DNA of 64,000 nt, from the IMG/VR virus record IMGVR_UViG_3300027963_000058, positions 27,015-91,014 of that record, one strand, 5' to 3'. The DNA comes from a virus. Shown in pieces: positions 1 through 64,000 of the stretch (position 1 is its first letter; each line of letters starts with the position of its first letter). The notes below the pieces were generated by a model that saw nothing but the letters and a program-made list of their open reading frames with translations, did no database searches and had not been told where the DNA came from. The position numbers and the translations under genes are program-made.

Positions 1-3000
1 GCCAACAACATTGTATTATCATTGCCAGCTGAAGATGTAGCTGGATATGGAAATAGTCTTGAATGGGGCGATAACAATTGGGCAGTCATTGGTGCCAGTA
101 CCAGCCGCAGTGGTCAAGGATATGCTTCTGTGGTATATCAAATTCCTGGCAGTAACAATTACGAGCAAACACAACTATTAACAGCCTTGAGTAGTAATGC
201 AGTTACAACCAATGCTGTAGCATTTGGCTCGGCAGTAGCAATGAGCAAAGATGAAAGATGGATGTATGTTAGTGCACCAGTTGAAAATTTAGTTTATGCT
301 TACGGCAAGGTAGAAATCCCAGAACAGTCAGTGACTTACACAACCGATGGCACTAGCACAGCATACGCCTGGTCACCTGACTTGATTATCGACCCAGCAT
401 ATCCTGAACAATTAGCGGTAATTCTTGACAATCAACCACAATCTTATCCAGCTGATTATACCATACCCTTAGATAGCTCTAACGTGGTGTTTGCTACAGC
501 ACCGCCAGCTGGTGTTCAGTTAGAGATCGCTCGACGAGCTTTCCAATCTTTTGACGGTACTGGATCGGGTGATCCTACCTATGATTTACAACCATATCTA
601 TATACAGCCACCGTTGGTAATACTGCGACAAATATCAATTCATGTACTATTACTGTTGACGGAATAATTCAGCGTCCTTGGATAGATTATGTGTTTTCTG
701 ATGATGGAAATGTAACTTTTAATTCAGGATCAGAACCTGCCAGTGCCGCTGTAATTAATGTGACTGCTGGCACATACTGGCAGTATGTTACAACTCTTCC
801 TACTGCTGGTCTGTCATTGTCAGCCAACGCTGTTTTTGGCACCAGCCTAGCAACCAGCACTGACGGAAGAAGTATAATTGTTGGTACCCAAAACGACACA
901 GCCGTAAATGCCGCAGGCAATACTGTGACAGCAGGATCGACCTATGTGTTTGATCGTAGTGTAGTTAGATATGTGGTAACAGATACCGCTCAGACCATTT
1001 ATGCCATTCCTGGCACGTCAATTGATCCAATCTCGGTACTACACAATGATGTATTTTTAACCAACGAGGCCCAATATGTGCCAGGACAGTTCTCTGTGGT
1101 TGGGTCCAACATTGAATTAGCAAGTTCTGTTACACTGACCATTGGAGACAGTATTGAAATTGAAACCAATGAATTCCAGTTTGTACAAAAAATAGTTTCT
1201 CAGGCTCCACAAAATGGTGCACGATTTGGAAATGCTGTGGCCATGTGTTCTAATAATTGTAGTCTTTATAGCGGAGCTCCTAGCAACACCAATGTCATTG
1301 AACAAGATGGTAGTGTTGAACGACAAGCCAATCAAAGTAGACTGTATGGCGTGACAGTCAGCACTATTGCCAACCCAACCCTGACTCCTGGTACTACAAT
1401 TCGTATCAACAACATTGAAGTTGCTGTTCCTAACAGTCCTAACAATACTGTGTCTGGATTAGCAACAGCTATCAGTCCTGTAGCATGGTCTATTACAAAA
1501 CAATATTATATCAATGATCGAGTGATTTATAATTATGTTTGTTATATTGCTACCGCATCAAGTTCAGAGAAGGTACCTAGTTCTTCAAGCGCCTACTGGG
1601 ACGCATCATTTGTCATACCCAATGTTCAAGCCTCATTGACTGCTGATTTGGAATTCACCGGGGATGGTATTACAAAAATCTTTTTTGTAGGAACGGTGTA
1701 TAGTACCGCTGGATCAACCCCGGTAGTTTATGTCAATAATGCATTAAGCTCTGGCTACACCTATAATAACACCTCTCAACAAATTGAATTTGTATCTGCT
1801 CCAGCAATAGGAGTTAAAATAACAGTGGTCACAGGACGATTGATTTTGTCAACTATTAACAATTCATCGGCCCCAGAATTTAACAAACTCACAGTATTAC
1901 CTGGAGTGGGCGGAACAGGATCAGCATTTGCGGAACTGGGATTTAATACTTTTATCTATACACAAACACTATACAGTCCAAATCCAGTTGGATACAGTTC
2001 TTTTGGTAGTGCAATCAGTATCAATACTGACAGTGTCAACATCGTGATAGGTGCACCAAACGGCAGTGTGTATGAAGCCATGAGCTTTGATGGTGGCGAA
2101 ACCATTGTTGACGATAACAGCACGTTCTTTAGTAATCCGGTATCCAACTGTGGTGTAGCGTATACATTTGATTATTTGCCAAGTGCTCAATCATCAGTGT
2201 CAAACACAGGACAATTGGTATTTGGTCAACAAATTTATCAATTGCCTCGACTGGATACTTTTACTTTTGTCGGTGATGGAACCACAAGAACTTATAATAT
2301 AAACTCTGTTTATAATACTATTACAAATCCGCCACAAGTTTATTTAAACAATGAGCTCTTAATCCTAGGACCAGACACTTACGACTACGCTTATTATTCT
2401 TCTACTTATTTTGTTGTGTTTGCAACTGCACCTAGTACGAATTCTCTTATTTTTATTGAAACAGGACAGGCTGGCACAAGTATTGCAGATCGATTTGGCA
2501 CAGCAGTAAACTATGTGGATGGACGTCTGATTGTGGGTGCGCCTGGTGTAGATCTTGGAGCTAGTAGTAACACAAACTACGGGTCAATGTCTATATTTGA
2601 TAATGCCAATAATTTGCCAAGTTGGGCAGTAATACATGAACAACAGCCAGTGGTCAACATTGAGCTGATGAATAGTGTATACAGTTTTGATAAACTGTTA
2701 AACAGCACTCAAACCTATTACGACTTTATTGATCCACTACAAGGCAAGATACTGGGAGTGGCTGCTCGCAATATCAATTACATTGGTGCAGTAGATCCAG
2801 CCAATTACAATACAGGAACCATACACAACAACGGCACTGCCTGGGGATCTGCTCATGTGGGAGAAATTTGGTGGGACACTGACACTGTGAGATTTATCAA
2901 TCCCAACCAAGATGATATTGTGTACGCAAGTAAACGCTGGGGCCAGATATTTCCAGGTAGTCGTGTAGACATTTATCAATGGATTCAAAGTGACGTTCCT

Positions 3001-6000
3001 CCTGCTAGTTATATTGGCATCGGAACTCCATTAAGTGCCACTAGTTATACGGTGTCATCGATACTGACTGCCAATGGAGTGTTTGCCAGCTATTACTATT
3101 ATTGGGTACGGGGAATCAACACTGTAGACACAGCCAATGGAAAAAATTTAAGCACCACAGCCATTGCCAGTTATATTGCCAATCCACTTGGCAGCGGTCT
3201 ACCTTATATAGCCGCACTAAATTCTAGTACTGTGGCACTATACAATGCGGTAGGATTAATCAGTGCTCAAGATACAATTTTACACATTGAATATGAACGT
3301 CAGATTGGTGGTGCTAATGCTAACATCCATACTGAATATCAATTTGTAAATGAAGGCAAAGCCGACAGCTTTGTTACTGATTCAATCTATCAAAAATTAC
3401 AAGACAGTTTGTGTGGAGAAGACGTATCTGGTAATTTGGTTCCAGATCCATTCTTGAGTCCAGGTCTGCGTTACGGAGTACAATTCCGTCCACGGCAGAG
3501 CATGTTTGTCAACAGATATACAGCATTACAAAACTATCTTGGCCGAGCTAATACTATACTGGCACAATATCCTATCTCAGAGTTACGCACTTTCAATCTG
3601 TTGAACAGCAGTGAAAGTATTCCAAATGCCACAACAGCAACAGCTACAGCGGCCACTATCTCTGGAAACATATTGACTGTGGCTGGCACAATCACTGGAG
3701 TGTTTGCCTTAGGACAAACCATAAGCGGCACCGGCATTCCTGGTCTAGTCACAATCTTGGATTATGGAACCGGAACTGGCGGAGAAGGAACATATACAAT
3801 CAGTGCCAGTCTCTCTATCACAGCACGCACTATAACTGGTACTACTGGTTATAATCAAGTTGTTTCTAACTTGACTGTGTTAGGTTATCAAAATCTTGCC
3901 GCTGTCAATCTAGGATATCGTTATCTGGTCTTGACTGACAGCAGCCAAGGTGGACGATGGACCATATACGAAGTGGTCACTGACCCCTTGACAGACATCA
4001 CTGCAACTCGAACTACCTTGTTGGTTCGCATACAAAATTACGATACATCGTTATATTGGAGTTACATCAACTGGAATCAGCCTGGATACAACAGTTCAAT
4101 ACAGCCTGTTGCTCAGGTTGCCATCACAGCCGATCTACAAGCATTAAGTATCAATCAGGCACCTATTGGCAGCAGTGTGCAGGTCAATAACAACGGCCAA
4201 GGAAAATATGAAATTTATTTAAGAATTGACACTGGGTGGGAACGTGTGGTACTCGAAGATGGCACTATTGCTTTTGATGCTGTGCTATGGAATTATGCAC
4301 TTGGTCCTTATGGTTTTTCGGCCGAAGTATATGATGCACAATACTTTGACCAGGCTCCTACAATTGAAACTAGAAAAATTATTCAGGCTATTAATCAAGA
4401 ACTGTTTACTAATGAGTTTTTGATATATCGCAATGAACTATTGATATTGATGTTCAAATATATCTACAGTGAATTTACAGCCCCAGTCTGGTTAATGAAA
4501 AGCAGCTTTATCAATGTGGATCATAAACTGCGTGCCCTGGAGGCGTATCAGCTGTATCAACAAGACAATCAAACTTTTGTGGAACAATATCTACAAGAAG
4601 TAAAACCCTATCATGTGCAAACTCTAGCATTTAATTTGGTCTATGATGGATTGGATCTCTATCCTGGATCAATGAGCGACTTTGACGTACCAGCCAGGTG
4701 GGATAACACAGTTGAAATCCCACAGTTTGTAAGTCCGGTGTTAACCCCTTACACCGACTCTGTGAGCTTGGTTGAATCATTTGTCAGTGACACCGCTCCA
4801 AATGCAGCTATATGGACAGAAACTCCTTGGCAGTCGTGGTTCAATAATTATACCTTGAGCATTATCGGTGCAACTGTAGTAACTGGTGGATCTGGATATA
4901 ATGTAGTTCCTGAAGTGGTGTTTGGAACCGAATGGCAAGCTGATACGGTTTATACTATTGGACAACAAATTTTTTATGTTAGTGGTCCAACCAATAATTT
5001 ATACACGGTCACTGCATCTGGAACCACAGGAAATATTCCTCCATCATTCACGTCCGGGTCAGCCCTAAACGGAACAGCTACCTTGTCCTGGTTTGGCAAT
5101 GGTGCCAGTGGGTATGCCACACTCAGTGGCACAGGTGGTGTACAATCAGTGATTGTGAGCGACCCTGGGTCAGGCTACACGACAACAGCCGCTATAACAT
5201 TTGTGGGTGGTAATGGAACTGGCGCACAAGCTGTGCCAATCATGACCAATCAGTTGGTAAGAAATTTTACTATTACAATTCGATTTGATCGTTATCAATA
5301 TGAAACTACTATATACGAATGGCAAGCCAATTACAGTTATGCGCAAGGAGATCGGGTACGTTGGCACAACCTAGTTTGGTCTGCCAACAGTGCTGTTTCA
5401 AGTGCCACATTTAACATAGACCAATGGACAGATATCACTATTCCTGTGGACGCTGTTGACATTGTGGCTGGTAATACCTATACCATAACTTCTTTAGGAA
5501 CAGTCACAAGTCCAACCAATTTTACTTTGATTGGTGCATCTCAAAACATAGTTGGAACACCGTTCATTGCAACAGGAGCAGGCACAGGAACTGGAACCGC
5601 AACTATTTTATTAAGTGGTGTAGATCGTACCATGGGCTATTATACTCCTACTCCAAACATGCTGGGACTCAGTTTGCCATTGTTGATTGCAGGTGATCAT
5701 TATCCAGGTGTGCAAGTAATGGCTCCAAATTTTGATCAAGATATAATAGCTGATCCTGACATACTTGATGCTGTGTATTCCAGTTCGTATCTTGACACAT
5801 TCCTGGGAACACGTCCAACTGATATCAATGTTGATGGCGGTGGCTACATTGATGTATTCAGCAGTTATGCTCCAGAAGAACTGGTGCCCGGTAGCGAATT
5901 TGATACCTTGGATTTCCGTGTATATACCACCGGCGGTCCAACCAACGGAGCTGATTTTAGAATATTCCAGGACATGCGTGGATTACAATTGACCTATATC

Positions 6001-6801
6001 ATCAATGATGAGACTACTACTGAATTGGCTCAAGACCTAGGCACCACCGATGACATAATTTATGTTGACAATGCTGGCGCTTTGGCTGTTCCAAATTTGG
6101 CTTCAAATCGATGGGGCGTGTTGACTGTTGGTGCTGAAAGAATTATGTACCGTGAAATTGACCTGGCAAACAACACAGTTAGTGGATTGTTGAGAGGAAC
6201 TGCTGGTACGGCTATCACGGCTCACATCGATGGAGCAACAGTCTACAACATGGGCACTGATAATTTGTTTAGCCAACAATATCAAAATTACATTGTGGAA
6301 ACCACCACCGTGGCCAATGGATCCACTACAGTATTTGCTGCTCCAAACATCACTCTAAGCACATCAACTACTGCCTGGGTAATTGGTAACACCTACACAT
6401 CTGGGGATATTGTCATCAACAGCGGCAGTTTTTACAGTGCCAAACAGAATGTACCAGCTGGCACAGCAATCGCCAACACTGATTACTGGCAACCACTTGC
6501 GGTAGCTGTAGAAGTTTATGTGGGCGGACTACGAATAACAGGAGCAACTACATGGGTGATTGGTAATACCTACTCATTTGAAGATATAGTTGTCAACAGC
6601 GGCAGTTTCTACAGTGCCAAACAGAATGTACCAGCTGGCACAGCAATAAGCAATACTGATTACTGGCAACCACTCTCCACACCTGCTGAAGCTTATATTG
6701 TAACCAATCAAGCCCCAGTATCAGTCACACTGAATACTGCACCACCAGATGGCGTTGCTGTAACTATATTAGTTCGCAGAGGAACCTGGATAGACTATTA
6801 A
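1..6801 (+). CDS. Giant virion fibre/adhesin-like protein (5' partial)
   Basis: The reading frame is open from the first base, so the N-terminus lies outside the window; at least 2266 residues are visible. Segments with FG-x-A and IVGAP-type motifs recur (for example near residues 80, 275, 400, 665 and 825), which resembles FG-GAP beta-propeller repeats of adhesins. Several W...Y..GD.V....FY.A units resemble CBM5/12 carbohydrate-binding modules; the last two are near identical (see the repeat entry). The size, Ser/Thr/Gly/Asn-rich make-up and position upstream of tail-fibre genes suit the giant structural proteins of marine myoviruses. Probable role: a tail or neck fibre that contacts the host surface. 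Function is inferred from composition and context. Confidence 0.75.
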   Translation, partial: ANNIVLSLPAEDVAGYGNSLEWGDNNWAVIGASTSRSGQGYASVVYQIPGSNNYEQTQLLTALSSNAVTTNAVAFGSAVAMSKDERWMYVSAPVENLVYAYGKVEIPEQSVTYTTDGTSTAYAWSPDLIIDPAYPEQLAVILDNQPQSYPADYTIPLDSSNVVFATAPPAGVQLEIARRAFQSFDGTGSGDPTYDLQPYLYTATVGNTATNINSCTITVDGIIQRPWIDYVFSDDGNVTFNSGSEPASAAVINVTAGTYWQYVTTLPTAGLSLSANAVFGTSLATSTDGRSIIVGTQNDTAVNAAGNTVTAGSTYVFDRSVVRYVVTDTAQTIYAIPGTSIDPISVLHNDVFLTNEAQYVPGQFSVVGSNIELASSVTLTIGDSIEIETNEFQFVQKIVSQAPQNGARFGNAVAMCSNNCSLYSGAPSNTNVIEQDGSVERQANQSRLYGVTVSTIANPTLTPGTTIRINNIEVAVPNSPNNTVSGLATAISPVAWSITKQYYINDRVIYNYVCYIATASSSEKVPSSSSAYWDASFVIPNVQASLTADLEFTGDGITKIFFVGTVYSTAGSTPVVYVNNALSSGYTYNNTSQQIEFVSAPAIGVKITVVTGRLILSTINNSSAPEFNKLTVLPGVGGTGSAFAELGFNTFIYTQTLYSPNPVGYSSFGSAISINTDSVNIVIGAPNGSVYEAMSFDGGETIVDDNSTFFSNPVSNCGVAYTFDYLPSAQSSVSNTGQLVFGQQIYQLPRLDTFTFVGDGTTRTYNINSVYNTITNPPQVYLNNELLILGPDTYDYAYYSSTYFVVFATAPSTNSLIFIETGQAGTSIADRFGTAVNYVDGRLIVGAPGVDLGASSNTNYGSMSIFDNANNLPSWAVIHEQQPVVNIELMNSVYSFDKLLNSTQTYYDFIDPLQGKILGVAARNINYIGAVDPANYNTGTIHNNGTAWGSAHVGEIWWDTDTVRFINPNQDDIVYASKRWGQIFPGSRVDIYQWIQSDVPPASYIGIGTPLSATSYTVSSILTANGVFASYYYYWVRGINTVDTANGKNLSTTAIASYIANPLGSGLPYIAALNSSTVALYNAVGLISAQDTILHIEYERQIGGANANIHTEYQFVNEGKADSFVTDSIYQKLQDSLCGEDVSGNLVPDPFLSPGLRYGVQFRPRQSMFVNRYTALQNYLGRANTILAQYPISELRTFNLLNSSESIPNATTATATAATISGNILTVAGTITGVFALGQTISGTGIPGLVTILDYGTGTGGEGTYTISASLSITARTITGTTGYNQVVSNLTVLGYQNLAAVNLGYRYLVLTDSSQGGRWTIYEVVTDPLTDITATRTTLLVRIQNYDTSLYWSYINWNQPGYNSSIQPVAQVAITADLQALSINQAPIGSSVQVNNNGQGKYEIYLRIDTGWERVVLEDGTIAFDAVLWNYALGPYGFSAEVYDAQYFDQAPTIETRKIIQAINQELFTNEFLIYRNELLILMFKYIYSEFTAPVWLMKSSFINVDHKLRALEAYQLYQQDNQTFVEQYLQEVKPYHVQTLAFNLVYDGLDLYPGSMSDFDVPARWDNTVEIPQFVSPVLTPYTDSVSLVESFVSDTAPNAAIWTETPWQSWFNNYTLSIIGATVVTGGSGYNVVPEVVFGTEWQADTVYTIGQQIFYVSGPTNNLYTVTASGTTGNIPPSFTSGSALNGTATLSWFGNGASGYATLSGTGGVQSVIVSDPGSGYTTTAAITFVGGNGTGAQAVPIMTNQLVRNFTITIRFDRYQYETTIYEWQANYSYAQGDRVRWHNLVWSANSAVSSATFNIDQWTDITIPVDAVDIVAGNTYTITSLGTVTSPTNFTLIGASQNIVGTPFIATGAGTGTGTATILLSGVDRTMGYYTPTPNMLGLSLPLLIAGDHYPGVQVMAPNFDQDIIADPDILDAVYSSSYLDTFLGTRPTDINVDGGGYIDVFSSYAPEELVPGSEFDTLDFRVYTTGGPTNGADFRIFQDMRGLQLTYIINDETTTELAQDLGTTDDIIYVDNAGALAVPNLASNRWGVLTVGAERIMYREIDLANNTVSGLLRGTAGTAITAHIDGATVYNMGTDNLFSQQYQNYIVETTTVANGSTTVFAAPNITLSTSTTAWVIGNTYTSGDIVINSGSFYSAKQNVPAGTAIANTDYWQPLAVAVEVYVGGLRITGATTWVIGNTYSFEDIVVNSGSFYSAKQNVPAGTAISNTDYWQPLSTPAEAYIVTNQAPVSVTLNTAPPDGVAVTILVRRGTWIDY
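6373..6680 (+). repeat. Near-identical tandem 180-bp repeat coding CBM5/12-like modules
   Basis: Positions 6373-6500 and 6553-6680 are almost the same at DNA level (period 180 bp). Both encode a module starting W-V-I-G-N-T-Y and ending N-T-D-Y-W-Q-P-L. The high identity points to a recent in-frame duplication or gene conversion at the C-terminal end of the fibre protein. Confidence 0.85.
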
Positions 6802-6847
6802 AATACCCCAAGGTTTTCCGGGGGCTGTAAAACAAGCTAAATAAAAT

Positions 6848-6997
6848 ATGACTGATAAAAACCAGACAACCAAACAAACTGTTACTGAAAAAACCCCACA
6901 GCGTCGTCCCAACGATACCGGAACTATTTCAGTACAAGGACATATAAGGATTTCGGATCCTCAAACCAAGCAGGTATTTGTGGAGAAACGAGCATGA
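6848..6997 (+). CDS. 49-residue protein resembling the N-terminus of the next gene
   Basis: ATG at 6848 and TGA at 6995-6997; the stop overlaps the next start as ATGA. The N-terminal 20 residues are polar and rich in Thr, Lys and Gln. Residues 28-49 (GHIRISDPQTKQVFVEKRA) match the start of the following gene (GFVKIHDPRTGEILVDKKNA), so it looks like a short paralogue of that protein's first beta-rich segment. It could be a minor virion component or a regulatory leader; no function is known. Confidence 0.65.
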   Translation: MTDKNQTTKQTVTEKTPQRRPNDTGTISVQGHIRISDPQTKQVFVEKRA

Positions 6998-7617
6998 TAA
7001 TCACTCCTGGACTAACAAAAATTGAAGGTTTTGTAAAAATACACGACCCCAGAACAGGCGAAATTTTAGTAGATAAAAAGAATGCCATACACTATGAAAA
7101 TATCAGTATCTGTATGGCTCGTACTCTAAGCGACCGATCTTTGGTACAAGGCGGAGGATTTATCTATGACATGGCATTTGGCAACGGTGGTAGCGCAGTA
7201 GATCCTACTGGAGTTATAACCTATTTGCCCCCCAATACTGTGGGCATTAACGCAAGTCTATACAACGAAACCTACGTTAAAGTAGTGGATGATAACAGCG
7301 CAGCCAATCAAGACCCTGGTAACAACTACATGACTGTGGTACACACGTCAGGACAACCTTACACCGACATTATTGTGACCTGTTTGCTAGACTACGGTGA
7401 ACCAGCAGGACAACAGGCCTTTGATAACAGCACCAATTTCAATGGCGAATACGTGTTTGATGAACTGGGATTGCAATGTAAAGTTGGACCCAGTGCAGGT
7501 GATTTATTGTTAATTACCCATGTAATCTTTCATCCTGTGCAAAAAAGTTTGAATCGTCAAATACAGATTGATTACACGTTACGAATCCAAACTCTTACTA
7601 ACTTGAGTAGAGCATAA
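6994..7617 (+). CDS. Virion structural protein, T4-like marine phage type
   Basis: 207 residues, coupled to the preceding microgene by an ATGA overlap. The sequence carries KIHDPRTGEILVDKKNAIHY near residues 11-30 and a MAFGNGG motif near residue 58, features I recognise from a structural protein conserved in cyanophage-like myoviruses. It probably sits in the tail or baseplate region with the neighbouring fibre genes. It has no signal peptide or membrane segment. The exact role is not known. Confidence 0.7.
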   Translation: MIITPGLTKIEGFVKIHDPRTGEILVDKKNAIHYENISICMARTLSDRSLVQGGGFIYDMAFGNGGSAVDPTGVITYLPPNTVGINASLYNETYVKVVDDNSAANQDPGNNYMTVVHTSGQPYTDIIVTCLLDYGEPAGQQAFDNSTNFNGEYVFDELGLQCKVGPSAGDLLLITHVIFHPVQKSLNRQIQIDYTLRIQTLTNLSRA

Positions 7618-7645
7618 ATATGCTTATGCTACAGAATAATAAATA
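7613..7645 (+). promoter_or_regulatory. Two T4-like late promoter motifs (NATAAATA)
   Basis: CATAAATA at 7613-7620 and AATAAATA at 7638-7645 lie upstream of the ATG at 7666. T4 late promoters use TATAAATA as the -10 element and cyanophages NATAAATA. The second copy would give a leader of about 15 nt. The first overlaps the stop codon of the upstream gene. Confidence 0.55.
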
Positions 7646-7665
7646 TAACGGGATCGAATAAACAA

Positions 7666-9066
7666 ATGTCATATACAATAACCCTAACAGATGGAACCAT
7701 ATTTGCAACTATAGCAGACGGTACAATCAACACTTCTGCCAATCCAGCTGTAACATTGGTAGGTAAAAATTACGCTGGATATGGAGCATTCTTAGACACT
7801 AACTTCATGAGAATGTTAGAAAATTCTTCTTTCAATACGGCACCACCTGCTCCAATAACTGGACAACTTTGGTGGAACAATACTCCAAACGCTGGGCAAC
7901 TTTCTGTTTATATGGGTTCGGCCTGGAAATCGCTTGCTGCCTTGGTCGTAGCAAACTCAACTCCTAGCACATCAGTTTATAGTACCACTGGCGATCTTTG
8001 GTATGACACTGTAAATCAACAGGTAAACATCTGGACTGGTGCTACCTGGTTGTTGGTAGGTCCACAATTTAGTGCAGGTACAGGTGTAACCGGTGCCTTT
8101 GCCAATGTGATAACTGATAGTATTAGTGTAACTCATAAAGTGATAGAGTTAGTGGTCAATAATAATGTAGTCGGTATCATCAGTGAAGACACAGTATTTA
8201 CACCTCAAACAACCATTCCAGGTTTTGCCAACGTCAATCCTGGACTACAATTGGCCAATGTTTCAAACGGTGTGGGCGGTGCTAGTGTTCCATCATACTG
8301 GGGACAAGGCAATGTAGGTGTAAGCGTACAAGGCAACGTCAGCGCCAACGTATTCTTGGGTAATGGTAGTCAATTGACTGGAGTATACGGTAATGCCAAC
8401 GTAGCTACCTTTATGGGTAGTGGCAACAGCATGAACATCAGTGTCACTGGTACCGTCAATACCACTTCAATAGTATCTGCTACTGGTAACATAACTGGTG
8501 GTAATGTGCTATTTGGTGCAGGTGTTGTAAGTGGAACTGGTAATATTACTGGAAATACATTACGAATTTCAAGTATTACTAATGCCAGCGGCAATATCTC
8601 GGGCAATATTGGTAATAGCACATCTTATTTTAACACTGTGTTTGCAAACACATTCGCTGGTACTTCCACTACGGCCTTATACGCTGACGTTGCAGAACGA
8701 TTTTCTGCAGATGCTGAGTATGAACCTGGTACCGTGGTTGAATTGGGCGGATCGGCAGAAATTACAAGATCCACAACAGAATTAAGCGACTCTGTGTTCG
8801 GTGTCATAAGTACACGAGCAGCATATTTAATGAATAGTGGTGCTGGATCTGATTTGACTCATCCTCCGGTTGCAATGACCGGCCGAGTTCCTGTACAATG
8901 TACTGGTGTTATACACAAAGGCGATCGATTGGTCAGTGCCGGACATGGCGTTGCAAGATCTGCCAATCCTGGAGAAGCCACAGCGTTCAACACAATTGGC
9001 CGAGCACTTGTGGACAAATTAGATTCAGGTGTGGGCATGGTTGAAGCTATTGTAACAATTAAATAA
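7666..9066 (+). CDS. Tail fibre protein
   Basis: 466 residues. The N-terminal half has two LWW/LWYDT...W-type motifs (residues 65-130) seen in phage fibre adaptor domains. The middle (about 215-340) is a low-complexity run of GN(V/I)(S/T)GN units, probably an elongated beta shaft. The C-terminal about 130 residues (YADVAERF..., EYEPGTVVELGG, GVISTRAAYLMN, GRVPVQ, KGDRLVSAGHG) match a tip domain found on many phage fibres, related to G2-type self-cleaving domains. It probably contributes to receptor binding. Start chosen at the ATG downstream of the late-promoter motif. Confidence 0.8.
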   Translation: MSYTITLTDGTIFATIADGTINTSANPAVTLVGKNYAGYGAFLDTNFMRMLENSSFNTAPPAPITGQLWWNNTPNAGQLSVYMGSAWKSLAALVVANSTPSTSVYSTTGDLWYDTVNQQVNIWTGATWLLVGPQFSAGTGVTGAFANVITDSISVTHKVIELVVNNNVVGIISEDTVFTPQTTIPGFANVNPGLQLANVSNGVGGASVPSYWGQGNVGVSVQGNVSANVFLGNGSQLTGVYGNANVATFMGSGNSMNISVTGTVNTTSIVSATGNITGGNVLFGAGVVSGTGNITGNTLRISSITNASGNISGNIGNSTSYFNTVFANTFAGTSTTALYADVAERFSADAEYEPGTVVELGGSAEITRSTTELSDSVFGVISTRAAYLMNSGAGSDLTHPPVAMTGRVPVQCTGVIHKGDRLVSAGHGVARSANPGEATAFNTIGRALVDKLDSGVGMVEAIVTIK

Positions 9067-9084
9067 AGTTGGAATTAATAAAAA

Positions 9085-10041
9085 ATGACATATACAGCCG
9101 GTAGCACTATTGTAGCAACAGATTATAATGGGTTTGTCAGCACCACAGCTGGTGCCAATGTAAATGCCACCTGGAACTCAACCTACGGTCAAACAGCAAT
9201 AAGCACAGTAAGTGCTGCTGGTAGCATAACAGCAACACAATGGGCTACTCTAGTAAACACTATCACAAGTATGGGCAGTCATCAACCTACTGTTATCACT
9301 AGTAGAGCCGCACCAACTGCAGGTACTACCATATCAATTCTGGCCGCAGTAAATACCGACATTACCAACTGCTACAACAACAGGCTGAATGCCTATGCCT
9401 CGGGTAGCCAATACACTGGATGGACCGGTACCAACAGCAAGACCTCAGCAACTGGCGCAGGTACAAATGCTTGGTCAATTGCATTTGTCAATGATGTGGC
9501 CTTCTCTAGCAGTACTACCAAAGATTACTTTTTTGGAGCAGGCGGCATAATCCGTTTACAGTTCAGCAAAACCAGTACCGGCACTGACATTGATCCAGAC
9601 TGGAATGCTTTTGCCACAGCCTGCGGAACATTGTCGTTCACTGGAACCAGTACAAGCAAAACCATCGCCGGTGTCTCCTATCAAGGAACTAATAAAATTG
9701 CCGGCTCGGGAACCCCAACCACGTTGGCCACCAGTATTGGTGCTGCACAGTTGACTGGAAGCAATCAAGAAATATTCCTACAGTACATAGGTGGAGCATA
9801 CACTACTTCATATATCCAAGTGCAGGCATACAATTTAAGCGCAAGTGTGATACGGTTTACCGCCAATTGGGTACAACCAGCCGTAGGCGGAGCCGGACAA
9901 ACCAACAACATCACGGGCGGTACAGCTGCAAGTGGTGCCACACCTGGCACAGCACCATGCACAATTTGCACCTATTTCCCACCAGAAACCACATACTTGT
10001 CCAATAGCTGGGGCACACCAACTGTAGCCGCTACACTGTAG
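9085..10041 (+). CDS. Virion structural protein (T4-like phage family)
   Basis: 318 residues, Thr/Ala/Gly/Ser-rich. The N-terminus (TYTAGSTIVATDYNGFVSTT) and the SQYTGWTG / YFFGAGGIIRLQF segments are ones I recognise in structural proteins of marine myoviruses; role unknown. It follows the tail fibre gene after 18 bp. Its stop codon sits inside a 14-bp tandem duplication that changes the last residues (see findings). No catalytic motif is visible. Confidence 0.7.
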   Translation: MTYTAGSTIVATDYNGFVSTTAGANVNATWNSTYGQTAISTVSAAGSITATQWATLVNTITSMGSHQPTVITSRAAPTAGTTISILAAVNTDITNCYNNRLNAYASGSQYTGWTGTNSKTSATGAGTNAWSIAFVNDVAFSSSTTKDYFFGAGGIIRLQFSKTSTGTDIDPDWNAFATACGTLSFTGTSTSKTIAGVSYQGTNKIAGSGTPTTLATSIGAAQLTGSNQEIFLQYIGGAYTTSYIQVQAYNLSASVIRFTANWVQPAVGGAGQTNNITGGTAASGATPGTAPCTICTYFPPETTYLSNSWGTPTVAATL

Positions 10042-10048
10042 CCGCTAC
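10021..10048 (+). repeat. Perfect 14-bp tandem duplication over a stop codon
   Basis: ACTGTAGCCGCTAC occurs at 10021-10034 and again at 10035-10048. Because 14 is not a multiple of three, the second copy brings TAG (10039-10041) into frame. Confidence 0.9.
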
Positions 10049-10078
10049 TACCACCTAACCAAATTGGCACAACAACAG

Positions 10079-10107
10079 TAGACTTCCAACGTATTTTGTA
10101 GTATAAT
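10079..10107 (+). promoter_or_regulatory. Sigma70-like promoter, predicted start at the ATG
   Basis: TAGACT (10079-10084), a 17-bp spacer, then TATAAT (10102-10107). The expected transcription start, about 7 nt after the -10 box, is the A of the ATG at 10114. No Shine-Dalgarno is visible between the box and the ATG. Confidence 0.5.
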
Positions 10108-10113
10108 ACAATT

Positions 10114-10428
10114 ATGGATACCAATCAACTAGTAGAACATGGCCGTGCTAGATTTGAACATGCTCAGTCTCGACGTGTACTTAAAGAAAAATATCAAGCC
10201 AAACTGACCTTTGCCTATAACGGTGGAATGTGGTCAGCTGGTCCTGAACTTATCAATACATTAACAGCGTCCGTGGAAACGGGCCAACAAGGCTTGGTTC
10301 TTCTTGACTTGTACGATACACCTGTTAGAGTAGATTATCGAGAACTACTAACATTGGCACAACAACGCTGGCAAGAACAAATGACAGCCTGGTTGATTGA
10401 ACACGACGAACTAAACAAAAACAGATGA
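10114..10428 (+). CDS. Conserved phage protein of unknown function
   Basis: 104 residues, highly charged, no membrane segment. The KEKYQAKLTFAYNGGMW stretch (residues 24-41) recalls small conserved proteins of T4-like cyanophages. It is the first gene of a run that continues into glycosyltransferases, with an ATGA overlap to the next gene. The ATG lies 7 nt after a TATAAT box, so its mRNA may be leaderless. No function can be assigned. Confidence 0.7.
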   Translation: MDTNQLVEHGRARFEHAQSRRVLKEKYQAKLTFAYNGGMWSAGPELINTLTASVETGQQGLVLLDLYDTPVRVDYRELLTLAQQRWQEQMTAWLIEHDELNKNR

Positions 10429-11228
10429 CACAAGGAGTTGTAATATTTGCCTACGCCAACAAACTGATCGACTATGTGGCCTTGGCAGCCTGGAGTACTA
10501 AGAATATACATCGTCATTTGGGTCTCCCGGTCTGTGTTGTTACTGACGTTGTTGATTTACCTGGCACATACCAATTCGATCAAGTCATACACGCTGACAA
10601 GCAAGGAAACAATTCCAGATACTTTACCGACTTTGGCGACAGCGTGACATGGTACAATCATGATCGCATGACAGCCTATGCCGTGAGTCCATGGGATCAG
10701 ACCCTGGTCTTGGATGCAGACTATGTGGTAGCAAGTGATCAATTAAAAGTATTGTTCGATGTTGATATAGATTTCTTGGCACATGATCATGCATATGATG
10801 TTACCGGAGGTGACACATTTGCACAGGACAACTGGTTTGGACGATATCGCATGCCCATGTCATGGGCCACTGTAATGCGTTTCAACCGCAGTCAAACCTC
10901 TGAATTGATATTTGATGCTATGCAAATGATAAGAGACAACTGGACCCATTATAGACGCTTGTATGGCGTATCTGATGCCACCTACAGGAATGATTATGCA
11001 TTGACCATCGCTCAACTGCTTGTAAATGGGCAGGTACTAGATTGGCCTAGCATTCCATGGGGACTGGCCACAGTTACTCCAGATGCACAACTGACACAGT
11101 TAATCAACAAACACTATCGAGTAGACTATCGGACTGTGTCGGGTCAGTCACGGTATATCACATTAAATCAAGACTTTCATGCCATGGGCAAACGACATCT
11201 AGGAGACATTGTTGCCAGTACTTGCTGA
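10425..11228 (+). CDS. GT-A-like glycosyltransferase
   Basis: 267 residues. The N-terminus (VVIFAYANKLIDY...) is a Rossmann-like strand, and LVLDADYVV near residue 90 supplies a DxD-type motif that binds metal and nucleotide-sugar in GT-A enzymes. The layout resembles GT8-like or phage capsule-type transferases. The next gene is a diverged paralogue. It probably transfers a sugar during virion, cell-surface or DNA decoration; the acceptor is unknown. Start fixed by the ATGA overlap with the gene before. Confidence 0.65.
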   Translation: MTQGVVIFAYANKLIDYVALAAWSTKNIHRHLGLPVCVVTDVVDLPGTYQFDQVIHADKQGNNSRYFTDFGDSVTWYNHDRMTAYAVSPWDQTLVLDADYVVASDQLKVLFDVDIDFLAHDHAYDVTGGDTFAQDNWFGRYRMPMSWATVMRFNRSQTSELIFDAMQMIRDNWTHYRRLYGVSDATYRNDYALTIAQLLVNGQVLDWPSIPWGLATVTPDAQLTQLINKHYRVDYRTVSGQSRYITLNQDFHAMGKRHLGDIVASTC

Positions 11229-11994
11229 ACGTGGCTATCTAATACCAGCCATTGATAATGCTACAACAGACTATCTGGCCTGTGCTGTCCAGCTGGCTCG
11301 TAGTATCCGTGAGTTTCATCCTGATGCACAAATTGCCGCTGTTACAACACGACGATTAAGTGATCCAGTATTTAATCATGTGATTCCTTTGCCACATGGT
11401 GATCAAAGCGCCACAGAAAACAAACAATGCAACGACTGGCAGGTGTTTGAAGCTAGTCCATTTAGACAAACTATCAAACTAGAAGCTGACATGATTGTTG
11501 CAAGTCCCGTTGATCATTGGTGGACCTTGTTTGAACGGCGTGATGTGGTGATTAGTCAAGGCTGTAGAGACATTTATGATCAGCCTGCTCGATCCAGATT
11601 TTACAGACAACTATTTGATCGCAATCATCTTCCAGATGTTTACAATGCTATCACTTATTGGCGCCTGAGTAAAACAGCAAGAGATTTTTTTGATCTAGTA
11701 AGAAGCATATTTGAAAATTGGTCTGACTATCAACGCTGTCTCTTAATGCCCGATGCAGAACCGTCCACAGATGTGGTATATGCTATGGCCGCAATCTTAA
11801 TGGGGCCAGACCTTGTTACATTGCCTTCGGGACTTGGTCCTACAATAACTCACATGAAACAACACATAATACCAACGCAAACACCGGATTGGACTAAAGA
11901 ATTAGTATGGGAATATCCCAACCTTAGGATACAGACAGTGGCACAATGGGGAGTAATACACTACAACACAAAGACTTGGCGTGCTGATGGATGA
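11209..11994 (+). CDS. GT-A-like glycosyltransferase, paralogue of the preceding gene
   Basis: 261 residues with KLEADMIVASP near residue 95, placed like the DxD motif of the preceding protein but reading E-A-D. The start is a TTG at 11209 or the next TTG at 11212; AGGAG at 11201-11205 is the ribosome-binding site and favours the second by spacing. It overlaps the previous gene by about 20 bp. No signal peptide. Probably a sugar transferase acting with its neighbours. The imperfect DxD could mean altered metal use or reduced activity. Confidence 0.55.
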   Translation: MLPVLAERGYLIPAIDNATTDYLACAVQLARSIREFHPDAQIAAVTTRRLSDPVFNHVIPLPHGDQSATENKQCNDWQVFEASPFRQTIKLEADMIVASPVDHWWTLFERRDVVISQGCRDIYDQPARSRFYRQLFDRNHLPDVYNAITYWRLSKTARDFFDLVRSIFENWSDYQRCLLMPDAEPSTDVVYAMAAILMGPDLVTLPSGLGPTITHMKQHIIPTQTPDWTKELVWEYPNLRIQTVAQWGVIHYNTKTWRADG

Positions 11995-12346
11995 TACTAC
12001 AAAAAACTTTTGGCAGGCGTTCCAGGACTGGCAGGCTACACCTGTGGAATACAAGCCACCCATTCAACGACTCTATTACGATGACAACGGCATGCCATTA
12101 TTTTACGTGGATCAAGATCTTCCAGGTAATTATATTGATCTAGATGGTGCCAGTTACGTTGTAGCAGACATGAATATCCGTGTTGTTGACGGTAAAATTG
12201 TAAAAATTAAACAGCCTGTTTATATAAAAAAATTAATGCCTGATTTGGAATCGGGCACATGTTGCCATCCTGATACTGTATGCATAGTAGTCGATGACAC
12301 TGAACCTTGTACCAAATGGAATTTAAAAACTTATGAAAAAAATTGA
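11987..12346 (+). CDS. Conserved phage hypothetical protein
   Basis: 119 residues starting at ATG 11987 (8-bp overlap with the gene before). The FWQAF N-terminal region and RLYYDDNGMP segment are recognisable from a small family in cyanophage-like genomes. Three Cys residues near the end (CCHPDTVC) might bind metal or form disulfides. Function unknown. Confidence 0.65.
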   Translation: MDDTTKNFWQAFQDWQATPVEYKPPIQRLYYDDNGMPLFYVDQDLPGNYIDLDGASYVVADMNIRVVDGKIVKIKQPVYIKKLMPDLESGTCCHPDTVCIVVDDTEPCTKWNLKTYEKN

Positions 12347-13259
12347 CATAGCTGATCTAGATTGTATCTACCTAACATATGATGAACCCGAACGTGAAGA
12401 GTTCTGGGTCAAAATCCGTAACATGATTCCTTGGGCTCTCAGAGTTGATGGAGTTAAAGGATCGGATGCTGCACACAAGGCAGCTGCGGCCGCAAGTACC
12501 ACTGAACGTTTTGTTCTAATTGATGGTGACAACTTGCCAGAAGAAAAGTTTTTTAATCTCACTCTAGAGTTACCTGACGCCCAATGGGAAAGTGCTGTGT
12601 TTCGCTGGCGTGCCCGTAATCATGTCAATGGGCTTATGTACGGCAATGGTGGATTAAGTTCATGGACTAGAACATTTGCCAATGAAATGAAAACACACGA
12701 AGCCACGGATGGTCGTGTGGCTACCGAAGTAGAGTTTTGTTTTGATCCGTTATACTGGGCCATGCACGATTGTTATAGCACAACATACCCCAATGGATCA
12801 GCATTCCATGCTTGGCGTGCGGGCTTCAGAGAAGGAGTCAAAATGTGTCTCAATCAAGGAGCTCGACCAAGTCTTGCCGAGTTCAAGACACGAGTGCATC
12901 ATAGAAATCTAGATCATTTGACCATTTGGCACAACGTAGGACGTGACGTAGAACATGGCATCTGGGCAATAGCCGGCAGCAGAATGGGCACTTACATGAC
13001 CATGTTGACTGAATGGGATCATTGCCTGGTACAGGATTTTGATGCTCTTGCTGAAATATATAAAACGGTAGACGGACACAATCCTGAAATAATACTGGGT
13101 CGTGTGGCTGAAGACCTATACAAACAATTGGACTTGCCCATGACCGTGATAGACGCACAGGCCAGCAGGTTCTTTAAGCATCACTATCGTAGCAATTGGC
13201 ACAACCGCGGAGTCATGACACGTGAGATTGATGTGATTAGAAGTCAGGAAGGTTGGTAA
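12333..13259 (+). CDS. Glycosyltransferase-like protein, related to the C-terminus of the giant repeat protein
   Basis: 308 residues. LIDGDNLP near residue 70 is a likely GT-A metal/nucleotide-sugar site. The segment AFHAWRAGFREGVKM near residue 158 matches AWMAWRTAFRECVKL in the C-terminal domain of the 30135-34322 protein, so the two share a domain. Overlaps the previous gene by 14 bp and ends the first glycosyltransferase run. Substrate unknown. Confidence 0.55.
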   Translation: MKKIDIADLDCIYLTYDEPEREEFWVKIRNMIPWALRVDGVKGSDAAHKAAAAASTTERFVLIDGDNLPEEKFFNLTLELPDAQWESAVFRWRARNHVNGLMYGNGGLSSWTRTFANEMKTHEATDGRVATEVEFCFDPLYWAMHDCYSTTYPNGSAFHAWRAGFREGVKMCLNQGARPSLAEFKTRVHHRNLDHLTIWHNVGRDVEHGIWAIAGSRMGTYMTMLTEWDHCLVQDFDALAEIYKTVDGHNPEIILGRVAEDLYKQLDLPMTVIDAQASRFFKHHYRSNWHNRGVMTREIDVIRSQEGW

Positions 13260-13292
13260 TTTGACCTGGTCCTGTGCTGCAACTGTCAAATT
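13258..13292 (+). terminator. Weak hairpin after the first glycosyltransferase run
   Basis: AATTTGAC pairs perfectly with GTCAAATT around a 19-nt loop, starting at the stop codon of the preceding gene. There is no U-rich tail, so termination is uncertain. A new promoter follows 50 bp later. Confidence 0.25.
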
Positions 13293-13338
13293 GTTCAATA
13301 CCAAAAGAAAAACTATTGCTATCTGATTTAAAATTCAG

Positions 13339-13367
13339 TTGATTTAACAAGACAAATACTGTATAAT
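13339..13367 (+). promoter_or_regulatory. Sigma70-like promoter of the radical SAM run
   Basis: TTGATT (13339-13344), a 17-bp spacer and TATAAT (13362-13367). The predicted start coincides with the ATG at 13373, again without a Shine-Dalgarno. Confidence 0.55.
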
Positions 13368-13372
13368 AAACT

Positions 13373-15310
13373 ATGATTATTGCTTTTTATCCTGGTGCCG
13401 GTGGCAACCGCTACCATCACTATTGTCAAGGCCAACGCACATTTGATAGCAACGTCACTTATGATCATTTATTAAAAAATCAAGATTTTAAATATCGTTA
13501 TTTAGACCACAGTTCTATTGGACTTGCTGACCAAGAATTGATATTGACGCATTGTGTCAATGTTCCTTTGCTTAAAACACTTTTTCCAAATCAAACAGAA
13601 ATTGTTGTCATACAAGCAGACCTTGTGCAAAGTTTACGTAGAGAATGGTATCTAGCAGACCAGCATCGAGACAAAAACATGCCCGACAAACTTGAACATG
13701 CTAAAGCACATTGGTCATACCATAAAAAATATTATACAGAATATCCAATGGATATCACCGGATCCACAGTCGTGGTTGATCTTGCCGATGATAGTGATTT
13801 TTCTAAAATCATGCAAGGCGAACTTGACAGTATCCAATCATCAGAATACGATCAAGCAGTCGCAGAATTCATGCCACATGATTTATCAAATATAGCGGGC
13901 GATAAGATCGTGGAAGGATTTAAAAGTAAATTTCTTGACGATGCCGAAACAATGAAACAACGCTTGGACAAGGTAAGTCCAAGCATGTGTCTAGCCAAGT
14001 GGAAACAAGTGAGTTTGCACCTGGCTACTGGTCTCAATAACTCATGCTATCATCCGCCGTTGCATACGATACAATTAGAAGATATACAGCGTAGTCCCAG
14101 TGGATTACATAATACAGCATATAAAAAAGAACAACGTAAACTAATGCTCGATGGCAAACGTCCCAGTGAATGTAGCTACTGCTGGACCATGGAAGATGCC
14201 GGTAAACTGAGTGATAGACATTATCGTTCAGGTGAGTCTTGGGCTGCTCGAGACTTTGGAAAAATTGTTAGTGGAGAATGGAACGATGATGTCATACCTA
14301 GCTATGTTGAAGTCAATTTTAATCATGCTTGTAATCTGGCATGTAGCTACTGTAGTCCTCAATTTAGTTCAACTTGGCAACAAGAAATGGATCAGCATGG
14401 CGCTTACCCTACTAGCACTAGACACAATGATCCTAGTCACTTTGTTGGTCGCAACAGGCCTATTCCAGTTCGCGACCACAATCCTTACGTAGAAGCATTT
14501 TGGGCTTGGTGGCCCACACTATATCCTGAACTTGAACACTTCCGTATGACCGGTGGAGAACCTTTACTAGATAAAAATACCTATAGAGTGTTTGACTATG
14601 TGCTGGCCAATCCCAAACCCAACCTGCATTTAAATGTGACTAGCAACTTTAGCGTAGATGAAAAGTTGTGGCAAAAATACAAAGGCTATGTGAAACAGTT
14701 GTGTGAAGGTGAACAGATCGAACACTTCATGCAGTACATAAGTTTGGACTCATGGGGCACCCAAGCTGAATACATCAGACACGGACTGGACTTCGATCTC
14801 TTATGGGATCGAGTAAATCAATTCCTAACTGAAATACCCTATCGCAACAGCGTGACATTTATTGTGACCATGAACAATCTTTCAGTGACTGGACTCAGCA
14901 GTTTGATGTCTGGCATCTTGGGCCTCAGACAGCTTTACAGCACAACTTACCAGCGTGTGTGGTTTGATACTCCAGTTCTAAGACAGCCACATTGGCAAAG
15001 TCTACAACTGTTGCCCGAAAGCTATTGTGATCAACTGGAACAGTTGTGGGCCTGGATGTTGACTCAAGCAGAAACTCCTGACACAAGATTCCATGGATTT
15101 AAAGATTATGAACTGTCCAGACTGGATCGAGACATTGCCTGGATGCGAGCTGGACAACAGCTAGATCCTGTGTATATACAACAGAACAAGGCAGACTTTT
15201 ATAGATTCTTCACGGAAGCTGATCGTAGACACGGCACCAACTTCTTGAAGACCTTTCCGGAAATGCGTGCATGGTGGTCAGAATGCGAGTATCATGCTCG
15301 GCAATCGTAA
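13373..15310 (+). CDS. P-loop-like domain fused to a SPASM/twitch-type radical SAM enzyme
   Basis: 645 residues. Residues 1-170 begin AFYPGAGGNRYHHYC, a glycine-rich loop like that of small P-loop transferases; the separate protein at 37245 has a similar start. A cysteine pair region follows (SCYHPP near 223, CSYCW near 267), typical of twitch-type members. The radical SAM cluster is CNLACSYC near residues 320-327, with TGGEP near 391. The enzyme should bind a 4Fe-4S cluster and cleave S-adenosylmethionine to start radical chemistry. It heads a 13-kb run of coupled genes. The fusion is unusual; the substrate, perhaps a peptide, is unknown. Confidence 0.8.
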   Translation: MIIAFYPGAGGNRYHHYCQGQRTFDSNVTYDHLLKNQDFKYRYLDHSSIGLADQELILTHCVNVPLLKTLFPNQTEIVVIQADLVQSLRREWYLADQHRDKNMPDKLEHAKAHWSYHKKYYTEYPMDITGSTVVVDLADDSDFSKIMQGELDSIQSSEYDQAVAEFMPHDLSNIAGDKIVEGFKSKFLDDAETMKQRLDKVSPSMCLAKWKQVSLHLATGLNNSCYHPPLHTIQLEDIQRSPSGLHNTAYKKEQRKLMLDGKRPSECSYCWTMEDAGKLSDRHYRSGESWAARDFGKIVSGEWNDDVIPSYVEVNFNHACNLACSYCSPQFSSTWQQEMDQHGAYPTSTRHNDPSHFVGRNRPIPVRDHNPYVEAFWAWWPTLYPELEHFRMTGGEPLLDKNTYRVFDYVLANPKPNLHLNVTSNFSVDEKLWQKYKGYVKQLCEGEQIEHFMQYISLDSWGTQAEYIRHGLDFDLLWDRVNQFLTEIPYRNSVTFIVTMNNLSVTGLSSLMSGILGLRQLYSTTYQRVWFDTPVLRQPHWQSLQLLPESYCDQLEQLWAWMLTQAETPDTRFHGFKDYELSRLDRDIAWMRAGQQLDPVYIQQNKADFYRFFTEADRRHGTNFLKTFPEMRAWWSECEYHARQS

Positions 15311-16346
15311 ACTTATTGTAGATGAATTTTGTGAAGTAAAAGAATTTACGCAAAATTTCCAAGATGGATATTTTTGGAATTTTGCCGAACACGAAATTTG
15401 TGCAGGGGCAGTATATATTATCAGTCGTCAGCAGTTTGCTGAGAACATTGTAAAAATAAAACAGCTGGCCCAAGATCAAATCATACTACCGGTGCTGGGT
15501 AATCCTGCCGAAGGCTCTGACACCATGTTCAAACAAGCACAGGCTTTGGGAATTTTAGAACTAGTTCAACAAGGAAAAATTATTATTATTTCCGGAGGTG
15601 ATCTACCCGAACACATTCCGCATCTGTTCTATGAAAACTTTTTACCCAAGATCCTGGATTACGATGAAAATTTACAAGCCATTGCACAGTACAAAAAAAG
15701 TTGGAGTACTGATAGACCCTATAAATTTTTATTTTTAAATGGTCGAGGGCGAGATCATCGTAGACAATTATTGGCTAGACTACACCCTTTACTTGATGTA
15801 GCAATCTGGAGCAACTTGGATTCGGCAGCTGGGCCAATCAAGCTACTGGATCCAGAGCACGAGTTTGAGTTTTATCGGCACAATCTCGATATTGATCCGT
15901 CGGGTTTTGTAAAATATTCATTGTTCGATAACAATTGGGGAGAAATATATCTCAATGCACAACCATATACAGACAGTTATTTCAGTCTAGTGACAGAAAC
16001 TGTATTCGATTATCCGTACAGTTTCAGGACAGAAAAAATCTGGAAGCCGATTGCAATTGGACATCCGTTTGTTGTGGCCAGTAATGCTGGCTACTATCGT
16101 GACTTACACAACTTGGGATTTAAAACTTTTGGGGATCTGATTGACGAAAGTTTTGATCTAGAAATGGACAATGTTAAAAGAATGGCAAAACTCATACACC
16201 AAATAGAATGGTTATGTCAACAAGATCTTGCTAAATTTGTACAAGAGTCGTATAATGTATGTAAATACAATCAATCACTGCTTGCCGAACTTGGACCCAA
16301 GATCCGTGCAGAATTTCCCCAGAAGCTCCTAAACTTTATAAAATGA
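15294..16346 (+). CDS. Exostosin-like glycosyltransferase family protein
   Basis: 350 residues from ATG 15294 (17-bp overlap with the radical SAM gene). The C-terminal block RTEKIWKPIAIGHPFVV...LHNLGFKTFGDLIDESFD (about 235-295) is the shared signature of a paralogous family with seven members in this window. In exostosin/GT-B-type enzymes an acidic residue and Lys in such an EK motif bind the donor nucleotide. The N-terminal half is divergent. Probable role: sugar transfer in the modification run. Family assignment rests on the C-terminal motif. Confidence 0.55.
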   Translation: MLGNRKLIVDEFCEVKEFTQNFQDGYFWNFAEHEICAGAVYIISRQQFAENIVKIKQLAQDQIILPVLGNPAEGSDTMFKQAQALGILELVQQGKIIIISGGDLPEHIPHLFYENFLPKILDYDENLQAIAQYKKSWSTDRPYKFLFLNGRGRDHRRQLLARLHPLLDVAIWSNLDSAAGPIKLLDPEHEFEFYRHNLDIDPSGFVKYSLFDNNWGEIYLNAQPYTDSYFSLVTETVFDYPYSFRTEKIWKPIAIGHPFVVASNAGYYRDLHNLGFKTFGDLIDESFDLEMDNVKRMAKLIHQIEWLCQQDLAKFVQESYNVCKYNQSLLAELGPKIRAEFPQKLLNFIK

Positions 16347-17422
16347 TCACTACAATATCTAAAACTTTTCCAGATCATTGGATTTATGGCAAGTATGAAC
16401 AAGAAATTCTTGCCGGCATACAACGTCAGATTGATGCACGATTCCCTGATCAAAACAATCTGTTGTTCAACACCACTTGGCGAGAAAATCCTGAACATGA
16501 TGTGGAACTACAGCAGTGTCTTGCTGATGCTGTGCCTGTTGACAATTTGTTTGTGGTATCCACTGTGGATTATTTTTTACCACATCACGAGCAAATGGTA
16601 CTGGACATGATTGAGCGCCTGTCAGTAAAGCACACCTACTTCCTGGGCAACTTTGATACTCCTAGTCCTAGATGGGCTCCTGACAATAGCACGACAATTT
16701 ATTTTAATTTTTTTGCCATCGTGTGTAGAGATAAGTTTGAAAAATATCAGCAGGATGAATTAATTTTGACCGACCCAAAGTATCTGTTTATCAGTTACAA
16801 TCGCAAACCATATGCACATCGTTTGGCATTTGTAAAAAAATTAATTGAACACAACGTAAAAGATCTTGGAGTGGTCACTCTAGGTCGGGCATTTCCTGGT
16901 AACACTGGACCTGACAAAGATCTTTATTTTAGCATTGGTGAAAAGAATCAAGACTACGTGAAATATGGACACTGGTACAGTGACAGTCCCGAAGCCACGT
17001 CTCACGATATTCCACATGACTTGTTTAGCCTACACAACATGCACTATTGGAAACATCATTTTTTACACATAGTGGGCGGAACCAGTCAGTCAAGATGGAA
17101 TCAATTCCTTACACAGATTGATTTCAAACCCATCATTGGAATGCGGCCGTTCCTGATCAATGGACAAACACAAAATTACGAATTCTGGCGACGCAATGGA
17201 TTCCGTACATTCAATCATTATTTTCCAGGATTGGATTTTGAAAAATCTGACACCGTGCATGCAACCCTAATAGATGCAATACGACAACTTTCTGCGATGA
17301 GTTCTAGTGAGTTATTGGCCATGTACAACATGATGTTGCCGGACTTGATACACAACAGACAACGCTGGTATGCCTGGGCCAATGAACAAAAAAATCAAGT
17401 GGAGAATTTGTTTGATGAATGA
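16343..17422 (+). CDS. Exostosin-like glycosyltransferase family protein, divergent
   Basis: 359 residues, ATGA-coupled to the previous gene. LFISYNRKPYAHRLAFVKKL near residue 150 resembles the start of a GT-B C-terminal domain. The C-terminal GMRPFLINGQTQN...WRRNGFRTFNHYF follows the family pattern, but the usual ITEKTFK motif is replaced by IDFKPI. It may be a less typical or non-catalytic partner of the 15294 protein. Confidence 0.5.
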   Translation: MITTISKTFPDHWIYGKYEQEILAGIQRQIDARFPDQNNLLFNTTWRENPEHDVELQQCLADAVPVDNLFVVSTVDYFLPHHEQMVLDMIERLSVKHTYFLGNFDTPSPRWAPDNSTTIYFNFFAIVCRDKFEKYQQDELILTDPKYLFISYNRKPYAHRLAFVKKLIEHNVKDLGVVTLGRAFPGNTGPDKDLYFSIGEKNQDYVKYGHWYSDSPEATSHDIPHDLFSLHNMHYWKHHFLHIVGGTSQSRWNQFLTQIDFKPIIGMRPFLINGQTQNYEFWRRNGFRTFNHYFPGLDFEKSDTVHATLIDAIRQLSAMSSSELLAMYNMMLPDLIHNRQRWYAWANEQKNQVENLFDE

Positions 17423-18749
17423 TTTAGAATTCCGCCAGCAAGTATTGGACACCAAAAGTTCCAGCTTTTGTGCAGCCAAATGGTACAATGCTACCATATG
17501 GTTAGGATCAGGACAGACTACCAGTTGCCATCATCCATTGCCACATGCTGTTGATCCAGAAGAGCTTGAACACAATCCCAGTGCGCTACACAACACGCAA
17601 CGCAAGAAAATGGAACGTGAGCAGATGCAAAAAGGCGAACGTCCCAGCGGCTGTGAGTATTGTTGGAAAATAGAAGACATTGGTCGAGATAACATCAGTG
17701 ACCGTGTGTACAAGAGTCGAATTTACCCCTTAGAGGATTTATCATATGCATACCGAACACCACCAGAAACAGACATTAACCTACGCACCCTGGAAATCTC
17801 GTTTGACCGTACTTGCCAATTGGCTTGTAGCTATTGTAACCCTGCTTTCAGTAGCACATGGGTTAGGGACATACGACAAAGCGGCCCCTATACCAATCTG
17901 GTGTCTGATGGGCGCAATCACTTTACTCATATTCATGCTAGTAGTCAACCGTTCCGCCGTGGTGAAACAAATCCGTATGTGGAAGCATTCTTCAAGTGGT
18001 GGGAAACAGACCTACACCAAAGCCTCCAAGAGCTAAGGATCACTGGCGGTGAGCCCTTGATGAGCGGCGACACCTGGAAACTACTAGATTGGTTCAAGAA
18101 CAACAAAGGGCGCAGCCGGACACGACTGGCTATCAACAGCAATTTAAGCATGGCCTATGACATAGTTGATCGTGCCATCACAGCATGCGAAGGCACTGAA
18201 CTGGATATCTATACCAGCATGGAAAGCGTAGGCTCACAAGCTGAATACATCCGAGACGGCCTGGACTATGACCGCTGGTGTTACAACATGACACAGATCA
18301 TGGATGCCAAGCAGGTGCGTGGGCTACATGTGATGTGTACTATCAACGCACTTTGTTTAGAAAGCCTTCCTGAATTGCTTACTCAACTCATGTCATGGAA
18401 AAGCCTTGCCGGTGCGGACTTTCCAAGTTTTACATTAAATATCTTGCGTTTCCCCAGCTTTCAAAGTGCTTTGGTATTGCCTGACGAGATTAGAACACAT
18501 CATCAACAACGCCTACAAACTTGGTTAAACACGTGGGATCGTAATATCCATTTACACGAGCATGAACGTAATCATGTGCAGCGTTTAATCGATTACCTAG
18601 ACGTAGTTAAAACTCCACACAGTGAAGCATTTGATCGTGTGAGTTTGTTAAATGATTTCAAACAATTTTATACACAGTATGATCAACGTCGTGGGCAAGA
18701 TTTTGCAAAAACATTTCCTAACTTGGCAGATTGGTACAACACATTATGA
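17415..18749 (+). CDS. Twitch-type radical SAM enzyme
   Basis: 444 residues starting at ATG 17415 (8-bp overlap). An N-terminal metal-site region (CHHPLPH near 38, CEYCW near 80) precedes the radical SAM cluster CQLACSYC at 134-141 and TGGEP at 210-214. The order is the same as in the 13373 protein without its P-loop-like part, so the two are close paralogues. No membrane segment. Expected to bind at least one 4Fe-4S cluster; substrate unknown. Confidence 0.8.
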   Translation: MNDLEFRQQVLDTKSSSFCAAKWYNATIWLGSGQTTSCHHPLPHAVDPEELEHNPSALHNTQRKKMEREQMQKGERPSGCEYCWKIEDIGRDNISDRVYKSRIYPLEDLSYAYRTPPETDINLRTLEISFDRTCQLACSYCNPAFSSTWVRDIRQSGPYTNLVSDGRNHFTHIHASSQPFRRGETNPYVEAFFKWWETDLHQSLQELRITGGEPLMSGDTWKLLDWFKNNKGRSRTRLAINSNLSMAYDIVDRAITACEGTELDIYTSMESVGSQAEYIRDGLDYDRWCYNMTQIMDAKQVRGLHVMCTINALCLESLPELLTQLMSWKSLAGADFPSFTLNILRFPSFQSALVLPDEIRTHHQQRLQTWLNTWDRNIHLHEHERNHVQRLIDYLDVVKTPHSEAFDRVSLLNDFKQFYTQYDQRRGQDFAKTFPNLADWYNTL

Positions 18750-20398
18750 CCTTAGATGAAAAAGTAGCAGAGTACAAAACAAAATACACAGTACTAGCTG
18801 TTATCGACCTGGATCACTGGCATGATTTAAAAATATATCAGCAAGATCCGTGGTTGCGTGATACATTGACATCATTGCATCAAGAAGTTTATACAAATGA
18901 TCAACGCATTTTATTAACCTTGTCAAGATGTAACAACGCAGAAATACTGTTAGAACGACTACAACATTGGTTATACAACGTAGATATTTCTAGTTTTTTT
19001 ATTGCAATACTATCAAACGATCCTGATATTGCTCAATTATGGAAATCTGGTCCAGACATGTCCGGTATAACTTTTGATTTTTTCCAAAGTGAAAAGTATA
19101 TCGATGATAAAGATCAAGCTACGTCGAGTTATAATAATAGCGAGTTGGTAAACCCAATAGATCTTGACGGTCGAGAACAATTTTTATTAAAGGAATCAAA
19201 AACATTTTGTATGTATCCGTGGATACATCTTCATACTTATCCTACTGGTGAAGCATATCCGTGTTGCCAGGCAGAAATGAAAGTGGGTTCAATTGGAAAC
19301 AGCCGTATCAATACACTCAGTGAAATATGGAATAGTCCTAAGCAAAGACAACTACGACAGGATATGTTAAGCGAAACATTTAATCCAACTTGTGGAAGAT
19401 GTTATGAACAAGAAGATAGCGGATTTTTTAGCGGAAGACGAAGCGCAAATAAACATCATGGTCACCACATTAAAAAAGTCAAAGACACTCAAGCAGATGG
19501 CACTGTACAAGACTTTAAAATGACCTATTGGGACATACGCTTCAGTAACTTGTGTAATTTAAGTTGCCGTAGTTGTGGACATATCTTTAGCAGCAGTTGG
19601 TACCAGGATCAGGTTAAATTGGCTGGAGGAGATTGGAAGGATCGTAATCAAGTGTTGAACTATGCCGGACGTACAGAAACAGACATGTGGGAACAGTTGA
19701 TACCACATTTGGATTATGTAGAGCAGATTTACTTTGCCGGTGGCGAGCCCTTGATGATGAAGGAACACTATAATATTTTGGATGAGCTAGAACGCAGAGG
19801 ACGTTTTGATGTACGGTTAATCTACAATACAAACTTTACACATATCAAACTAAAAGACCGTACAGTCTTTGATTACTGGAAACGATTTAAATCAGTAGCA
19901 GTTGGAGCAAGTCTAGACGCTATGGGCCCACGTGCTGAATATATAAGAAAAGGCACAGACTGGTCTGTAGTAGAATCAAATCGTAAACAAATGCTGGAAG
20001 TATGCCCAGAAGTTGATTTCTATATCAGTCCTACACTCAGCATTATGAATGCGTTACATTTACCAGACTTCCATCAAGAATGGGTTGATCAAGGCTTGTT
20101 AAAACCGCAAGATCTCAACATAAATATCTTACAAGATCCGTTTCATCTCAGGATTGATCTGGCCCCAAAAAATTACAAGGATCGTATACACGCTCGATTT
20201 CAAGAACATCTAGAATGGTTACGTCCTTTAGATCCATTGCAAAGAGCCACTGTGGGTTTTGAGAGTGCTATTAATTTTATGTCAGCTGCTGACAACACAC
20301 ATTTGCTAGATACATTCTGGCGCAAAACACATGAACTTGACAACATCAGAAATGAAAATATATTGACAACTATCCCTGAATTGAAGGCATTACTATGA
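18746..20398 (+). CDS. SPASM/twitch-type radical SAM enzyme with extra N-terminal domain
   Basis: 550 residues, ATGA-coupled. About 150 N-terminal residues match nothing I recognise. Then CMYPWIHLHTYPTGEAYPCC (near 155-174) and CGRCYEQE form an auxiliary cluster region typical of SPASM/twitch members but placed N-terminally. The radical SAM motif is CNLSCRSC near 269-276, with AGGEP near 330. The gene is flanked by two other radical SAM genes and probably acts on the same or a related substrate. Confidence 0.8.
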   Translation: MTLDEKVAEYKTKYTVLAVIDLDHWHDLKIYQQDPWLRDTLTSLHQEVYTNDQRILLTLSRCNNAEILLERLQHWLYNVDISSFFIAILSNDPDIAQLWKSGPDMSGITFDFFQSEKYIDDKDQATSSYNNSELVNPIDLDGREQFLLKESKTFCMYPWIHLHTYPTGEAYPCCQAEMKVGSIGNSRINTLSEIWNSPKQRQLRQDMLSETFNPTCGRCYEQEDSGFFSGRRSANKHHGHHIKKVKDTQADGTVQDFKMTYWDIRFSNLCNLSCRSCGHIFSSSWYQDQVKLAGGDWKDRNQVLNYAGRTETDMWEQLIPHLDYVEQIYFAGGEPLMMKEHYNILDELERRGRFDVRLIYNTNFTHIKLKDRTVFDYWKRFKSVAVGASLDAMGPRAEYIRKGTDWSVVESNRKQMLEVCPEVDFYISPTLSIMNALHLPDFHQEWVDQGLLKPQDLNINILQDPFHLRIDLAPKNYKDRIHARFQEHLEWLRPLDPLQRATVGFESAINFMSAADNTHLLDTFWRKTHELDNIRNENILTTIPELKALL

Positions 20399-21603
20399 AC
20401 ATTCCACATGATCAATTTTGTGTGTTGCCCTGGGTCAGTTTGGAAACCAGCCCAATTGGCACAGTGAGGCCATGCTGTCTGGCTGAAGAAGAAATTGTTG
20501 ATGACGCAGGTAACAAGTTTGATCTCAACACAGCAAACTTTAGCAACATACAAACCAGCCAGTACATGCAGGATCTAAGACAACAGTTTTTAGACCAAAA
20601 GAAACCAGCCGCTTGCAGAAAATGCTGGCGAGAAGAATCAGCCGGTCGTACTAGCAAACGTATGCATACTTTGGACAGACTCAAGCACATGATTACCGAT
20701 TCTGAATGGACTGCGGATGCCAAACCCTTGATGTTTTTGGATCTAAAACTAGGCAACATCTGCAATCTCAAATGTCGTATATGTGGCTCATGGAGTTCTA
20801 GTACCTTTGCCACCGAAGAACTAGCCGATCTGCCACCAGGAGAAGATCGCAAAAGTAATCATCACTACCATATGCTCAAGCAAGGAGCGTGGCCTAGAGA
20901 GAATCCCACGTTCTGGACTGAAATTGATCAGGTAGCGGATCAAATACAGTACATAGAATTTACCGGTGGTGAGCCATTCATGATCAAGGAACACTTTGAT
21001 CTGTTACAAGGTCTAGTCGATCGAGGTCTAGCCGGGCAGATTGAAATACATTATAACACCAATGGCACGCAATGGCCCGAACACGCAGAGGCAATCTGGA
21101 AACATTTTAAAACTGTGGAAATAGCATTCAGTATTGATGATGTGGGCGATAGATTTGAATATCAAAGATCAAATGCTGTATGGTCAGAAGTATGCGATAA
21201 CATTGAACGTTTTAGACAAATGCGCAATCGTAATCCACGCATCAGATTACAAGTATGCACCACAGTAAATGTGTTCAATGTTTACTACATAGAACAAGTG
21301 GCCAATTGGATCAACACACAAAGTTTTGATTTTGTGTACTGGAACATGATGCACGAAGCCTACTACTTTAGCATCAGCACTTTGCCCGAATCAGCCAAAC
21401 AGTCAATTGCAACAAAATTACAATCTGCACAAGTTGATGCACGAACACAACATGAGTTTGCACAAATCATAGACTTCATGATGCGTGGTGTCAGCCTAGA
21501 TGGCAACATATTGCGTATGCGTGTAGCAGATCTTGATCGCAAACGCAATCAAAATTTAACACAGGTGCAACCTGAACTGGCTGCCTTGATCGACTATGCG
21601 TAA
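20395..21603 (+). CDS. Twitch-type radical SAM enzyme
   Basis: 402 residues, ATGA-coupled to the previous gene. N-terminal FCVLPWVSLETSPIGTVRPCC (9-29) and CRKCWREE (near 79) are the auxiliary cysteine region; CNLKCRIC at 123-130 is the SAM cluster site and TGGEP near 190 the SAM-binding strand. The same order occurs in the 18746 and 22608 proteins. Third of three consecutive radical SAM genes. Confidence 0.8.
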   Translation: MNIPHDQFCVLPWVSLETSPIGTVRPCCLAEEEIVDDAGNKFDLNTANFSNIQTSQYMQDLRQQFLDQKKPAACRKCWREESAGRTSKRMHTLDRLKHMITDSEWTADAKPLMFLDLKLGNICNLKCRICGSWSSSTFATEELADLPPGEDRKSNHHYHMLKQGAWPRENPTFWTEIDQVADQIQYIEFTGGEPFMIKEHFDLLQGLVDRGLAGQIEIHYNTNGTQWPEHAEAIWKHFKTVEIAFSIDDVGDRFEYQRSNAVWSEVCDNIERFRQMRNRNPRIRLQVCTTVNVFNVYYIEQVANWINTQSFDFVYWNMMHEAYYFSISTLPESAKQSIATKLQSAQVDARTQHEFAQIIDFMMRGVSLDGNILRMRVADLDRKRNQNLTQVQPELAALIDYA

Positions 21604-22615
21604 ACTGGTTTACATGTGGCTTCCTGGTCAAGCACCTGAATGGTTCCGTGACGCATTGCCAGAAAATTACCCAATAGAAATTTATGATCCAGCGAAAGAG
21701 TACGATCTAGACACCGTTTTTTATTATGACCTGTACGGATACTATCGCGAAAATATCAAGACTTATCTAGAGCGTGGACACCGAGTGATTCTTGACGCAA
21801 AAAATGAACATTATATTCAATATCGTTTTCATTGGATATTTTTATTGTTCTTGCAATACCCAGGACAAGGCATGATTTTGATCAGTGGCGATCGTGCCAA
21901 ACAGATCCCTGGACTCCAGATACAAGCCACTCCGTATTGGTACTGGATCATGGACCAACCTAGATTACAAGCAATAGGATTAGATCAGTATCACCCTGTT
22001 CCTACGCAAGAGAAAAAATTCTTCATGAGCCTGGGCAAGACTCGAATAGCTCGTGATTATCTGTACGACAGGCTTGGAGATCTCTTACAAGACAGCGTAC
22101 ACAGTTATTTGGGTCGCGGTAGGTACTTACCAAATGACCGAAAACAAGACGAGGTTATAGGAATAGGTTTTGATCGGTATGTAAACACCGACTGGTTAGA
22201 TGCAACTTGTTTTACCTTGGCTGTTGAAACTTATGTAGATGATTCTGATCTATCTGGATTTAGCCTGACTGAAAATGATGGTTTTTTCTTGTGCGAAAAA
22301 ACCTATAAGCCATTGGCTTGCAAGCATCCTTTGTTGATGGTTAGCACCCAGGGAAATTTATCACATCTACGCAATCAAGGGTTTGAATCATATCCTGAGC
22401 TATGGGACGAAAGTTATGATGATATTCCAGATTGGCAAACAAGAATAGATCGCATAATACAGATAGTGCATGACTTTGATCCGCGTACTCTTGATAATCC
22501 TGTGATTCAAGAAAAGCTATTGTATAATAGCGTAAGATTTTTTGATAAAGATTTAACAACACATTTATTAAATAGCACCGTAATCAATCCGTTACTGGAG
22601 TTTGTTAATGCTTGA
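21596..22615 (+). CDS. Exostosin-like glycosyltransferase family protein
   Basis: 339 residues overlapping the previous gene by 8 bp. The C-terminus has FFLCEKTYKPLACKHPLLMV and LRNQGFESYPELWDESYD, the family signature with the EK pair intact. The N-terminal half (MWLPGQAPEWF...) differs from its paralogues, as expected if the acceptor-binding half has diverged. It sits between two radical SAM genes. Confidence 0.6.
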   Translation: MRKLVYMWLPGQAPEWFRDALPENYPIEIYDPAKEYDLDTVFYYDLYGYYRENIKTYLERGHRVILDAKNEHYIQYRFHWIFLLFLQYPGQGMILISGDRAKQIPGLQIQATPYWYWIMDQPRLQAIGLDQYHPVPTQEKKFFMSLGKTRIARDYLYDRLGDLLQDSVHSYLGRGRYLPNDRKQDEVIGIGFDRYVNTDWLDATCFTLAVETYVDDSDLSGFSLTENDGFFLCEKTYKPLACKHPLLMVSTQGNLSHLRNQGFESYPELWDESYDDIPDWQTRIDRIIQIVHDFDPRTLDNPVIQEKLLYNSVRFFDKDLTTHLLNSTVINPLLEFVNA

Positions 22616-23900
22616 TTCACCTACCTTGTGCATGGCACCCTGGACTCATACGTACTTGAGTCCACAGACCGAACGCCGGCTGTGTTGTGCCAGTCGTGAA
22701 CCAGCACAGAACTTTGAACAGTATATAGATACCAGTTCCGGCACTGGCCGTTACATTCCCGTCACTCTAGATGACCACTGGAACAGCGAGCACATGCGGT
22801 CAGTACGCAAGAGAATGATGGCTGGAGAAACACTGCCCGAGTGTGATGTTTGTAACAGCAAACTGCTCAACACTGACGTGTATAGGAGTTACTTCAATAG
22901 CCTGTTTGGTCATAAGCGTGATCAGATTGAATTGACCACAGATGCCACAGGACATACTAGTATGTTACCAGTCAGCTGGGATTATAGATTCAGCAACCTT
23001 TGTAACTTTAAATGTCGCATGTGTGGTGACATGTTGTCAAGTGCTTGGGAAAGTGAACAACGACAGCATGACATGATTGATTGGACCAACACAAAAAACA
23101 GTTGGATGCGGCCAGAAGTCAAAGCTGAGATAACTCAATTCCAAGACACGCAGATTGAAGCCGAGTTTGCTCAAGCAGTAGAGCAACACAGGGTAGAAGA
23201 AATATACTGGGTAGGCGGAGAGCCACTCATGTATGAACAACACTGGCGCTATATGCGCAGAATTATTGAACTAGGAGATGGACAACGTGTTTACGCTAGA
23301 TATAATACTAATCTTAGCCGTGTCAACTACGGTAGTAGCAATCTGTATCGCGATATTTTATCTGGGCTACGAGACTGGCAGATCTGTGCAAGCCTTGACG
23401 GAACCGGACAGATTGGAGAATACATCCGTACAGGACTCGATTACCCTGCATGGCTTGCGAACTTTAAGCAAGGAGTACAAATAGCACGCCATTCAAGGCA
23501 GATGCGTATAGACTTTACGCTTACCTTACCTGGCATGTTTGAAGTGAAAAATATCACACGTCTAGCACAAGAATTACAGGTTGATATACTAGCCAAAGTG
23601 GTATTCTCATTCTCACCAGACATTGTGATGAGCCCCTTGGCCTTGCCAAGGACCATATTAGATCCTTGGCTAACGGAATTGATTGAGCAAACCTCAGGAG
23701 CCATGCAGTCCGTATTAACACAGTTACGATCGCGACCGACCTTTGAGGAACAATGGCCTGACACTTATCTAGCCGGTATCAAGAAAGGCAAAAAGAGAAT
23801 ATTGCAGCTTGAAAAAATCCGTAAAGACCTGTATACTATGAGTAATATCCTGGCATCGAGACCAGCTGTATTAGAATGGTGGAACCAAATTGACAATTAG
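22608..23900 (+). CDS. Twitch-type radical SAM enzyme
   Basis: 430 residues from ATG 22608 (a TTG lies 6 nt upstream). LCMAPWTHTYLSPQTERRLCC near the N-terminus and CDVCNSKLL near 80 are the auxiliary cysteine region; CNFKCRMC at 132-139 is the SAM cluster motif and VGGEP near 203 the glycine-rich strand. Fifth radical SAM gene of the run and clearly paralogous to the 20395 protein. Confidence 0.8.
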   Translation: MLDSPTLCMAPWTHTYLSPQTERRLCCASREPAQNFEQYIDTSSGTGRYIPVTLDDHWNSEHMRSVRKRMMAGETLPECDVCNSKLLNTDVYRSYFNSLFGHKRDQIELTTDATGHTSMLPVSWDYRFSNLCNFKCRMCGDMLSSAWESEQRQHDMIDWTNTKNSWMRPEVKAEITQFQDTQIEAEFAQAVEQHRVEEIYWVGGEPLMYEQHWRYMRRIIELGDGQRVYARYNTNLSRVNYGSSNLYRDILSGLRDWQICASLDGTGQIGEYIRTGLDYPAWLANFKQGVQIARHSRQMRIDFTLTLPGMFEVKNITRLAQELQVDILAKVVFSFSPDIVMSPLALPRTILDPWLTELIEQTSGAMQSVLTQLRSRPTFEEQWPDTYLAGIKKGKKRILQLEKIRKDLYTMSNILASRPAVLEWWNQIDN

Positions 23901-24975
23901 AGTCGTACTAAGGAACCCGCTGGATTCAACTGATCAAGTGGATTATACAATACGAGCAGAAGATCATGAGCTGGCACAGGACTGGCAACATGCTCTTAAA
24001 GATCTATTGCAATCGGGTAACCTGTTAGAAAAAAACTTTTGTTTTATGGGATTCCCTGACACAGCAAGGACCTTGGACTATTTGTGCAACGAGCTTAATC
24101 AACACGTTAAAACAATTAATGCATTTTTTCCTGATTACCGTATTGCAGAATCATTTAGTCCTGATAATGTATTAGCAGGAGATTACGCCGACCATGGCAT
24201 TAATCATGACGTAATGAACATATTACATAATCATTTTGAAATATTACAAGGTACTGTTTGGAGTCTTAGCGAATATTACAAACGAGCAGACTATGAAACA
24301 AAATACGCCATTAGACAGTTAAACAATATCTGTCATGAAATGGAGAATCTTATACTGAGTCAACGTAAAGCAAAAACTAGTCCATTTTGGGTCAGACCCA
24401 GTCAAATTACTACATTTTTAAATGCTCCTAGACTAGACCTTAAACCTGTCCATAGACAAGGATTTGCTACTAACGGATATGATAGAGTACTAGGCGGAGT
24501 GTATATGCACTGGACTCAAATAGGAAAGACTCTATATGAAGTTTTTAAAGATGAAGGTGCTCCGGTATTGACTGACGCGGTGTGCGAAGCTATTACTGAA
24601 TTGCGTTATTATTCCGGTGAATTTGATGTGGAATGGGGCAACAATGTAACTTTTGCTGGTGACAATCCCTGGCACAATCGGGACCAATTGGCTTTCAAGG
24701 CATGGCTGATAGAAAACAATCGAGATCCATTGGATCTCAATCTAAGCCTAGGATACTTACCACTAGGGCAAGTGGACCTGCGCAGCAGTTTTGGTACTGC
24801 TAAAAGTTCTGACATATGGGAAATACTGTCAGCACATTTGGATATCTATAGTATAGAAATTGACGGTGTATCACAAAAATTCAATTACTGTTGGACCGAC
24901 GCTAATTATAAACAAATGCAAATTGATATGATGAAACCTGGATATGATTACTCAACTAAAGGAGCACGACCATGA
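23890..24975 (+). CDS. Conserved marine-phage protein of unknown function
   Basis: 361 residues with a TTG start overlapping the previous gene by 11 bp. Strongly patterned segments (NLLEKNFCFMGFP, RQLNNICHEMENLILSQRK, PSQITTF, VYMHWTQIGKTL) recall a protein I have seen in many marine phage genomes, usually beside the small basic gene that follows here. No nucleotide-binding or catalytic motif is evident. The placement before a carbamoyltransferase suggests a link with the modification genes. Confidence 0.65.
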   Translation: MTIRVVLRNPLDSTDQVDYTIRAEDHELAQDWQHALKDLLQSGNLLEKNFCFMGFPDTARTLDYLCNELNQHVKTINAFFPDYRIAESFSPDNVLAGDYADHGINHDVMNILHNHFEILQGTVWSLSEYYKRADYETKYAIRQLNNICHEMENLILSQRKAKTSPFWVRPSQITTFLNAPRLDLKPVHRQGFATNGYDRVLGGVYMHWTQIGKTLYEVFKDEGAPVLTDAVCEAITELRYYSGEFDVEWGNNVTFAGDNPWHNRDQLAFKAWLIENNRDPLDLNLSLGYLPLGQVDLRSSFGTAKSSDIWEILSAHLDIYSIEIDGVSQKFNYCWTDANYKQMQIDMMKPGYDYSTKGARP

Positions 24976-25073
24976 ACTGGATTAAAAACATAATTAACCG
25001 TATTCGACTAGAAATACGATACCGCAAGAAATTAAAAGAATTACGCAAACGAGATCCTTTTATCTATAAATGA
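24972..25073 (+). CDS. 33-residue basic microprotein
   Basis: ATG 24972 to TGA 25071-25073, linked by ATGA overlaps to both neighbours. It starts MNWIKNIINRIR and ends KRDPFIYK, with 13 Lys/Arg residues that would form an amphipathic helix. The tight coupling and the RDPFIYK end, which I recall from other phage microproteins, support a real gene. It could contact nucleic acid or membrane; unknown. Confidence 0.7.
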   Translation: MNWIKNIINRIRLEIRYRKKLKELRKRDPFIYK

Positions 25074-26554
25074 AATTGCAGAACATCCTTGGCATCAGTG
25101 CCGGGTTCCATGACGCAGCCGCCTCGGTAATCAACACCCGGGGTGAAATCTTGTTTGCTGGACATAGCGAACGCTATAGTAAAAAGAAAAACGATGCCGA
25201 CATACATCCGGGATTGCTGTGTGATCTTGGCCGATATGCAATTGATCATGTGGCCTATTACGAACGACCTTGGAACAAACAACTAAGACAACTATATTCA
25301 GGGCAAGGTATTGAATGGTCAAAACTAACCGTACGACAGATACTCAATCAGCAATTACACGGTTATTTTTCGCATACTACCGTCAGTTCGTACAACCATC
25401 ATTTGAGTCATGCCGCCGGGGGATTCCAAACTAGCACGTTTGATCGTGCCACAGTTGTGGTCATTGATGCCATAGGCGAATGGGACACTGTGAGCATATG
25501 GGGTGCTGAATATCGGAATGGCCAGGCAAGATATCGAAGACTTTGGCGACAACAGTATCCACACAGCATAGGACTATTTTATACTGCCATGACTGATAGG
25601 ATAGGACTTAGACCCATGGAAGATGAGTATGTACTAATGGGCATGGCGGCTTACGGCACTGATCGGTTGACCAAACATCTTGATGATCTAGTCATTGAAG
25701 ATTTAGACGAGATACAATTACGACAGAACTTCCATGCCGGAGTAGATGAAAACTTCTTGGCGTCAACTGAAAATGAAGATATTGCCACCGCAACACAGCA
25801 AGTAGCAGAAACTTTGATATATAGTATTATGCGCCGAGCAAGATCATTTGCCTGGAGCACAAATCTAGTATACTCGGGCGGGGTCGCCCTGAATTGTTTG
25901 GCTAATAGAAATCTTGGAGAGTATTTTGAAAAAATTTGGATCATGCCTTGTCCTGGTGATAGCGGCAGTAGTCTTGGTGCGGCCGCCTTGGCCTACGGGG
26001 GACGATTACAGTTCGACCATGCATACCTTGGTCACGACATCGGTGGACCATATCCTGTCAACGCCGTACTCCGTAGTCTCTTGGATGATAGAATCTGTGG
26101 TGTGGCATCCGGCAAAGCAGAATTTGGTCCCCGGGCGCTGGGGAACAGGAGTCTCCTCGCCGACCCGCGAGGACCAGATATAAAGTATCTTGTAAATGCA
26201 ATCAAGCGTAGACAGCAATTTAGACCGTTTGCTCCAGTCATCTTAGAGGAGCATGTCGACGAGTATTTTTTTATGCCTAAAAATTGGGTCGACAGCAAGT
26301 ATATGCAGATCGTTGGGTATTGCAGGCATCCTGAATTATATCCTGCTATCACTCATCATGATGGCACCAGTCGCATACAGACTGTACCCAACGACGGTAG
26401 TGGAATAAGATCCTTATTAGAAGCGTGGTATGCGTCCACTGGCTGTCCCATGTTGCTAAACACCAGTCTCAACATCCGCGGAGAACCCATGGTAAACGAT
26501 CGTAGAGATGCTGATCGTTTTGAAGAATTGTATAACATTCACGTTTGGTCGTGA
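25070..26554 (+). CDS. NodU/TobZ-family carbamoyltransferase
   Basis: 494 residues, coupled by ATGA. The N-terminal GISAGFHDAAASV, HHLSHA near 109-115 and the GGVALNC strand near 270 mark the Kae1-like domain that forms carbamoyl-adenylate. GKAEFGPRALGNRS near 345-358 marks the C-terminal YrdC-like part. The family moves carbamoyl from carbamoyl phosphate, with ATP, to hydroxyl groups of sugars, antibiotics or hydroxymethyl-pyrimidines. It is slightly shorter than the usual 550-600 residues. The acceptor here could be a sugar made by this island or a modified base; the sequence does not decide. Confidence 0.85.
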   Translation: MKLQNILGISAGFHDAAASVINTRGEILFAGHSERYSKKKNDADIHPGLLCDLGRYAIDHVAYYERPWNKQLRQLYSGQGIEWSKLTVRQILNQQLHGYFSHTTVSSYNHHLSHAAGGFQTSTFDRATVVVIDAIGEWDTVSIWGAEYRNGQARYRRLWRQQYPHSIGLFYTAMTDRIGLRPMEDEYVLMGMAAYGTDRLTKHLDDLVIEDLDEIQLRQNFHAGVDENFLASTENEDIATATQQVAETLIYSIMRRARSFAWSTNLVYSGGVALNCLANRNLGEYFEKIWIMPCPGDSGSSLGAAALAYGGRLQFDHAYLGHDIGGPYPVNAVLRSLLDDRICGVASGKAEFGPRALGNRSLLADPRGPDIKYLVNAIKRRQQFRPFAPVILEEHVDEYFFMPKNWVDSKYMQIVGYCRHPELYPAITHHDGTSRIQTVPNDGSGIRSLLEAWYASTGCPMLLNTSLNIRGEPMVNDRRDADRFEELYNIHVWS

Positions 26555-26566
26555 ATATTATCGATG

Positions 26567-26806
26567 TTAAACTATCTTGGCGCTGACCGGGCTTAAAGCA
26601 TTAACAATTGCCAGGTATTCATTTGCAGCTGCCAGATCTACCCAAACGGCTGTAACAGTATGAGCAGAATCAGCATCTACTTCTGGACTTGATCTTGAAA
26701 TTAACTTGTTAGATTCACTCATTTCTTTAACCATTGCCTCTATTGCGTTAGCGGTTTCTTCACTGTGTGGACCGATCCATTCTACTTTTGTAGTTACTGT
26801 TGCCAT
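26567..26806 (-). CDS. Small late-type protein, unknown
   Basis: 79 residues with a good AAGGAG ribosome site. The C-terminal half (AVWVDLAAANEYLAIVNAL) resembles RYFSDRASAETWQAALSEYL of the 51427-51723 protein; both are small, acidic and have a NATAAATA late motif about 25 nt upstream. It may be a minor virion or late regulatory protein. Confidence 0.65.
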   Translation of the reverse strand: MATVTTKVEWIGPHSEETANAIEAMVKEMSESNKLISRSSPEVDADSAHTVTAVWVDLAAANEYLAIVNALSPVSAKIV

Positions 26807-26831
26807 AAAAACTCCTTATATTCGATATTGT

Positions 26832-26839
26832 TATTTATG
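26832..26839 (-). promoter_or_regulatory. T4-like late promoter motif CATAAATA
   Basis: On the minus strand CATAAATA reads from 26839 to 26832, 26 nt upstream of the ATG at 26806, followed by an AAGGAG site. Confidence 0.5.
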
Positions 26840-26842
26840 GTA

Positions 26843-27862
26843 TTACAGATAAGATTCTAATCCACCACGACGTGACAGATCCTGTGTGCAACAACTGATG
26901 CCACCATCCCAAAAGTAACTGTGTCTTAGTTCGCTAATGATAGGATTGATTCTATGCCGTTTGCAAAAATCAAACACATCTTTGTTGTAGGCACTAAAAA
27001 TAACGTTCTCTTCGTCTAGGACCAGACAGTTGACATCAAACACAGTTTCAGCCACAAACCCGGTCCATTTTTTCAAATAGGTATCTACAAATGCAGTAAA
27101 TTCGGGCGTAGGAGTCTGCCCTTGCACATACCACGCACCTGGATTGGCGTCCCATTTGAACTTGCCCACTTCCATGGCCGCCCATATGCTCGAATCCCAC
27201 AGTTTCAATACTTCCCAGCCGGGAAAATCTTCAGCCAAGTGCAAGTGCATGTCATGTTTACTGCTCAATATCACTCCAGGTTTCAGGATAGCAAATACAG
27301 CATCTCCATGTCCATCAGTAACAGCTTCGTGTATGCGATATTCAGGACCAAGACAATTTTCAATAATCCAGTTAGTTTGTGTAGGAGTTAGGAAATCACT
27401 GTTGTCAAAGAACACGTCTCGACCCACTCGCACTATACAACTGGCACTGGCACCATTCAAAACACAATCAGGATCCCATGCACTCTTGTGCGGGCTGATT
27501 ACCTGACCAGCATAGTTGGCGCAGATGCTGTCTAGTTCTGGCATTGCTAACACTCGTAGTAATTTTTGTCCCAGAGTTATTTGCCAGTCTCGCGGAGTCA
27601 AGGGTGGCAACGGAGCCCCACCACCTTCGGTTTGATGCCAAATAAACGAATCTTTGTTGGGTAAATCGGGTCGATGCACACTAGCACCATATGTTTCTAT
27701 AGTTTTTTGTAATTGATTCAAGTCTTCTTCAGTCTCGGCTAAAATTTGCTGTAACTGATTGCGAACCTGTGGGTTATCAATAAAATCAAAGTAGTCTGGA
27801 CTATAAGCTCGACCCACAACTACTTCTTGTAACGGTTGCCAACTGGTATAGGAATTAATCAT
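26843..27862 (-). CDS. Amidinotransferase-like enzyme (guanidino-modifying superfamily)
   Basis: 339 residues. The start (SYTSWQPLQEVVVGRAYSPDY) and the end (YFWDGGISCCTQDLSRRGG) fit glycine amidinotransferase relatives, whose catalytic Cys lies in a GG.HC.T motif near the C-terminus; here GGISCCT is at 320-326. DGHGDAVFA near 185 supplies the acidic and His residues. Such enzymes move an amidino group from arginine to an amine or hydrolyse guanidines. The substrate may be an amino sugar or small amine. It is ATGA-coupled to the upstream glycosyltransferase gene. Confidence 0.7.
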   Translation of the reverse strand: MINSYTSWQPLQEVVVGRAYSPDYFDFIDNPQVRNQLQQILAETEEDLNQLQKTIETYGASVHRPDLPNKDSFIWHQTEGGGAPLPPLTPRDWQITLGQKLLRVLAMPELDSICANYAGQVISPHKSAWDPDCVLNGASASCIVRVGRDVFFDNSDFLTPTQTNWIIENCLGPEYRIHEAVTDGHGDAVFAILKPGVILSSKHDMHLHLAEDFPGWEVLKLWDSSIWAAMEVGKFKWDANPGAWYVQGQTPTPEFTAFVDTYLKKWTGFVAETVFDVNCLVLDEENVIFSAYNKDVFDFCKRHRINPIISELRHSYFWDGGISCCTQDLSRRGGLESYL

Positions 27863-29055
27863 TTTAGTCTTTCAAGTAAGTTATTTAATCGTGAAGATTT
27901 GTTGTGTGAAAATAATTGTTGATTGTGTATTAGGTCTTCTTGACACTGATCGAACAACTGTGCGATTCCTTGTTGTTGTGCTTTCATGATCGAATCAGTC
28001 AACTGGATCCAGCGTTGTGTATGATCTGGTTCAAGGTCATAGCTGTTGTCTAACACATGATCAAAAACTCGATAGCCCAAATCTCTCAAGGCCTGTAGGC
28101 TACCTACACCACCTGCAATAAAAAACATCTGACCGTGTTTGATAGGTTTAAATGTTTTTTCAGTAATGAACACTCCGCCGCTTTGATCTAGATCAAATTG
28201 ACTTTCCAGCACAATATGACAGTAAGCATCGGTAAAATATTTTGGTTCAATTAAAGCATGATTGTTACGCTGGTCTTGGGTGAGTTCATCGCTGAAGTAG
28301 GGTGCATGTGCAATAAACTTTGTGAGATACCATCGCAGTTGTCCAATGGTGTCAATTTCAATTGGATTGTCATTGGTACAGTTATCGTCGTCGGGTGTGT
28401 CATCGGGTGCTTCACAATAGCTCCAGTAGCTGTTGCTCAATATGTCTAGACGATTTAAATCAGCAACAGCAGAAGCTCTCCACCATTTGTGAATACGATT
28501 TAAACAAACAAATTCGCGTGATCTTTTATCTGTATGGATAGGGAATGGCGGAATTTGAATATTACGTTGATAATACCAAAACTCAAAGTCGTGGAATGTG
28601 ACAAATCCTTCTAGTTCATCTGCTTTGGAATTAGCACTGACAAATCTATAACACCCGGCAGGTAACTGGTGTTGCTCTACCAATTTATCAAGACGTTGTT
28701 TGATACGTGCAGGATTATCACCTTCGTGATAGAAGAACAAGACCTGGAGATTCCTATCACGCACAGCAGATTGCACAGTAACCGGTAATAGGTCAAAGTA
28801 ATCTATTTCAAAGTGAAAGAATCCTAAACAAATGGGATAAAATGAATTGGCTGGAAATTGTTCGACAGTAAAGGTATTGATCCGGATACCGTGCGATTCA
28901 CAATATTCCTGTATGCGTAACGGTGTGGTATAGGGCCAATGGTTGCCAAATTCTCTCCAACTCTGTGTGTATGGCTCGGCCTGATGACGAGCTAGAGCTG
29001 GATATATTTTTGTACGTATTACTGCATCAACCACAAAATTAAATTCTAAATTCAT
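27859..29055 (-). CDS. Exostosin-like glycosyltransferase family protein
   Basis: 398 residues. FITEKTFKPIKHGQMFFIAG near 300 and LRDLGYRVFDHVLDNSYD carry the family signature. The middle (SREFVCLNRIHKWWR) resembles the strand before the donor domain in its paralogues. Coupled by ATGA to the amidinotransferase gene and by a 17-bp overlap to the gene upstream. Confidence 0.6.
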   Translation of the reverse strand: MNLEFNFVVDAVIRTKIYPALARHQAEPYTQSWREFGNHWPYTTPLRIQEYCESHGIRINTFTVEQFPANSFYPICLGFFHFEIDYFDLLPVTVQSAVRDRNLQVLFFYHEGDNPARIKQRLDKLVEQHQLPAGCYRFVSANSKADELEGFVTFHDFEFWYYQRNIQIPPFPIHTDKRSREFVCLNRIHKWWRASAVADLNRLDILSNSYWSYCEAPDDTPDDDNCTNDNPIEIDTIGQLRWYLTKFIAHAPYFSDELTQDQRNNHALIEPKYFTDAYCHIVLESQFDLDQSGGVFITEKTFKPIKHGQMFFIAGGVGSLQALRDLGYRVFDHVLDNSYDLEPDHTQRWIQLTDSIMKAQQQGIAQLFDQCQEDLIHNQQLFSHNKSSRLNNLLERLK

Positions 29056-30136
29056 CTAACATCTCCTGGAGTTCTTGCCATAATATAGATTCAAACCCAC
29101 CACGATAAAAATGGTTATAGTTGTGTTCGACTATGGGCAAACAGGCCTGGTGTATGTCATTGCGTTCCGCTACAGATAAATTATCAAGATCTTTTAATAG
29201 TCGAGTTACTGCTTCAATTCTTTTCACATCGTCAGTTTCTAGATCGTAACTTTCGTCAAAGATTTCATCAAAGGTCTGGAATCCATATTCGCGTAGGTAG
29301 GCCAATGATCCTGCTGGAGCTACCAGTACAAATGGCATTTCTAATGCTATAGCTTTGAATGTTTTTTCTGTGATGTGTAATCGATCGCCAAAGTAAACAG
29401 TTTCAGTAGGAACGTAGATCAAACTGTCTGCGGCTTCCTCATAGTTCCCTAGCCAACAACTGGTCATGATTTGAGTGTCTTCGCCAGCAAACAGTTTAGG
29501 TAGGTCAGCCTGCTCAAACACTTGCATTATGTCGGGATATATGTTACAATACTTACTAGCCACCACACTGATGTCAACATTTTCGTAAGCACAAGTCCTA
29601 GGAGCTGTGATATGATTGTGATCAAGTTGGTTTTTAAATACATTATATAAAAATAACACACGATGATCACGCTTGCCAGCCACAATACGATTGGGACTCA
29701 TAAAAGTTCGAGTAGGCTTGCGATCTCCGGCCCGGTCGATCAGGTATGTTCGATCATATCCGCGGAACCAATCAAGACAGGCCCAGCCATGGAAGAAATA
29801 GTAGTGACTGGTCCAGCCATAGGTTCTACAAAGTTCTCGAACATATTCACCACGTTCACTGACAACAATGTGTCCAGATGGTGGGTTTGGCCAATTAATA
29901 TCCTGGTTGCGGTAAACAACATCTTTGAACAAAGATTCGTGCAAATCCAAATGAACAGGCTCTTGATCATGCAAGTACACATAGTCAGTTTCTACAATAT
30001 CGTCAGACCCTAGGTTAAATAAGTGATCGCAATCAGTATACCCAAATGGATCACAAAAAAATACACGAGTGCCTGGTCTCTGTTCCTTGAACCATGGCCA
30101 AATGGTATTGTTATAAATTTCATCTATTCTAATCAT
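29039..30136 (-). CDS. Exostosin-like glycosyltransferase family protein
   Basis: 365 residues. LHITEKTFKAIALEMPFVLV and LREYGFQTFDEIFDESYD near 250-295 carry the family signature; TRTFMSPNRIVAGKRDHRVLF precedes it as in paralogues. The start codon interlocks with that of the divergent giant gene: the two ATGs share the CATG at 30134-30137. First gene of a minus-strand operon running to 26843. Confidence 0.6.
   Translation of the reverse strand: MIRIDEIYNNTIWPWFKEQRPGTRVFFCDPFGYTDCDHLFNLGSDDIVETDYVYLHDQEPVHLDLHESLFKDVVYRNQDINWPNPPSGHIVVSERGEYVRELCRTYGWTSHYYFFHGWACLDWFRGYDRTYLIDRAGDRKPTRTFMSPNRIVAGKRDHRVLFLYNVFKNQLDHNHITAPRTCAYENVDISVVASKYCNIYPDIMQVFEQADLPKLFAGEDTQIMTSCWLGNYEEAADSLIYVPTETVYFGDRLHITEKTFKAIALEMPFVLVAPAGSLAYLREYGFQTFDEIFDESYDLETDDVKRIEAVTRLLKDLDNLSVAERNDIHQACLPIVEHNYNHFYRGGFESILWQELQEMLDEFRI
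30112..30119 (+). promoter_or_regulatory. Late-like TATAAATT upstream of the giant repeat gene
   Basis: TATAAATT matches the T4 late box at 7 of 8 positions and lies 15 nt before the ATG at 30135, inside the divergent gene. No Shine-Dalgarno follows. Confidence 0.3.
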
Positions 30137-33100
30137 GTTTGATATATTTTATTCTGGTATAAAACCCAATATGTTTGTTCATGAACGTGAAGCATTGGAT
30201 ATTGAACATGCTAAATCATTGTCACGCACTAGATATTTTTGGTGGATCACATACTTAGCGGACTATACAGGGTGGGATTTTTTATGGGAACCATCACCGT
30301 GGCAGGCTAACCAGCGGCATGCCTGGCTAGATCAATATCATGTTGACGCCGGTCTATACCTTGTTCCAACTGCGGGCTACAATGACACCCACTATCATAC
30401 TGATCAACGGGTACATAGATTACCCAATATTGATTTTTGGCATGTGCCAGTCTGGATTGATCCTGCAAGTATAAATTATAGATGGGCACCCAACTCCACA
30501 GATCCGCCTTACATCTATGAGTTTCCTGTAGAATGGGATTGGGACCGAGTAGGCGGGCCTGAATACCGAATACCCGGTGCCACTGAACGCAAATACGTGG
30601 ATGTGTTTGTTGCTTGTACACAGTCGGACCGAGGGAACTGGCAAGTACATGATGCAGTAGACAGCAACGATCCAGTGTTTAGATGGCATCCAAATCCGTT
30701 GGATCCTGCTATGATCTATGTGTTTGGCAATCAATGGTGGCCGGCTGAAGTTCGTGCCAGTGTAGAATATCATGTGCCTGGTGCCACAGTAAAAAAATAT
30801 ATGACGGATATCCGCACTGTGCGGTTACCGGACCCGGGCAAGTTCACATGTTTATATCCTTGTGAGTTTGATTGGTCATGGGAACCAGATCCGGGAGATC
30901 CGCCTTACATCTATGTGTTTGGTAATCAATGGTGGCCCGCAGAAAAAATGCCTACAGTTGAATATCATGCCGCAGGTGCTACTGAACGCAAGTTCATGGA
31001 TCAACCTGCAACCTTGCTTGGAGATCAAACAAATTGGCAAGTCTTGGCGGATGTAGACGCATTAAGCATAGATTATTCGTGGCAACCAGATCCAGGAGAT
31101 CCGCCTTACATCTACGAGTTTGCTACACAATGGCAACCCAATGGTGGTGCTAGATATGTGGTTCCAGGTGCCACTGAGGTCAAGTACATCGACATACAGC
31201 ATCACAGGATCGATGATCCAACGCATTGGCAAATTCCTGTTGAGATTGATGCTACTACCGTTGACACCAGTTGGCATCCAGATGCCACAGAACAACCTTA
31301 CATTTATGAATTTGCCACACAATGGCAACCCAACGGTGGTGCTAGATATGTGGTTCCTGGAGCCACTGAGGTCAAGTACATTGACATACAGCATACCAGG
31401 CTAGGTGATCCAATGCATTGGCAAATTCCCGCTGAAGTTGATGTGGCCACAGTTGACACCAGTTGGCATCCAGATGCCACAGAACAACCTTACATTTATG
31501 AATTTGCCACACAATGGCAACCCAACGGTGGTGCTGTATATCATGTGCCCGGCGCTACAGAACGCAAGTATGTTGCAATACAGCATGGTAGATTGCCCAA
31601 TGAACAGGCATTTAAAAAACTAGAATCGATACAAGGGTTTGATTACTCTTGGCATCCAGACAACACAGAACCACCTTACAATTATGTGTTTGGCAATCAG
31701 CACTGGCCAGGCACAGAAATGCCCACGGTTGTGTATGAAATGACAGGCGCTGAACAAACTAAGTTTGTCGACGGTCCTGTTGCTAAATTAGCCCGGTGCA
31801 TGGACCATTGGAAGCTGTGTGAAGATATCGATCAGGACGAATGGGATTGGACCTGGCGACCAAATCCTCAAGATCCTGCTTACATATATGTGTGGGGCAA
31901 TCAGTGGAACCCACCTGAGTTTAAAACCAGTGTCCAGTATACAGTTCCAGGCGCAACAGAAGTAAAGTACCAAGATCGTCGCACACGTAGACTACCACAA
32001 CCCAAATTGTTCAAGCATAACTTGACTGTGAGCATGTTTGACTACTCTTGGGAACCCAATCCTTTTGATCCTCCTATGACGTATGTGTTTGGAAATCAGT
32101 GGAACTCGGCTGTGCTTGAACCCACAGTGATTTATCCAGCCGGTGGAAACGAAATCAAATATGTTGACGATATTGTTGCTACTGTGGCGCAAGATATTGC
32201 CGCTTGGAAGTTGTTGGATAAGATTGAAGAGTTTGATTATTCATGGAGACCAGATCCCACTGACCCACCTTACATCTATGTGTTTGGGAACCAATGGCTT
32301 ACACCTGAGCAACGCCCAGCACTACAGTATCGAGTAGCAGGTGCAACAGACATCAAGTACATGGAATACCCACGAGCACGTCGACGTGGAGATAAATTAC
32401 GTTTTGTTCGACACTATCCTGTGACATTTGATTGGTCGTGGGAACCTGATCCAGGCAGTCCTCCTTACAATTATGTGTTTGGTAATCAGTATTATTCTGC
32501 AGAAGTCATGCCCACAGTAGAATATCATATGCCTGGGGCAACAGAACGCAAGTACATGGATATTGGTGCCGCATTGTTACCAAATCATGATAATTGTTGG
32601 CACACGATTGTTAATTGTGCATGGGATTATACTTGGCGGCCTGAACCTGGAAGTCCAGCTTACGTCTATGTGTTTGGCAACCAATGGTGGCCAGCAGAGA
32701 AAATGCCCACAGTAGAATATCATATGCCTGGCGCAACAGAACGCAAATATATGTCTGGACCAGTGGCTCAATTACCAGTAGACATGACCCAATGGCATGT
32801 GCCCGAGTATGTTGATATAACTGACATGGATTTTTCCTGGGTACCCGATCCAGGCGAACCACCTTACATTTATCAGTTTGCTACACAGCACCAAAAGACA
32901 GGTGGCCCACAATATCGAATGATAGGCGGCACTGAGTTCAAGTATGTGGATATGATGCGAGCCGAAGTCAAGCAAGAAGCCGCACCCATATTTGAAATCG
33001 ATCACCTGGATGGCAACGCTGGACAGATTGAAGGAGTCGTTCGCAAGGTACGCTACTTTGACAACTACCGAGATACACTAATAAGATTGGCTAAAAGCCT

Positions 33101-34322
33101 TGTTGGTGAGTATGAACATGTATGGATCTGTTCCAGCATCTGTGATTATACCAAGTTTGATTTTAGCTGGCATCCAGAAACATGGCAAAGCACAATGTTA
33201 CATGTGTTCGCTTCGGACAAAGAAAAGTTTGGTGATACATTTTACATGCATGTTCCTACCTTTGCTGAACGTGCTGAAAAGAAAGAGCTATTGGAATGGT
33301 ACAGTGTAAATTATGTGCCACGTAAGAGTGTGCCACGTAGACCTTTACCAGTGATCGAGCATGATTTTGACACACACGTTGAAGCCATTAAAACTGTTGA
33401 TTGGACTGGACCGTTGGCCATATTCTCTACCGGCCAACCTATAACCCAGATACCAACTGTTCCGTTATGGCGAGAACCGACTAAAACTATCGTGCCACTT
33501 AGTGCAGGTGCAAGCAAAGTGATCGTGCCAAAATCAGCAGTTCCTTATGTAAAGACACAGGCATACGATTATCCTTATATTGATCGTACACAAAGACACA
33601 TGTGTACGGATCAACCGTTGGACATAGTGTTTATTGACAATGGTGAACCCACCGCTGAACATAACTACAAACAGTTAAGTGAATCAGCCAGTCTTAGGTG
33701 GATAAATCGCATACATCGTAGCAGTGGCATCAATGGTCGTGTGGCAGCATATCGAGCTGCTGCTGAATTGAGTCAAACTCCGTGGTTCTTTGCTGTGTTT
33801 GCCAAATTACAAGTAGAAAAAAAGTTTGACTGGGCATGGCAACCAGATCGATTACAAGAACCCAAGCACTATATCTTTCATGCATACAATCCTATCACAG
33901 CACTGACTTACGGCCATCAGGCCATAATTGCTTACAATCGTGAATTGGTATTGACAAATACTGCACCAGGACTGGACTTTACACTTGATCAAGCACACGA
34001 AGTAGTTCCTGTGCTGTCGGGCGTAGCCATGTACAACGACTCAGCCTGGATGGCCTGGCGCACAGCCTTCAGAGAATGCGTTAAACTAAAACACAGTTTA
34101 CCCGATGTAGAAAACGAATACCGTCTCAGTCAGTGGTTATCAAACACCCGTACTTTCAGGAGTCTATTACAAAACAGCGAGTGGAGTGTGCGTGGCGCCG
34201 AAGACGCAGTTGAATACTACGAACAGGTCAATGGGGATTTTGTTGAGTTGAAAAAGAGCTACGACTGGGCCTGGTTGGCTAGCTATGCTTTTCTAAAGAG
34301 AAATCTAACACCTGATCAATAA
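30135..34322 (+). CDS. Giant aromatic-repeat protein with glycosyltransferase-like C-terminal domain
   Basis: 1395 residues. About residues 110-940 hold 13 tandem units of roughly 64-70 residues, each with the pattern W-x-P-[DN]-P-x-[DS]-P-P-Y-x-Y-x-F-x-[NT]-Q-W, then PGATE-x-KY; a looser 14th unit follows. The C-terminal about 250 residues (IVFIDNGEP..., AWMAWRTAFRECVKL) match the 12333 glycosyltransferase-like protein. There is no signal peptide or membrane segment. The repeats could form a scaffold or glycan-binding array attached to a transferase. I have met similar repeats only in phage sequences and know no function. It overlaps the convergent aminotransferase gene by 44 bp. Confidence 0.75.
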   Translation: MFDIFYSGIKPNMFVHEREALDIEHAKSLSRTRYFWWITYLADYTGWDFLWEPSPWQANQRHAWLDQYHVDAGLYLVPTAGYNDTHYHTDQRVHRLPNIDFWHVPVWIDPASINYRWAPNSTDPPYIYEFPVEWDWDRVGGPEYRIPGATERKYVDVFVACTQSDRGNWQVHDAVDSNDPVFRWHPNPLDPAMIYVFGNQWWPAEVRASVEYHVPGATVKKYMTDIRTVRLPDPGKFTCLYPCEFDWSWEPDPGDPPYIYVFGNQWWPAEKMPTVEYHAAGATERKFMDQPATLLGDQTNWQVLADVDALSIDYSWQPDPGDPPYIYEFATQWQPNGGARYVVPGATEVKYIDIQHHRIDDPTHWQIPVEIDATTVDTSWHPDATEQPYIYEFATQWQPNGGARYVVPGATEVKYIDIQHTRLGDPMHWQIPAEVDVATVDTSWHPDATEQPYIYEFATQWQPNGGAVYHVPGATERKYVAIQHGRLPNEQAFKKLESIQGFDYSWHPDNTEPPYNYVFGNQHWPGTEMPTVVYEMTGAEQTKFVDGPVAKLARCMDHWKLCEDIDQDEWDWTWRPNPQDPAYIYVWGNQWNPPEFKTSVQYTVPGATEVKYQDRRTRRLPQPKLFKHNLTVSMFDYSWEPNPFDPPMTYVFGNQWNSAVLEPTVIYPAGGNEIKYVDDIVATVAQDIAAWKLLDKIEEFDYSWRPDPTDPPYIYVFGNQWLTPEQRPALQYRVAGATDIKYMEYPRARRRGDKLRFVRHYPVTFDWSWEPDPGSPPYNYVFGNQYYSAEVMPTVEYHMPGATERKYMDIGAALLPNHDNCWHTIVNCAWDYTWRPEPGSPAYVYVFGNQWWPAEKMPTVEYHMPGATERKYMSGPVAQLPVDMTQWHVPEYVDITDMDFSWVPDPGEPPYIYQFATQHQKTGGPQYRMIGGTEFKYVDMMRAEVKQEAAPIFEIDHLDGNAGQIEGVVRKVRYFDNYRDTLIRLAKSLVGEYEHVWICSSICDYTKFDFSWHPETWQSTMLHVFASDKEKFGDTFYMHVPTFAERAEKKELLEWYSVNYVPRKSVPRRPLPVIEHDFDTHVEAIKTVDWTGPLAIFSTGQPITQIPTVPLWREPTKTIVPLSAGASKVIVPKSAVPYVKTQAYDYPYIDRTQRHMCTDQPLDIVFIDNGEPTAEHNYKQLSESASLRWINRIHRSSGINGRVAAYRAAAELSQTPWFFAVFAKLQVEKKFDWAWQPDRLQEPKHYIFHAYNPITALTYGHQAIIAYNRELVLTNTAPGLDFTLDQAHEVVPVLSGVAMYNDSAWMAWRTAFRECVKLKHSLPDVENEYRLSQWLSNTRTFRSLLQNSEWSVRGAEDAVEYYEQVNGDFVELKKSYDWAWLASYAFLKRNLTPDQ
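30477..32960 (+). repeat. 13 tandem coding repeats (about 64-70 codons)
   Basis: Successive units start near 30477, 30675, 30885, 31080, 31272, 31464, 31650, 31854, 32046, 32244, 32439, 32637 and 32841. Units are diverged except for 31261-31343 and 31453-31535, which are identical over 83 bp (period 192 bp), a sign of recent duplication. Confidence 0.85.
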
Positions 34323-35391
34323 CGTATTCTACTTCTAGATCAGTCAGCTCAGGATATAGCGGCAGGCTCAAACAGCGACGACTTAAAGCACTAGATCCTG
34401 ACAGGATATCTGGTCCAGGACATTTCTGATACACTGGCATTTCGTGCAAGGGCTGAGCATAATGAATGCGTGTTTCAATTTTGTGTAGATCAAGATGTTG
34501 CTTGAGCATATCTCTACAGTCCGCATCAACTACAAATTTATGATAGGCATGTGTGCTGTAGTTGGTTTCGTCTATGAGACTGCGTATGCCAGAACCTTTG
34601 AGTCGATCCATCCAGTAACGCACTATCACACTACGCCGCTTCTGCCATGCATCAATGTAGCGACTTTTAACCAGCATCTGGGCACAATCTATTTCACTCA
34701 TCCTGCTATTGCTACCAGTCAGTCCATGATCGGGCTTGCCATTGTCTCGCCACCCACGTGCAAACTCTAACAGATTTAAATTGTCAGTTACTACAGCACC
34801 GCCATTGCCATAGTTGCCAAGATTCTTCATAGGGTCAAAGCTAAGAGCCGCGGCCAATCCTGTGCGGTTGCCGTTGTCGCTCAGCCAATGTTGGGCCGCA
34901 TCTTCAACAACAGTGCCCATGCCTTTGAGATTTTTTACACGCCCACTAGACACACTTGAACCAAACATGCCAACCTGTACTATGATCTGGTAGCTGATAG
35001 TGTTATCAATTTTTTCATAATCGGCCATGCCGTGGAAATTGGTATCTAATAATACAACCTCGTATCCAGCTCTAGTGAAGGCATTGGCCGTGGCCGCATA
35101 GGTAAAGCTGGGGATTAGAGCTCTTGGTGGAACTGGTACAGGGTGGATATACTTGCGACCAAACTCGGCTATGATTTCTAAAGCCTGTGTGCCCGAGTGG
35201 CATGTGACAGCATACTTGACATGATTTCGGCGTGCCAACCAATTTTCAAACTCAGCTGTGTAATTGCCGTTCATGAGCTGGCCCGATCTTAATACTTCAT
35301 CGGTTGCATCAAGTATCTCGTTACGGATCGTGCTATACTGTTTTTTTATTCCGGTAAAAGGAATTGTTAAGCCACTGGAAGTAATTTTCAA
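34279..35391 (-). CDS. DegT/DnrJ/EryC1-family sugar aminotransferase
   Basis: 370 residues from a TTG at 35391; longer reading from TTG 35427 is possible, but the family usually begins just before a motif like IPFTGIKKQY. FDPMKNLGNYGNGGAV contains the Lys expected to bind PLP, and VEDAAQHWL precedes it. The family aminates nucleotide-linked keto-sugars. With the adjoining epimerase it could supply an amino sugar to the glycosyltransferases. It overlaps the epimerase gene by 59 bp. Confidence 0.85.
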   Translation of the reverse strand: MKITSSGLTIPFTGIKKQYSTIRNEILDATDEVLRSGQLMNGNYTAEFENWLARRNHVKYAVTCHSGTQALEIIAEFGRKYIHPVPVPPRALIPSFTYAATANAFTRAGYEVVLLDTNFHGMADYEKIDNTISYQIIVQVGMFGSSVSSGRVKNLKGMGTVVEDAAQHWLSDNGNRTGLAAALSFDPMKNLGNYGNGGAVVTDNLNLLEFARGWRDNGKPDHGLTGSNSRMSEIDCAQMLVKSRYIDAWQKRRSVIVRYWMDRLKGSGIRSLIDETNYSTHAYHKFVVDADCRDMLKQHLDLHKIETRIHYAQPLHEMPVYQKCPGPDILSGSSALSRRCLSLPLYPELTDLEVEYVIDQVLDFSLEKHS

Positions 35392-36313
35392 ATCCTTTTT
35401 CGATGTCAATTGTGGGGTTGAAAGCAAAATCTTTTGTTGCTGCAGATATATTTAACTGCCCACGAACCGGGAACTCTCGATCTCGCGTGTTGATCTGTAT
35501 AGAACCAGTACCAGCAATGGCCACGGCTAACTCAGCCGCTTCCAGTAGTCCACGGCTTGTGCCTCGCGTGATATTATAAGTGCTATTACCAGCAAGTTCG
35601 CTTAAGGTGGCTTGCGTTATGCCTTGTGCTACATCATCCACATGTGTGAAATCCAAGTATTCATTGGATCCATTTACCTGTATCTCTCCGCCACGCATGG
35701 CTGCGAGAAGAAACCGTGATACCACACGATCTTCTACATCTCTTGGTCCGTATACTGCGCTGGGTCTCAATATAGTGTAGTCAGATCCAGTCCTGGCAGC
35801 ATAGTCTCGCACCAACCATTCGCCGGCCAATTTCATGATACCGTATTGTCCAATTGGACGACACTGAGCTGATTCATGTAGTCCACTAACATGTTCTTCT
35901 TTGAAATCACCATACACCATGCTTGAACTCACATAAACAAATCTTGACACCTGGTTCTCTTTGCAGGCTTCTAGTAGACTTAGTAGGCCTTCACTCATGG
36001 TTCTGCTACCTAGTGCTGGATTGCTATTGACCACTTTTTGTCTGGGGAAACTGGCAAGATGGATCACAGCTTCAGGTCGGTGAACTCGCATCATCCAGGT
36101 CATACTAGCTTGGTCAGCTACGTCGACCCGATAAATCCTGTCTGTTTTAATGTATTCTCTACGTTCTAGGATCAAGGATTCAAGTTCATCTCGAGGTACA
36201 ATACCATAGTCAGTTTGTGTATCTGTTATGAAGATTTCGTGTCCTTGTGCTTCTAACATGTGCACCACACGATGGCCTATAAAGCCAAGTCCTCCGGTTA
36301 CTAGTATTTTCAT
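35333..36313 (-). CDS. NAD-dependent nucleotide-sugar epimerase/dehydratase
   Basis: 326 residues. ILVTGGLGFIGHRVV is the GxxGxxG NAD-binding start of the extended SDR family, YVSSSMVYGD the serine strand and YGIMK the YxxxK catalytic pair. The start ATG 36313 is fixed by an ATGA overlap with the upstream gene. It likely converts a UDP- or dTDP-sugar that the next gene aminates. Confidence 0.85.
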   Translation of the reverse strand: MKILVTGGLGFIGHRVVHMLEAQGHEIFITDTQTDYGIVPRDELESLILERREYIKTDRIYRVDVADQASMTWMMRVHRPEAVIHLASFPRQKVVNSNPALGSRTMSEGLLSLLEACKENQVSRFVYVSSSMVYGDFKEEHVSGLHESAQCRPIGQYGIMKLAGEWLVRDYAARTGSDYTILRPSAVYGPRDVEDRVVSRFLLAAMRGGEIQVNGSNEYLDFTHVDDVAQGITQATLSELAGNSTYNITRGTSRGLLEAAELAVAIAGTGSIQINTRDREFPVRGQLNISAATKDFAFNPTIDIEKGFENYFQWLNNSFYRNKKTV

Positions 36314-36552
36314 TTGCCCCACTTTAGTTTAAGATATGTACAGTCCCGATCTTCAAGCTCGCCGACAATAGTAACACGAAAACCCCATGCACCAGGATCT
36401 GCGTTACAATGAAATATAGGTTCGCCTACAGCATGTTCCATGCACCACTTGCCGTGTTCGGTCTTTTGCCATTCACTGATGGGAAAGGCTGCGTATAGGT
36501 AAGGATCCTCGACATCGCCCATGGTAAACGTATGGAATGTAATTTTTTGCAT
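36310..36552 (-). CDS. Conserved phage protein with C-terminal KLKWGK
   Basis: 80 residues. KITFHTFTMGDVEDPYLYAA at the start and YLKLKWGK at the end recall a small family common in cyanophage-like genomes. Other small proteins in this window end in a similar [FY]-x-L-[KR]-[WF] motif (42754, 45075, 45296). Its ATG lies 7 nt from a -10 box, so it may be translated from a leaderless mRNA. Confidence 0.65.
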   Translation of the reverse strand: MQKITFHTFTMGDVEDPYLYAAFPISEWQKTEHGKWCMEHAVGEPIFHCNADPGAWGFRVTIVGELEDRDCTYLKLKWGK

Positions 36553-36558
36553 ACAGTT

Positions 36559-36587
36559 ATTATAACACTTTTACGAGTTTGTTGCAA
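36559..36587 (-). promoter_or_regulatory. Sigma70-like promoter, predicted start at the ATG
   Basis: Minus strand: TTGCAA (36587-36582), a 17-bp spacer and TATAAT (36564-36559). The expected transcription start is the A of the ATG at 36552. Confidence 0.6.
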
Positions 36588-37245
36588 CTAAATCGGAGGC
36601 CATTGGAAAGATTGTGGCAATAACTCCTGCACAGGCCTGCGCTACCAGTTGATGTTCGCGTTGGGTACCGTTTGCTGATCGCAATTCGATGAAATGAATC
36701 CAGCTTCTCAGCGTACCGTGCATGTACAAACGACTTTCGATAAGCCCTTCTGGTAACACAGCACGAGCTTGTTCTTTGGCTATGCCGTTAGCGATAGCCC
36801 ATTCGTATTCGCGTCGAGCGGCATAAATGACTCGTTGTTGAGCTCGGAACCAATCATTTTGTAACGCTGTATCCAGGACTGGCACACTATTTTGTCTATT
36901 TGTGGTGTCTTGGAGTCGGGCTTCTCGTGTGACAAAATTGAGATCTTGCGTTGGGTCAGCATAGCGTTGAGAGAATTCTTGGAAGCTGAAACTTCTGTGT
37001 CTAAGGATTTGTCGGGCGATGTCTCGAGTAGTTGTAATTTCCAAACAGGCTGACACCATTTCAAGTGGGCTCCAATGTTGGTGCTTGATAAGATATTTAA
37101 TAAGTCGTTCACTGGTATCGCTATTGAGTTGATTGGCCGGATTGCTTACTCTAGCACAAAACGCCACCAGCTCTTGTACATCAATCAAGCCCCACTCGCG
37201 TGTTTCGGTAGTGGGTTGACTGTGTGATATGAGTCGAACATTCAT
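36571..37245 (-). CDS. thyX: Flavin-dependent thymidylate synthase
   Basis: 224 residues. RHRSFSFQEFSQR at 82-94 is the RHRxxS...SxR signature of ThyX, which methylates dUMP to dTMP using FAD, NADPH and methylene-tetrahydrofolate. Length and motif placement suit the family. AAGGA lies upstream and a TAATG overlap joins it to the P-loop gene. It is the last gene of the long operon starting at 42323. Typical phage nucleotide-metabolism gene. Confidence 0.95.
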   Translation of the reverse strand: MNVRLISHSQPTTETREWGLIDVQELVAFCARVSNPANQLNSDTSERLIKYLIKHQHWSPLEMVSACLEITTTRDIARQILRHRSFSFQEFSQRYADPTQDLNFVTREARLQDTTNRQNSVPVLDTALQNDWFRAQQRVIYAARREYEWAIANGIAKEQARAVLPEGLIESRLYMHGTLRSWIHFIELRSANGTQREHQLVAQACAGVIATIFPMASDLVATNS

Positions 37246-37994
37246 TATAATCCTTGGTTAATACTAATGCAATTACTATTTGTATAGTCTAAAATCAAAT
37301 TTTTATTATCTAAAATCCACTCGTTAATAACAGGTTTTTCAAAATTATAAAACACATCATCTGGAGCTTCATGATTGTTATTTTGTAAAAAGGACAATGC
37401 CCATATTTTAAATAATTTGTGTTGGAAATTTATGCTAAACTTTATAGGTTTACAGGTCTCTTTATAATTTTCCAATGTAGTTAAAAACTGATTAAAGTTA
37501 CGATAATTTTTTATCTGATTGTTTTCTAGAAATTCGCAAATCTTGGTCCAAACTTGTTGTGGATTGTAAAATAAATTTTGCCAATCAATTTGGAACTTTC
37601 CAGGACAGTTATACTCTTGTATAAATCGGCACTGATCGATCAACCAAAAAAAATCATCTTTTAAATCAATATATTGGTTATGCGGTGCAGTGACAATTCT
37701 TGTGTGTCTAAATTTTTTATAATATACTTGGTGGCTAAATCTTTTATAATCTAGCTCGCGTATTACTTTTTTGTGAGCATAAATTCTCCAAAAATTATAT
37801 TTGTAATTACCGTTACCAATGGACAAGATGTTATCCGCAAGATCAAACTGATGAAAAATTTTTATTTTTTGACTTTGATTATAAAAATTAATTTTACGGT
37901 ATTGCCAGATTGCATGTGGTGTTGTACAGTAATGTAATAAACAAGCTAACCACATTCCACCAGAACCTTGTGGGTATGAAATTTTAATATCCAT
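37245..37994 (-). CDS. P-loop sulfotransferase-like protein
   Basis: 249 residues from ATG 37994 (a GTG lies 3 nt upstream). KISYPQGSGGMWLACLLHYC at the start resembles the 5'-phosphosulfate loop of sulfotransferases or a related P-loop; the 13373 fusion protein starts in a like manner. The gene is visibly richer in A/T and in Asn, Lys and Tyr than its neighbours, suggesting separate acquisition. Assignment is tentative. Confidence 0.45.
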   Translation of the reverse strand: MDIKISYPQGSGGMWLACLLHYCTTPHAIWQYRKINFYNQSQKIKIFHQFDLADNILSIGNGNYKYNFWRIYAHKKVIRELDYKRFSHQVYYKKFRHTRIVTAPHNQYIDLKDDFFWLIDQCRFIQEYNCPGKFQIDWQNLFYNPQQVWTKICEFLENNQIKNYRNFNQFLTTLENYKETCKPIKFSINFQHKLFKIWALSFLQNNNHEAPDDVFYNFEKPVINEWILDNKNLILDYTNSNCISINQGL

Positions 37995-38001
37995 CACATT
38001 T

Positions 38002-38304
38002 TTATAGTTTGCCTAACAGCTTGTCGGTTTCGGGTTGTACCATGTTGGCCACAGCCGATATATCCACTACAAAATCCACATCGCGGATCACAGCATCTAG
38101 TTCGTTGAAGGTACGGGTTAGCACACTTTCAACGTCTTCCAGACTGAGTCCTTGCTTTCTCAAAGAATGTATGTTGATGGTTTTTTGCTTGCCACCGGTC
38201 ATTTTGATCACGACTTTTTTGATACACTCTAAGGGAACATCAGTTTTACTGACATCGTTGATTATGAGTTCCCACTGGTGTAAAAAATCATCCGTGGGTT
38301 GCAT
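38002..38304 (-). CDS. Conserved T4-like phage hypothetical
   Basis: 100 residues from ATG 38304, overlapping the previous gene by 17 bp. HQWELIINDVSKTDVP and PETDKLLGKL segments recall a small conserved protein of cyanophages. Mixed alpha/beta pattern, no catalytic motif. Function unknown. Confidence 0.65.
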   Translation of the reverse strand: MQPTDDFLHQWELIINDVSKTDVPLECIKKVVIKMTGGKQKTINIHSLRKQGLSLEDVESVLTRTFNELDAVIRDVDFVVDISAVANMVQPETDKLLGKL

Positions 38305-39040
38305 CTGCCACCACAGTCTTTGGTTTGTTAGGACCACGAGTGCGTTTGGCTTTAACTGTCTCTACACTCTCGACAACTGGGGCTGGTGCAACTTTTGCCG
38401 TCACATAAGGATCCATGCGTTCTGCATCCTTTTTCATTCTGGCAGCTTCGGCAGCCATGGCCTTGGCTTCATTCTCCATGCGCTTGGCCTGTGCCAACAT
38501 GTTGGCCGCAATATCTCTATCGCTCAAGGCGCTATCATTGCCAGCGATAAATGGTGCTGTGGCCGGTGTAGCAACAGTCTTTTGAGCTTGAGATTTTTTG
38601 AATTCAGCTTCGGCAGCACGTTTGACCTGTGGCTCAACCATGCCACGGCTGGCATCATTCTCGGCCATGCGTTTGACAGCATCAGCGCCTTGCTTCATTT
38701 CATTCAACATCTTGTTTAATTCATCTAAGCGGATCTTGCTGGCCGTATTGGGAGTCATGACTACATCAGCACAACGTATTTTTTTAATCATGCGCTCTTG
38801 ATGTAAGGTTTCCAGGATAGGACGACCGTCTGGCAAATAACTTCGATGTAGGGCATCAGCAAACTCTTCGCCTTGTTGTGCCATGTCACTTTCAAGAACC
38901 TTTTGGATAGCATCTTGCCAGTGTGCATGTATCTGGTCAGGATAGATGATCAAGCACATGTGGTCTTCACCGGGTACCTGTCTAAACAACACACAGACTC
39001 TACGGTCTCCGTGTTTGCCTACAAATTTTGTAAATGCCAT
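38288..39040 (-). CDS. Conserved T4-like phage protein with coiled-coil region
   Basis: 250 residues from ATG 39040, preceded by AAGGAGAAT; a longer reading is unlikely because it runs into the upstream gene. The N-terminal half (AFTKFVGKHGDRRV, LFRQVPGEDHMCLI, ALHRSYLPDGRPILETLH) is a recognisable cyanophage-type domain of unknown role. Residues 125-215 are Ala/Lys/Glu-rich and likely helical, and the tail is basic (KRTRGPNKPK). Confidence 0.7.
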   Translation of the reverse strand: MAFTKFVGKHGDRRVCVLFRQVPGEDHMCLIIYPDQIHAHWQDAIQKVLESDMAQQGEEFADALHRSYLPDGRPILETLHQERMIKKIRCADVVMTPNTASKIRLDELNKMLNEMKQGADAVKRMAENDASRGMVEPQVKRAAEAEFKKSQAQKTVATPATAPFIAGNDSALSDRDIAANMLAQAKRMENEAKAMAAEAARMKKDAERMDPYVTAKVAPAPVVESVETVKAKRTRGPNKPKTVVADATHG

Positions 39041-39041
39041 T

Positions 39042-39257
39042 TTATTCTCCTTGGGGTTCTGCAGATTCTGCATCTGCGAATGGTTGTTGCGCCTTTGCAT
39101 TGGCTATTACTGCATCTAAAAAATTCTTTAGTTTGTTATAGACAATGCCAATTTCTTGTAATTCTTCACCGCGGAATGCACCACGGCTACTGGCCAGATC
39201 GATGATATTTTTTATGGTATCAAGATCAGCAATTGATATTTGATTTGTATTTTCCAT
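39042..39257 (-). CDS. Small conserved T4-like phage protein
   Basis: 71 residues. ISIADLDTIKNIIDLASSRGAFRGEEL fits a small family common in cyanophages, where it usually precedes a homologue of the next gene, as here. Mostly helical. Function unknown. Confidence 0.65.
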   Translation of the reverse strand: MENTNQISIADLDTIKNIIDLASSRGAFRGEELQEIGIVYNKLKNFLDAVIANAKAQQPFADAESAEPQGE

Positions 39258-39340
39258 GTAGATATTTAACAGTAAATATTCCGCACAGAATATTTTCTAG
39301 CAGTTAAACCAGGAGAATCCCACCATTTTGGCTAAACTGA

Positions 39341-39433
39341 TCAGCCATAAATCCAGGTAATCAACCAGATCACAGCAGGTGTTATGATAAAGGCTATGAT
39401 AAACATCAAGGTTCCGTCATCGGGGCTGTTCAT
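39341..39433 (-). CDS. 30-residue single-span membrane microprotein
   Basis: ATG 39433 preceded by AGGAG, TGA at 39341-39343. After MNSPDDGT it is one hydrophobic helix (LMFIIAFIITPAVIWLITW) and ends IYG. A membrane-active phage peptide is plausible. The hydrophobicity and ribosome site are the only evidence. Confidence 0.55.
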   Translation of the reverse strand: MNSPDDGTLMFIIAFIITPAVIWLITWIYG

Positions 39434-39442
39434 GTTGTTCTC

Positions 39443-39604
39443 CTAATGGGTGGGTTGTAGCAGTTCGCATTCAACTTGCCAATTGACAAATTGACTTTGT
39501 GTTTCTACTGGAAAGCCTTGTGCCACAGCCTGTTTGACAAAATGCAATAGCAAGGCATTGTATAAATCATCCGGCATGGTATCTCGTTCAAACTTGATTT
39601 TCAT
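39443..39604 (-). CDS. Small hypothetical protein
   Basis: 53 residues, ATG 39604 to TAG 39443-39445, overlapping the upstream microgene by an ATGA. It begins MKIKFERDTMPDDLYNALL. No recognised motif. The overlap chain supports translation. Confidence 0.55.
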   Translation of the reverse strand: MKIKFERDTMPDDLYNALLLHFVKQAVAQGFPVETQSQFVNWQVECELLQPTH

Positions 39605-39720
39605 TTTATCTTGTTTCCAATGTTACGTTTAGAAAAATCACACAAGGGATGATATCCCATTTTGTAGCAGGCACAATGCTGACCCAGTAACCATCGGGCA
39701 ATGGCAATCCTGATACGCAT
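39601..39720 (-). CDS. 39-residue basic hypothetical protein
   Basis: ATG 39720 overlaps the previous stop as TGATG, and its TGA overlaps the next ATG. RIRIAIARWLL is an amphipathic basic start; three Cys follow (QHCACYKMGYHPLC), spacing that could bind zinc. Unknown. Confidence 0.5.
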   Translation of the reverse strand: MRIRIAIARWLLGQHCACYKMGYHPLCDFSKRNIGNKIK

Positions 39721-39914
39721 CATTCTTCAATTCCAAAATGTTCTTTGATCATGTCACCAGTACCAGCACAATTCCCTGTTGCATTGATACATTCTCGTAC
39801 AATCAACTCAGCAAACTTTTCTATGGCCTCATGATCATAGCTGTCCATTTCATCCCAACAGCCTTGCGCTGTGAGTCCTGCTTGATACATAAGTTCTTCA
39901 AGTCGGTTGTTCAT
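39720..39914 (-). CDS. Small acidic protein, paralogue of the next upstream gene
   Basis: 64 residues, ATGA-coupled. EKFAELIVRECI...IKEHFGIEE parallels FEKFAELIVQEML...IKQNFGVKE of the 39911-40135 protein, so the pair arose by duplication. Predicted helical; function unknown. Confidence 0.65.
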   Translation of the reverse strand: MNNRLEELMYQAGLTAQGCWDEMDSYDHEAIEKFAELIVRECINATGNCAGTGDMIKEHFGIEE

Positions 39915-40135
39915 TCTTTAACTCCAAAATTTTGTTTAATCTCGTCCGCAATCATACGTCCATACCAAGCAGGATGTTCCGCACAAGTCTTTAACATTTC
40001 TTGAACAATCAACTCGGCAAACTTTTCAAATAAGTTATTTAAGAATAGTTCTTTATCTTTCAGATCGGGTAAGGGTCGCTTTGATGTGGCGTAATTTATA
40101 GCCTGTTCACTAAATTGTTTAATCTGTTCGTTCAT
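39911..40135 (-). CDS. Small acidic protein, duplicated family
   Basis: 74 residues. The ATG at 40135 is preferred over an in-frame TTG at 40150 because AGGA sits 8 nt upstream of it. It shares the FAELIVxE...IKxxFGxxE pattern with its downstream neighbour. Function unknown. Confidence 0.65.
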   Translation of the reverse strand: MNEQIKQFSEQAINYATSKRPLPDLKDKELFLNNLFEKFAELIVQEMLKTCAEHPAWYGRMIADEIKQNFGVKE

Positions 40136-40349
40136 ATTCGTGATCCTCAAAGTGTTTTATGATTGCGTTCATGACTGCTACACCTTGATCGTCGCTTAGT
40201 TCGGGGCAATTACGAGCCACTTCCGCACAGGCCGTGACCACTGCTATACCATACCTAGTGCTCTGTTGTCGCCATAGCTCACTGCTGTGGATACTGAATC
40301 CAGTACCTAACGCTATTCGATCAATCAAGCGATTTGAGCATGGATTCAT
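40119..40349 (-). CDS. Small hypothetical protein
   Basis: 76 residues, start overlapping the previous stop as ATGA. The second half (VTACAEVARNCPELSDDQG...IIKHFEDHE) is helical and acidic and resembles the FAELIV family next to it in spacing only. Function unknown. Confidence 0.6.
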   Translation of the reverse strand: MNPCSNRLIDRIALGTGFSIHSSELWRQQSTRYGIAVVTACAEVARNCPELSDDQGVAVMNAIIKHFEDHEYERTD

Positions 40350-40663
40350 AATGTTACAGACACAGGTACGATTTCCATTGTTCCCATATTTCTTTCTTCA
40401 AGTTCTTTTTTGTAACCTTCAAACACTCCGGCAGTATACGCACTCATACCTTCGGCACTTTTATAGCACTGGTACACTGACCCAGAATATCCAACCACAT
40501 CATAATATTCACCTTGATCAATCACTTGAGTGATACCTGAGTTCATTCTCCATGAATCAGAACCAAGATACCCGCCGTACCACGAACCCAATACCTTGTG
40601 TAAGCGACCTTGGTCACTGTTGATTTCTACTATGACCCAACGGTCTGGTGTGTAGTTACTCAT
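40346..40663 (-). CDS. Conserved phage hypothetical, aromatic beta protein
   Basis: 105 residues, ATGA-coupled on both sides. VIVEINSDQG...HKVLGSWYGGYLGSDSWRMNSG suggests a small beta-barrel of a type seen in other myoviruses. No catalytic residues are apparent. Function unknown. Confidence 0.65.
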   Translation of the reverse strand: MSNYTPDRWVIVEINSDQGRLHKVLGSWYGGYLGSDSWRMNSGITQVIDQGEYYDVVGYSGSVYQCYKSAEGMSAYTAGVFEGYKKELEERNMGTMEIVPVSVTL

Positions 40664-41055
40664 TTTGTTTCCTTTGCTAGTTGTCGATATCCTGTTGCAG
40701 TTGGATGCACACGATCTGGACTGAGTTGCGTGATAGGCAACACAGTATCACCCCAATCAAGTGCTATCTGTCGTATTAATTGTTGCATAGACACATTGTT
40801 GGCTGGCAAGATCCAGAACACTCGATCTGAATGTGCATTGGCTCTGATAGCTCTAAGTTCCAGTTCGCTTTTGACTGCAGGTGAATCGTTTGATCCTAAA
40901 CTGATGATCACACTGTGAGCATTCAACTCCTGGCTACCCCATCGGCGATTCCATTGTGCTGATGTCCACCCATACCGTGCTATACCCAAGCATTCAGGTC
41001 GGTATTGGGCCACACCCTGCGCGATGCTGTCGCCTATGATGGCACATTCAATCAT
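40660..41055 (-). CDS. Compact SGNH-type hydrolase
   Basis: 131 residues. GDSIAQG at 8-14 gives the block I Ser, SLGSND near 52-57 the Gly/Asn oxyanion residues, and DRVHPTATGY near 114 the Asp-x-x-His pair. At 131 residues it is shorter than the usual 180-200 but keeps the catalytic set. It may remove an acyl group from a glycan or lipid. ATGA overlaps join it to both neighbours. Confidence 0.75.
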   Translation of the reverse strand: MIECAIIGDSIAQGVAQYRPECLGIARYGWTSAQWNRRWGSQELNAHSVIISLGSNDSPAVKSELELRAIRANAHSDRVFWILPANNVSMQQLIRQIALDWGDTVLPITQLSPDRVHPTATGYRQLAKETK

Positions 41056-42323
41056 GTGGTTTCCTTCTCATAATAAGCCCATTGTCCCCACGGTGGAACG
41101 ATTGTAGTGGTGCCATGTAATATCCACACGGTATCAGCATAGTTCTCATCACCCCAGGATCCAAATGGATATCCATCTGTGAATACTACTAGTCGCTTGG
41201 GTTCAATCTGTTCTTCCTTCAAGTAATCAAATATACAATCAAAGTCGGTACCACCGCCACCTTCAACTTCATAGTCTGCCATTGAGTCCAAGTTCTCGCT
41301 GTCGTATTGCACAGTATTATATACCCGGGTATCAAAGGTGCCCACGTGTATTTTATAACTCTGGAACTGTTCCATGATGCCTTGGGTTTCACTGATAAAG
41401 TCCCGCAACATGTTAGGGTCAATACTGCCGCTGGCATCAATCATGACAGCAATATCAATCAGTTCATCTGGCTTCTGCCCTGGCATTATGGCATCCATGT
41501 GCCAGCCCTTACGACCGGCTCGCATCCAGGTATAGTCACTTTTGAGAGTACTTTCCAATTGCATACGCAACAGTTCTCTCCAGCTCATTTTAGGTGCTGT
41601 TAGGTCTTGTAGGATCCGTTTGACTCCGGCTGGCAAGTTACCAGCACCGTCAGACGCCGCGGCAGCCGCCAACATGGCTTCTTTTATTTCGTCACGTACC
41701 TTGGCACGCTCTTCGGCTGACATCCGGGGTCGATTCCCGTTGCCATCTTTATCCCCACCACCATCAGTCTCATCATCACCATCCAGGTGCTCATCCAATA
41801 GCTTTTCGAGCAATTTATCAATATCAATCTTTTCAGCATTTTCATACAAGACGTCATAGATTTCTTCACTGCTCATGTCTTCATATTCGGGATTGTATAA
41901 ACAAGGAACCGACGTAATGAACTCGCCCACACGGTGTTTCTTCAAGTCGGCATTCACACAATAGTCATTGGCTATATTAAACAACTGTGGGTCTCTGTCA
42001 CCTCTACGGCCGAAGTGATCATAGACACAGTGTAACACTTCATGCCCAAACAAGAATTCCACTTCCTTGGGTTTAAGCATGTCCACAAATCTGCTGTTGT
42101 AATAAAAATTTCTTCCGTCTGTTGCGGCAGTAGGACACCATTCGTCGGCATTGACTAGTTTCAATCTAGTAGCCAGGTTGCCAAAGAAACTGGCACGGAG
42201 CAACATGCCCACACGGGCGGTCACCATTTTCTCACGCACAATTCGATCCAGCTTGGGATCCATTGGGCCCACCAAGTCTTTGAACTTGTCGGATTCTTGT
42301 TTATTCTGTGTACTAGTAGTCAT
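41052..42323 (-). CDS. VWA-domain protein with metallopeptidase-like N-terminal domain
   Basis: 423 residues. GHEVLHCVYDH holds an HExxH zinc motif at 94-98. An acidic Asp/Gly-rich linker (about 170-205) follows, then a VWA domain with MIDASGSID (near 292-301), the D-x-S-x-S metal-binding site, and FTDGYP near 385. This arrangement matches DUF2201-type proteins that work with MoxR-class ATPases; one is encoded at 45955. The related pair CobS/CobT explains why phage homologues are often labelled cobalt chelatase. Probable role: remodelling or metal insertion of an unknown target. First gene of a 14-gene operon. Confidence 0.8.
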   Translation of the reverse strand: MTTSTQNKQESDKFKDLVGPMDPKLDRIVREKMVTARVGMLLRASFFGNLATRLKLVNADEWCPTAATDGRNFYYNSRFVDMLKPKEVEFLFGHEVLHCVYDHFGRRGDRDPQLFNIANDYCVNADLKKHRVGEFITSVPCLYNPEYEDMSSEEIYDVLYENAEKIDIDKLLEKLLDEHLDGDDETDGGGDKDGNGNRPRMSAEERAKVRDEIKEAMLAAAAASDGAGNLPAGVKRILQDLTAPKMSWRELLRMQLESTLKSDYTWMRAGRKGWHMDAIMPGQKPDELIDIAVMIDASGSIDPNMLRDFISETQGIMEQFQSYKIHVGTFDTRVYNTVQYDSENLDSMADYEVEGGGGTDFDCIFDYLKEEQIEPKRLVVFTDGYPFGSWGDENYADTVWILHGTTTIVPPWGQWAYYEKETT

Positions 42324-42352
42324 ATGGGTCCTGTTCAGTAACTGTATATATT

Positions 42353-42381
42353 ATTATAACACTCGAGCCATTTGAGGTCAA
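42353..42381 (-). promoter_or_regulatory. Sigma70-like promoter of the long 42.3-36.6 kb operon
   Basis: Minus strand: TTGACC (42381-42376), a 17-bp spacer and TATAAT (42358-42353). The leader is about 25 nt and has an AGGACC site. Confidence 0.8.
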
Positions 42382-42383
42382 CC

Positions 42384-42665
42384 TTAGACCTTGTCCCAGT
42401 CTTTTACTTGTTGGAACAATCGAGTGGCTTTGGCCAAGTCAAAATTTGGATGCCGATACATGTAGTCTCGTTTGCGTTCGGCGACTGCAATGGACTCAAG
42501 CAAATCTACTTTGACATAGAAATCTTTGATGCTCATCAGCATATTACTCATATCGTACACATCCAACTGATACTCTACCCATTTTTCAGTGGCTTGTATT
42601 TTGAAATAATTGCTGTAGCCTACTTTTTGGGCTTTGTATTTGTTTACATAATTTCTAGGTTGCAT
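42384..42665 (-). CDS. Small phage hypothetical
   Basis: 93 residues, with its own strong promoter and GGAG site. Rich in Tyr, Lys and Asp; helical pattern from residue 30 on. It stands alone between two promoters, which suggests an early host-takeover or regulatory role, but no motif is recognised. Confidence 0.65.
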   Translation of the reverse strand: MQPRNYVNKYKAQKVGYSNYFKIQATEKWVEYQLDVYDMSNMLMSIKDFYVKVDLLESIAVAERKRDYMYRHPNFDLAKATRLFQQVKDWDKV

Positions 42666-42688
42666 GCTGTCTCCTTCACTATACTACT

Positions 42689-42717
42689 ATTATAGCAAAC
42701 CTTGAATTATTGGTCAA
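42689..42717 (-). promoter_or_regulatory. Sigma70-like promoter with conserved downstream leader
   Basis: Minus strand: TTGACC (42717-42712), 17 bp, TATAAT (42694-42689), followed by AGTAGTATAGT and AAGGAG, a cassette repeated upstream of other genes. Confidence 0.85.
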
Positions 42718-42728
42718 TCAGTGTTTTA

Positions 42729-42750
42729 GATGTTGTTTTTATACAACATC
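42729..42750 (-). terminator. Perfect 7-bp hairpin after the halogenase operon
   Basis: GATGTTG and CAACATC pair around an 8-nt A/T loop just beyond the stop of the 42754 gene. There is no long U tract. A similar TGTTG...CAACA hairpin lies at 48402-48420 at the end of another minus operon. Confidence 0.35.
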
Positions 42751-42753
42751 AGA

Positions 42754-43035
42754 TCAGGTGCCAAACTTTAAAACAAACATCACATACCTTTGCTCATCGA
42801 GCACCACATAATCCAGCCCAAATGCTTCGCCCGAATCGGCCACGCTCAATCGTATACCGTAGTATTCTTGTATGTAATCGTTAAAAGACAAAAAAGCCAC
42901 ACCAGGTTCGACTGCATGGGCCAAGAGATCGTACTCGTCTTTGCACAGTTTCAGTCTGCGGAAATGGCTGGTATCTCCACCTATGATGGTGTCTAATCGG
43001 TCATCGTGCGAACGATAGTATTCACCCTGGCTCAT
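42754..43035 (-). CDS. Small phage protein with C-terminal FVLKFG
   Basis: 93 residues. The end (YVVLDEQRYVMFVLKFGT) matches the [FY]-x-L-[KR]-[WF] ending shared by several small proteins here. It overlaps the gene upstream by 14 bp and is the last of the operon that starts with the MoxR gene. Function unknown. Confidence 0.65.
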   Translation of the reverse strand: MSQGEYYRSHDDRLDTIIGGDTSHFRRLKLCKDEYDLLAHAVEPGVAFLSFNDYIQEYYGIRLSVADSGEAFGLDYVVLDEQRYVMFVLKFGT

Positions 43036-43303
43036 ACTCGATAGTTCGGGATTTTAACTTGATTATGGTAAATTCTCTTGGATCTACCTGATGCCGTTGT
43101 CCATAGTAGTCAGGTTTGATTAGATAAACACCATTGGCATTTTCCAACCAAACTCGTTGGCTGTTGGCCAAGAATTCATCATGTACACCATATGGCATAC
43201 GTCCACCACCATCGGCTATTGAGCAGTTGGCTAGACACCAATAGGACCATTCTTGGCCAAACACTTTTTTACGGGTAGGATGCAGTTCGTAGTAGTAGTT
43301 CAT
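43022..43303 (-). CDS. Small phage hypothetical
   Basis: 93 residues. ATG 43303 overlaps the halogenase stop as ATGA and is preferred to the longer reading from 43330. It contains WSYWCLANCSIADGGGR, with two Cys and a Gly run. It resembles the short paralogue family only loosely. Function unknown. Confidence 0.6.
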   Translation of the reverse strand: MNYYYELHPTRKKVFGQEWSYWCLANCSIADGGGRMPYGVHDEFLANSQRVWLENANGVYLIKPDYYGQRHQVDPREFTIIKLKSRTIEYEPG

Positions 43304-44877
43304 CGGTTTATGTGTTGTATAAGTTGCCAATGAGTTGGTACCAGGTCTAATACACCCTGGGCCATTTCATCTCGGTGTTGGTAAAATAGTCGTGCTCGTG
43401 GTAACAGTGCTTCGTTTATTGCTCGTGTGGGACAATCCTTGAATGCTCGCATGGTGGTAATAGTCTGTGCCCAGTCATACTTGTTATAGCGGGTATGATC
43501 AAAGTCCTTTTCTCTACGATAGATATCGCTGAAGTGGCGACCAAACCATCCATGTACCATGTCTACCGCTTCCTCACGTTTGGAGGCCTGTTCGCGCCAG
43601 AACTCGGTATCCGATCGTTCAGTTAAGGCATAGTGCGCCCACAAGAAGTCTCCAGTGATTTTAACTTCGCGGCTCATTAATCGACTCAGCACACGATCCT
43701 CGCCATCAAGCCAATGTCCATCATGCTTCTTTAATACTGCCACTACCAGTTCGTTGATAAGTGTAGTAAAGCTAATACTGGTTGCTTCCAGCGGTTCCAG
43801 GAAGTTGCTGCTCAAGCCACACGCAATCACGTTGCGGTGTGCTGACCGATCCAGGATACCATTATCAAATGTCAGGGTAACCTTGTGATCCCATGTCTTG
43901 CCTTGGCTTTTCCAATAAGCCTGTAATTCGTCGACAGCTTGTTCTGTAGTTGTAAACCGAGTGTCGTACACATAGCCTGAACCCATATCGTCTCGTAACG
44001 GCACACGCCACGACCAACCATGATCCAATGCTGTGGCATGTAAGTTGGGCACACAGAATAGTTCTTGATCATCTTCATAACGCACACGCCCACCCACCGC
44101 ATTCTTACAAGGTAATCGATCTTCGTAGCTAATCCATTTGGCTACAGGACCAATAAGCAATCGTTTGAATCCAGTACAGTCAATGTACAAGTCTGCCACA
44201 TGAGTTTCGCCTGTGTCATCTACAATGCCGGTAACTTCTTCACGCTCGTTGCGATCAACTCGAACAATATGTCTTTCTAGTGTTTGAACACCATTTGGTA
44301 TGGCCACATGGTTGCGGATAGTTTGTCCTACCTTGAATGCGTTTATGTTATAAGCATATCCGGGCACACGGCTTGTGTATTGATGTCCGTCTAGGTCTCT
44401 GTGGGCACGACGATTTTGCACTAGATGATAGGTATCCGACGCATATTGATAGTAATCATCCTCATTGATCAGGCCACGCTTGAGCATTTCAATCCAGTAG
44501 TCGGCTACCAATACTGTGTCATCCTTGGCCGTACTCTGGCGCTTGCCGAATTCGTCCATGCTACGATTGATACCTTTTTCTGTGACAAAGTCACCAAAGC
44601 CATGCCAACGGGTATCGGATCCTGTGCGCCAGTTATCAAAGGTAACTCCATACTTGAATGTGCTACCACTTTCACGCATCCACACATCTTCGTTCAAGCC
44701 CATCTTTTCCAAGTGATTGCGGAACTGTGGCACTGTGGTTTCGCCTACACCAATTATGGGCACTTCCTTGCTGTGGATTACCGTGATTGCTACACCAGGT
44801 AATTGGCTGCTTAAAAAGCCGGCACTGAGCCAACCCGCGGTTCCACCACCTACAACAATTATTCGTTTGACTTTCAT
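43300..44877 (-). CDS. Flavin-dependent tryptophan-halogenase-family enzyme
   Basis: 525 residues. GGGTAGW at 10-16 binds FAD; VGETTVP near 44-50, STFKYG with the catalytic-type Lys near 75, WSWRVP near 287-292 (the WxWxIP halogenase signature with Val for Ile) and LEPLEAT near 360 complete the family set. Such enzymes chlorinate or brominate electron-rich aromatics with FADH2, oxygen and halide. A viral member, VirX1 from a cyanophage, is known. The phage substrate is unknown. A separate flavin reductase is expected and may come from the host. Confidence 0.85.
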   Translation of the reverse strand: MKVKRIIVVGGGTAGWLSAGFLSSQLPGVAITVIHSKEVPIIGVGETTVPQFRNHLEKMGLNEDVWMRESGSTFKYGVTFDNWRTGSDTRWHGFGDFVTEKGINRSMDEFGKRQSTAKDDTVLVADYWIEMLKRGLINEDDYYQYASDTYHLVQNRRAHRDLDGHQYTSRVPGYAYNINAFKVGQTIRNHVAIPNGVQTLERHIVRVDRNEREEVTGIVDDTGETHVADLYIDCTGFKRLLIGPVAKWISYEDRLPCKNAVGGRVRYEDDQELFCVPNLHATALDHGWSWRVPLRDDMGSGYVYDTRFTTTEQAVDELQAYWKSQGKTWDHKVTLTFDNGILDRSAHRNVIACGLSSNFLEPLEATSISFTTLINELVVAVLKKHDGHWLDGEDRVLSRLMSREVKITGDFLWAHYALTERSDTEFWREQASKREEAVDMVHGWFGRHFSDIYRREKDFDHTRYNKYDWAQTITTMRAFKDCPTRAINEALLPRARLFYQHRDEMAQGVLDLVPTHWQLIQHINR

Positions 44878-44898
44878 CCTGTATTTAACCCCTTATAT

Positions 44899-45075
44899 TC
44901 ATGCATCTTTCAATAGATCCAATGCGTCACCAAACTCATACCCTTGATGCGGCCATACCATTCGATTGCGCTCTCTACGATATACAGTAGTTAGCCAATA
45001 CCATCGACCGTTAATTTTTCGTGGGCGCCAGGCAAAAACAGGTTGCCATGGTCCCCCCGGTCCTCGAAATACCAT
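44899..45075 (-). CDS. Small basic Trp/Arg-rich protein
   Basis: 58 residues from ATG 45075 (TAATG overlap), which is preferred to an upstream GTG. WQPVFAWRPRKINGRWYWLTTVYRR suggests a small beta-hairpin domain. It lies just upstream of the halogenase gene. Function unknown. Confidence 0.6.
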   Translation of the reverse strand: MVFRGPGGPWQPVFAWRPRKINGRWYWLTTVYRRERNRMVWPHQGYEFGDALDLLKDA

Positions 45076-45299
45076 TATCCCCACCTTAGCACAAAAAACA
45101 AGTGATCTTGTTTGTGCTTAAACTCAAAGATACCTTCACCAACATAGTGCCAGGACTCGCAACATCCAAACCGTTCTTGACACCAGTCAATGCAATCGGT
45201 CCACCCTGTATATGGATATATATGACCCGACACCGGATCAGACCGTGGTATAGGTGACATGACACTGGCCACATACCACTGGTTCAGTTCGTTTTTCAT
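45075..45299 (-). CDS. Small phage protein with C-terminal FVLRWG
   Basis: 74 residues. ATG 45299 gives an ATGA overlap; an in-frame ATG at 45305 is also possible. The middle has WTDCIDWCQERFGCCESWHY, with four Cys, and it ends FFVLRWG like its neighbours. Function unknown. Confidence 0.65.
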   Translation of the reverse strand: MKNELNQWYVASVMSPIPRSDPVSGHIYPYTGWTDCIDWCQERFGCCESWHYVGEGIFEFKHKQDHLFFVLRWG

Positions 45300-45544
45300 T
45301 TCCATTTTAGTCTAAACAAAGTGGCATCTGCTTCGGAATAAAAATAAAATGCAGATACCTTATCAAACTCATAACTGACATCACTGGTATCTAACGACTC
45401 ACTCCAGATAAATGATTCGCAATAGGCATAGGCCCACGCCCGTATTTCTCGCATGCTGGTTTGGTGATCAGCTAAATAGACCTGTATGCACTGATCCAGC
45501 ACTTCGCGTGGTGGTTCAAAGGTGGTAAAATTATTATAGATCAC
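45296..45544 (-). CDS. Small phage protein with C-terminal FRLKWK
   Basis: 82 residues, ATGA-coupled on both sides. Segment AYCESFIWSESLDTSDVSYE and the ending TLFRLKWK link it to the local paralogue set. Function unknown. Confidence 0.65.
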   Translation of the reverse strand: MIYNNFTTFEPPREVLDQCIQVYLADHQTSMREIRAWAYAYCESFIWSESLDTSDVSYEFDKVSAFYFYSEADATLFRLKWK

Positions 45545-45879
45545 GATCGTGGGTGGGCCAATACAAACCAGTTGAGTTCAGCATCGCCGGCTATGTAGAT
45601 CCTGTATTCATCATAGGCGATACTCCATGACCATTTTTCGTTGTATTCGTCTGTTCCACGTATGTTAGGATCAGCTTTCAGCATACGTTGCCTAGTTTCA
45701 ACATCCTGGCTCCAACCAAAGGTGGTGTTAAACCAGCGCCGACTGCGATCAAATTCCAACACACCAGAACTGTTTGTAAACTGGCCTTGGAAAAAACCTC
45801 GCTTCTCAAACTCAACCATGTGTTTAAAATGTCGATGCCAGGCGTGCCGTTTATCTAGTTTGATCGTTTTATAGTGCAT
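45541..45879 (-). CDS. Phage hypothetical of the same operon
   Basis: 112 residues from ATG 45879, chosen because AAAGGAACT lies directly upstream; the longer reading would start inside an intergenic hairpin. WSWSIAYDEYRIYIAGDAELNWFVL at the end resembles the neighbouring small proteins. Function unknown. Confidence 0.65.
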   Translation of the reverse strand: MHYKTIKLDKRHAWHRHFKHMVEFEKRGFFQGQFTNSSGVLEFDRSRRWFNTTFGWSQDVETRQRMLKADPNIRGTDEYNEKWSWSIAYDEYRIYIAGDAELNWFVLAHPRS

Positions 45880-45900
45880 GCCAGTTCCTTTGAAGTAGAA

Positions 45901-45947
45901 GGAGGGCGGTGCGAACACAGCCCTGTGATACTACTACACCGTCCTCC
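45901..45947 (-). other. Long intercistronic stem-loop downstream of the MoxR gene
   Basis: GGAGGGCGGTG (45901-45911) pairs with CACCGTCCTCC (45937-45947) over 11 bp with one G-U, and CACA/TGTG inside the loop adds a second small stem. It begins 8 nt after the MoxR stop and has no U tract, so mRNA processing, stability or attenuation is more likely than plain termination. Confidence 0.55.
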
Positions 45948-45954
45948 GTTGACG

Positions 45955-47040
45955 TTAGGCCGAAGCCTGTAAAATGTACTTGCCGTAACGCTGATGGAAC
46001 TCATCAAAGTTCTTGAGCTTGGTCGGCTGGAACGGTAGGTTGTATGTGGTAAGCGCAATCCTAGCACCCATCACAACCAGTTCAACTTCAAAGTTCTTCA
46101 TCATGTAAGCAAAGAAGTTGTCGCTCATGACATGGAACTCTTTGTCCGCGACCTTTTTCTCCACAGCGGCCTTGAGTTCATAGCACATACCAATCACCAA
46201 ACTGTACATGGCACTGACTTCTTTGACATCCAAAGTATCAACCTTGCCGCTCAAGATGTCGGCTGGGTTAGGCATGCGTCCAGCAATCTTGCGGTGAGCC
46301 ATAAACTTCACAGCCAAACCTTCGCCTACGGTACCAGCGATCAAGTTCATGTTGGTGTCGTCATCGGTGTCATCATCTTGCAATAGTTCGCTCACAAAGT
46401 GCCACGATCTTGGTGTAGCAAAGGCACGGCTTGCTGACTTGGCATCAAAATCATACAAATCTTGCTTGGCAAAGGTCAAGTAACCGACCACGTCCTTGTG
46501 CTCGTTGTTCTTGACTGCCCACTCCTGCCAACTAGCGAAATCACACTTCATCTCTTGGTGTACAAAACGATTGGCAAGCGGAGTAGGCATACGGTATGTG
46601 ACGCCCTTGTCGCTTTCACGATTACCTGCGGCAACTAGAACTACATTCTTGGGCAAATGATACTTGCCCACACGGCGATTCAATATAAGCTGGTAAGCCG
46701 CGGCCTGTACGCTGGGTGCAGCCGAGTTCATCTCGTCCAAGAATAATACTACTACTGGATACTGGCTGGCAAATTCCTCAGTTGGTAAATCCACTGGCTC
46801 AGCCCAATCCATCTTGCCCGAGTCCTTGTTGTAAAAAGGAATACCACGGATGTCTGTGGGCTCCATCTGACCCAGTCTAAGGTCGATCATGTATCCACCC
46901 ATTTCCTCAGTGAGCTCGGCTACCAACTCACTCTTACCGATACCAGGAGGGCCCCATAAAAATACTGGGCGTTGGATCTTGAATGCCTTCATCAGGCTAC
47001 GACGGGCTTGTATTGCGGTTACTGTTCTTGTTTCTGACAT
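45955..47040 (-). CDS. MoxR/CobS-type AAA+ ATPase
   Basis: 361 residues. GPPGIGKSE at 30-38 is Walker A, VVVLFLDE at 96-103 Walker B, and a GNRESD sensor-like motif lies near 142. The sequence TYRMPTPLANRFVH matches the sensor and arginine-finger region of MoxR proteins. Members power VWA-domain partners; the likely partner is the 41052-42323 product. Phage members are often named cobS, but chelatase activity is unproven. First gene of the operon down to 42754. Confidence 0.85.
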   Translation of the reverse strand: MSETRTVTAIQARRSLMKAFKIQRPVFLWGPPGIGKSELVAELTEEMGGYMIDLRLGQMEPTDIRGIPFYNKDSGKMDWAEPVDLPTEEFASQYPVVVLFLDEMNSAAPSVQAAAYQLILNRRVGKYHLPKNVVLVAAGNRESDKGVTYRMPTPLANRFVHQEMKCDFASWQEWAVKNNEHKDVVGYLTFAKQDLYDFDAKSASRAFATPRSWHFVSELLQDDDTDDDTNMNLIAGTVGEGLAVKFMAHRKIAGRMPNPADILSGKVDTLDVKEVSAMYSLVIGMCYELKAAVEKKVADKEFHVMSDNFFAYMMKNFEVELVVMGARIALTTYNLPFQPTKLKNFDEFHQRYGKYILQASA

Positions 47041-47090
47041 GGCTGTGTCCTTAAAAATTAAACTACGATTAAATTAACTACTATACTGCT

Positions 47091-47119
47091 ATTATACAGT
47101 GAGTGCCTTTTGAGGTCAA
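47091..47119 (-). promoter_or_regulatory. Sigma70-like promoter of the MoxR-halogenase operon
   Basis: Minus strand: TTGACC (47119-47114), 17 bp, TATAAT (47096-47091), then AGCAGTATAGT. The -35 box overlaps the stop codon of the upstream gene. Confidence 0.8.
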
Positions 47120-47316
47120 GCACTGATACGATCAAAAATACTCTGTTGTAAAACAGCAACTTCATCGCGATCTACATAAAAATCTGTGCGTGGGTCATAA
47201 TACTCACCGGCCTTGGGATCATAGTACAAGACCTGACCATTTGGATAATGGAATGGACCTTCCAGACCTTTGCGTGGTCCATATTCTTGATTGTGTTTGA
47301 ATACTGTATAGGCCAT
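47116..47316 (-). CDS. Small phage hypothetical
   Basis: 66 residues from ATG 47316, one base after the upstream stop; the longer frame runs through that gene. YNMA-type start MAYTVFKHNQEYG, then HYPNGQVLYYDPKAGEYYDP, a Tyr/Asp-rich beta segment. Function unknown. Confidence 0.65.
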   Translation of the reverse strand: MAYTVFKHNQEYGPRKGLEGPFHYPNGQVLYYDPKAGEYYDPRTDFYVDRDEVAVLQQSIFDRISA

Positions 47317-47317
47317 A

Positions 47318-47485
47318 TTAAACCAACTCGCTTTCTTTGATTTTTTTAACCTGGCTGACTGTGAAATTATGCCACTGACTTCCCTCATTGAGTTCGGTAA
47401 AATTATGCTGGGTCACAAGTTTTTCAGCCTCTGCTTTGGAGTCTGCTTCTATTAGGAATTCTACTTTTACTGTATAAAATTTCAT
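47318..47485 (-). CDS. Small phage hypothetical
   Basis: 55 residues, ATG 47485 with a clear AAGGAG site and its own promoter. MKFYTVKVEFLIEADSKAEA fits a small ferredoxin-like beta-alpha-beta fold with Ala/Glu helix. The next gene follows after one base. Function unknown. Confidence 0.7.
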   Translation of the reverse strand: MKFYTVKVEFLIEADSKAEAEKLVTQHNFTELNEGSQWHNFTVSQVKKIKESELV

Positions 47486-47514
47486 TTCGGCTCCTTGTTG
47501 TTTACTATACTACT

Positions 47515-47543
47515 ATTATAACCGAACTACCATTACGGGTCAA
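47515..47543 (-). promoter_or_regulatory. Sigma70-like promoter cassette
   Basis: Minus strand: TTGACC (47543-47538), 17 bp, TATAAT (47520-47515), followed by AGTAGTATAGTAAACAACAAGGAG. Confidence 0.85.
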
Positions 47544-47626
47544 CCATTATCCGGGACTTAGGAATTACGTTGCGTTTACGCAACACCCCTGGTCAACTGC
47601 CCGGGCGGAGTTCATATGACTATGAA

Positions 47627-47968
47627 TTAGTCCAATCTGCTTCCGGCATAGGCCTGGAAACCATACTTCTCAAATACCCGAGCAGCCGCATATGCACCTG
47701 CTTCTTTGGTGTCGATATTTTGGGTACCGTGTTCCGAAGGATTCCAGATAGTGAATGCCTTGCTATAATCCTGACGCACACCAGCGGCCTTCAATGTCTT
47801 GCCCATCCGAGTATTGCCTTTGATACCGTGTATCTCGACCCAGGCAAAACCACAACAGCCCTGATCACGTCCGCCCATTTTTTCTTGGAAGAATTCGTCA
47901 GCGGCCTGTCTAGCGGCCTGTTTGGCTTCGGATACTATGGCTACTACTTGTTCTTTGGTATAATTCAT
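47627..47968 (-). CDS. Conserved phage protein, unknown function
   Basis: 113 residues from ATG 47968, chosen for its TAGGAG site. The start is helical (EQVVAIVSEAKQAARQAADEFF), followed by CCGFAWVEIHGIKGNTRMGK and a YGFQAYAGSRLD end. I recognise this pattern from many Caudoviricetes but know no function. It has its own promoter, so it may be an abundant early protein. Confidence 0.7.
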   Translation of the reverse strand: MNYTKEQVVAIVSEAKQAARQAADEFFQEKMGGRDQGCCGFAWVEIHGIKGNTRMGKTLKAAGVRQDYSKAFTIWNPSEHGTQNIDTKEAGAYAAARVFEKYGFQAYAGSRLD

Positions 47969-47998
47969 TTCGGCTCCTAATTGTTTAACTATACATAT

Positions 47999-48027
47999 AT
48001 TATAACAAATGGCCCATTTTGGGTCAA
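47999..48027 (-). promoter_or_regulatory. Sigma70-like promoter cassette
   Basis: Minus strand: TTGACC (48027-48022), 17 bp, TATAAT (48004-47999), followed by ATATGTATAGTT and TAGGAG. Confidence 0.85.
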
Positions 48028-48032
48028 CCGTT

Positions 48033-48308
48033 TTACATGCTCCAGTATGATTCGTTTGCAGGACTGCAAAAATACGGAGTATTCGCGCTTTCTTCAAACT
48101 GTTTTCCAGTCATTAAGTTGGTGCGGACTACGGTTTTTTCGATGTTGTTTAAAAACAACGAATAATCAGCGATAGCATACTCACCAACATTGTAACCCAT
48201 TTTGGCCATGCGCTTTAAATGACCTTTTGCGGCACCTATGCTTTTCCAAGATTCATGCACACGACTACCAACAATTTTGGTTGTTTCTTTATTGTAGACT
48301 ACAAACAT
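48033..48308 (-). CDS. Phage hypothetical
   Basis: 91 residues with AAGGAG and its own promoter. FVVYNKETTKIVG...AAKGHLKRMAK...YAIADYSLF suggests a small alpha/beta fold. Similar genes occur in other phages; function unknown. Confidence 0.65.
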   Translation of the reverse strand: MFVVYNKETTKIVGSRVHESWKSIGAAKGHLKRMAKMGYNVGEYAIADYSLFLNNIEKTVVRTNLMTGKQFEESANTPYFCSPANESYWSM

Positions 48309-48337
48309 ATCTGCTCCTTGTTATTTACTATACTACT

Positions 48338-48366
48338 ATTATAACCGAAATGGCATTTATGGTCAA
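48338..48366 (-). promoter_or_regulatory. Sigma70-like promoter cassette
   Basis: Minus strand: TTGACC (48366-48361), 17 bp, TATAAT (48343-48338), then AGTAGTATAGTAAATAACAAGGAG. Confidence 0.85.
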
Positions 48367-48373
48367 TCAAAAG

Positions 48374-48399
48374 AAAACCCCCTGCGAACAGGGGGTTTT
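48374..48399 (-). terminator. Strong terminator of the oxygenase operon
   Basis: AAAACCCCCTG pairs perfectly with CAGGGGGTTTT around a TTCG loop on the minus strand. It ends the 51288-48423 operon and sits just upstream of the next promoter. The A/T arms make it likely to work in both directions. Confidence 0.85.
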
Positions 48400-48422
48400 G
48401 AGTGTTGTTTTTTTGCAACAAA

Positions 48423-49208
48423 TTAACATTCTAAGTATTCTTTAAGACGTATCCTAAACACAATGCCCATGGTTGGTTCAGGCGAATAATGAGCAACCGG
48501 CTTGACCTGATGCAAATATCTACCATCGTACAGCATAAATCTACCGGGCATGGGTGCAACAAAGTTTTCTGCCTCACCAACTGGAAATTCTCTTGGTTGA
48601 TCTGGAGTGAACTTACTGGTATGATCGCCTGTGATATTGTCATTGCTATGAAATAGCGTTTCGCCGTAGTACTGAGGATGCCATTCTTGATTGGCAAAAT
48701 AAACCAAGGTATAATCTCGATGTTCGTCCATGTCTACACTGTCACGATGAACACTTTTGGTTCTTGCCTTGAAATTTAGTTCTTGTGCATGTCCACTACC
48801 ATATACTCGCCATCCACAATTGGGTCGACCTGGAGTGCCATCCACACGAGTCATTCCACTCAGTGGACTGATACCTGTCATGTAATTTAGACCTTCTTGT
48901 GTACCTGCGATTGCAAACTTATCGTCGAGCGACGCAGAAATAGCCCGCCATAGTTTATAAACAATTGGTGCGCGATGCTCCAGACTCTGTTCGTCCCATG
49001 CCAGAGGTAATCTCAATGCACCGGGCATGGTTCTTGGAGTGACCCATTTGTTTTCTCTAGGATACCAAAGCGAGTGATTATGATCGTAAAAATTTACACA
49101 ATACTCGCTGTCTAATAGATATTCATACACAGCAGTTTGCAAGTCTTGGTCAATTTCTTTATCAAACACTGATAAATTATAAGTTTTATGTTTGTCAATT
49201 CTAGACAT
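48423..49208 (-). CDS. Fe(II)/2-oxoglutarate-dependent oxygenase
   Basis: 261 residues. HRDSVD near 153 gives the first His and Asp of the facial triad, YLHQV near 232 the distal His, and FRIRL near 252 the Arg that binds 2-oxoglutarate. YTLVYFANQEW and GETLF lie between as in prolyl-hydroxylase-like and phage 2OG enzymes. It likely hydroxylates a protein, small molecule or nucleic acid; substrate unknown. AAAGGA precedes the start. Last gene before a strong terminator. Confidence 0.8.
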   Translation of the reverse strand: MSRIDKHKTYNLSVFDKEIDQDLQTAVYEYLLDSEYCVNFYDHNHSLWYPRENKWVTPRTMPGALRLPLAWDEQSLEHRAPIVYKLWRAISASLDDKFAIAGTQEGLNYMTGISPLSGMTRVDGTPGRPNCGWRVYGSGHAQELNFKARTKSVHRDSVDMDEHRDYTLVYFANQEWHPQYYGETLFHSNDNITGDHTSKFTPDQPREFPVGEAENFVAPMPGRFMLYDGRYLHQVKPVAHYSPEPTMGIVFRIRLKEYLEC

Positions 49209-49237
49209 AGTTTTTCCTTTGGCGTTGAATACTTATT

Positions 49238-50392
49238 TTACAGTGGTCCCACGGCATAAAATTTACTGTATGATCCTATCAAGCCATCGTGTACAGTTTG
49301 ATTATTAAACCAACGCTGACCCACTTGTCTTTCCATTTCTTGTATGCCTTCTGTCCATTTTTTCTGTGTTTCTGCTGGTGCCAGATCAAAAAACCATTTG
49401 CCCACTTCATCTCTCACAGAGCTTGTGGGTTTCTTGATCTGCCAGGTTTGTGTATTCCAACTTGGGTATATAATAGGATGAATCATTTGATAATAATCTG
49501 ACACGTGAAACGACGCTTTGGTGCCCAAATGTGTCAATGTGTTCAGTTGGTCGGTTCGTTTTAGATAGTTATAAATCAAATGTGCTTGTTTGACCACTAA
49601 CTGTGGCAAGTTGGGTGACCAATAAAAATATTCATCGTTCTCCCAATAGCGATTGTGTATATCGGCAGTATTGCCCACGCCCGTAGTCAACATAGTGTCA
49701 ATAAATGCAAAATACACTTGATGATCATCGCGAAATAGTCTGGGTTTATCAACTCCAAAAATAAATGCTACTTTTTTTCCACGACCTTCATAACGATCGT
49801 TGTGCCGGAATACTTCATGTAGATATTGTCTAGGAACTGCATCAGGAGCAAATCTAGTACCAACATCCCAAAACCATTCAGTCTTGTTGTTCAAGGTGTC
49901 AATTATTTTGTCAGTCCAGTCCCATATGGTAACTTTGAATTTTTGATATTTTTGTAATTCTTCCAACATGGGTTTGGCAATGTTGATTATTTCTCTGGTG
50001 TAATATCCAGGATCTCGGCTCCAGCCCACTGACTCAATTATTTTTTCTTCAGCTTTGAATGCACCAAAACAAAACACTTCATCAATTTTAATGTTGTTCT
50101 TGATAAATGTTTGTAGTATGGTATGGCTGTCGGCACCACCACTGTAAAACAATACCAAATGGTCGTATTGTTCTCGTAGTTGTAACGCACGTTGGCGATA
50201 CAATTCTTCTATACCAACAGGAGGTTCTTGAGTCCATGGTTGATGTTCATACACATGTTCGTGATAATCCCAATGCACATGATGATCACCCGGAATACGA
50301 TTTAGGGCTAAACAGGCTTCGAGTTTGTTAGTGTAAGGAACACCGCCTACTAGATATGCACCTTTGTGATTGTAAATGTAATTTTCTAGCAT
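49238..50392 (-). CDS. PP-loop ATP pyrophosphatase-family protein
   Basis: 384 residues from ATG 50392 (TAATG overlap). LFYSGGADSHTIL near 80-92 is the SGGxDS PP-loop that adenylates a substrate in asparagine synthetase, QueC, PAPS reductase and tRNA thiolation enzymes. No glutaminase domain precedes it. The rest (YYFAFIDT, WSPNLPQLVVKQAHLIYNY) matches a group I recall from marine viruses, not one of the named enzymes. It may activate a carboxylate or carbonyl for amide formation. Confidence 0.7.
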   Translation of the reverse strand: MLENYIYNHKGAYLVGGVPYTNKLEACLALNRIPGDHHVHWDYHEHVYEHQPWTQEPPVGIEELYRQRALQLREQYDHLVLFYSGGADSHTILQTFIKNNIKIDEVFCFGAFKAEEKIIESVGWSRDPGYYTREIINIAKPMLEELQKYQKFKVTIWDWTDKIIDTLNNKTEWFWDVGTRFAPDAVPRQYLHEVFRHNDRYEGRGKKVAFIFGVDKPRLFRDDHQVYFAFIDTMLTTGVGNTADIHNRYWENDEYFYWSPNLPQLVVKQAHLIYNYLKRTDQLNTLTHLGTKASFHVSDYYQMIHPIIYPSWNTQTWQIKKPTSSVRDEVGKWFFDLAPAETQKKWTEGIQEMERQVGQRWFNNQTVHDGLIGSYSKFYAVGPL

Positions 50393-51288
50393 TACTTTGG
50401 AATTTGCACAGTTGAACTGATCTTTTTCCAAAAGTCCACTTGATTGTTATACCATGCCTGTGCCTGACCGGGCGTCATTGGTACCGCAGTGCAATAATCA
50501 ATGGTATAAGATTCCTGTACAGATCGAGCAAGAGCTGCTTGGTATAAAATGCCTTGCCACTCAGTAAAAGTAGACTGAGCAACCCGCTTAGAAGCCACCA
50601 AGTGATGAGTCTGATCCATAAATTCAGTGACAGCAAATTTTGCTGATTTCAGGGTAGGCACATTATCTATTTCTCGTGTGCCAGTGATACCCAACACATG
50701 TATTCGATTTTTCCATTGTCTCAGATCTCCCAAAAATCCCACACTTAGATCAATTTGATTGCCCAGCAAGGCCAGGGTCGCGTCATTTGTGCTTTTGAAT
50801 GGAACTGGTTGGATATTTGGATATAGATTGGTAATTTGTATAGAAGTCAAATGACTGACCACACCTAGTCCGCTAATACCAATATTGAGTAGTTGATCTC
50901 GAGGAACTTCTGCCCATGTCTTGTAACGTACTGATCCAATGGCCATTGGACTACGGCATTGTAGCATTAACGAGCGAAAATTATCAGTGCTGTGACTTTC
51001 AGCCGGGTACACAATGGGTCTAACAAAAAATGCCGAACTGGCAGCTAGTATTGTGTCGGGCCTGGATTCCACGTATCGTGACGCTATGCTACCACCAGCT
51101 CCGGGTTTGGCATCAAATATAAAATAGTATTTTTTCTGCACAGAATTTGCTTCTTCAATCAAGGTACGAGTATAATTGGCCATTGGGTCGCTGGGACTAA
51201 AGGCATAAACTATGGTTACATTTTCTTTGGCTACTACGGTGGTTACAAATAATAATAGTAGAATAATTAAATTTTTTAATTTACACAT
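50392..51288 (-). CDS. Bug/TctC-type periplasmic solute-binding protein
   Basis: 298 residues. Residues 1-20 form a signal peptide (KLKNLIILLLLFVTTVVA, cleavage near VVA-KE). KPGAGGSIAS at 61-70 is the carboxylate-binding loop of Bug proteins of tripartite tricarboxylate transporters. GLGVVSHLTSIQI and LALLGNQIDLSVG follow the family order. The family binds carboxylates, amino acids or nicotinate. An exported binding protein is rare in phages and suggests nutrient capture or altered host uptake. It has its own promoter and may come from a betaproteobacterial host. Confidence 0.8.
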   Translation of the reverse strand: MCKLKNLIILLLLFVTTVVAKENVTIVYAFSPSDPMANYTRTLIEEANSVQKKYYFIFDAKPGAGGSIASRYVESRPDTILAASSAFFVRPIVYPAESHSTDNFRSLMLQCRSPMAIGSVRYKTWAEVPRDQLLNIGISGLGVVSHLTSIQITNLYPNIQPVPFKSTNDATLALLGNQIDLSVGFLGDLRQWKNRIHVLGITGTREIDNVPTLKSAKFAVTEFMDQTHHLVASKRVAQSTFTEWQGILYQAALARSVQESYTIDYCTAVPMTPGQAQAWYNNQVDFWKKISSTVQIPK

Positions 51289-51333
51289 TGATGAATTTTA
51301 TATCTTTTAAGGTTATGATGCTGAAGTTATAAC

Positions 51334-51362
51334 AGTGTACTACGTTTACAACACAAAGTCAA
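51334..51362 (-). promoter_or_regulatory. Sigma70-like promoter of the binding-protein operon
   Basis: Minus strand: TTGACT (51362-51357), 17 bp, TACACT (51339-51334), about 40 nt upstream of the ATG. The boxes differ from the TTGACC/TATAAT cassette, which fits separate acquisition. Confidence 0.6.
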
Positions 51363-51426
51363 TAGAAAGTTAATACATTGTATGCACTAACATTGAGAAT
51401 AATAAATTGAAAACTACAGATCAGAT

Positions 51427-51723
51427 TTATTCGGTTACTTCTTCAATTATATTGGTAAATGTAGTACATTCAACAATAGTGGTAAGATATTCTGACAACG
51501 CCGCTTGCCATGTCTCAGCTGATGCACGATCACTAAAATACCTAACTGCATTAAGTTCGTCGATCTTATTAAGTTCCCCGTCGGTTTTCCCATCAGCTAT
51601 TAATTGCGATAACAGTTCGTGAAGGTTCTCACCATCGTTATTGTTGAGACCATTGGGCCAAGTCCCAAAGCTAAAATTTAGTGGTTCCTTGTAGGTAAAA
51701 GTACTTTTTATGTTATATGCCAT
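51427..51723 (-). CDS. Small late-type protein, unknown
   Basis: 98 residues with an exact TATAAATA late box 25 nt upstream. C-terminal RYFSDRASAETWQAALSEYL resembles the 26567 protein. It may be a minor virion or late protein. Confidence 0.65.
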   Translation of the reverse strand: MAYNIKSTFTYKEPLNFSFGTWPNGLNNNDGENLHELLSQLIADGKTDGELNKIDELNAVRYFSDRASAETWQAALSEYLTTIVECTTFTNIIEEVTE

Positions 51724-51747
51724 TATGATCTCCGTTAATTGCTATAA

Positions 51748-51769
51748 TATTTATACAGATCTATTTATT
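51748..51769 (-). promoter_or_regulatory. Two T4-like late boxes (TATAAATA, AATAAATA)
   Basis: Minus strand TATAAATA at 51755-51748 and AATAAATA at 51769-51762, upstream of the ATG at 51723. Confidence 0.6.
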
Positions 51770-51770
51770 G

Positions 51771-51935
51771 TTATCTGCCGCGACCAGCACTTCTAGTAGG
51801 CGGTTTTTTGCCCTGTGGAGGTTGTGTGCGAGTTTTAGTCTTTTTGTCCACACTGGGTGCATCATCTGCATCTGGGTGTTTTATACCCTTTTTCCGGTCT
51901 AATGCGGCTTGGATTTGATCGCTTAATTTGCTCAT
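51771..51935 (-). CDS. 54-residue basic disordered protein
   Basis: ATG 51935 with AGGACTAAC upstream. The second half is Lys/Arg/Pro/Thr-rich (KKTKTRTQPPQGKKPPTR), a likely disordered nucleic-acid-binding tail. Lies between a late gene and tRNA-Gly. Function unknown. Confidence 0.6.
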   Translation of the reverse strand: MSKLSDQIQAALDRKKGIKHPDADDAPSVDKKTKTRTQPPQGKKPPTRSAGRGR

Positions 51936-51945
51936 GTTAGTCCTT

Positions 51946-51953
51946 TATTTATT
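51946..51953 (-). promoter_or_regulatory. T4-like late box AATAAATA
   Basis: Minus strand, 11 nt upstream of the ATG at 51935 and just downstream of tRNA-Gly. Confidence 0.45.
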
Positions 51954-51958
51954 TTGGA

Positions 51959-52030
51959 GCGGGCGAAGAGGCTCGAACTCTCGACATCTTCCTTGGCAAG
52001 GAAGTGCTCTACCAACTGAGCTACACCCGC
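51959..52030 (-). tRNA. tRNA-Gly(GCC)
   Basis: 72 nt; acceptor GCGGGTG/CGCCCGC, anticodon loop TTGCCAA, T loop TTCGAGC. CCA is not encoded, unlike its neighbours. Confidence 0.95.
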
Positions 52031-52038
52031 TTTGTTAC

Positions 52039-52114
52039 TGGCTCCCCAACGTGGACTCGAACCACGGACCAACAGATTAACAGTCTGTTGCTCTACCGAC
52101 TGAGCTATCAGGGA
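52039..52114 (-). tRNA. tRNA-Asn(GTT)
   Basis: 76 nt with encoded CCA; acceptor TCCCTGA/TTGGGGA, anticodon loop CTGTTAA, T loop TTCGAGT. Confidence 0.95.
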
Positions 52115-52121
52115 ACTGTCC

Positions 52122-52196
52122 TGGTGCTGATGAGTGGGATTGAACCACCGACTTCCTCCTTACCAAGGAGGTACTCTACCACTGAGTTACATCAGC
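52122..52196 (-). tRNA. tRNA-Thr(GGT)
   Basis: 75 nt with encoded CCA; acceptor GCTGATG/CATCAGC, anticodon loop TTGGTAA, T loop TTCAATC. Confidence 0.95.
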
Positions 52197-52203
52197 CAAT
52201 CTG

Positions 52204-52431
52204 TTACTCCGTGGCAGGTTGTTCTACAACTACCGCTGGCTTAGGTATTTGACCACGCTTGGTTAATAGGTTCATCCTGCGCTGGATCTTGGCCTGTTCT
52301 TTTGGCTTGCTGGATTTATCTCGCATGGTTTCGAGTTGTGTAAAATTCAACGGACCCAAGCGTTGACGACCGTTTTTGGTCTTGTTTGGATCCGCTTTTC
52401 TATTTTTTTGATTGCTACCTTTAGTGGCCAT
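52204..52431 (-). CDS. Small basic protein
   Basis: 75 residues, AAGGAAACA upstream. Lys/Arg/Asn-rich start (KGSNQKNRKADPNKTKNGR), then a helical EQAKIQRRMNLLTKRG segment. Probably binds nucleic acid, or partners the omega-like protein encoded just upstream in the same transcript. Function unknown. Confidence 0.65.
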   Translation of the reverse strand: MATKGSNQKNRKADPNKTKNGRQRLGPLNFTQLETMRDKSSKPKEQAKIQRRMNLLTKRGQIPKPAVVVEQPATE

Positions 52432-52473
52432 AACTGTTTCCTTGTGTGAAACAACTACTTACCAGGTTGTTGT

Positions 52474-52707
52474 CTACCCGTGAACTTTTTGGAAATAATC
52501 CGCACCAACTTCACCTTGTTCAATTTCCATCAAGGCAGTGACCATGCTACCGTCAGTTGATATGATCCGGGCTGTGTAATTCTTTTTTAATTCTCTGGCA
52601 CGGGCACAGGCGATTAACACCATGTCATAACGACTACCGATGGCCTCAGCGGCACGTTGACTTGTTAAACCGTTCATGTTTCTTGCTTCTAATGGTAAAC
52701 CGTTCAT
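52474..52707 (-). CDS. rpoZ: RNA polymerase omega-subunit homologue
   Basis: 77 residues from ATG 52707 (AGGAG site; the longer frame has no ribosome site). SQRAAEAIGSRYDMVLIACA (16-35) followed by RAREL matches the conserved omega core (RFDLVLVAARRAR in E. coli), and VTALMEIEQGEV (56-67) matches the second omega motif, VIALREIEEG. Omega helps assemble beta-prime into RNA polymerase. A phage copy could replace or tune the host subunit to redirect transcription. It has a strong early-type promoter and leads the tRNA-bearing transcript. Confidence 0.75.
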   Translation of the reverse strand: MNGLPLEARNMNGLTSQRAAEAIGSRYDMVLIACARARELKKNYTARIISTDGSMVTALMEIEQGEVGADYFQKVHG

Positions 52708-52732
52708 GCTATCTCCTAGAGTGTAAAAATTT

Positions 52733-52761
52733 ATTATACAGTTATTAAAACAAAAGGTCAA
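52733..52761 (-). promoter_or_regulatory. Sigma70-like promoter of omega homologue and tRNA transcript
   Basis: Minus strand: TTGACC (52761-52756), 17 bp, TATAAT (52738-52733). Confidence 0.8.
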
Positions 52762-52872
52762 GAAAAATGTTGGTTTTTGTGTGTCAGGATTACCAACAAC
52801 CCCGTGAGCGCAGCCCATCCTGTTTTCGCGTCAGCGGATGCGGAATATGGTTACAGGTCCGCATAATTCTAC

Positions 52873-53475
52873 TTACATTGTGGGACCGTTGCCGTTCCTG
52901 AACCCAACTTCTCCACCTTCTGCTTCGATACGAGCAATAACTTCTTCAAACAAGATCGGAGCAAAGTCGGTCTGTTCCACGCATACGCAATGATATCTAG
53001 GATCGATTGCATCGCTGTACAAGACTTCTCCAGTTCTGGCATCAACTCCACGGGCCTTACGCACACGATTGGCGTGCAAGTGTCCGTGTATGTTTACACC
53101 AAACCGTCCAAGACTTTCTGCGTGTACCGGGATATGGCTAAGGATCATGCCGTTCATGACATGATACGCACGGAGTTCACGAAAGTGTTCACGATAGTCA
53201 GTGTCCCGGAAGATGTCGTGATTACCACGGATAAGAACTTTATCCCCGTTTAGTCTACTCATGATAGAAAGACTTTTACGGTTGATAACAACGTCACCCA
53301 AGTGATACACCTTGTCCGTGGGCCGGACTTGATCGTTCCAGGCCTTGACCATGGCTTCGTCCATTTCTTCTGCCGAATCCCACGGGCGTAACTTGGTCAC
53401 TCCGTCGTTGCGTGTGAAGCGACATACACCTGCGTGACCAAAATGCGTGTCACTTACTAAAAATACACTGGGCAT
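52873..53475 (-). CDS. Calcineurin-type metallophosphoesterase
   Basis: 200 residues. DTHFGH at 9-14, GDVV near 59, GNHD near 85 and HGHLH near 129 are the four metal-binding blocks of the family. It may hydrolyse a cyclic nucleotide, 2',3'-phosphate or phosphate diester. It has AAGGAGG and a strong promoter. Similar genes are common in large phages; substrate unknown. Confidence 0.9.
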   Translation of the reverse strand: MPSVFLVSDTHFGHAGVCRFTRNDGVTKLRPWDSAEEMDEAMVKAWNDQVRPTDKVYHLGDVVINRKSLSIMSRLNGDKVLIRGNHDIFRDTDYREHFRELRAYHVMNGMILSHIPVHAESLGRFGVNIHGHLHANRVRKARGVDARTGEVLYSDAIDPRYHCVCVEQTDFAPILFEEVIARIEAEGGEVGFRNGNGPTM

Positions 53476-53490
53476 AAGCGCCTCCTTTCT

Positions 53491-55485
53491 TTAATTATTA
53501 AGTATAACAGCCTGTTCATTATTGGTCAACCTGGACCAACAATCGGTGTGTTTCCATGCAAAATGGAAATCTGTGGGATTATTGTCAAAATCTGGATCTG
53601 CTTGTAGTCCTAGATCAAAATCAGCAGTCCACTGTCCTTGATCGTTGATTTCAAAATCATACCGGCCCCAAAATCTATGCCGACCACCTCGCGGATAACG
53701 ACTATATCCAAAGTCGGTTAGGTCTTGATCAGGATCAAATTCCAAATGAAACTTGAATGGACCTGCACCCAGCCACATCACACGCAAGAATGGCCATATT
53801 TCATTGACTAATGCGTCGGCTACAGGATTGATATTGACCTTTATGATTTCGTAATCAAAATCTTTTTCCCACGGAATGTCATCCGTCCAGTCAGTTGAAC
53901 CGGGTTCAAACTTGTAGTGATTTTTTAATGTGGGATATTGTAGATGCGGTCTATACTTTTCTGGTGCATGCATGCTGTGTGATCTAAATTGCTCTAGCAA
54001 AATATTCGTACATTTAAACCTTACGAATCTTGTAAATGCTGTATTTCTCATATCTTGAGTAGTCCATGCCATAGACCAATCGTATTTGTGAACACCAAAC
54101 CGTTCGCGTTCGAGTTCTAACGGAGTTCCGTGGCCTAGTCCGCAGGTGCCCGAGCTTTGACTGCCCATTCCAGAATTTCGTAATCGCCACATCAGGGTCA
54201 TGGTCTGTGCCACGTCAGTGAGTTCTTCTCCGGGGAAACCGGTAAACCATGTGGCAAAATTGCTATGCATATTGATTGCAAGTAGGTCGCGAAAGTTTTG
54301 TTCTATAGACTCAACCTTGCAATTTTTTTTCATCAACTCCAGAACTTTTTGACTGCCAGATTCCACACCAAATGCAAATCCACTAGCACCACTTTTCTTT
54401 AAGAGACGCCAAAAATCAATATCCATTTTTCCATCAATACGTGCATAGCCAGTCCAATTGACCCGGATGCTTTTCTCTAGTAGGCCTTCAGCAAAGGCTC
54501 GCAGTTCTTTGAGATTACCGTTTAACAAACTGTCAATAAACCACACAGCCTTGATACCTTTGGATCGATAAGCAATTTCGATTTCTTCTAGTACTCGAGA
54601 ACTTTGTCTAGCCCTAAACTTCCAAAACACAGTTTCATTACAATACACACAATTAGCAATACATCCACGACTGAATTCGCAACTGATTCCGCCTGAGTCA
54701 TAAAGTGTTAGATCAAAGTCAGCATAGTCTGCTGGCGGCATTGAATCTAGATCTACTCGTTGATCTTTAGATTGTATGCAAATATGCGGAATTGTTTCTG
54801 TGGGATTTTCTAGATTTTCTAAGATACGCACAAACCATAATTCACCTTCGCCGCTGACAATATGATCAGCAACCGACATATCACTTACCTTGAGCTGTGT
54901 GGCATTGGCTCCGCCAATGATAATGGTCACACCCGGAAGTCTGGCTCGCAATTCACGTGCCATCCATACAGTGCAAGTGTCGTTGGTATACCAACTGCTG
55001 AATCCAATCACGGTAGGAGCCCACGCCACAATTTCGTCCATGTATTTGCGCACAGTCAATTCAATCTTGGGATGTATGTTTTCACTGTAATGAGGTTCGG
55101 TCCATTTCCAATCTTCATAGGCAGTCCAGTATTCCTTACAACCAGCCTCATGCATGGTCAAAATATTGATGTCCCAACATTGTGTGGCAAACCCGCTATG
55201 CCGACTGATCGCAGCCATCCTGGCAATACCATACGGAGGAGCTAAAGGAGTCCATTCAGGAGCCACAACTAGCGCAACTCGATTTTTACGAGTTATTGAC
55301 TGAGTCATTTCTACCTGTGTAAGATTTTTTTGTTTGCGTGGTTCTAGGGCCGTTGCGGTGCCGTGCTCGGCCATGTAGATTTCTGCCATTTTCACATGCG
55401 GATCAACACTGCCAAGGGCCGGTGTAAGATCAGGTGCCTGGGTAGTTTGTAGTATGGGGTATATTTTTTGGGGAGGTTGCGTCAT
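53491..55485 (-). CDS. B12-binding-type radical SAM enzyme
   Basis: 664 residues from ATG 55485 (shorter than the longest frame, which starts inside the late box). Residues 65-210 form a Rossmann-like domain (PPYGIARMAAISRHSGF, VIGFSSWYTND, IIIGGANATQ) as in cobalamin-binding radical SAM proteins, though the DxHxxG ligand motif is not seen. SRGCIANCVYC near 268-278 is the 4Fe-4S site. These enzymes often methylate or rearrange unactivated carbons. The target is unknown. Confidence 0.8.
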   Translation of the reverse strand: MTQPPQKIYPILQTTQAPDLTPALGSVDPHVKMAEIYMAEHGTATALEPRKQKNLTQVEMTQSITRKNRVALVVAPEWTPLAPPYGIARMAAISRHSGFATQCWDINILTMHEAGCKEYWTAYEDWKWTEPHYSENIHPKIELTVRKYMDEIVAWAPTVIGFSSWYTNDTCTVWMARELRARLPGVTIIIGGANATQLKVSDMSVADHIVSGEGELWFVRILENLENPTETIPHICIQSKDQRVDLDSMPPADYADFDLTLYDSGGISCEFSRGCIANCVYCNETVFWKFRARQSSRVLEEIEIAYRSKGIKAVWFIDSLLNGNLKELRAFAEGLLEKSIRVNWTGYARIDGKMDIDFWRLLKKSGASGFAFGVESGSQKVLELMKKNCKVESIEQNFRDLLAINMHSNFATWFTGFPGEELTDVAQTMTLMWRLRNSGMGSQSSGTCGLGHGTPLELERERFGVHKYDWSMAWTTQDMRNTAFTRFVRFKCTNILLEQFRSHSMHAPEKYRPHLQYPTLKNHYKFEPGSTDWTDDIPWEKDFDYEIIKVNINPVADALVNEIWPFLRVMWLGAGPFKFHLEFDPDQDLTDFGYSRYPRGGRHRFWGRYDFEINDQGQWTADFDLGLQADPDFDNNPTDFHFAWKHTDCWSRLTNNEQAVILNN
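53501..53529 (-). promoter_or_regulatory. Sigma70-like promoter of the phosphoesterase gene
   Basis: Minus strand: TTGACC (53529-53524), 17 bp, TATACT (53506-53501). It lies inside the 3' end of the upstream radical SAM gene. Confidence 0.75.
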
Positions 55486-55492
55486 TATGCAA

Positions 55493-55500
55493 TATTTATC
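55493..55500 (-). promoter_or_regulatory. T4-like late box GATAAATA
   Basis: Minus strand, 8 nt upstream of the radical SAM ATG at 55485, between it and tRNA-Ser. Confidence 0.45.
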
Positions 55501-55507
55501 AACCAAT

Positions 55508-55600
55508 TTGGCGGAGAGCTAGGGATTCGAACCCTAGATGGACTGTTTAGATCCATGCCCGCTTAGTAGGCGGGTGCCTTCGACCGCTCGGCTAGCTCTC
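55508..55600 (-). tRNA. tRNA-Ser(ACT)
   Basis: 93 nt with encoded CCA and a long variable arm; acceptor GGAGAGC/GCTCTCC is perfect. The anticodon stem CCCGC/GCGGG encloses CTACTAA, so the anticodon reads ACT (codon AGT). An A at position 34 is unusual for serine tRNAs, which normally have GCT. Confidence 0.9.
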
Positions 55601-55606
55601 CATAAC

Positions 55607-55682
55607 ATGGCGCTCTCGACCGGATTCGAACCGGTGTACTCGCCGTGAAAGGGCGATGTCCTGGGCCTCTAGACGACGAGAG
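55607..55682 (-). tRNA. tRNA-Glu(TTC)
   Basis: 76 nt with encoded CCA; acceptor GCTCTCG/CGAGAGC, anticodon loop CTTTCAC. Confidence 0.95.
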
Positions 55683-55703
55683 CATAAACGATTAGCAAAG
55701 AAA

Positions 55704-55788
55704 GGCCTCAACCCTACACTTGTAACACGGTGCTAGTAGACTAGCTATCTTGCGATATTAGAGCCTCAACCCTAAACTTGTAACACGG
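55704..55788 (-). repeat. Two 27-nt direct repeats between tRNA genes
   Basis: GCCTCAACCCT-type units at 55704-55730 and 55762-55788 differ at one base and are 58 bp apart, within the 131-bp gap between tRNA-Glu and tRNA-Asp. They do not fold as tRNAs. They could be remnants of tRNA genes, processing signals or a small structured RNA. Confidence 0.8.
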
Positions 55789-55813
55789 TCGCTGTAAACA
55801 GCATCTGCTAAAC

Positions 55814-55889
55814 TTGGCGGTCCCAGAGAGAATTGAACTCTCGACTGAAGCGTGACAAGCTCCTATATTAACCACTATACTATGGAACC
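55814..55889 (-). tRNA. tRNA-Asp(GTC)
   Basis: 76 nt with encoded CCA; acceptor GGTTCCA/TGGGACC, anticodon loop TTGTCAC. Confidence 0.95.
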
Positions 55890-55895
55890 AAATCT

Positions 55896-56063
55896 TTACA
55901 TAAACTTTGCCTGCTTGACAGCTTTGATAGCCAAATAGGCCTGGTGCTTGTATTTTGTAATGGCAACATAGGCTTGAGTTCTTTTTTCTTGTTTGCTCAT
56001 TTGCCCAGCCAAGGTACGACTCAACTGTGAATTTGACTGCTGTGTTTTTGGTTGCTTGGCCAT
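55896..56063 (-). CDS. 55-residue basic helical protein
   Basis: ATG 56063 with AAAGGAATAG and its own promoter. MAKQPKTQQSNSQ then QAYVAITKYKHQAYLAIKAV, a basic helical stretch that may bind DNA or RNA. It leads the transcript containing tRNA-Asp, Glu and Ser. Function unknown. Confidence 0.6.
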   Translation of the reverse strand: MAKQPKTQQSNSQLSRTLAGQMSKQEKRTQAYVAITKYKHQAYLAIKAVKQAKFM

Positions 56064-56092
56064 GTTATCTATTCCTTTATGTTTAAGTTACT

Positions 56093-56121
56093 ATTTTAGT
56101 AGCTTTTGTCATTGTTGTCAA
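56093..56121 (-). promoter_or_regulatory. Sigma70-like promoter of the 55-residue gene and tRNA transcript
   Basis: Minus strand: TTGACA (56121-56116), 17 bp, TAAAAT (56098-56093). Confidence 0.7.
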
Positions 56122-56168
56122 CTTAGACCTGGCCTAAGGCGTTATTATAGTACAACAGTGAGGTTATT

Positions 56169-56279
56169 ATGACTATTCAACAAAAACTAACACAATTCAA
56201 TCGAGCTAGAACCGCCCGCGGACTACGCCCAGTGACCTTACAAGAATTCCGGCATCGACAGGCTATAATTGTTGTTTGA
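56169..56279 (+). CDS. 36-residue basic microprotein, plus strand
   Basis: ATG 56169 with GAGG upstream, TGA 56277-56279. Starts MTIQQKLTQFNRARTARGLR. It overlaps the convergent radical SAM gene by 42 bp and is the only plus-strand gene between 36 and 60 kb. Low support; promoter not clear. Confidence 0.4.
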   Translation: MTIQQKLTQFNRARTARGLRPVTLQEFRHRQAIIVV

Positions 56280-58184
56280 TTGCGTAACGGGTAGCCGGGC
56301 AATTTTGGTCTTGCCAAAGTTGCGTTTGCGCCCAAAGTAAAAATTTTCAAGAAACATGGTTGCGCTCATATGCTTGTCCTCAGCAGTATCAAATTCATAA
56401 CGCACTGGTTGATCCAGATCAGTGCCGTGTACCAAATGACCCCAAAAGTCCCAGTCCAGATTGATTTGTTTGGGCAAGTGCCCAAGATCGGTATGCTTGA
56501 TTACTGTGGCTTTTTGGAACTGTATCAATTGTTCCAGCTGTTCAAATTTGTAATGCGTATTCACAAAGTCTGTGACTAGATCATACACAGCATCAATTCT
56601 GTTTTCTTGATGCAACATCAACGTGGTTCGATTGTGCAGATGCCAACCCAGCATTTCAATGTTGCCAATGCGGGTGTGTTGGACCCGGCCATTTGCAATC
56701 CAGTCTTGATAGCACTGTCGAGTCTGCGCAAGATGCTCGTGCCACCAAGGATCTTGTTGTATGACCGCATACAATCGATCATAAAATTCACTATATTCAA
56801 CGCCAGTGCTGTGCAGGTATCTTGCAATGTAAGTGGTCAAGCCGTTGATGTGAAATGCGTTTATGAAACTGTTCCAGGTCATGATGTCCAGCATCTCAGT
56901 TCTTGATATATCTCTAGTGCCAACTACCACTTCGATACTTTCTTCTACTTCACCGTTGGAATAACTGCCGGACATGTAGTCGTAAATTGGTACTGCATCC
57001 AGTTGATAGAACTTGCGCTGACTGAGATTCATTTCGGCATTTTCCAACAACTGAGCATGCAATATGCTTATGCCTGTATGGTTGCCGGCTTTGAACAGAG
57101 TCCAAAAATTCTCACGCCAACTTTCAGTAGTCTCGCCTGGCAAGCCCAATATAAGTTCGGTGTGGATTGGAATATTGTTTTGATCACACAAGGAGAATAT
57201 CTCACTTATCTTGTGTTGATTTAAATTTTTACGTTTTATTATATCAAGCACATTGTTGTCCATGCTTTGTACACTCACAGTAAGTCCTTGACTGCTGGTT
57301 GGGCTTTCGCGTACTAGTTTTTTTACAATGTCAATCACGGCATTTTTTTGATTCTTGGCCCAGGTTATACTGAAGTTTGTAATTTTACCCCAGTGTCGTT
57401 GCACTTCAATTAACTTGTCTATGACTGCATTGTCACGTTCAATGAACATGCCAAAGTTGGCATCAGTAATGGTTACAAATCCACAATTCTGTCCCATCCA
57501 GTCCAGTTCAGCAAACACTCGCTCAAGATCAAACTGCTTGACCTTGCTGTAGGTTAGGCTGCCCCAGTCACAAAAGGTACATTGATATGGGCAACCTCTG
57601 TTGGTTTCAAGAGTGCCGTTCCAGATGACATCTGGATGGTCCCGGATCAACTGATCAAATAGTCCTGTCAGATACGGGCTTGGTAACTGTGACAGATCCG
57701 CAATGCGTTCAGCATTGCCGGTATCCACTGCTTGACCTGTTACATTTAAAACAAGTCCGGCTACCTGGGCCAGGTCCTGACCATAATGGGTCAGTAGATC
57801 GCTAAAGATCTTTTCACCTTCCATTTTGACTATGGCATCAAGATAAGGATGCTTATGAAAAATGTCTGGGTCAACAATGGCTGGTTCTGGTCCACCTACA
57901 ACAATTATGCAAGCAGGATTCAGTTGTTTGATCCGCTTGGCCAGGGCATAACTATACTCGCGATTCCACACATACACACTGAAAGCCACCAAGTCATTAC
58001 GACATAGTTCATGAGCAACGGATTCTACGGGATCTCGTCGCCAAATAATATCGGTCACTTGCCAATCAGGATTGTGTTGCAAGGCATAAGCCAACACAAC
58101 GCCTGCACTATAAGGTAAAAAATGTGCGTTGAGTTCTTTGGGTCCTTGCGGAAAATTTACCTGTACGAATCCGATGGTTTTCAT
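56238..58184 (-). CDS. B12-binding-type radical SAM enzyme
   Basis: 648 residues from ATG 58184; the longer frame would run through tRNA-Cys. Residues 1-140 form a Rossmann-like domain (TIGFVQVNFPQGP, FSVYVWNREYSYALA, IIVVGGPEPAI). NRGCPYQCTFCDWGS near 195-209 is the SAM cluster motif, followed by VTITDANFG. The order matches methylthiotransferase- or methylase-like class B enzymes. A late box lies 11 nt upstream. Target unknown. Confidence 0.8.
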   Translation of the reverse strand: MKTIGFVQVNFPQGPKELNAHFLPYSAGVVLAYALQHNPDWQVTDIIWRRDPVESVAHELCRNDLVAFSVYVWNREYSYALAKRIKQLNPACIIVVGGPEPAIVDPDIFHKHPYLDAIVKMEGEKIFSDLLTHYGQDLAQVAGLVLNVTGQAVDTGNAERIADLSQLPSPYLTGLFDQLIRDHPDVIWNGTLETNRGCPYQCTFCDWGSLTYSKVKQFDLERVFAELDWMGQNCGFVTITDANFGMFIERDNAVIDKLIEVQRHWGKITNFSITWAKNQKNAVIDIVKKLVRESPTSSQGLTVSVQSMDNNVLDIIKRKNLNQHKISEIFSLCDQNNIPIHTELILGLPGETTESWRENFWTLFKAGNHTGISILHAQLLENAEMNLSQRKFYQLDAVPIYDYMSGSYSNGEVEESIEVVVGTRDISRTEMLDIMTWNSFINAFHINGLTTYIARYLHSTGVEYSEFYDRLYAVIQQDPWWHEHLAQTRQCYQDWIANGRVQHTRIGNIEMLGWHLHNRTTLMLHQENRIDAVYDLVTDFVNTHYKFEQLEQLIQFQKATVIKHTDLGHLPKQINLDWDFWGHLVHGTDLDQPVRYEFDTAEDKHMSATMFLENFYFGRKRNFGKTKIARLPVTQSNNNYSLSMPEFL

Positions 58185-58194
58185 TGTGTGCTGG

Positions 58195-58202
58195 TATTTA
58201 TT
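58195..58202 (-). promoter_or_regulatory. T4-like late box AATAAATA
   Basis: Minus strand, 11 nt upstream of the ATG at 58184, between it and tRNA-Cys. Confidence 0.5.
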
Positions 58203-58204
58203 GC

Positions 58205-58282
58205 TGGAAGTACGGGTCGGAATCGAACCGACGGTTTTACAGCTTTGCAGGCTGTTGCCTTGGACCACTCGGCCACCGTACT
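58205..58282 (-). tRNA. tRNA-Cys(GCA)
   Basis: 78 nt with encoded CCA; acceptor AGTACGG/CCGTACT, anticodon loop CTGCAAA, long D loop. Confidence 0.9.
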
Positions 58283-58287
58283 ATATC

Positions 58288-58361
58288 TGGAGCAGGATGC
58301 GAGAATCGAACTCGCGTCATCAGTTTGGAAGACTGTCATAATACCATTATACTAATCCTGC
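58288..58361 (-). tRNA. tRNA-Gly(TCC)
   Basis: 74 nt with encoded CCA; acceptor GCAGGAT/ATCCTGC, anticodon loop CTTCCAA. Confidence 0.95.
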
Positions 58362-58367
58362 ACAACT

Positions 58368-58443
58368 TGGGGTGATGTATGGGACTTGAACCCATGCTAA
58401 CGGCTTCACAAACCGTGGTGCTAACCACTACACTAACTTCACC
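58368..58443 (-). tRNA. tRNA-His(GTG)
   Basis: 76 nt with encoded CCA; anticodon loop TTGTGAA. The extra 5' G pairs with the discriminator C, the His tRNA identity feature. One A-A mismatch in the acceptor stem. Confidence 0.95.
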
Positions 58444-58450
58444 ATTGTTC

Positions 58451-58524
58451 TGGCGAATCCCCAGGGAGTCGAACCCCGGCCCTCAGTTTTGGAGACTGAT
58501 GTGCTACCGTAACACTTGGGACTC
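58451..58524 (-). tRNA. tRNA-Trp(CCA)
   Basis: 74 nt with encoded CCA; acceptor GAGTCCC/GGGATTC, anticodon loop CTCCAAA. Its first two bases are the last two of the upstream gene's TGA. Confidence 0.95.
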
Positions 58525-58684
58525 ATCTATCTGATCTGGCTGGTAACACTCTACTCTTCAACTCAGCCTCGGCACGTTTGAGCTTGTCTTCAAACAGTCG
58601 CTGTTTCATTTCTTCAGTTAAGACCAAGTTACCAATGGCCTGCTTTACAATCTGTTGATTCAATCTGGTATAATCTATTGTCAT
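58523..58684 (-). CDS. 53-residue helical protein
   Basis: ATG 58684 with AAAGGAAAG, TGA 58523-58525 overlapping tRNA-Trp by two bases. The second half (TEEMKQRLFEDKLKRAEAEL) is a charged helix. Function unknown. Confidence 0.65.
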   Translation of the reverse strand: MTIDYTRLNQQIVKQAIGNLVLTEEMKQRLFEDKLKRAEAELKSRVLPARSDR

Positions 58685-58706
58685 TTTTCTTTCCTTTTAA
58701 AATAAA

Positions 58707-58736
58707 AAAAGCCCCTAAATCACTTTAGAGGCTTTT
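58707..58736 (-). terminator. Intrinsic terminator
   Basis: AAAAGCCCCTAAA and TTTAGAGGCTTTT pair with one mismatch around a 4-nt loop. On the minus strand the stem is followed by GGGGCTTTTTTTATTTT, a classic U tract. It may also act on the plus strand. Confidence 0.85.
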
Positions 58737-58844
58737 GAATATAATTGATACAATCGCTATTCAAATGCCTCACTCAAATGACCGTCCTCTTGCCAAGCGC
58801 AAGTGTCCAAACAAAGATGGATGCAGTATTGATTCTTCATTATG
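58707..58844 (-). ncRNA. Candidate small RNA of about 135-140 nt
   Basis: A good promoter (58850-58878) and a strong terminator (58707-58736) bracket this stretch on the minus strand. The only minus ORF inside is a 27-codon frame starting near 58845 without a ribosome site. A short phage regulatory RNA, or a leader peptide, is the simplest reading. Confidence 0.4.
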
Positions 58845-58849
58845 TAACT

Positions 58850-58878
58850 ATTGTATACGAGTATTTATTATGTGTCAA
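58850..58878 (-). promoter_or_regulatory. Consensus sigma70-like promoter, with embedded late box
   Basis: Minus strand: TTGACA (58878-58873), 17 bp, TACAAT (58855-58850). The spacer contains AATAAATA (58869-58862), a late-type box. A second GTCAACCTTT copy follows 16 bp away. Confidence 0.65.
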
Positions 58879-58889
58879 CCTTTAAAAGG

Positions 58890-59993
58890 TCAACCTTTGA
58901 ATTTGGCCATATCCTGTGGTACCAGCTCCATGGATACGGAAATATTTGGATTTAACTGAGTGGACACATGCCACTGTTTTTGATTTGTTATTAACAAATG
59001 CAATTCAGATTGCGTATGCTCGTTGTGTTTTTTTATTTGATTGTGCAGGTGGCCTGAAAAAACATTCTGTCTGCATAACTTTAGATTGTGCTTGAATCTT
59101 GGTTGATTGTCCTGCACAAACTGACACACCCGATCTGGATCTTGTAACAGGTCTAGATTGCGTTCAATGGCTGAGTAACATCGATCTAGTGGATCCGGCA
59201 TGTTTTGATATCTGTGATCGACCACATCATTAAACATATCAAATCCCAACTCACTCAACCTATCGGCATGCCGCCATCCACCTACCCAAATTGGTATAGT
59301 TCCGCCCCAGATGGCCATGATGGTTTTTTCTGAAATCCTGGTCTCGCGTTCAAAAAACAAACTTTCAGTGATCAGGCTAATGCAACTGGGTTCAAACACT
59401 GTGGTTCGTAACAGTTTATCATAAGTGTCTTGATTGGTAAAATTACCATTTTGTAACCCTTGATCCAGCAGATCTTCTGTGCCAAACATGTAGCTGGTTC
59501 CGGGTATAGTAGTCTCAGCGTTGTCTGATATGATTTTATGGTAATGGTCATTGTTGGTTAGAGTCATCAGTCTTTTACTGCCCAGGTGTTTTTCTTTCCA
59601 GGGCAAACTGTAGGTGTAATTGGTCAATCCAAAATGTGCTATCAGCATCAATAAAAAATTTCTATGCACTCTGGGTTTGTTGATCATGAAATTAAACGCA
59701 ACAGTTTTTTTACCCCAGTTGGGTTGTATGGCATGGGCATTGAACCGATCACAAACTTCAGCAGTGAATCTTGGAAAAGTAACACAGTTATACCGGGCCA
59801 GTACATCATCATGTCCAAGTCCTTCGATGATTACAAGATGCTGTTGTGGATCACACTCACTGTTTGCCAGTAATTTTTCCACCTGAAAGCAATGATTGGC
59901 TTCATCATAATGATGGTCGTCCATGTAGATAATGGCTGGTTGGGTAAGGATTTCTCCCTGATACTGATAGTCAGGGCCGAATATTTTAATCAT
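58890..59993 (-). CDS. Exostosin/fucosyltransferase-like glycosyltransferase
   Basis: 367 residues from ATG 59993; the longest frame is rejected because it overlaps the divergent radical SAM gene. VAFNFMINKPRVHRNFLL precedes the donor domain and ITESLFFERETRISEKTIMAIWGGTIPIWVGG holds the SEK signature; LSELGFDMFNDVVDHRYQ ends the motif. This is the clearest exostosin/GT10-like member of the window family. It probably transfers a sugar; acceptor unknown. Confidence 0.65.
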   Translation of the reverse strand: MIKIFGPDYQYQGEILTQPAIIYMDDHHYDEANHCFQVEKLLANSECDPQQHLVIIEGLGHDDVLARYNCVTFPRFTAEVCDRFNAHAIQPNWGKKTVAFNFMINKPRVHRNFLLMLIAHFGLTNYTYSLPWKEKHLGSKRLMTLTNNDHYHKIISDNAETTIPGTSYMFGTEDLLDQGLQNGNFTNQDTYDKLLRTTVFEPSCISLITESLFFERETRISEKTIMAIWGGTIPIWVGGWRHADRLSELGFDMFNDVVDHRYQNMPDPLDRCYSAIERNLDLLQDPDRVCQFVQDNQPRFKHNLKLCRQNVFSGHLHNQIKKHNEHTQSELHLLITNQKQWHVSTQLNPNISVSMELVPQDMAKFKG

Positions 59994-60012
59994 AGTTAAT
60001 CTATTAAACTGA

Positions 60013-60020
60013 TATTTATT
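60013..60020 (-). promoter_or_regulatory. T4-like late box AATAAATA
   Basis: Minus strand, 20 nt upstream of the ATG at 59993; paired with a divergent plus-strand late box at 60039. Confidence 0.5.
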
Positions 60021-60038
60021 AGGGGTTAACACGCAATC

Positions 60039-60046
60039 TATAAATA
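60039..60046 (+). promoter_or_regulatory. Exact T4 late consensus TATAAATA
   Basis: Lies 6 nt before the ATG at 60052. By the T4 rule the transcript would start at the A of the ATG, so the mRNA would be leaderless. Confidence 0.55.
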
Positions 60047-60051
60047 TCATC

Positions 60052-61059
60052 ATGTTATCTTTGCATGAAATAAAACACGTCCAGATTGAATTGACCACAC
60101 GATGTAATGCTAGATGCCCTATGTGCATGAGAAACTATCGCGGGTTTGATTACAATGGTGGTTATCCTGAAACTGAACTTAGCCTGGCGGACATACAAAA
60201 AATACTAGCTCCTGATTTTTTAAATCAGCTACGCTCGGTAAAGTTTAACGGCAATCTTGGAGATTTTGGCCTGGCCACTGACGCCTTGGACATAGTACAC
60301 TGGTTAGTGGATCAAGATGTTAGAGTGTATATCAATACCAATGGCAGCATGCGGACACCCAGTTGGTGGGCACAATTAGCCCAACCTGGTGTCACCATTG
60401 GTTTTGCGCTGGATGGCATGGCTGATACACATAGTTTGTATAGACAAGACACTAATTGGCATACCGTGATTAAAAATGCCCAGGAATTTATTGATGCAGG
60501 CGGAGAAGCAATCTGGAGATTCATACCATTTGATCACAACCGGCACCAAGAACAAGAATGCAAACAATTGGCCTCTAACATGGGATTTGCACGATTTGAA
60601 AATATCGACGAAGGACGAAATCGCGGTCCTGTGTATACCAGGACTGGTCAGCTTAGTCATCTGCTTGGCAAGCCCTTTACTGGCCACGACTCAGTCCCGC
60701 CTGATGTTCAATCACTATTGGCCAGTCATGTGACCTGGTTTGACCATCGCACAGTAAGCTGTGACAAAGACACCCAGCCATTGAATTTGATCTGTCAACA
60801 CAAACGTATGAAAGAATTATACATAGCAGCAGATGGATCAGTATATCCGTGTTGTTTTTTAGGATTCTATCCTGAAACCATGCACCATCCAGGTAACAGT
60901 CAATTGAAAGAGCTAGTAAAAGAAAACAATGCATTAGAATACGATCTAGAACACTGTCTCAAATGGTTTGATGCTATAGAAGAAAGCTGGAGCAAAGATT
61001 CAATAGCCGAAGGTCGCTTGTACGGATGCGTAAATTCGTGTGGTGGTCGTAGTAGTTAA
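60052..61059 (+). CDS. SPASM-domain radical SAM enzyme
   Basis: 335 residues. CNARCPMC at 18-25 is the SAM cluster motif. The C-terminal half has [20 protein letters not shown] near 244-263 and further Cys ([18 protein letters not shown]), a SPASM domain for auxiliary 4Fe-4S clusters. It resembles peptide-modifying and sugar-modifying SPASM enzymes (anSME/MoaA-like) more than the twitch group at 13-24 kb. It stands next to a glycosyltransferase gene. Confidence 0.8.
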
Positions 61060-61075
61060 TTTTAAAAGGAACGTA

Positions 61076-61951
61076 ATGACTTCAGCAAAAATTTTGTATC
61101 TAGCACGTTATCGAGTGCCGCATGCTATCATGAGCCTGCAACCTGAATTTACCAAACATTTGATTGGCGTAGACAGGACCTGTATCGCCAGTCCGGTACC
61201 TAAAGAAGAACTTTGGCCCATCTTTGAAAAATACAACATTGATACCACAAACTTTGATTATGCACCGGACAGTGAAATTTACAGGCTATATCCTGAAGTC
61301 AACAACTGGGTATTTGAAGGCGACTACAGGACCTATTGGTTGCGTCAACAGGCCATCAAGTTTGCGTTTTTAGATTACCTTGATTACGATCTCATGGTCA
61401 TGCACGACTGTGACTGCTTGTTGATACAAGACTATGAACCCTTCAAGAACAACATGCTCAACTTCATGGTGTTGGAAAATGAACGACACAGTTGGGGTTA
61501 TTATGAAAGTATCAAGAATGCTCTGGGATTTGAACGACTTACTCCGCACTGCTTTATTAGCGAGTTTGTGCCAGTGCTCAAACGCGACTTCGACGACCTT
61601 GTGACATTTTTAGAAACAACACACAAGAAAAAATGGTTGGATGCCATGATTGACAGTTGCCCACCAGAGCCTACTGTACCACCTTGGGGCAAGGGAGAAT
61701 TAATACGTTGGTTCAGCGAGTATGAATTTATCGGTAACTGGGCCATGAGCCGACAACCGATCACTATGGAATTCCAGCGACGCTATCACTACGATGACAT
61801 GGAAAACATTGGCGGCTTTGATCCTGCCCTCCACACAGCAGTATGTGATGCTGTGCCCGATCTTTCTAGAAGTTTGCAGTTTGATTGGACACGTCGAGAA
61901 GTTGTACGCCTTGATTATTACATGGACAAGATACGTGAACACTTGGCTTAA
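61076..61951 (+). CDS. GT-A-like glycosyltransferase
   Basis: 291 residues from ATG 61076 (AAAAGGAAC site). The start ILYLARYRVPHAIMSLQ and YDLMVMHDCDCLL near 105-117 give a DxD-type site (D-C-D). Length and layout are like the 10425 and 12333 proteins. Acceptor unknown. Confidence 0.55.
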   Translation: MTSAKILYLARYRVPHAIMSLQPEFTKHLIGVDRTCIASPVPKEELWPIFEKYNIDTTNFDYAPDSEIYRLYPEVNNWVFEGDYRTYWLRQQAIKFAFLDYLDYDLMVMHDCDCLLIQDYEPFKNNMLNFMVLENERHSWGYYESIKNALGFERLTPHCFISEFVPVLKRDFDDLVTFLETTHKKKWLDAMIDSCPPEPTVPPWGKGELIRWFSEYEFIGNWAMSRQPITMEFQRRYHYDDMENIGGFDPALHTAVCDAVPDLSRSLQFDWTRREVVRLDYYMDKIREHLA

Positions 61952-62999
61952 CAACCTCAAGATATACAGCCCTGGTTATGAAGGCAGATACTGGGGATTC
62001 AACGTCGGGCAGTTTGTAGACCTTAGCACCGCGCTTGAACAACCGGTCAAAATTGCTGTGTTACCTGTGTTCTATAACAAGCCCGCAGAGTTCAGTTATA
62101 GACCCGAGTACGCCAGTCTTGACGTTTCTCAATTTGATCTTGTGGTATTTGTCGACATTGAATTTAGATTCCAGACCGAACTGGTAGACTGGATTGCAAC
62201 CACCGGAGTTTCAAATTGGTTACTCAGCATGGGCGGGTTACATGCGGGCGAAGTGCTAGATGCAAGAACTGTATATGTACCGGTATGGAGTTTTAACTTT
62301 TTACAATGGAACACGCCACGTGCGGATTTTCCACTAGATAGGCCATTCTTGTTTGACTGTTTATGTGGTACACGGAGATCACACAGAGATTATGTGATGC
62401 TGGCCTTGGAACAGTCAGGACTGCTGAATCAATCTATCGCAACCTACCGAGATGTGTTTATTGGTGGCGATTGCACTTCTACTCCGCTACATGTGCAGAA
62501 CGAATTTCCAGGCCGACAAGTACTTTGGCCATATGTGAGCCCAAATCTTGACCCCGAGTGGGAGGTAGGATCAAAAATAGACCACACTATCAGTGGCATA
62601 GTGCCATGGGAAATCTACAATCGCACATACTATAGCATCTTGGTGGAAACACTGGGATATGGAAGTACCTATCTCATGGCTGAAAAAATAGGTAAATGTT
62701 TATTTGGCCGCAGACTATTTGTGCATTTTGGTGCTGCTAACTGGCTATCAACATTAAAAAGTTTTGGGTTTGAAACTTTTGATTCCGTACTAGACGAAAG
62801 CTATGATACTCAGTCTACGATTGATACACGCAGATACAAAGCGGCATTTGACCAGGTAGAATGGTTGAGCAAACAAAATCATCCTGCGTTGTTGCAAAAG
62901 GTTCGCCCTATACTAGATCACAATCATGATAACCTGTATCGTTTTAAAGAGCAAAAGCTCACGGAAATGCAAGAGCTATTTGTTGCTTACTGTAGATAA
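61935..62999 (+). CDS. Exostosin-like glycosyltransferase family protein
   Basis: 354 residues from GTG 61935 (17-bp overlap); the longest frame is out of register with the preceding gene. LFDCLCGTRRSHRDYVMLAL precedes the donor domain; LMAEKIGKCLFGRRLFVHFG and LKSFGFETFDSVLDESYD give the family signature. Confidence 0.6.
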   Translation: MNTWLNNLKIYSPGYEGRYWGFNVGQFVDLSTALEQPVKIAVLPVFYNKPAEFSYRPEYASLDVSQFDLVVFVDIEFRFQTELVDWIATTGVSNWLLSMGGLHAGEVLDARTVYVPVWSFNFLQWNTPRADFPLDRPFLFDCLCGTRRSHRDYVMLALEQSGLLNQSIATYRDVFIGGDCTSTPLHVQNEFPGRQVLWPYVSPNLDPEWEVGSKIDHTISGIVPWEIYNRTYYSILVETLGYGSTYLMAEKIGKCLFGRRLFVHFGAANWLSTLKSFGFETFDSVLDESYDTQSTIDTRRYKAAFDQVEWLSKQNHPALLQKVRPILDHNHDNLYRFKEQKLTEMQELFVAYCR

Positions 63000-63000
63000 T

Positions 63001-63723
63001 TTATTCTAGTATAGAATTCTCGCGAATATAATTAACTAAAAATTCGTTTAATTTTTGATGATGCCCAGCCTTTGGGTGCTTGATATCATCTGGTACATCA
63101 TATATAGGATTGGCTCCATAGTTGGTTGGCGGCACACCATTGCTTAATTGCCACGGGACCGCACGCCATCTGTATCCATCTATGATAGTACTAGTGCTTT
63201 TGAAAAGAGCCAGGCGTGGATCGTCTAGATATTCTTGATATAATGGGTCAGCCTGTTGATACACCAACACACGGTGTCCACGAGCATGTAAACTAGAAAT
63301 CATGCTTAATATTTTATACATTAAATCTTCAACACGATCTAATATACTGTACATTTCACTGTTTAGTTTAAGAGTCACAAACTGATTGGTTTCAGCTTGC
63401 CCCCACCCATATTGCCAGTCTTTTGCAAACTGTTGATTTTGTGGATTTGTCCAACGTCCTTCAAATTCAGATTGATTCTCCAAGATAGGAATTTCTAGTC
63501 TACTCAAAAATGTCATGCCTAGCACATACAAAGTTGGTTGTACAGTTTGATAACTGTGTTTGAGTGTGGTGCGTATGATTCTAGTGTTAGCACTACCGCC
63601 AATGGCCAAACTTTCAGAAGCAACCATGCCTAGTTGATCAGCAAGATCCCAGTGTCCAACACCTAGAGCGTAAGCCTCCATATAACTACAACCATTTACC
63701 ACTAGATGATTAACTTTGTCCAT
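63001..63723 (-). CDS. SGNH-hydrolase-like protein
   Basis: 240 residues. VNGCSYMEAYALG (9-21) stands where block I (GDS) lies, with Cys before the Ser; AIGGSANTRI near 40 is block II-like and HPKAGHHQKLNEFL near the end holds the His block. This variant is common in phages near glycan genes. It overlaps the upstream gene by 14 bp. Activity is unproven because the block I Gly-Asp is replaced. Confidence 0.6.
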   Translation of the reverse strand: MDKVNHLVVNGCSYMEAYALGVGHWDLADQLGMVASESLAIGGSANTRIIRTTLKHSYQTVQPTLYVLGMTFLSRLEIPILENQSEFEGRWTNPQNQQFAKDWQYGWGQAETNQFVTLKLNSEMYSILDRVEDLMYKILSMISSLHARGHRVLVYQQADPLYQEYLDDPRLALFKSTSTIIDGYRWRAVPWQLSNGVPPTNYGANPIYDVPDDIKHPKAGHHQKLNEFLVNYIRENSILE

Positions 63724-64000
63724 GCGCTTGGGTGATCAGTTTATAAAAATTTTCTGCAATAATCGCTTGTCCAGCAGGACTTGAATGATATCCAGGATCT
63801 TCCCCTTTAAATGGATTGTTGCCGCATATGGCCTGTGGTGAGTGTTTTGGATCTAGATTGATATAGTGATCAGGAACCACATCTGGAAATGCCTGTCGCC
63901 ATTGATTGATATTATCTGGATCAAACGGCCACAGCAAATTGGGCAACACCAGGAATTTGATACCGTCTAGATACATCGTGATTACACCTTCACGTATAAT
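63710..64000 (-). CDS. SGNH-hydrolase-like protein, C-terminal part (5' partial)
   Basis: The frame is open to the window edge, so only about 96 residues are seen. DPGYHSSPAGQAIIAENFYK gives the Asp-x-x-His block of SGNH enzymes. It is probably a tandem paralogue of the 63001 gene. Confidence 0.5.
   Translation of the reverse strand: MIREGVITMYLDGIKFLVLPNLLWPFDPDNINQWRQAFPDVVPDHYINLDPKHSPQAICGNNPFKGEDPGYHSSPAGQAIIAENFYKLITQAHGQS

Follow-up and report, generated by a model that had tools for sequence, protein, structure and literature searches.

We analysed a 64-kb window of the 91-kb IMG/VR viral record IMGVR_UViG_3300027963_000058, in which a large repeat protein is encoded by a plus-strand gene flanked on both sides by minus-strand genes. 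The protein, its parts and the genes around it lie at the following window positions:

12333..13259, plus strand: separate homologous GT-A-like protein, 308 aa, with an invariant DGDN at aa 64-67 (the 12333 protein)
29039..30136, minus strand: head-to-head partner, 365 aa, whose start codon overlaps that of the repeat gene by two bases in a CATG at 30134-30137
30135..34322, plus strand: whole repeat protein, 1395 aa, ATG start, open reading frame without stops
30135..30467, plus strand: N-terminal module, aa 1-111, a beta-alpha-beta start and then a degenerate unit-like segment, WDFLWEPSPWQ...GLYLVP; without DxD
30471..33005, plus strand: 13-unit array (60-66 aa per unit), aa 113-957, placed by unit-profile matches
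30471, 30672, 30867, 31068, 31260, 31452, 31638, plus strand: first bases of units 1-7
31842, 32037, 32232, 32427, 32622, 32826, plus strand: first bases of units 8-13
33006..33359, plus strand: middle module, about aa 958-1075, VWICSSICDYTKFDFSWHPETWQ...LHVF...GDTFYMHVP; without DxD, beta-alpha-beta in the model
33360..33614, plus strand: third short module or linker, about aa 1076-1160, GPLAIFSTG...VPLWR...KTIVPLSAGASKVIVPK, with secondary structure in the model of the one-unit relative L147; we only conjecture that it is glycosyltransferase-like
33618..34319, plus strand: C-terminal domain, aa 1162-1395 (234 aa), predicted to be GT-A-like from homology to the 12333 protein and fold searches
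33798..33806, plus strand: F-A-K at the DxD position, aa 1222-1224, from alignment with the 12333 family
34279..35427, minus strand: DegT/DnrJ/EryC1 aminotransferase, the convergent neighbour (PF01041, E 3e-54)
35333..36322, minus strand: NAD-dependent epimerase/dehydratase (PF01370, E 6e-46)

This arrangement is shared by most relatives of the repeat protein: the partner gene was found in 70 of 71, the DegT aminotransferase near the gene in 70 of 71 and the epimerase in 65 of 71, while the CATG start overlap is present in 65 of the 72 family members. No obvious Shine-Dalgarno sequence is seen on either side of the overlap. The partner has no Pfam, PHROG or PDB family match, which leaves no basis in these data for giving it an enzymatic role. 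A TATAAAT resembling a T4 late promoter, 23 bases upstream of the repeat gene, was set aside, as it varies between relatives together with a tyrosine codon of the overlapping partner gene. A carbamoyltransferase (25070-26554, plus strand; PF02543/PF16861) lies upstream of the repeat gene in 45 of the 71 relatives. Elsewhere, the window encodes a 2259-aa protein (22-6801, plus strand) that matches FG-GAP and, weakly, CBM_5_12 and may be a fibre or adhesin; a cluster of radical SAM/SPASM proteins (13373-23900, plus strand; PF04055, PF13186); a tryptophan halogenase (43300-44877, minus strand; PF04820, E 9e-86), here in a phage; a VWA/DUF2201 metallopeptidase-like protein (41052-42323, minus strand) and a MoxR-like AAA ATPase (45955-47040, minus strand), which resemble a MoxR-VWA pair; and ten tRNA genes in small groups (51955-58524, minus strand).

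A preliminary description of this DNA had counted thirteen repeat units, and a unit profile indeed found 13 full units of about 65 aa. In a non-circular search, a single unit used as query recovered all of the other 12 (E 6e-25 to 2e-5), and the best of 500 shuffled proteins reached 9.9 bits, as against 20-82 bits for the real units. The consensus of 159 distinct units reads FDySWePDPgDPPYIYVFGNQWwpaEkmPtVeYhVPGATErKYMD...W, with W5, P7 and K42 essentially invariant and Y16 and Y33 present in 99% and 97% of units. Tryptophan makes up 5.0% of the array and proline 10.8%, compared with 2.1% and 4.4% in the other proteins of the window. The repetition is old at the DNA level, where a tandem repeat is still recognised only across units 4-6 (31104-31535, period 192). 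When the whole protein and members of the family were scanned against Pfam and PHROGs, only sub-threshold or scattered matches appeared; for the units themselves the best Pfam match was LAG1-DNAbind, below the cut-off (E 0.0026, over 24 residues), and PHROGs gave none. The repeat family is absent from both collections, and no match to a characterised repeat family, which would have counted against the preliminary description, was found.

A first scan of IMG/VR gave 29 loci, and a scan with the C-domain alignment extended this to at least 373 relatives, 80 of which were retained. Among 72 distinct complete proteins, that of the window included, the number of units between conserved ends ranged from 0 to 21: eight proteins had no unit, 12 had one, nine had two, six had three, seven had four, two had five, seven had six, two had seven, seven had eight, two had nine, three had ten, two had 11, three had 12, one had 13 and one had 21 (L170, the longest array, in a protein of 2047 aa). 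Since eight relatives have no unit at all, the core role of the protein does not require the array. We ruled out assembly collapse as the source of this variation, since mean identity between units is 42%, reading frames are intact and most adjacent units are very dissimilar. Clustering of 338 units showed that their order is conserved: the last unit is mostly of type B or C, the penultimate one is often A, and longer arrays run ...D-E-G-F-A-B, with growth or loss mostly at the N-terminal side. Duplications of a unit are few (V-V in the window protein, eight M in L170 and four U in L163). The genes are under purifying selection, with dN/dS of about 0.1 or below in most pairs for the whole gene, the units and the C domain alike, dS being near saturation in the distant pairs.

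The carriers are large T4-related phages, with contigs of up to 353 kb; a T4-type portal gene was found in six of the eight records searched, all six of them 320-353 kb in length. We take these phages to be of freshwater origin, from what we know of such metagenome records. No relatives of the repeat protein were found in GTDB genomes, so that nothing points to an origin in cells or prophages. A tblastn search of the named phages in INPHARED likewise gave no relatives, or matches at chance level. Two uncharacterised proteins of uncultured Caudovirales phages in BFVD belong to the same family, both longer than the 600-aa Foldseek query and matching it over the full length: A0A6J5LK21 (804 aa; E 6e-68, 34% identity) and A0A6J5L5L5 (1076 aa; E 4e-61, 26% identity).

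A C-terminal domain that also occurs as the 12333 protein had been proposed, and the kinship of the last 234 aa with that protein, whose lack would have counted against the description, is borne out by hhalign (probability 98.6%, E 1.2e-15, 204 columns). Each of the two profiles finds the other protein as the sole additional significant open reading frame in the window. Across ten related records the C-domain profile retrieved the 12333 protein without exception (E 8e-12 to 3e-16), and the 12333 profile recovered the big protein in six (E 1e-7 to 4e-10); both proteins are present in all ten records searched, that of the window included. Conserved features common to the two are EP, N-x-x-N-G-L-x-Y-G and W-R-x-x-F-R-E-x-x-K. 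At the same time, identity is about 25-29% and the DxD site differs, so that the two are homologous domains rather than copies of one protein. The 12333 family (440 relatives) has an invariant DGD (DGDN) at this site, and 10 of 30 members match Pfam Glyco_tranf_2_3 weakly (best E 0.012). In ungapped alignment with that DGDN, the big protein reads FAK in 65 and PAK in one of 66 readable relatives, the lysine being invariant. The DxD motif that marks canonical metal-dependent GT-A enzymes is absent from the repeat protein family, so that the protein, while homologous to the 12333 family over the domain, does not belong to the canonical metal-dependent transferases. Some relatives do contain pseudo-DxD strings, a few residues farther downstream (e.g. 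the DFD of FDW), and these were rejected as non-conserved and outside the aligned site.

Searches of PDB sequence profiles with the C domain, the 12333 family and the short-form family gave nothing meaningful. Foldseek searches with AlphaFold models of a one-unit relative (L147; pLDDT 83, pTM 0.66) and a nine-unit relative (L009; pLDDT 72, pTM 0.31) returned GT-A enzymes as nearly all top PDB matches and glycosyltransferases among viral models. The matches include chondroitin polymerase K4CP, lysyl hydroxylase LH3 with its GT domains, ArnC, RmlT and the capsid-glycosylating glycosyltransferase of PBCV-1, with probabilities of up to 1.00; among the PDB matches listed, TM-scores by target length do not exceed 0.41 and identities are 6-14%, and which module aligned is not given in the output. 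The predicted fold thus supports placing the repeat protein in the GT-A glycosyltransferase superfamily. The transferase-like end of the preliminary description gains support from this fold, from its DxD-bearing homologue and from the sugar genes of the neighbourhood; the low TM-scores weigh on the other side. With its pTM of 0.31, the L009 model does not fix the layout of the array; the units in that model are beta-rich with pLDDT of about 80-90. That the end domain acts on glycans, as had also been suggested, is now doubtful because all 66 readable relatives have F/P-A-K where DxD would stand, even though catalysis independent of metal could still take place there.

Beyond that description, the units turn out to be related to the transferase-like modules of the same protein, in addition to varying from 0 to 21 in number. 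The N-terminal and middle modules match each other with an hhalign probability of 97.7%, and the unit profile matches the N-terminal module at 91-93%, the middle module at 94% and, more weakly, the C domain at 67%; for each of the three modules, none of 100 column shuffles reached the observed score. The segment common to units and modules is F-D-x-S-W-x-P-[DE]...Y-I-x-x-F. In our inference a degenerate GT-A module supplied this segment as the source of the unit; copying in that direction is presumed. The architecture and ancestry of the repeat protein are well supported.

For its function, we tentatively favour, at somewhat less than even confidence, a non-catalytic scaffold derived from a glycosyltransferase, whose aromatic modules bind an acceptor or glycan and which works with the enzymes of the locus. 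Its absence of catalysis, the glycan binding by the repeats that the preliminary description had already suggested, its docking and the role of copy number are all inferred. In this view a GT-A glycosyltransferase first turned into several linked GT-A-like modules (N-terminal, middle and C-terminal) that had degenerated and lacked the metal/nucleotide-sugar motif; a strand-loop-strand piece with W-x-P, located after the former DxD position, would then have multiplied to give arrays of between 0 and 21 copies. As a scaffold in a phage sugar pathway, the protein may hold or bind sugar chains, with the aromatic modules holding a sugar acceptor or a growing glycan. Docking would fall to the conserved ends, with the divergent 29039 protein and the DxD-bearing 12333 protein as possible partners that could use sugars supplied by the DegT and epimerase enzymes. 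Valency or reach would depend on the number of units and be matched to the phage host or glycan. Possible, and in our view somewhat more doubtful, is the general form of this idea, in which a viral glycosyltransferase lineage lost its canonical metal site and turned an acceptor-side sub-module into an expandable glycan-binding array, copy number serving as a tunable gauge of valency or length.

The main rival to the scaffold is that the C domain is an active, metal-independent GT-A glycosyltransferase, in which the lysine of FAK and other invariant basic residues replace the metal and the units form an acceptor-binding arm. GT14 enzymes are active without DxD, with Arg/Lys on the beta-phosphate (PMC3961637), and therefore a missing DxD is no proof of missing catalysis; moreover, purifying selection is strong, the lysine does not vary, and the C domain keeps many of the features that it shares with the 12333 protein. 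We nevertheless consider an active enzyme unlikely, as the basic residues of GT14 lie near the C terminus rather than where DxD would be, DxD is also missing from the N-terminal and middle modules, and no catalytic base can be identified in the C domain. A little less probable still is a virion protein (a fibre, head decoration or adhesin) whose aromatic units bind host-surface glycans directly and whose unit number tracks host range. Repeat number does vary strongly between related phages, as it does in adhesive repeat proteins, and the units are rich in aromatic residues, but the gene sits between opposite-strand sugar-metabolism genes and not among recognised structural genes, the C domain is GT-A-like, and forms with no units would lack the adhesive part. 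Very improbable, finally, is an array that serves as substrate for a phage peptide- or side-chain-modifying enzyme (the radical SAM/SPASM proteins or the tryptophan halogenase of the window), with the units as repeated target sites: several such open reading frames are at hand and each unit offers an invariant W and a nearly invariant Y, yet these genes are 6-17 kb distant, within the flanks retrieved radical SAM relatives accompany only 6-9 of the 71 relatives, and the glycosyltransferase-related ancestry of the units accounts for W and Y without any modification.

With GT2-like GT-A enzymes, such as the PBCV-1 capsid glycosyltransferase (2p72/2p6w) and K4CP (2z86, two GT-A domains), the repeat protein shares its predicted fold, several GT-A-like modules per chain as in K4CP, a neighbourhood of sugar enzymes and a DxD-bearing homologue (12333); it differs from them in lacking DxD in every module and in carrying as many as 21 copies of a sub-domain piece. 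The metal-independent GT-A enzymes of GT14 and bacterial GT6 (PMC3961637) also have the fold without DxD, but we found no sequence relation to them, and catalytic residues are not identifiable in the repeat protein. Plant IRX9 is a glycosyltransferase-like protein with a structural role, its catalytic residues being dispensable (PMC4132061). Both it and the repeat protein are glycosyltransferase-like and thought to act with active partners, whereas no repeat array has been described for IRX9, and no sequence relation was found. The fold is known; our searches of open-licence papers turned up no description of a GT-A sub-module multiplied into an array of varying length, and the repeat family has no Pfam or PHROGs model.

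The repeat protein represents a widespread and functionally undescribed family of phage proteins, in which one alignable series, from 0 to 21 units, illustrates how a part of an enzyme-derived fold can become amplified into an array, with DxD absent. It marks a sugar-pathway locus that is fixed in a group of large phages, and candidate targets for the glycan are the virion, the DNA or the host surface. If the proposed origin is true, giant freshwater T4-like phages would show a new way in which an enzyme can give rise to a repeat protein.
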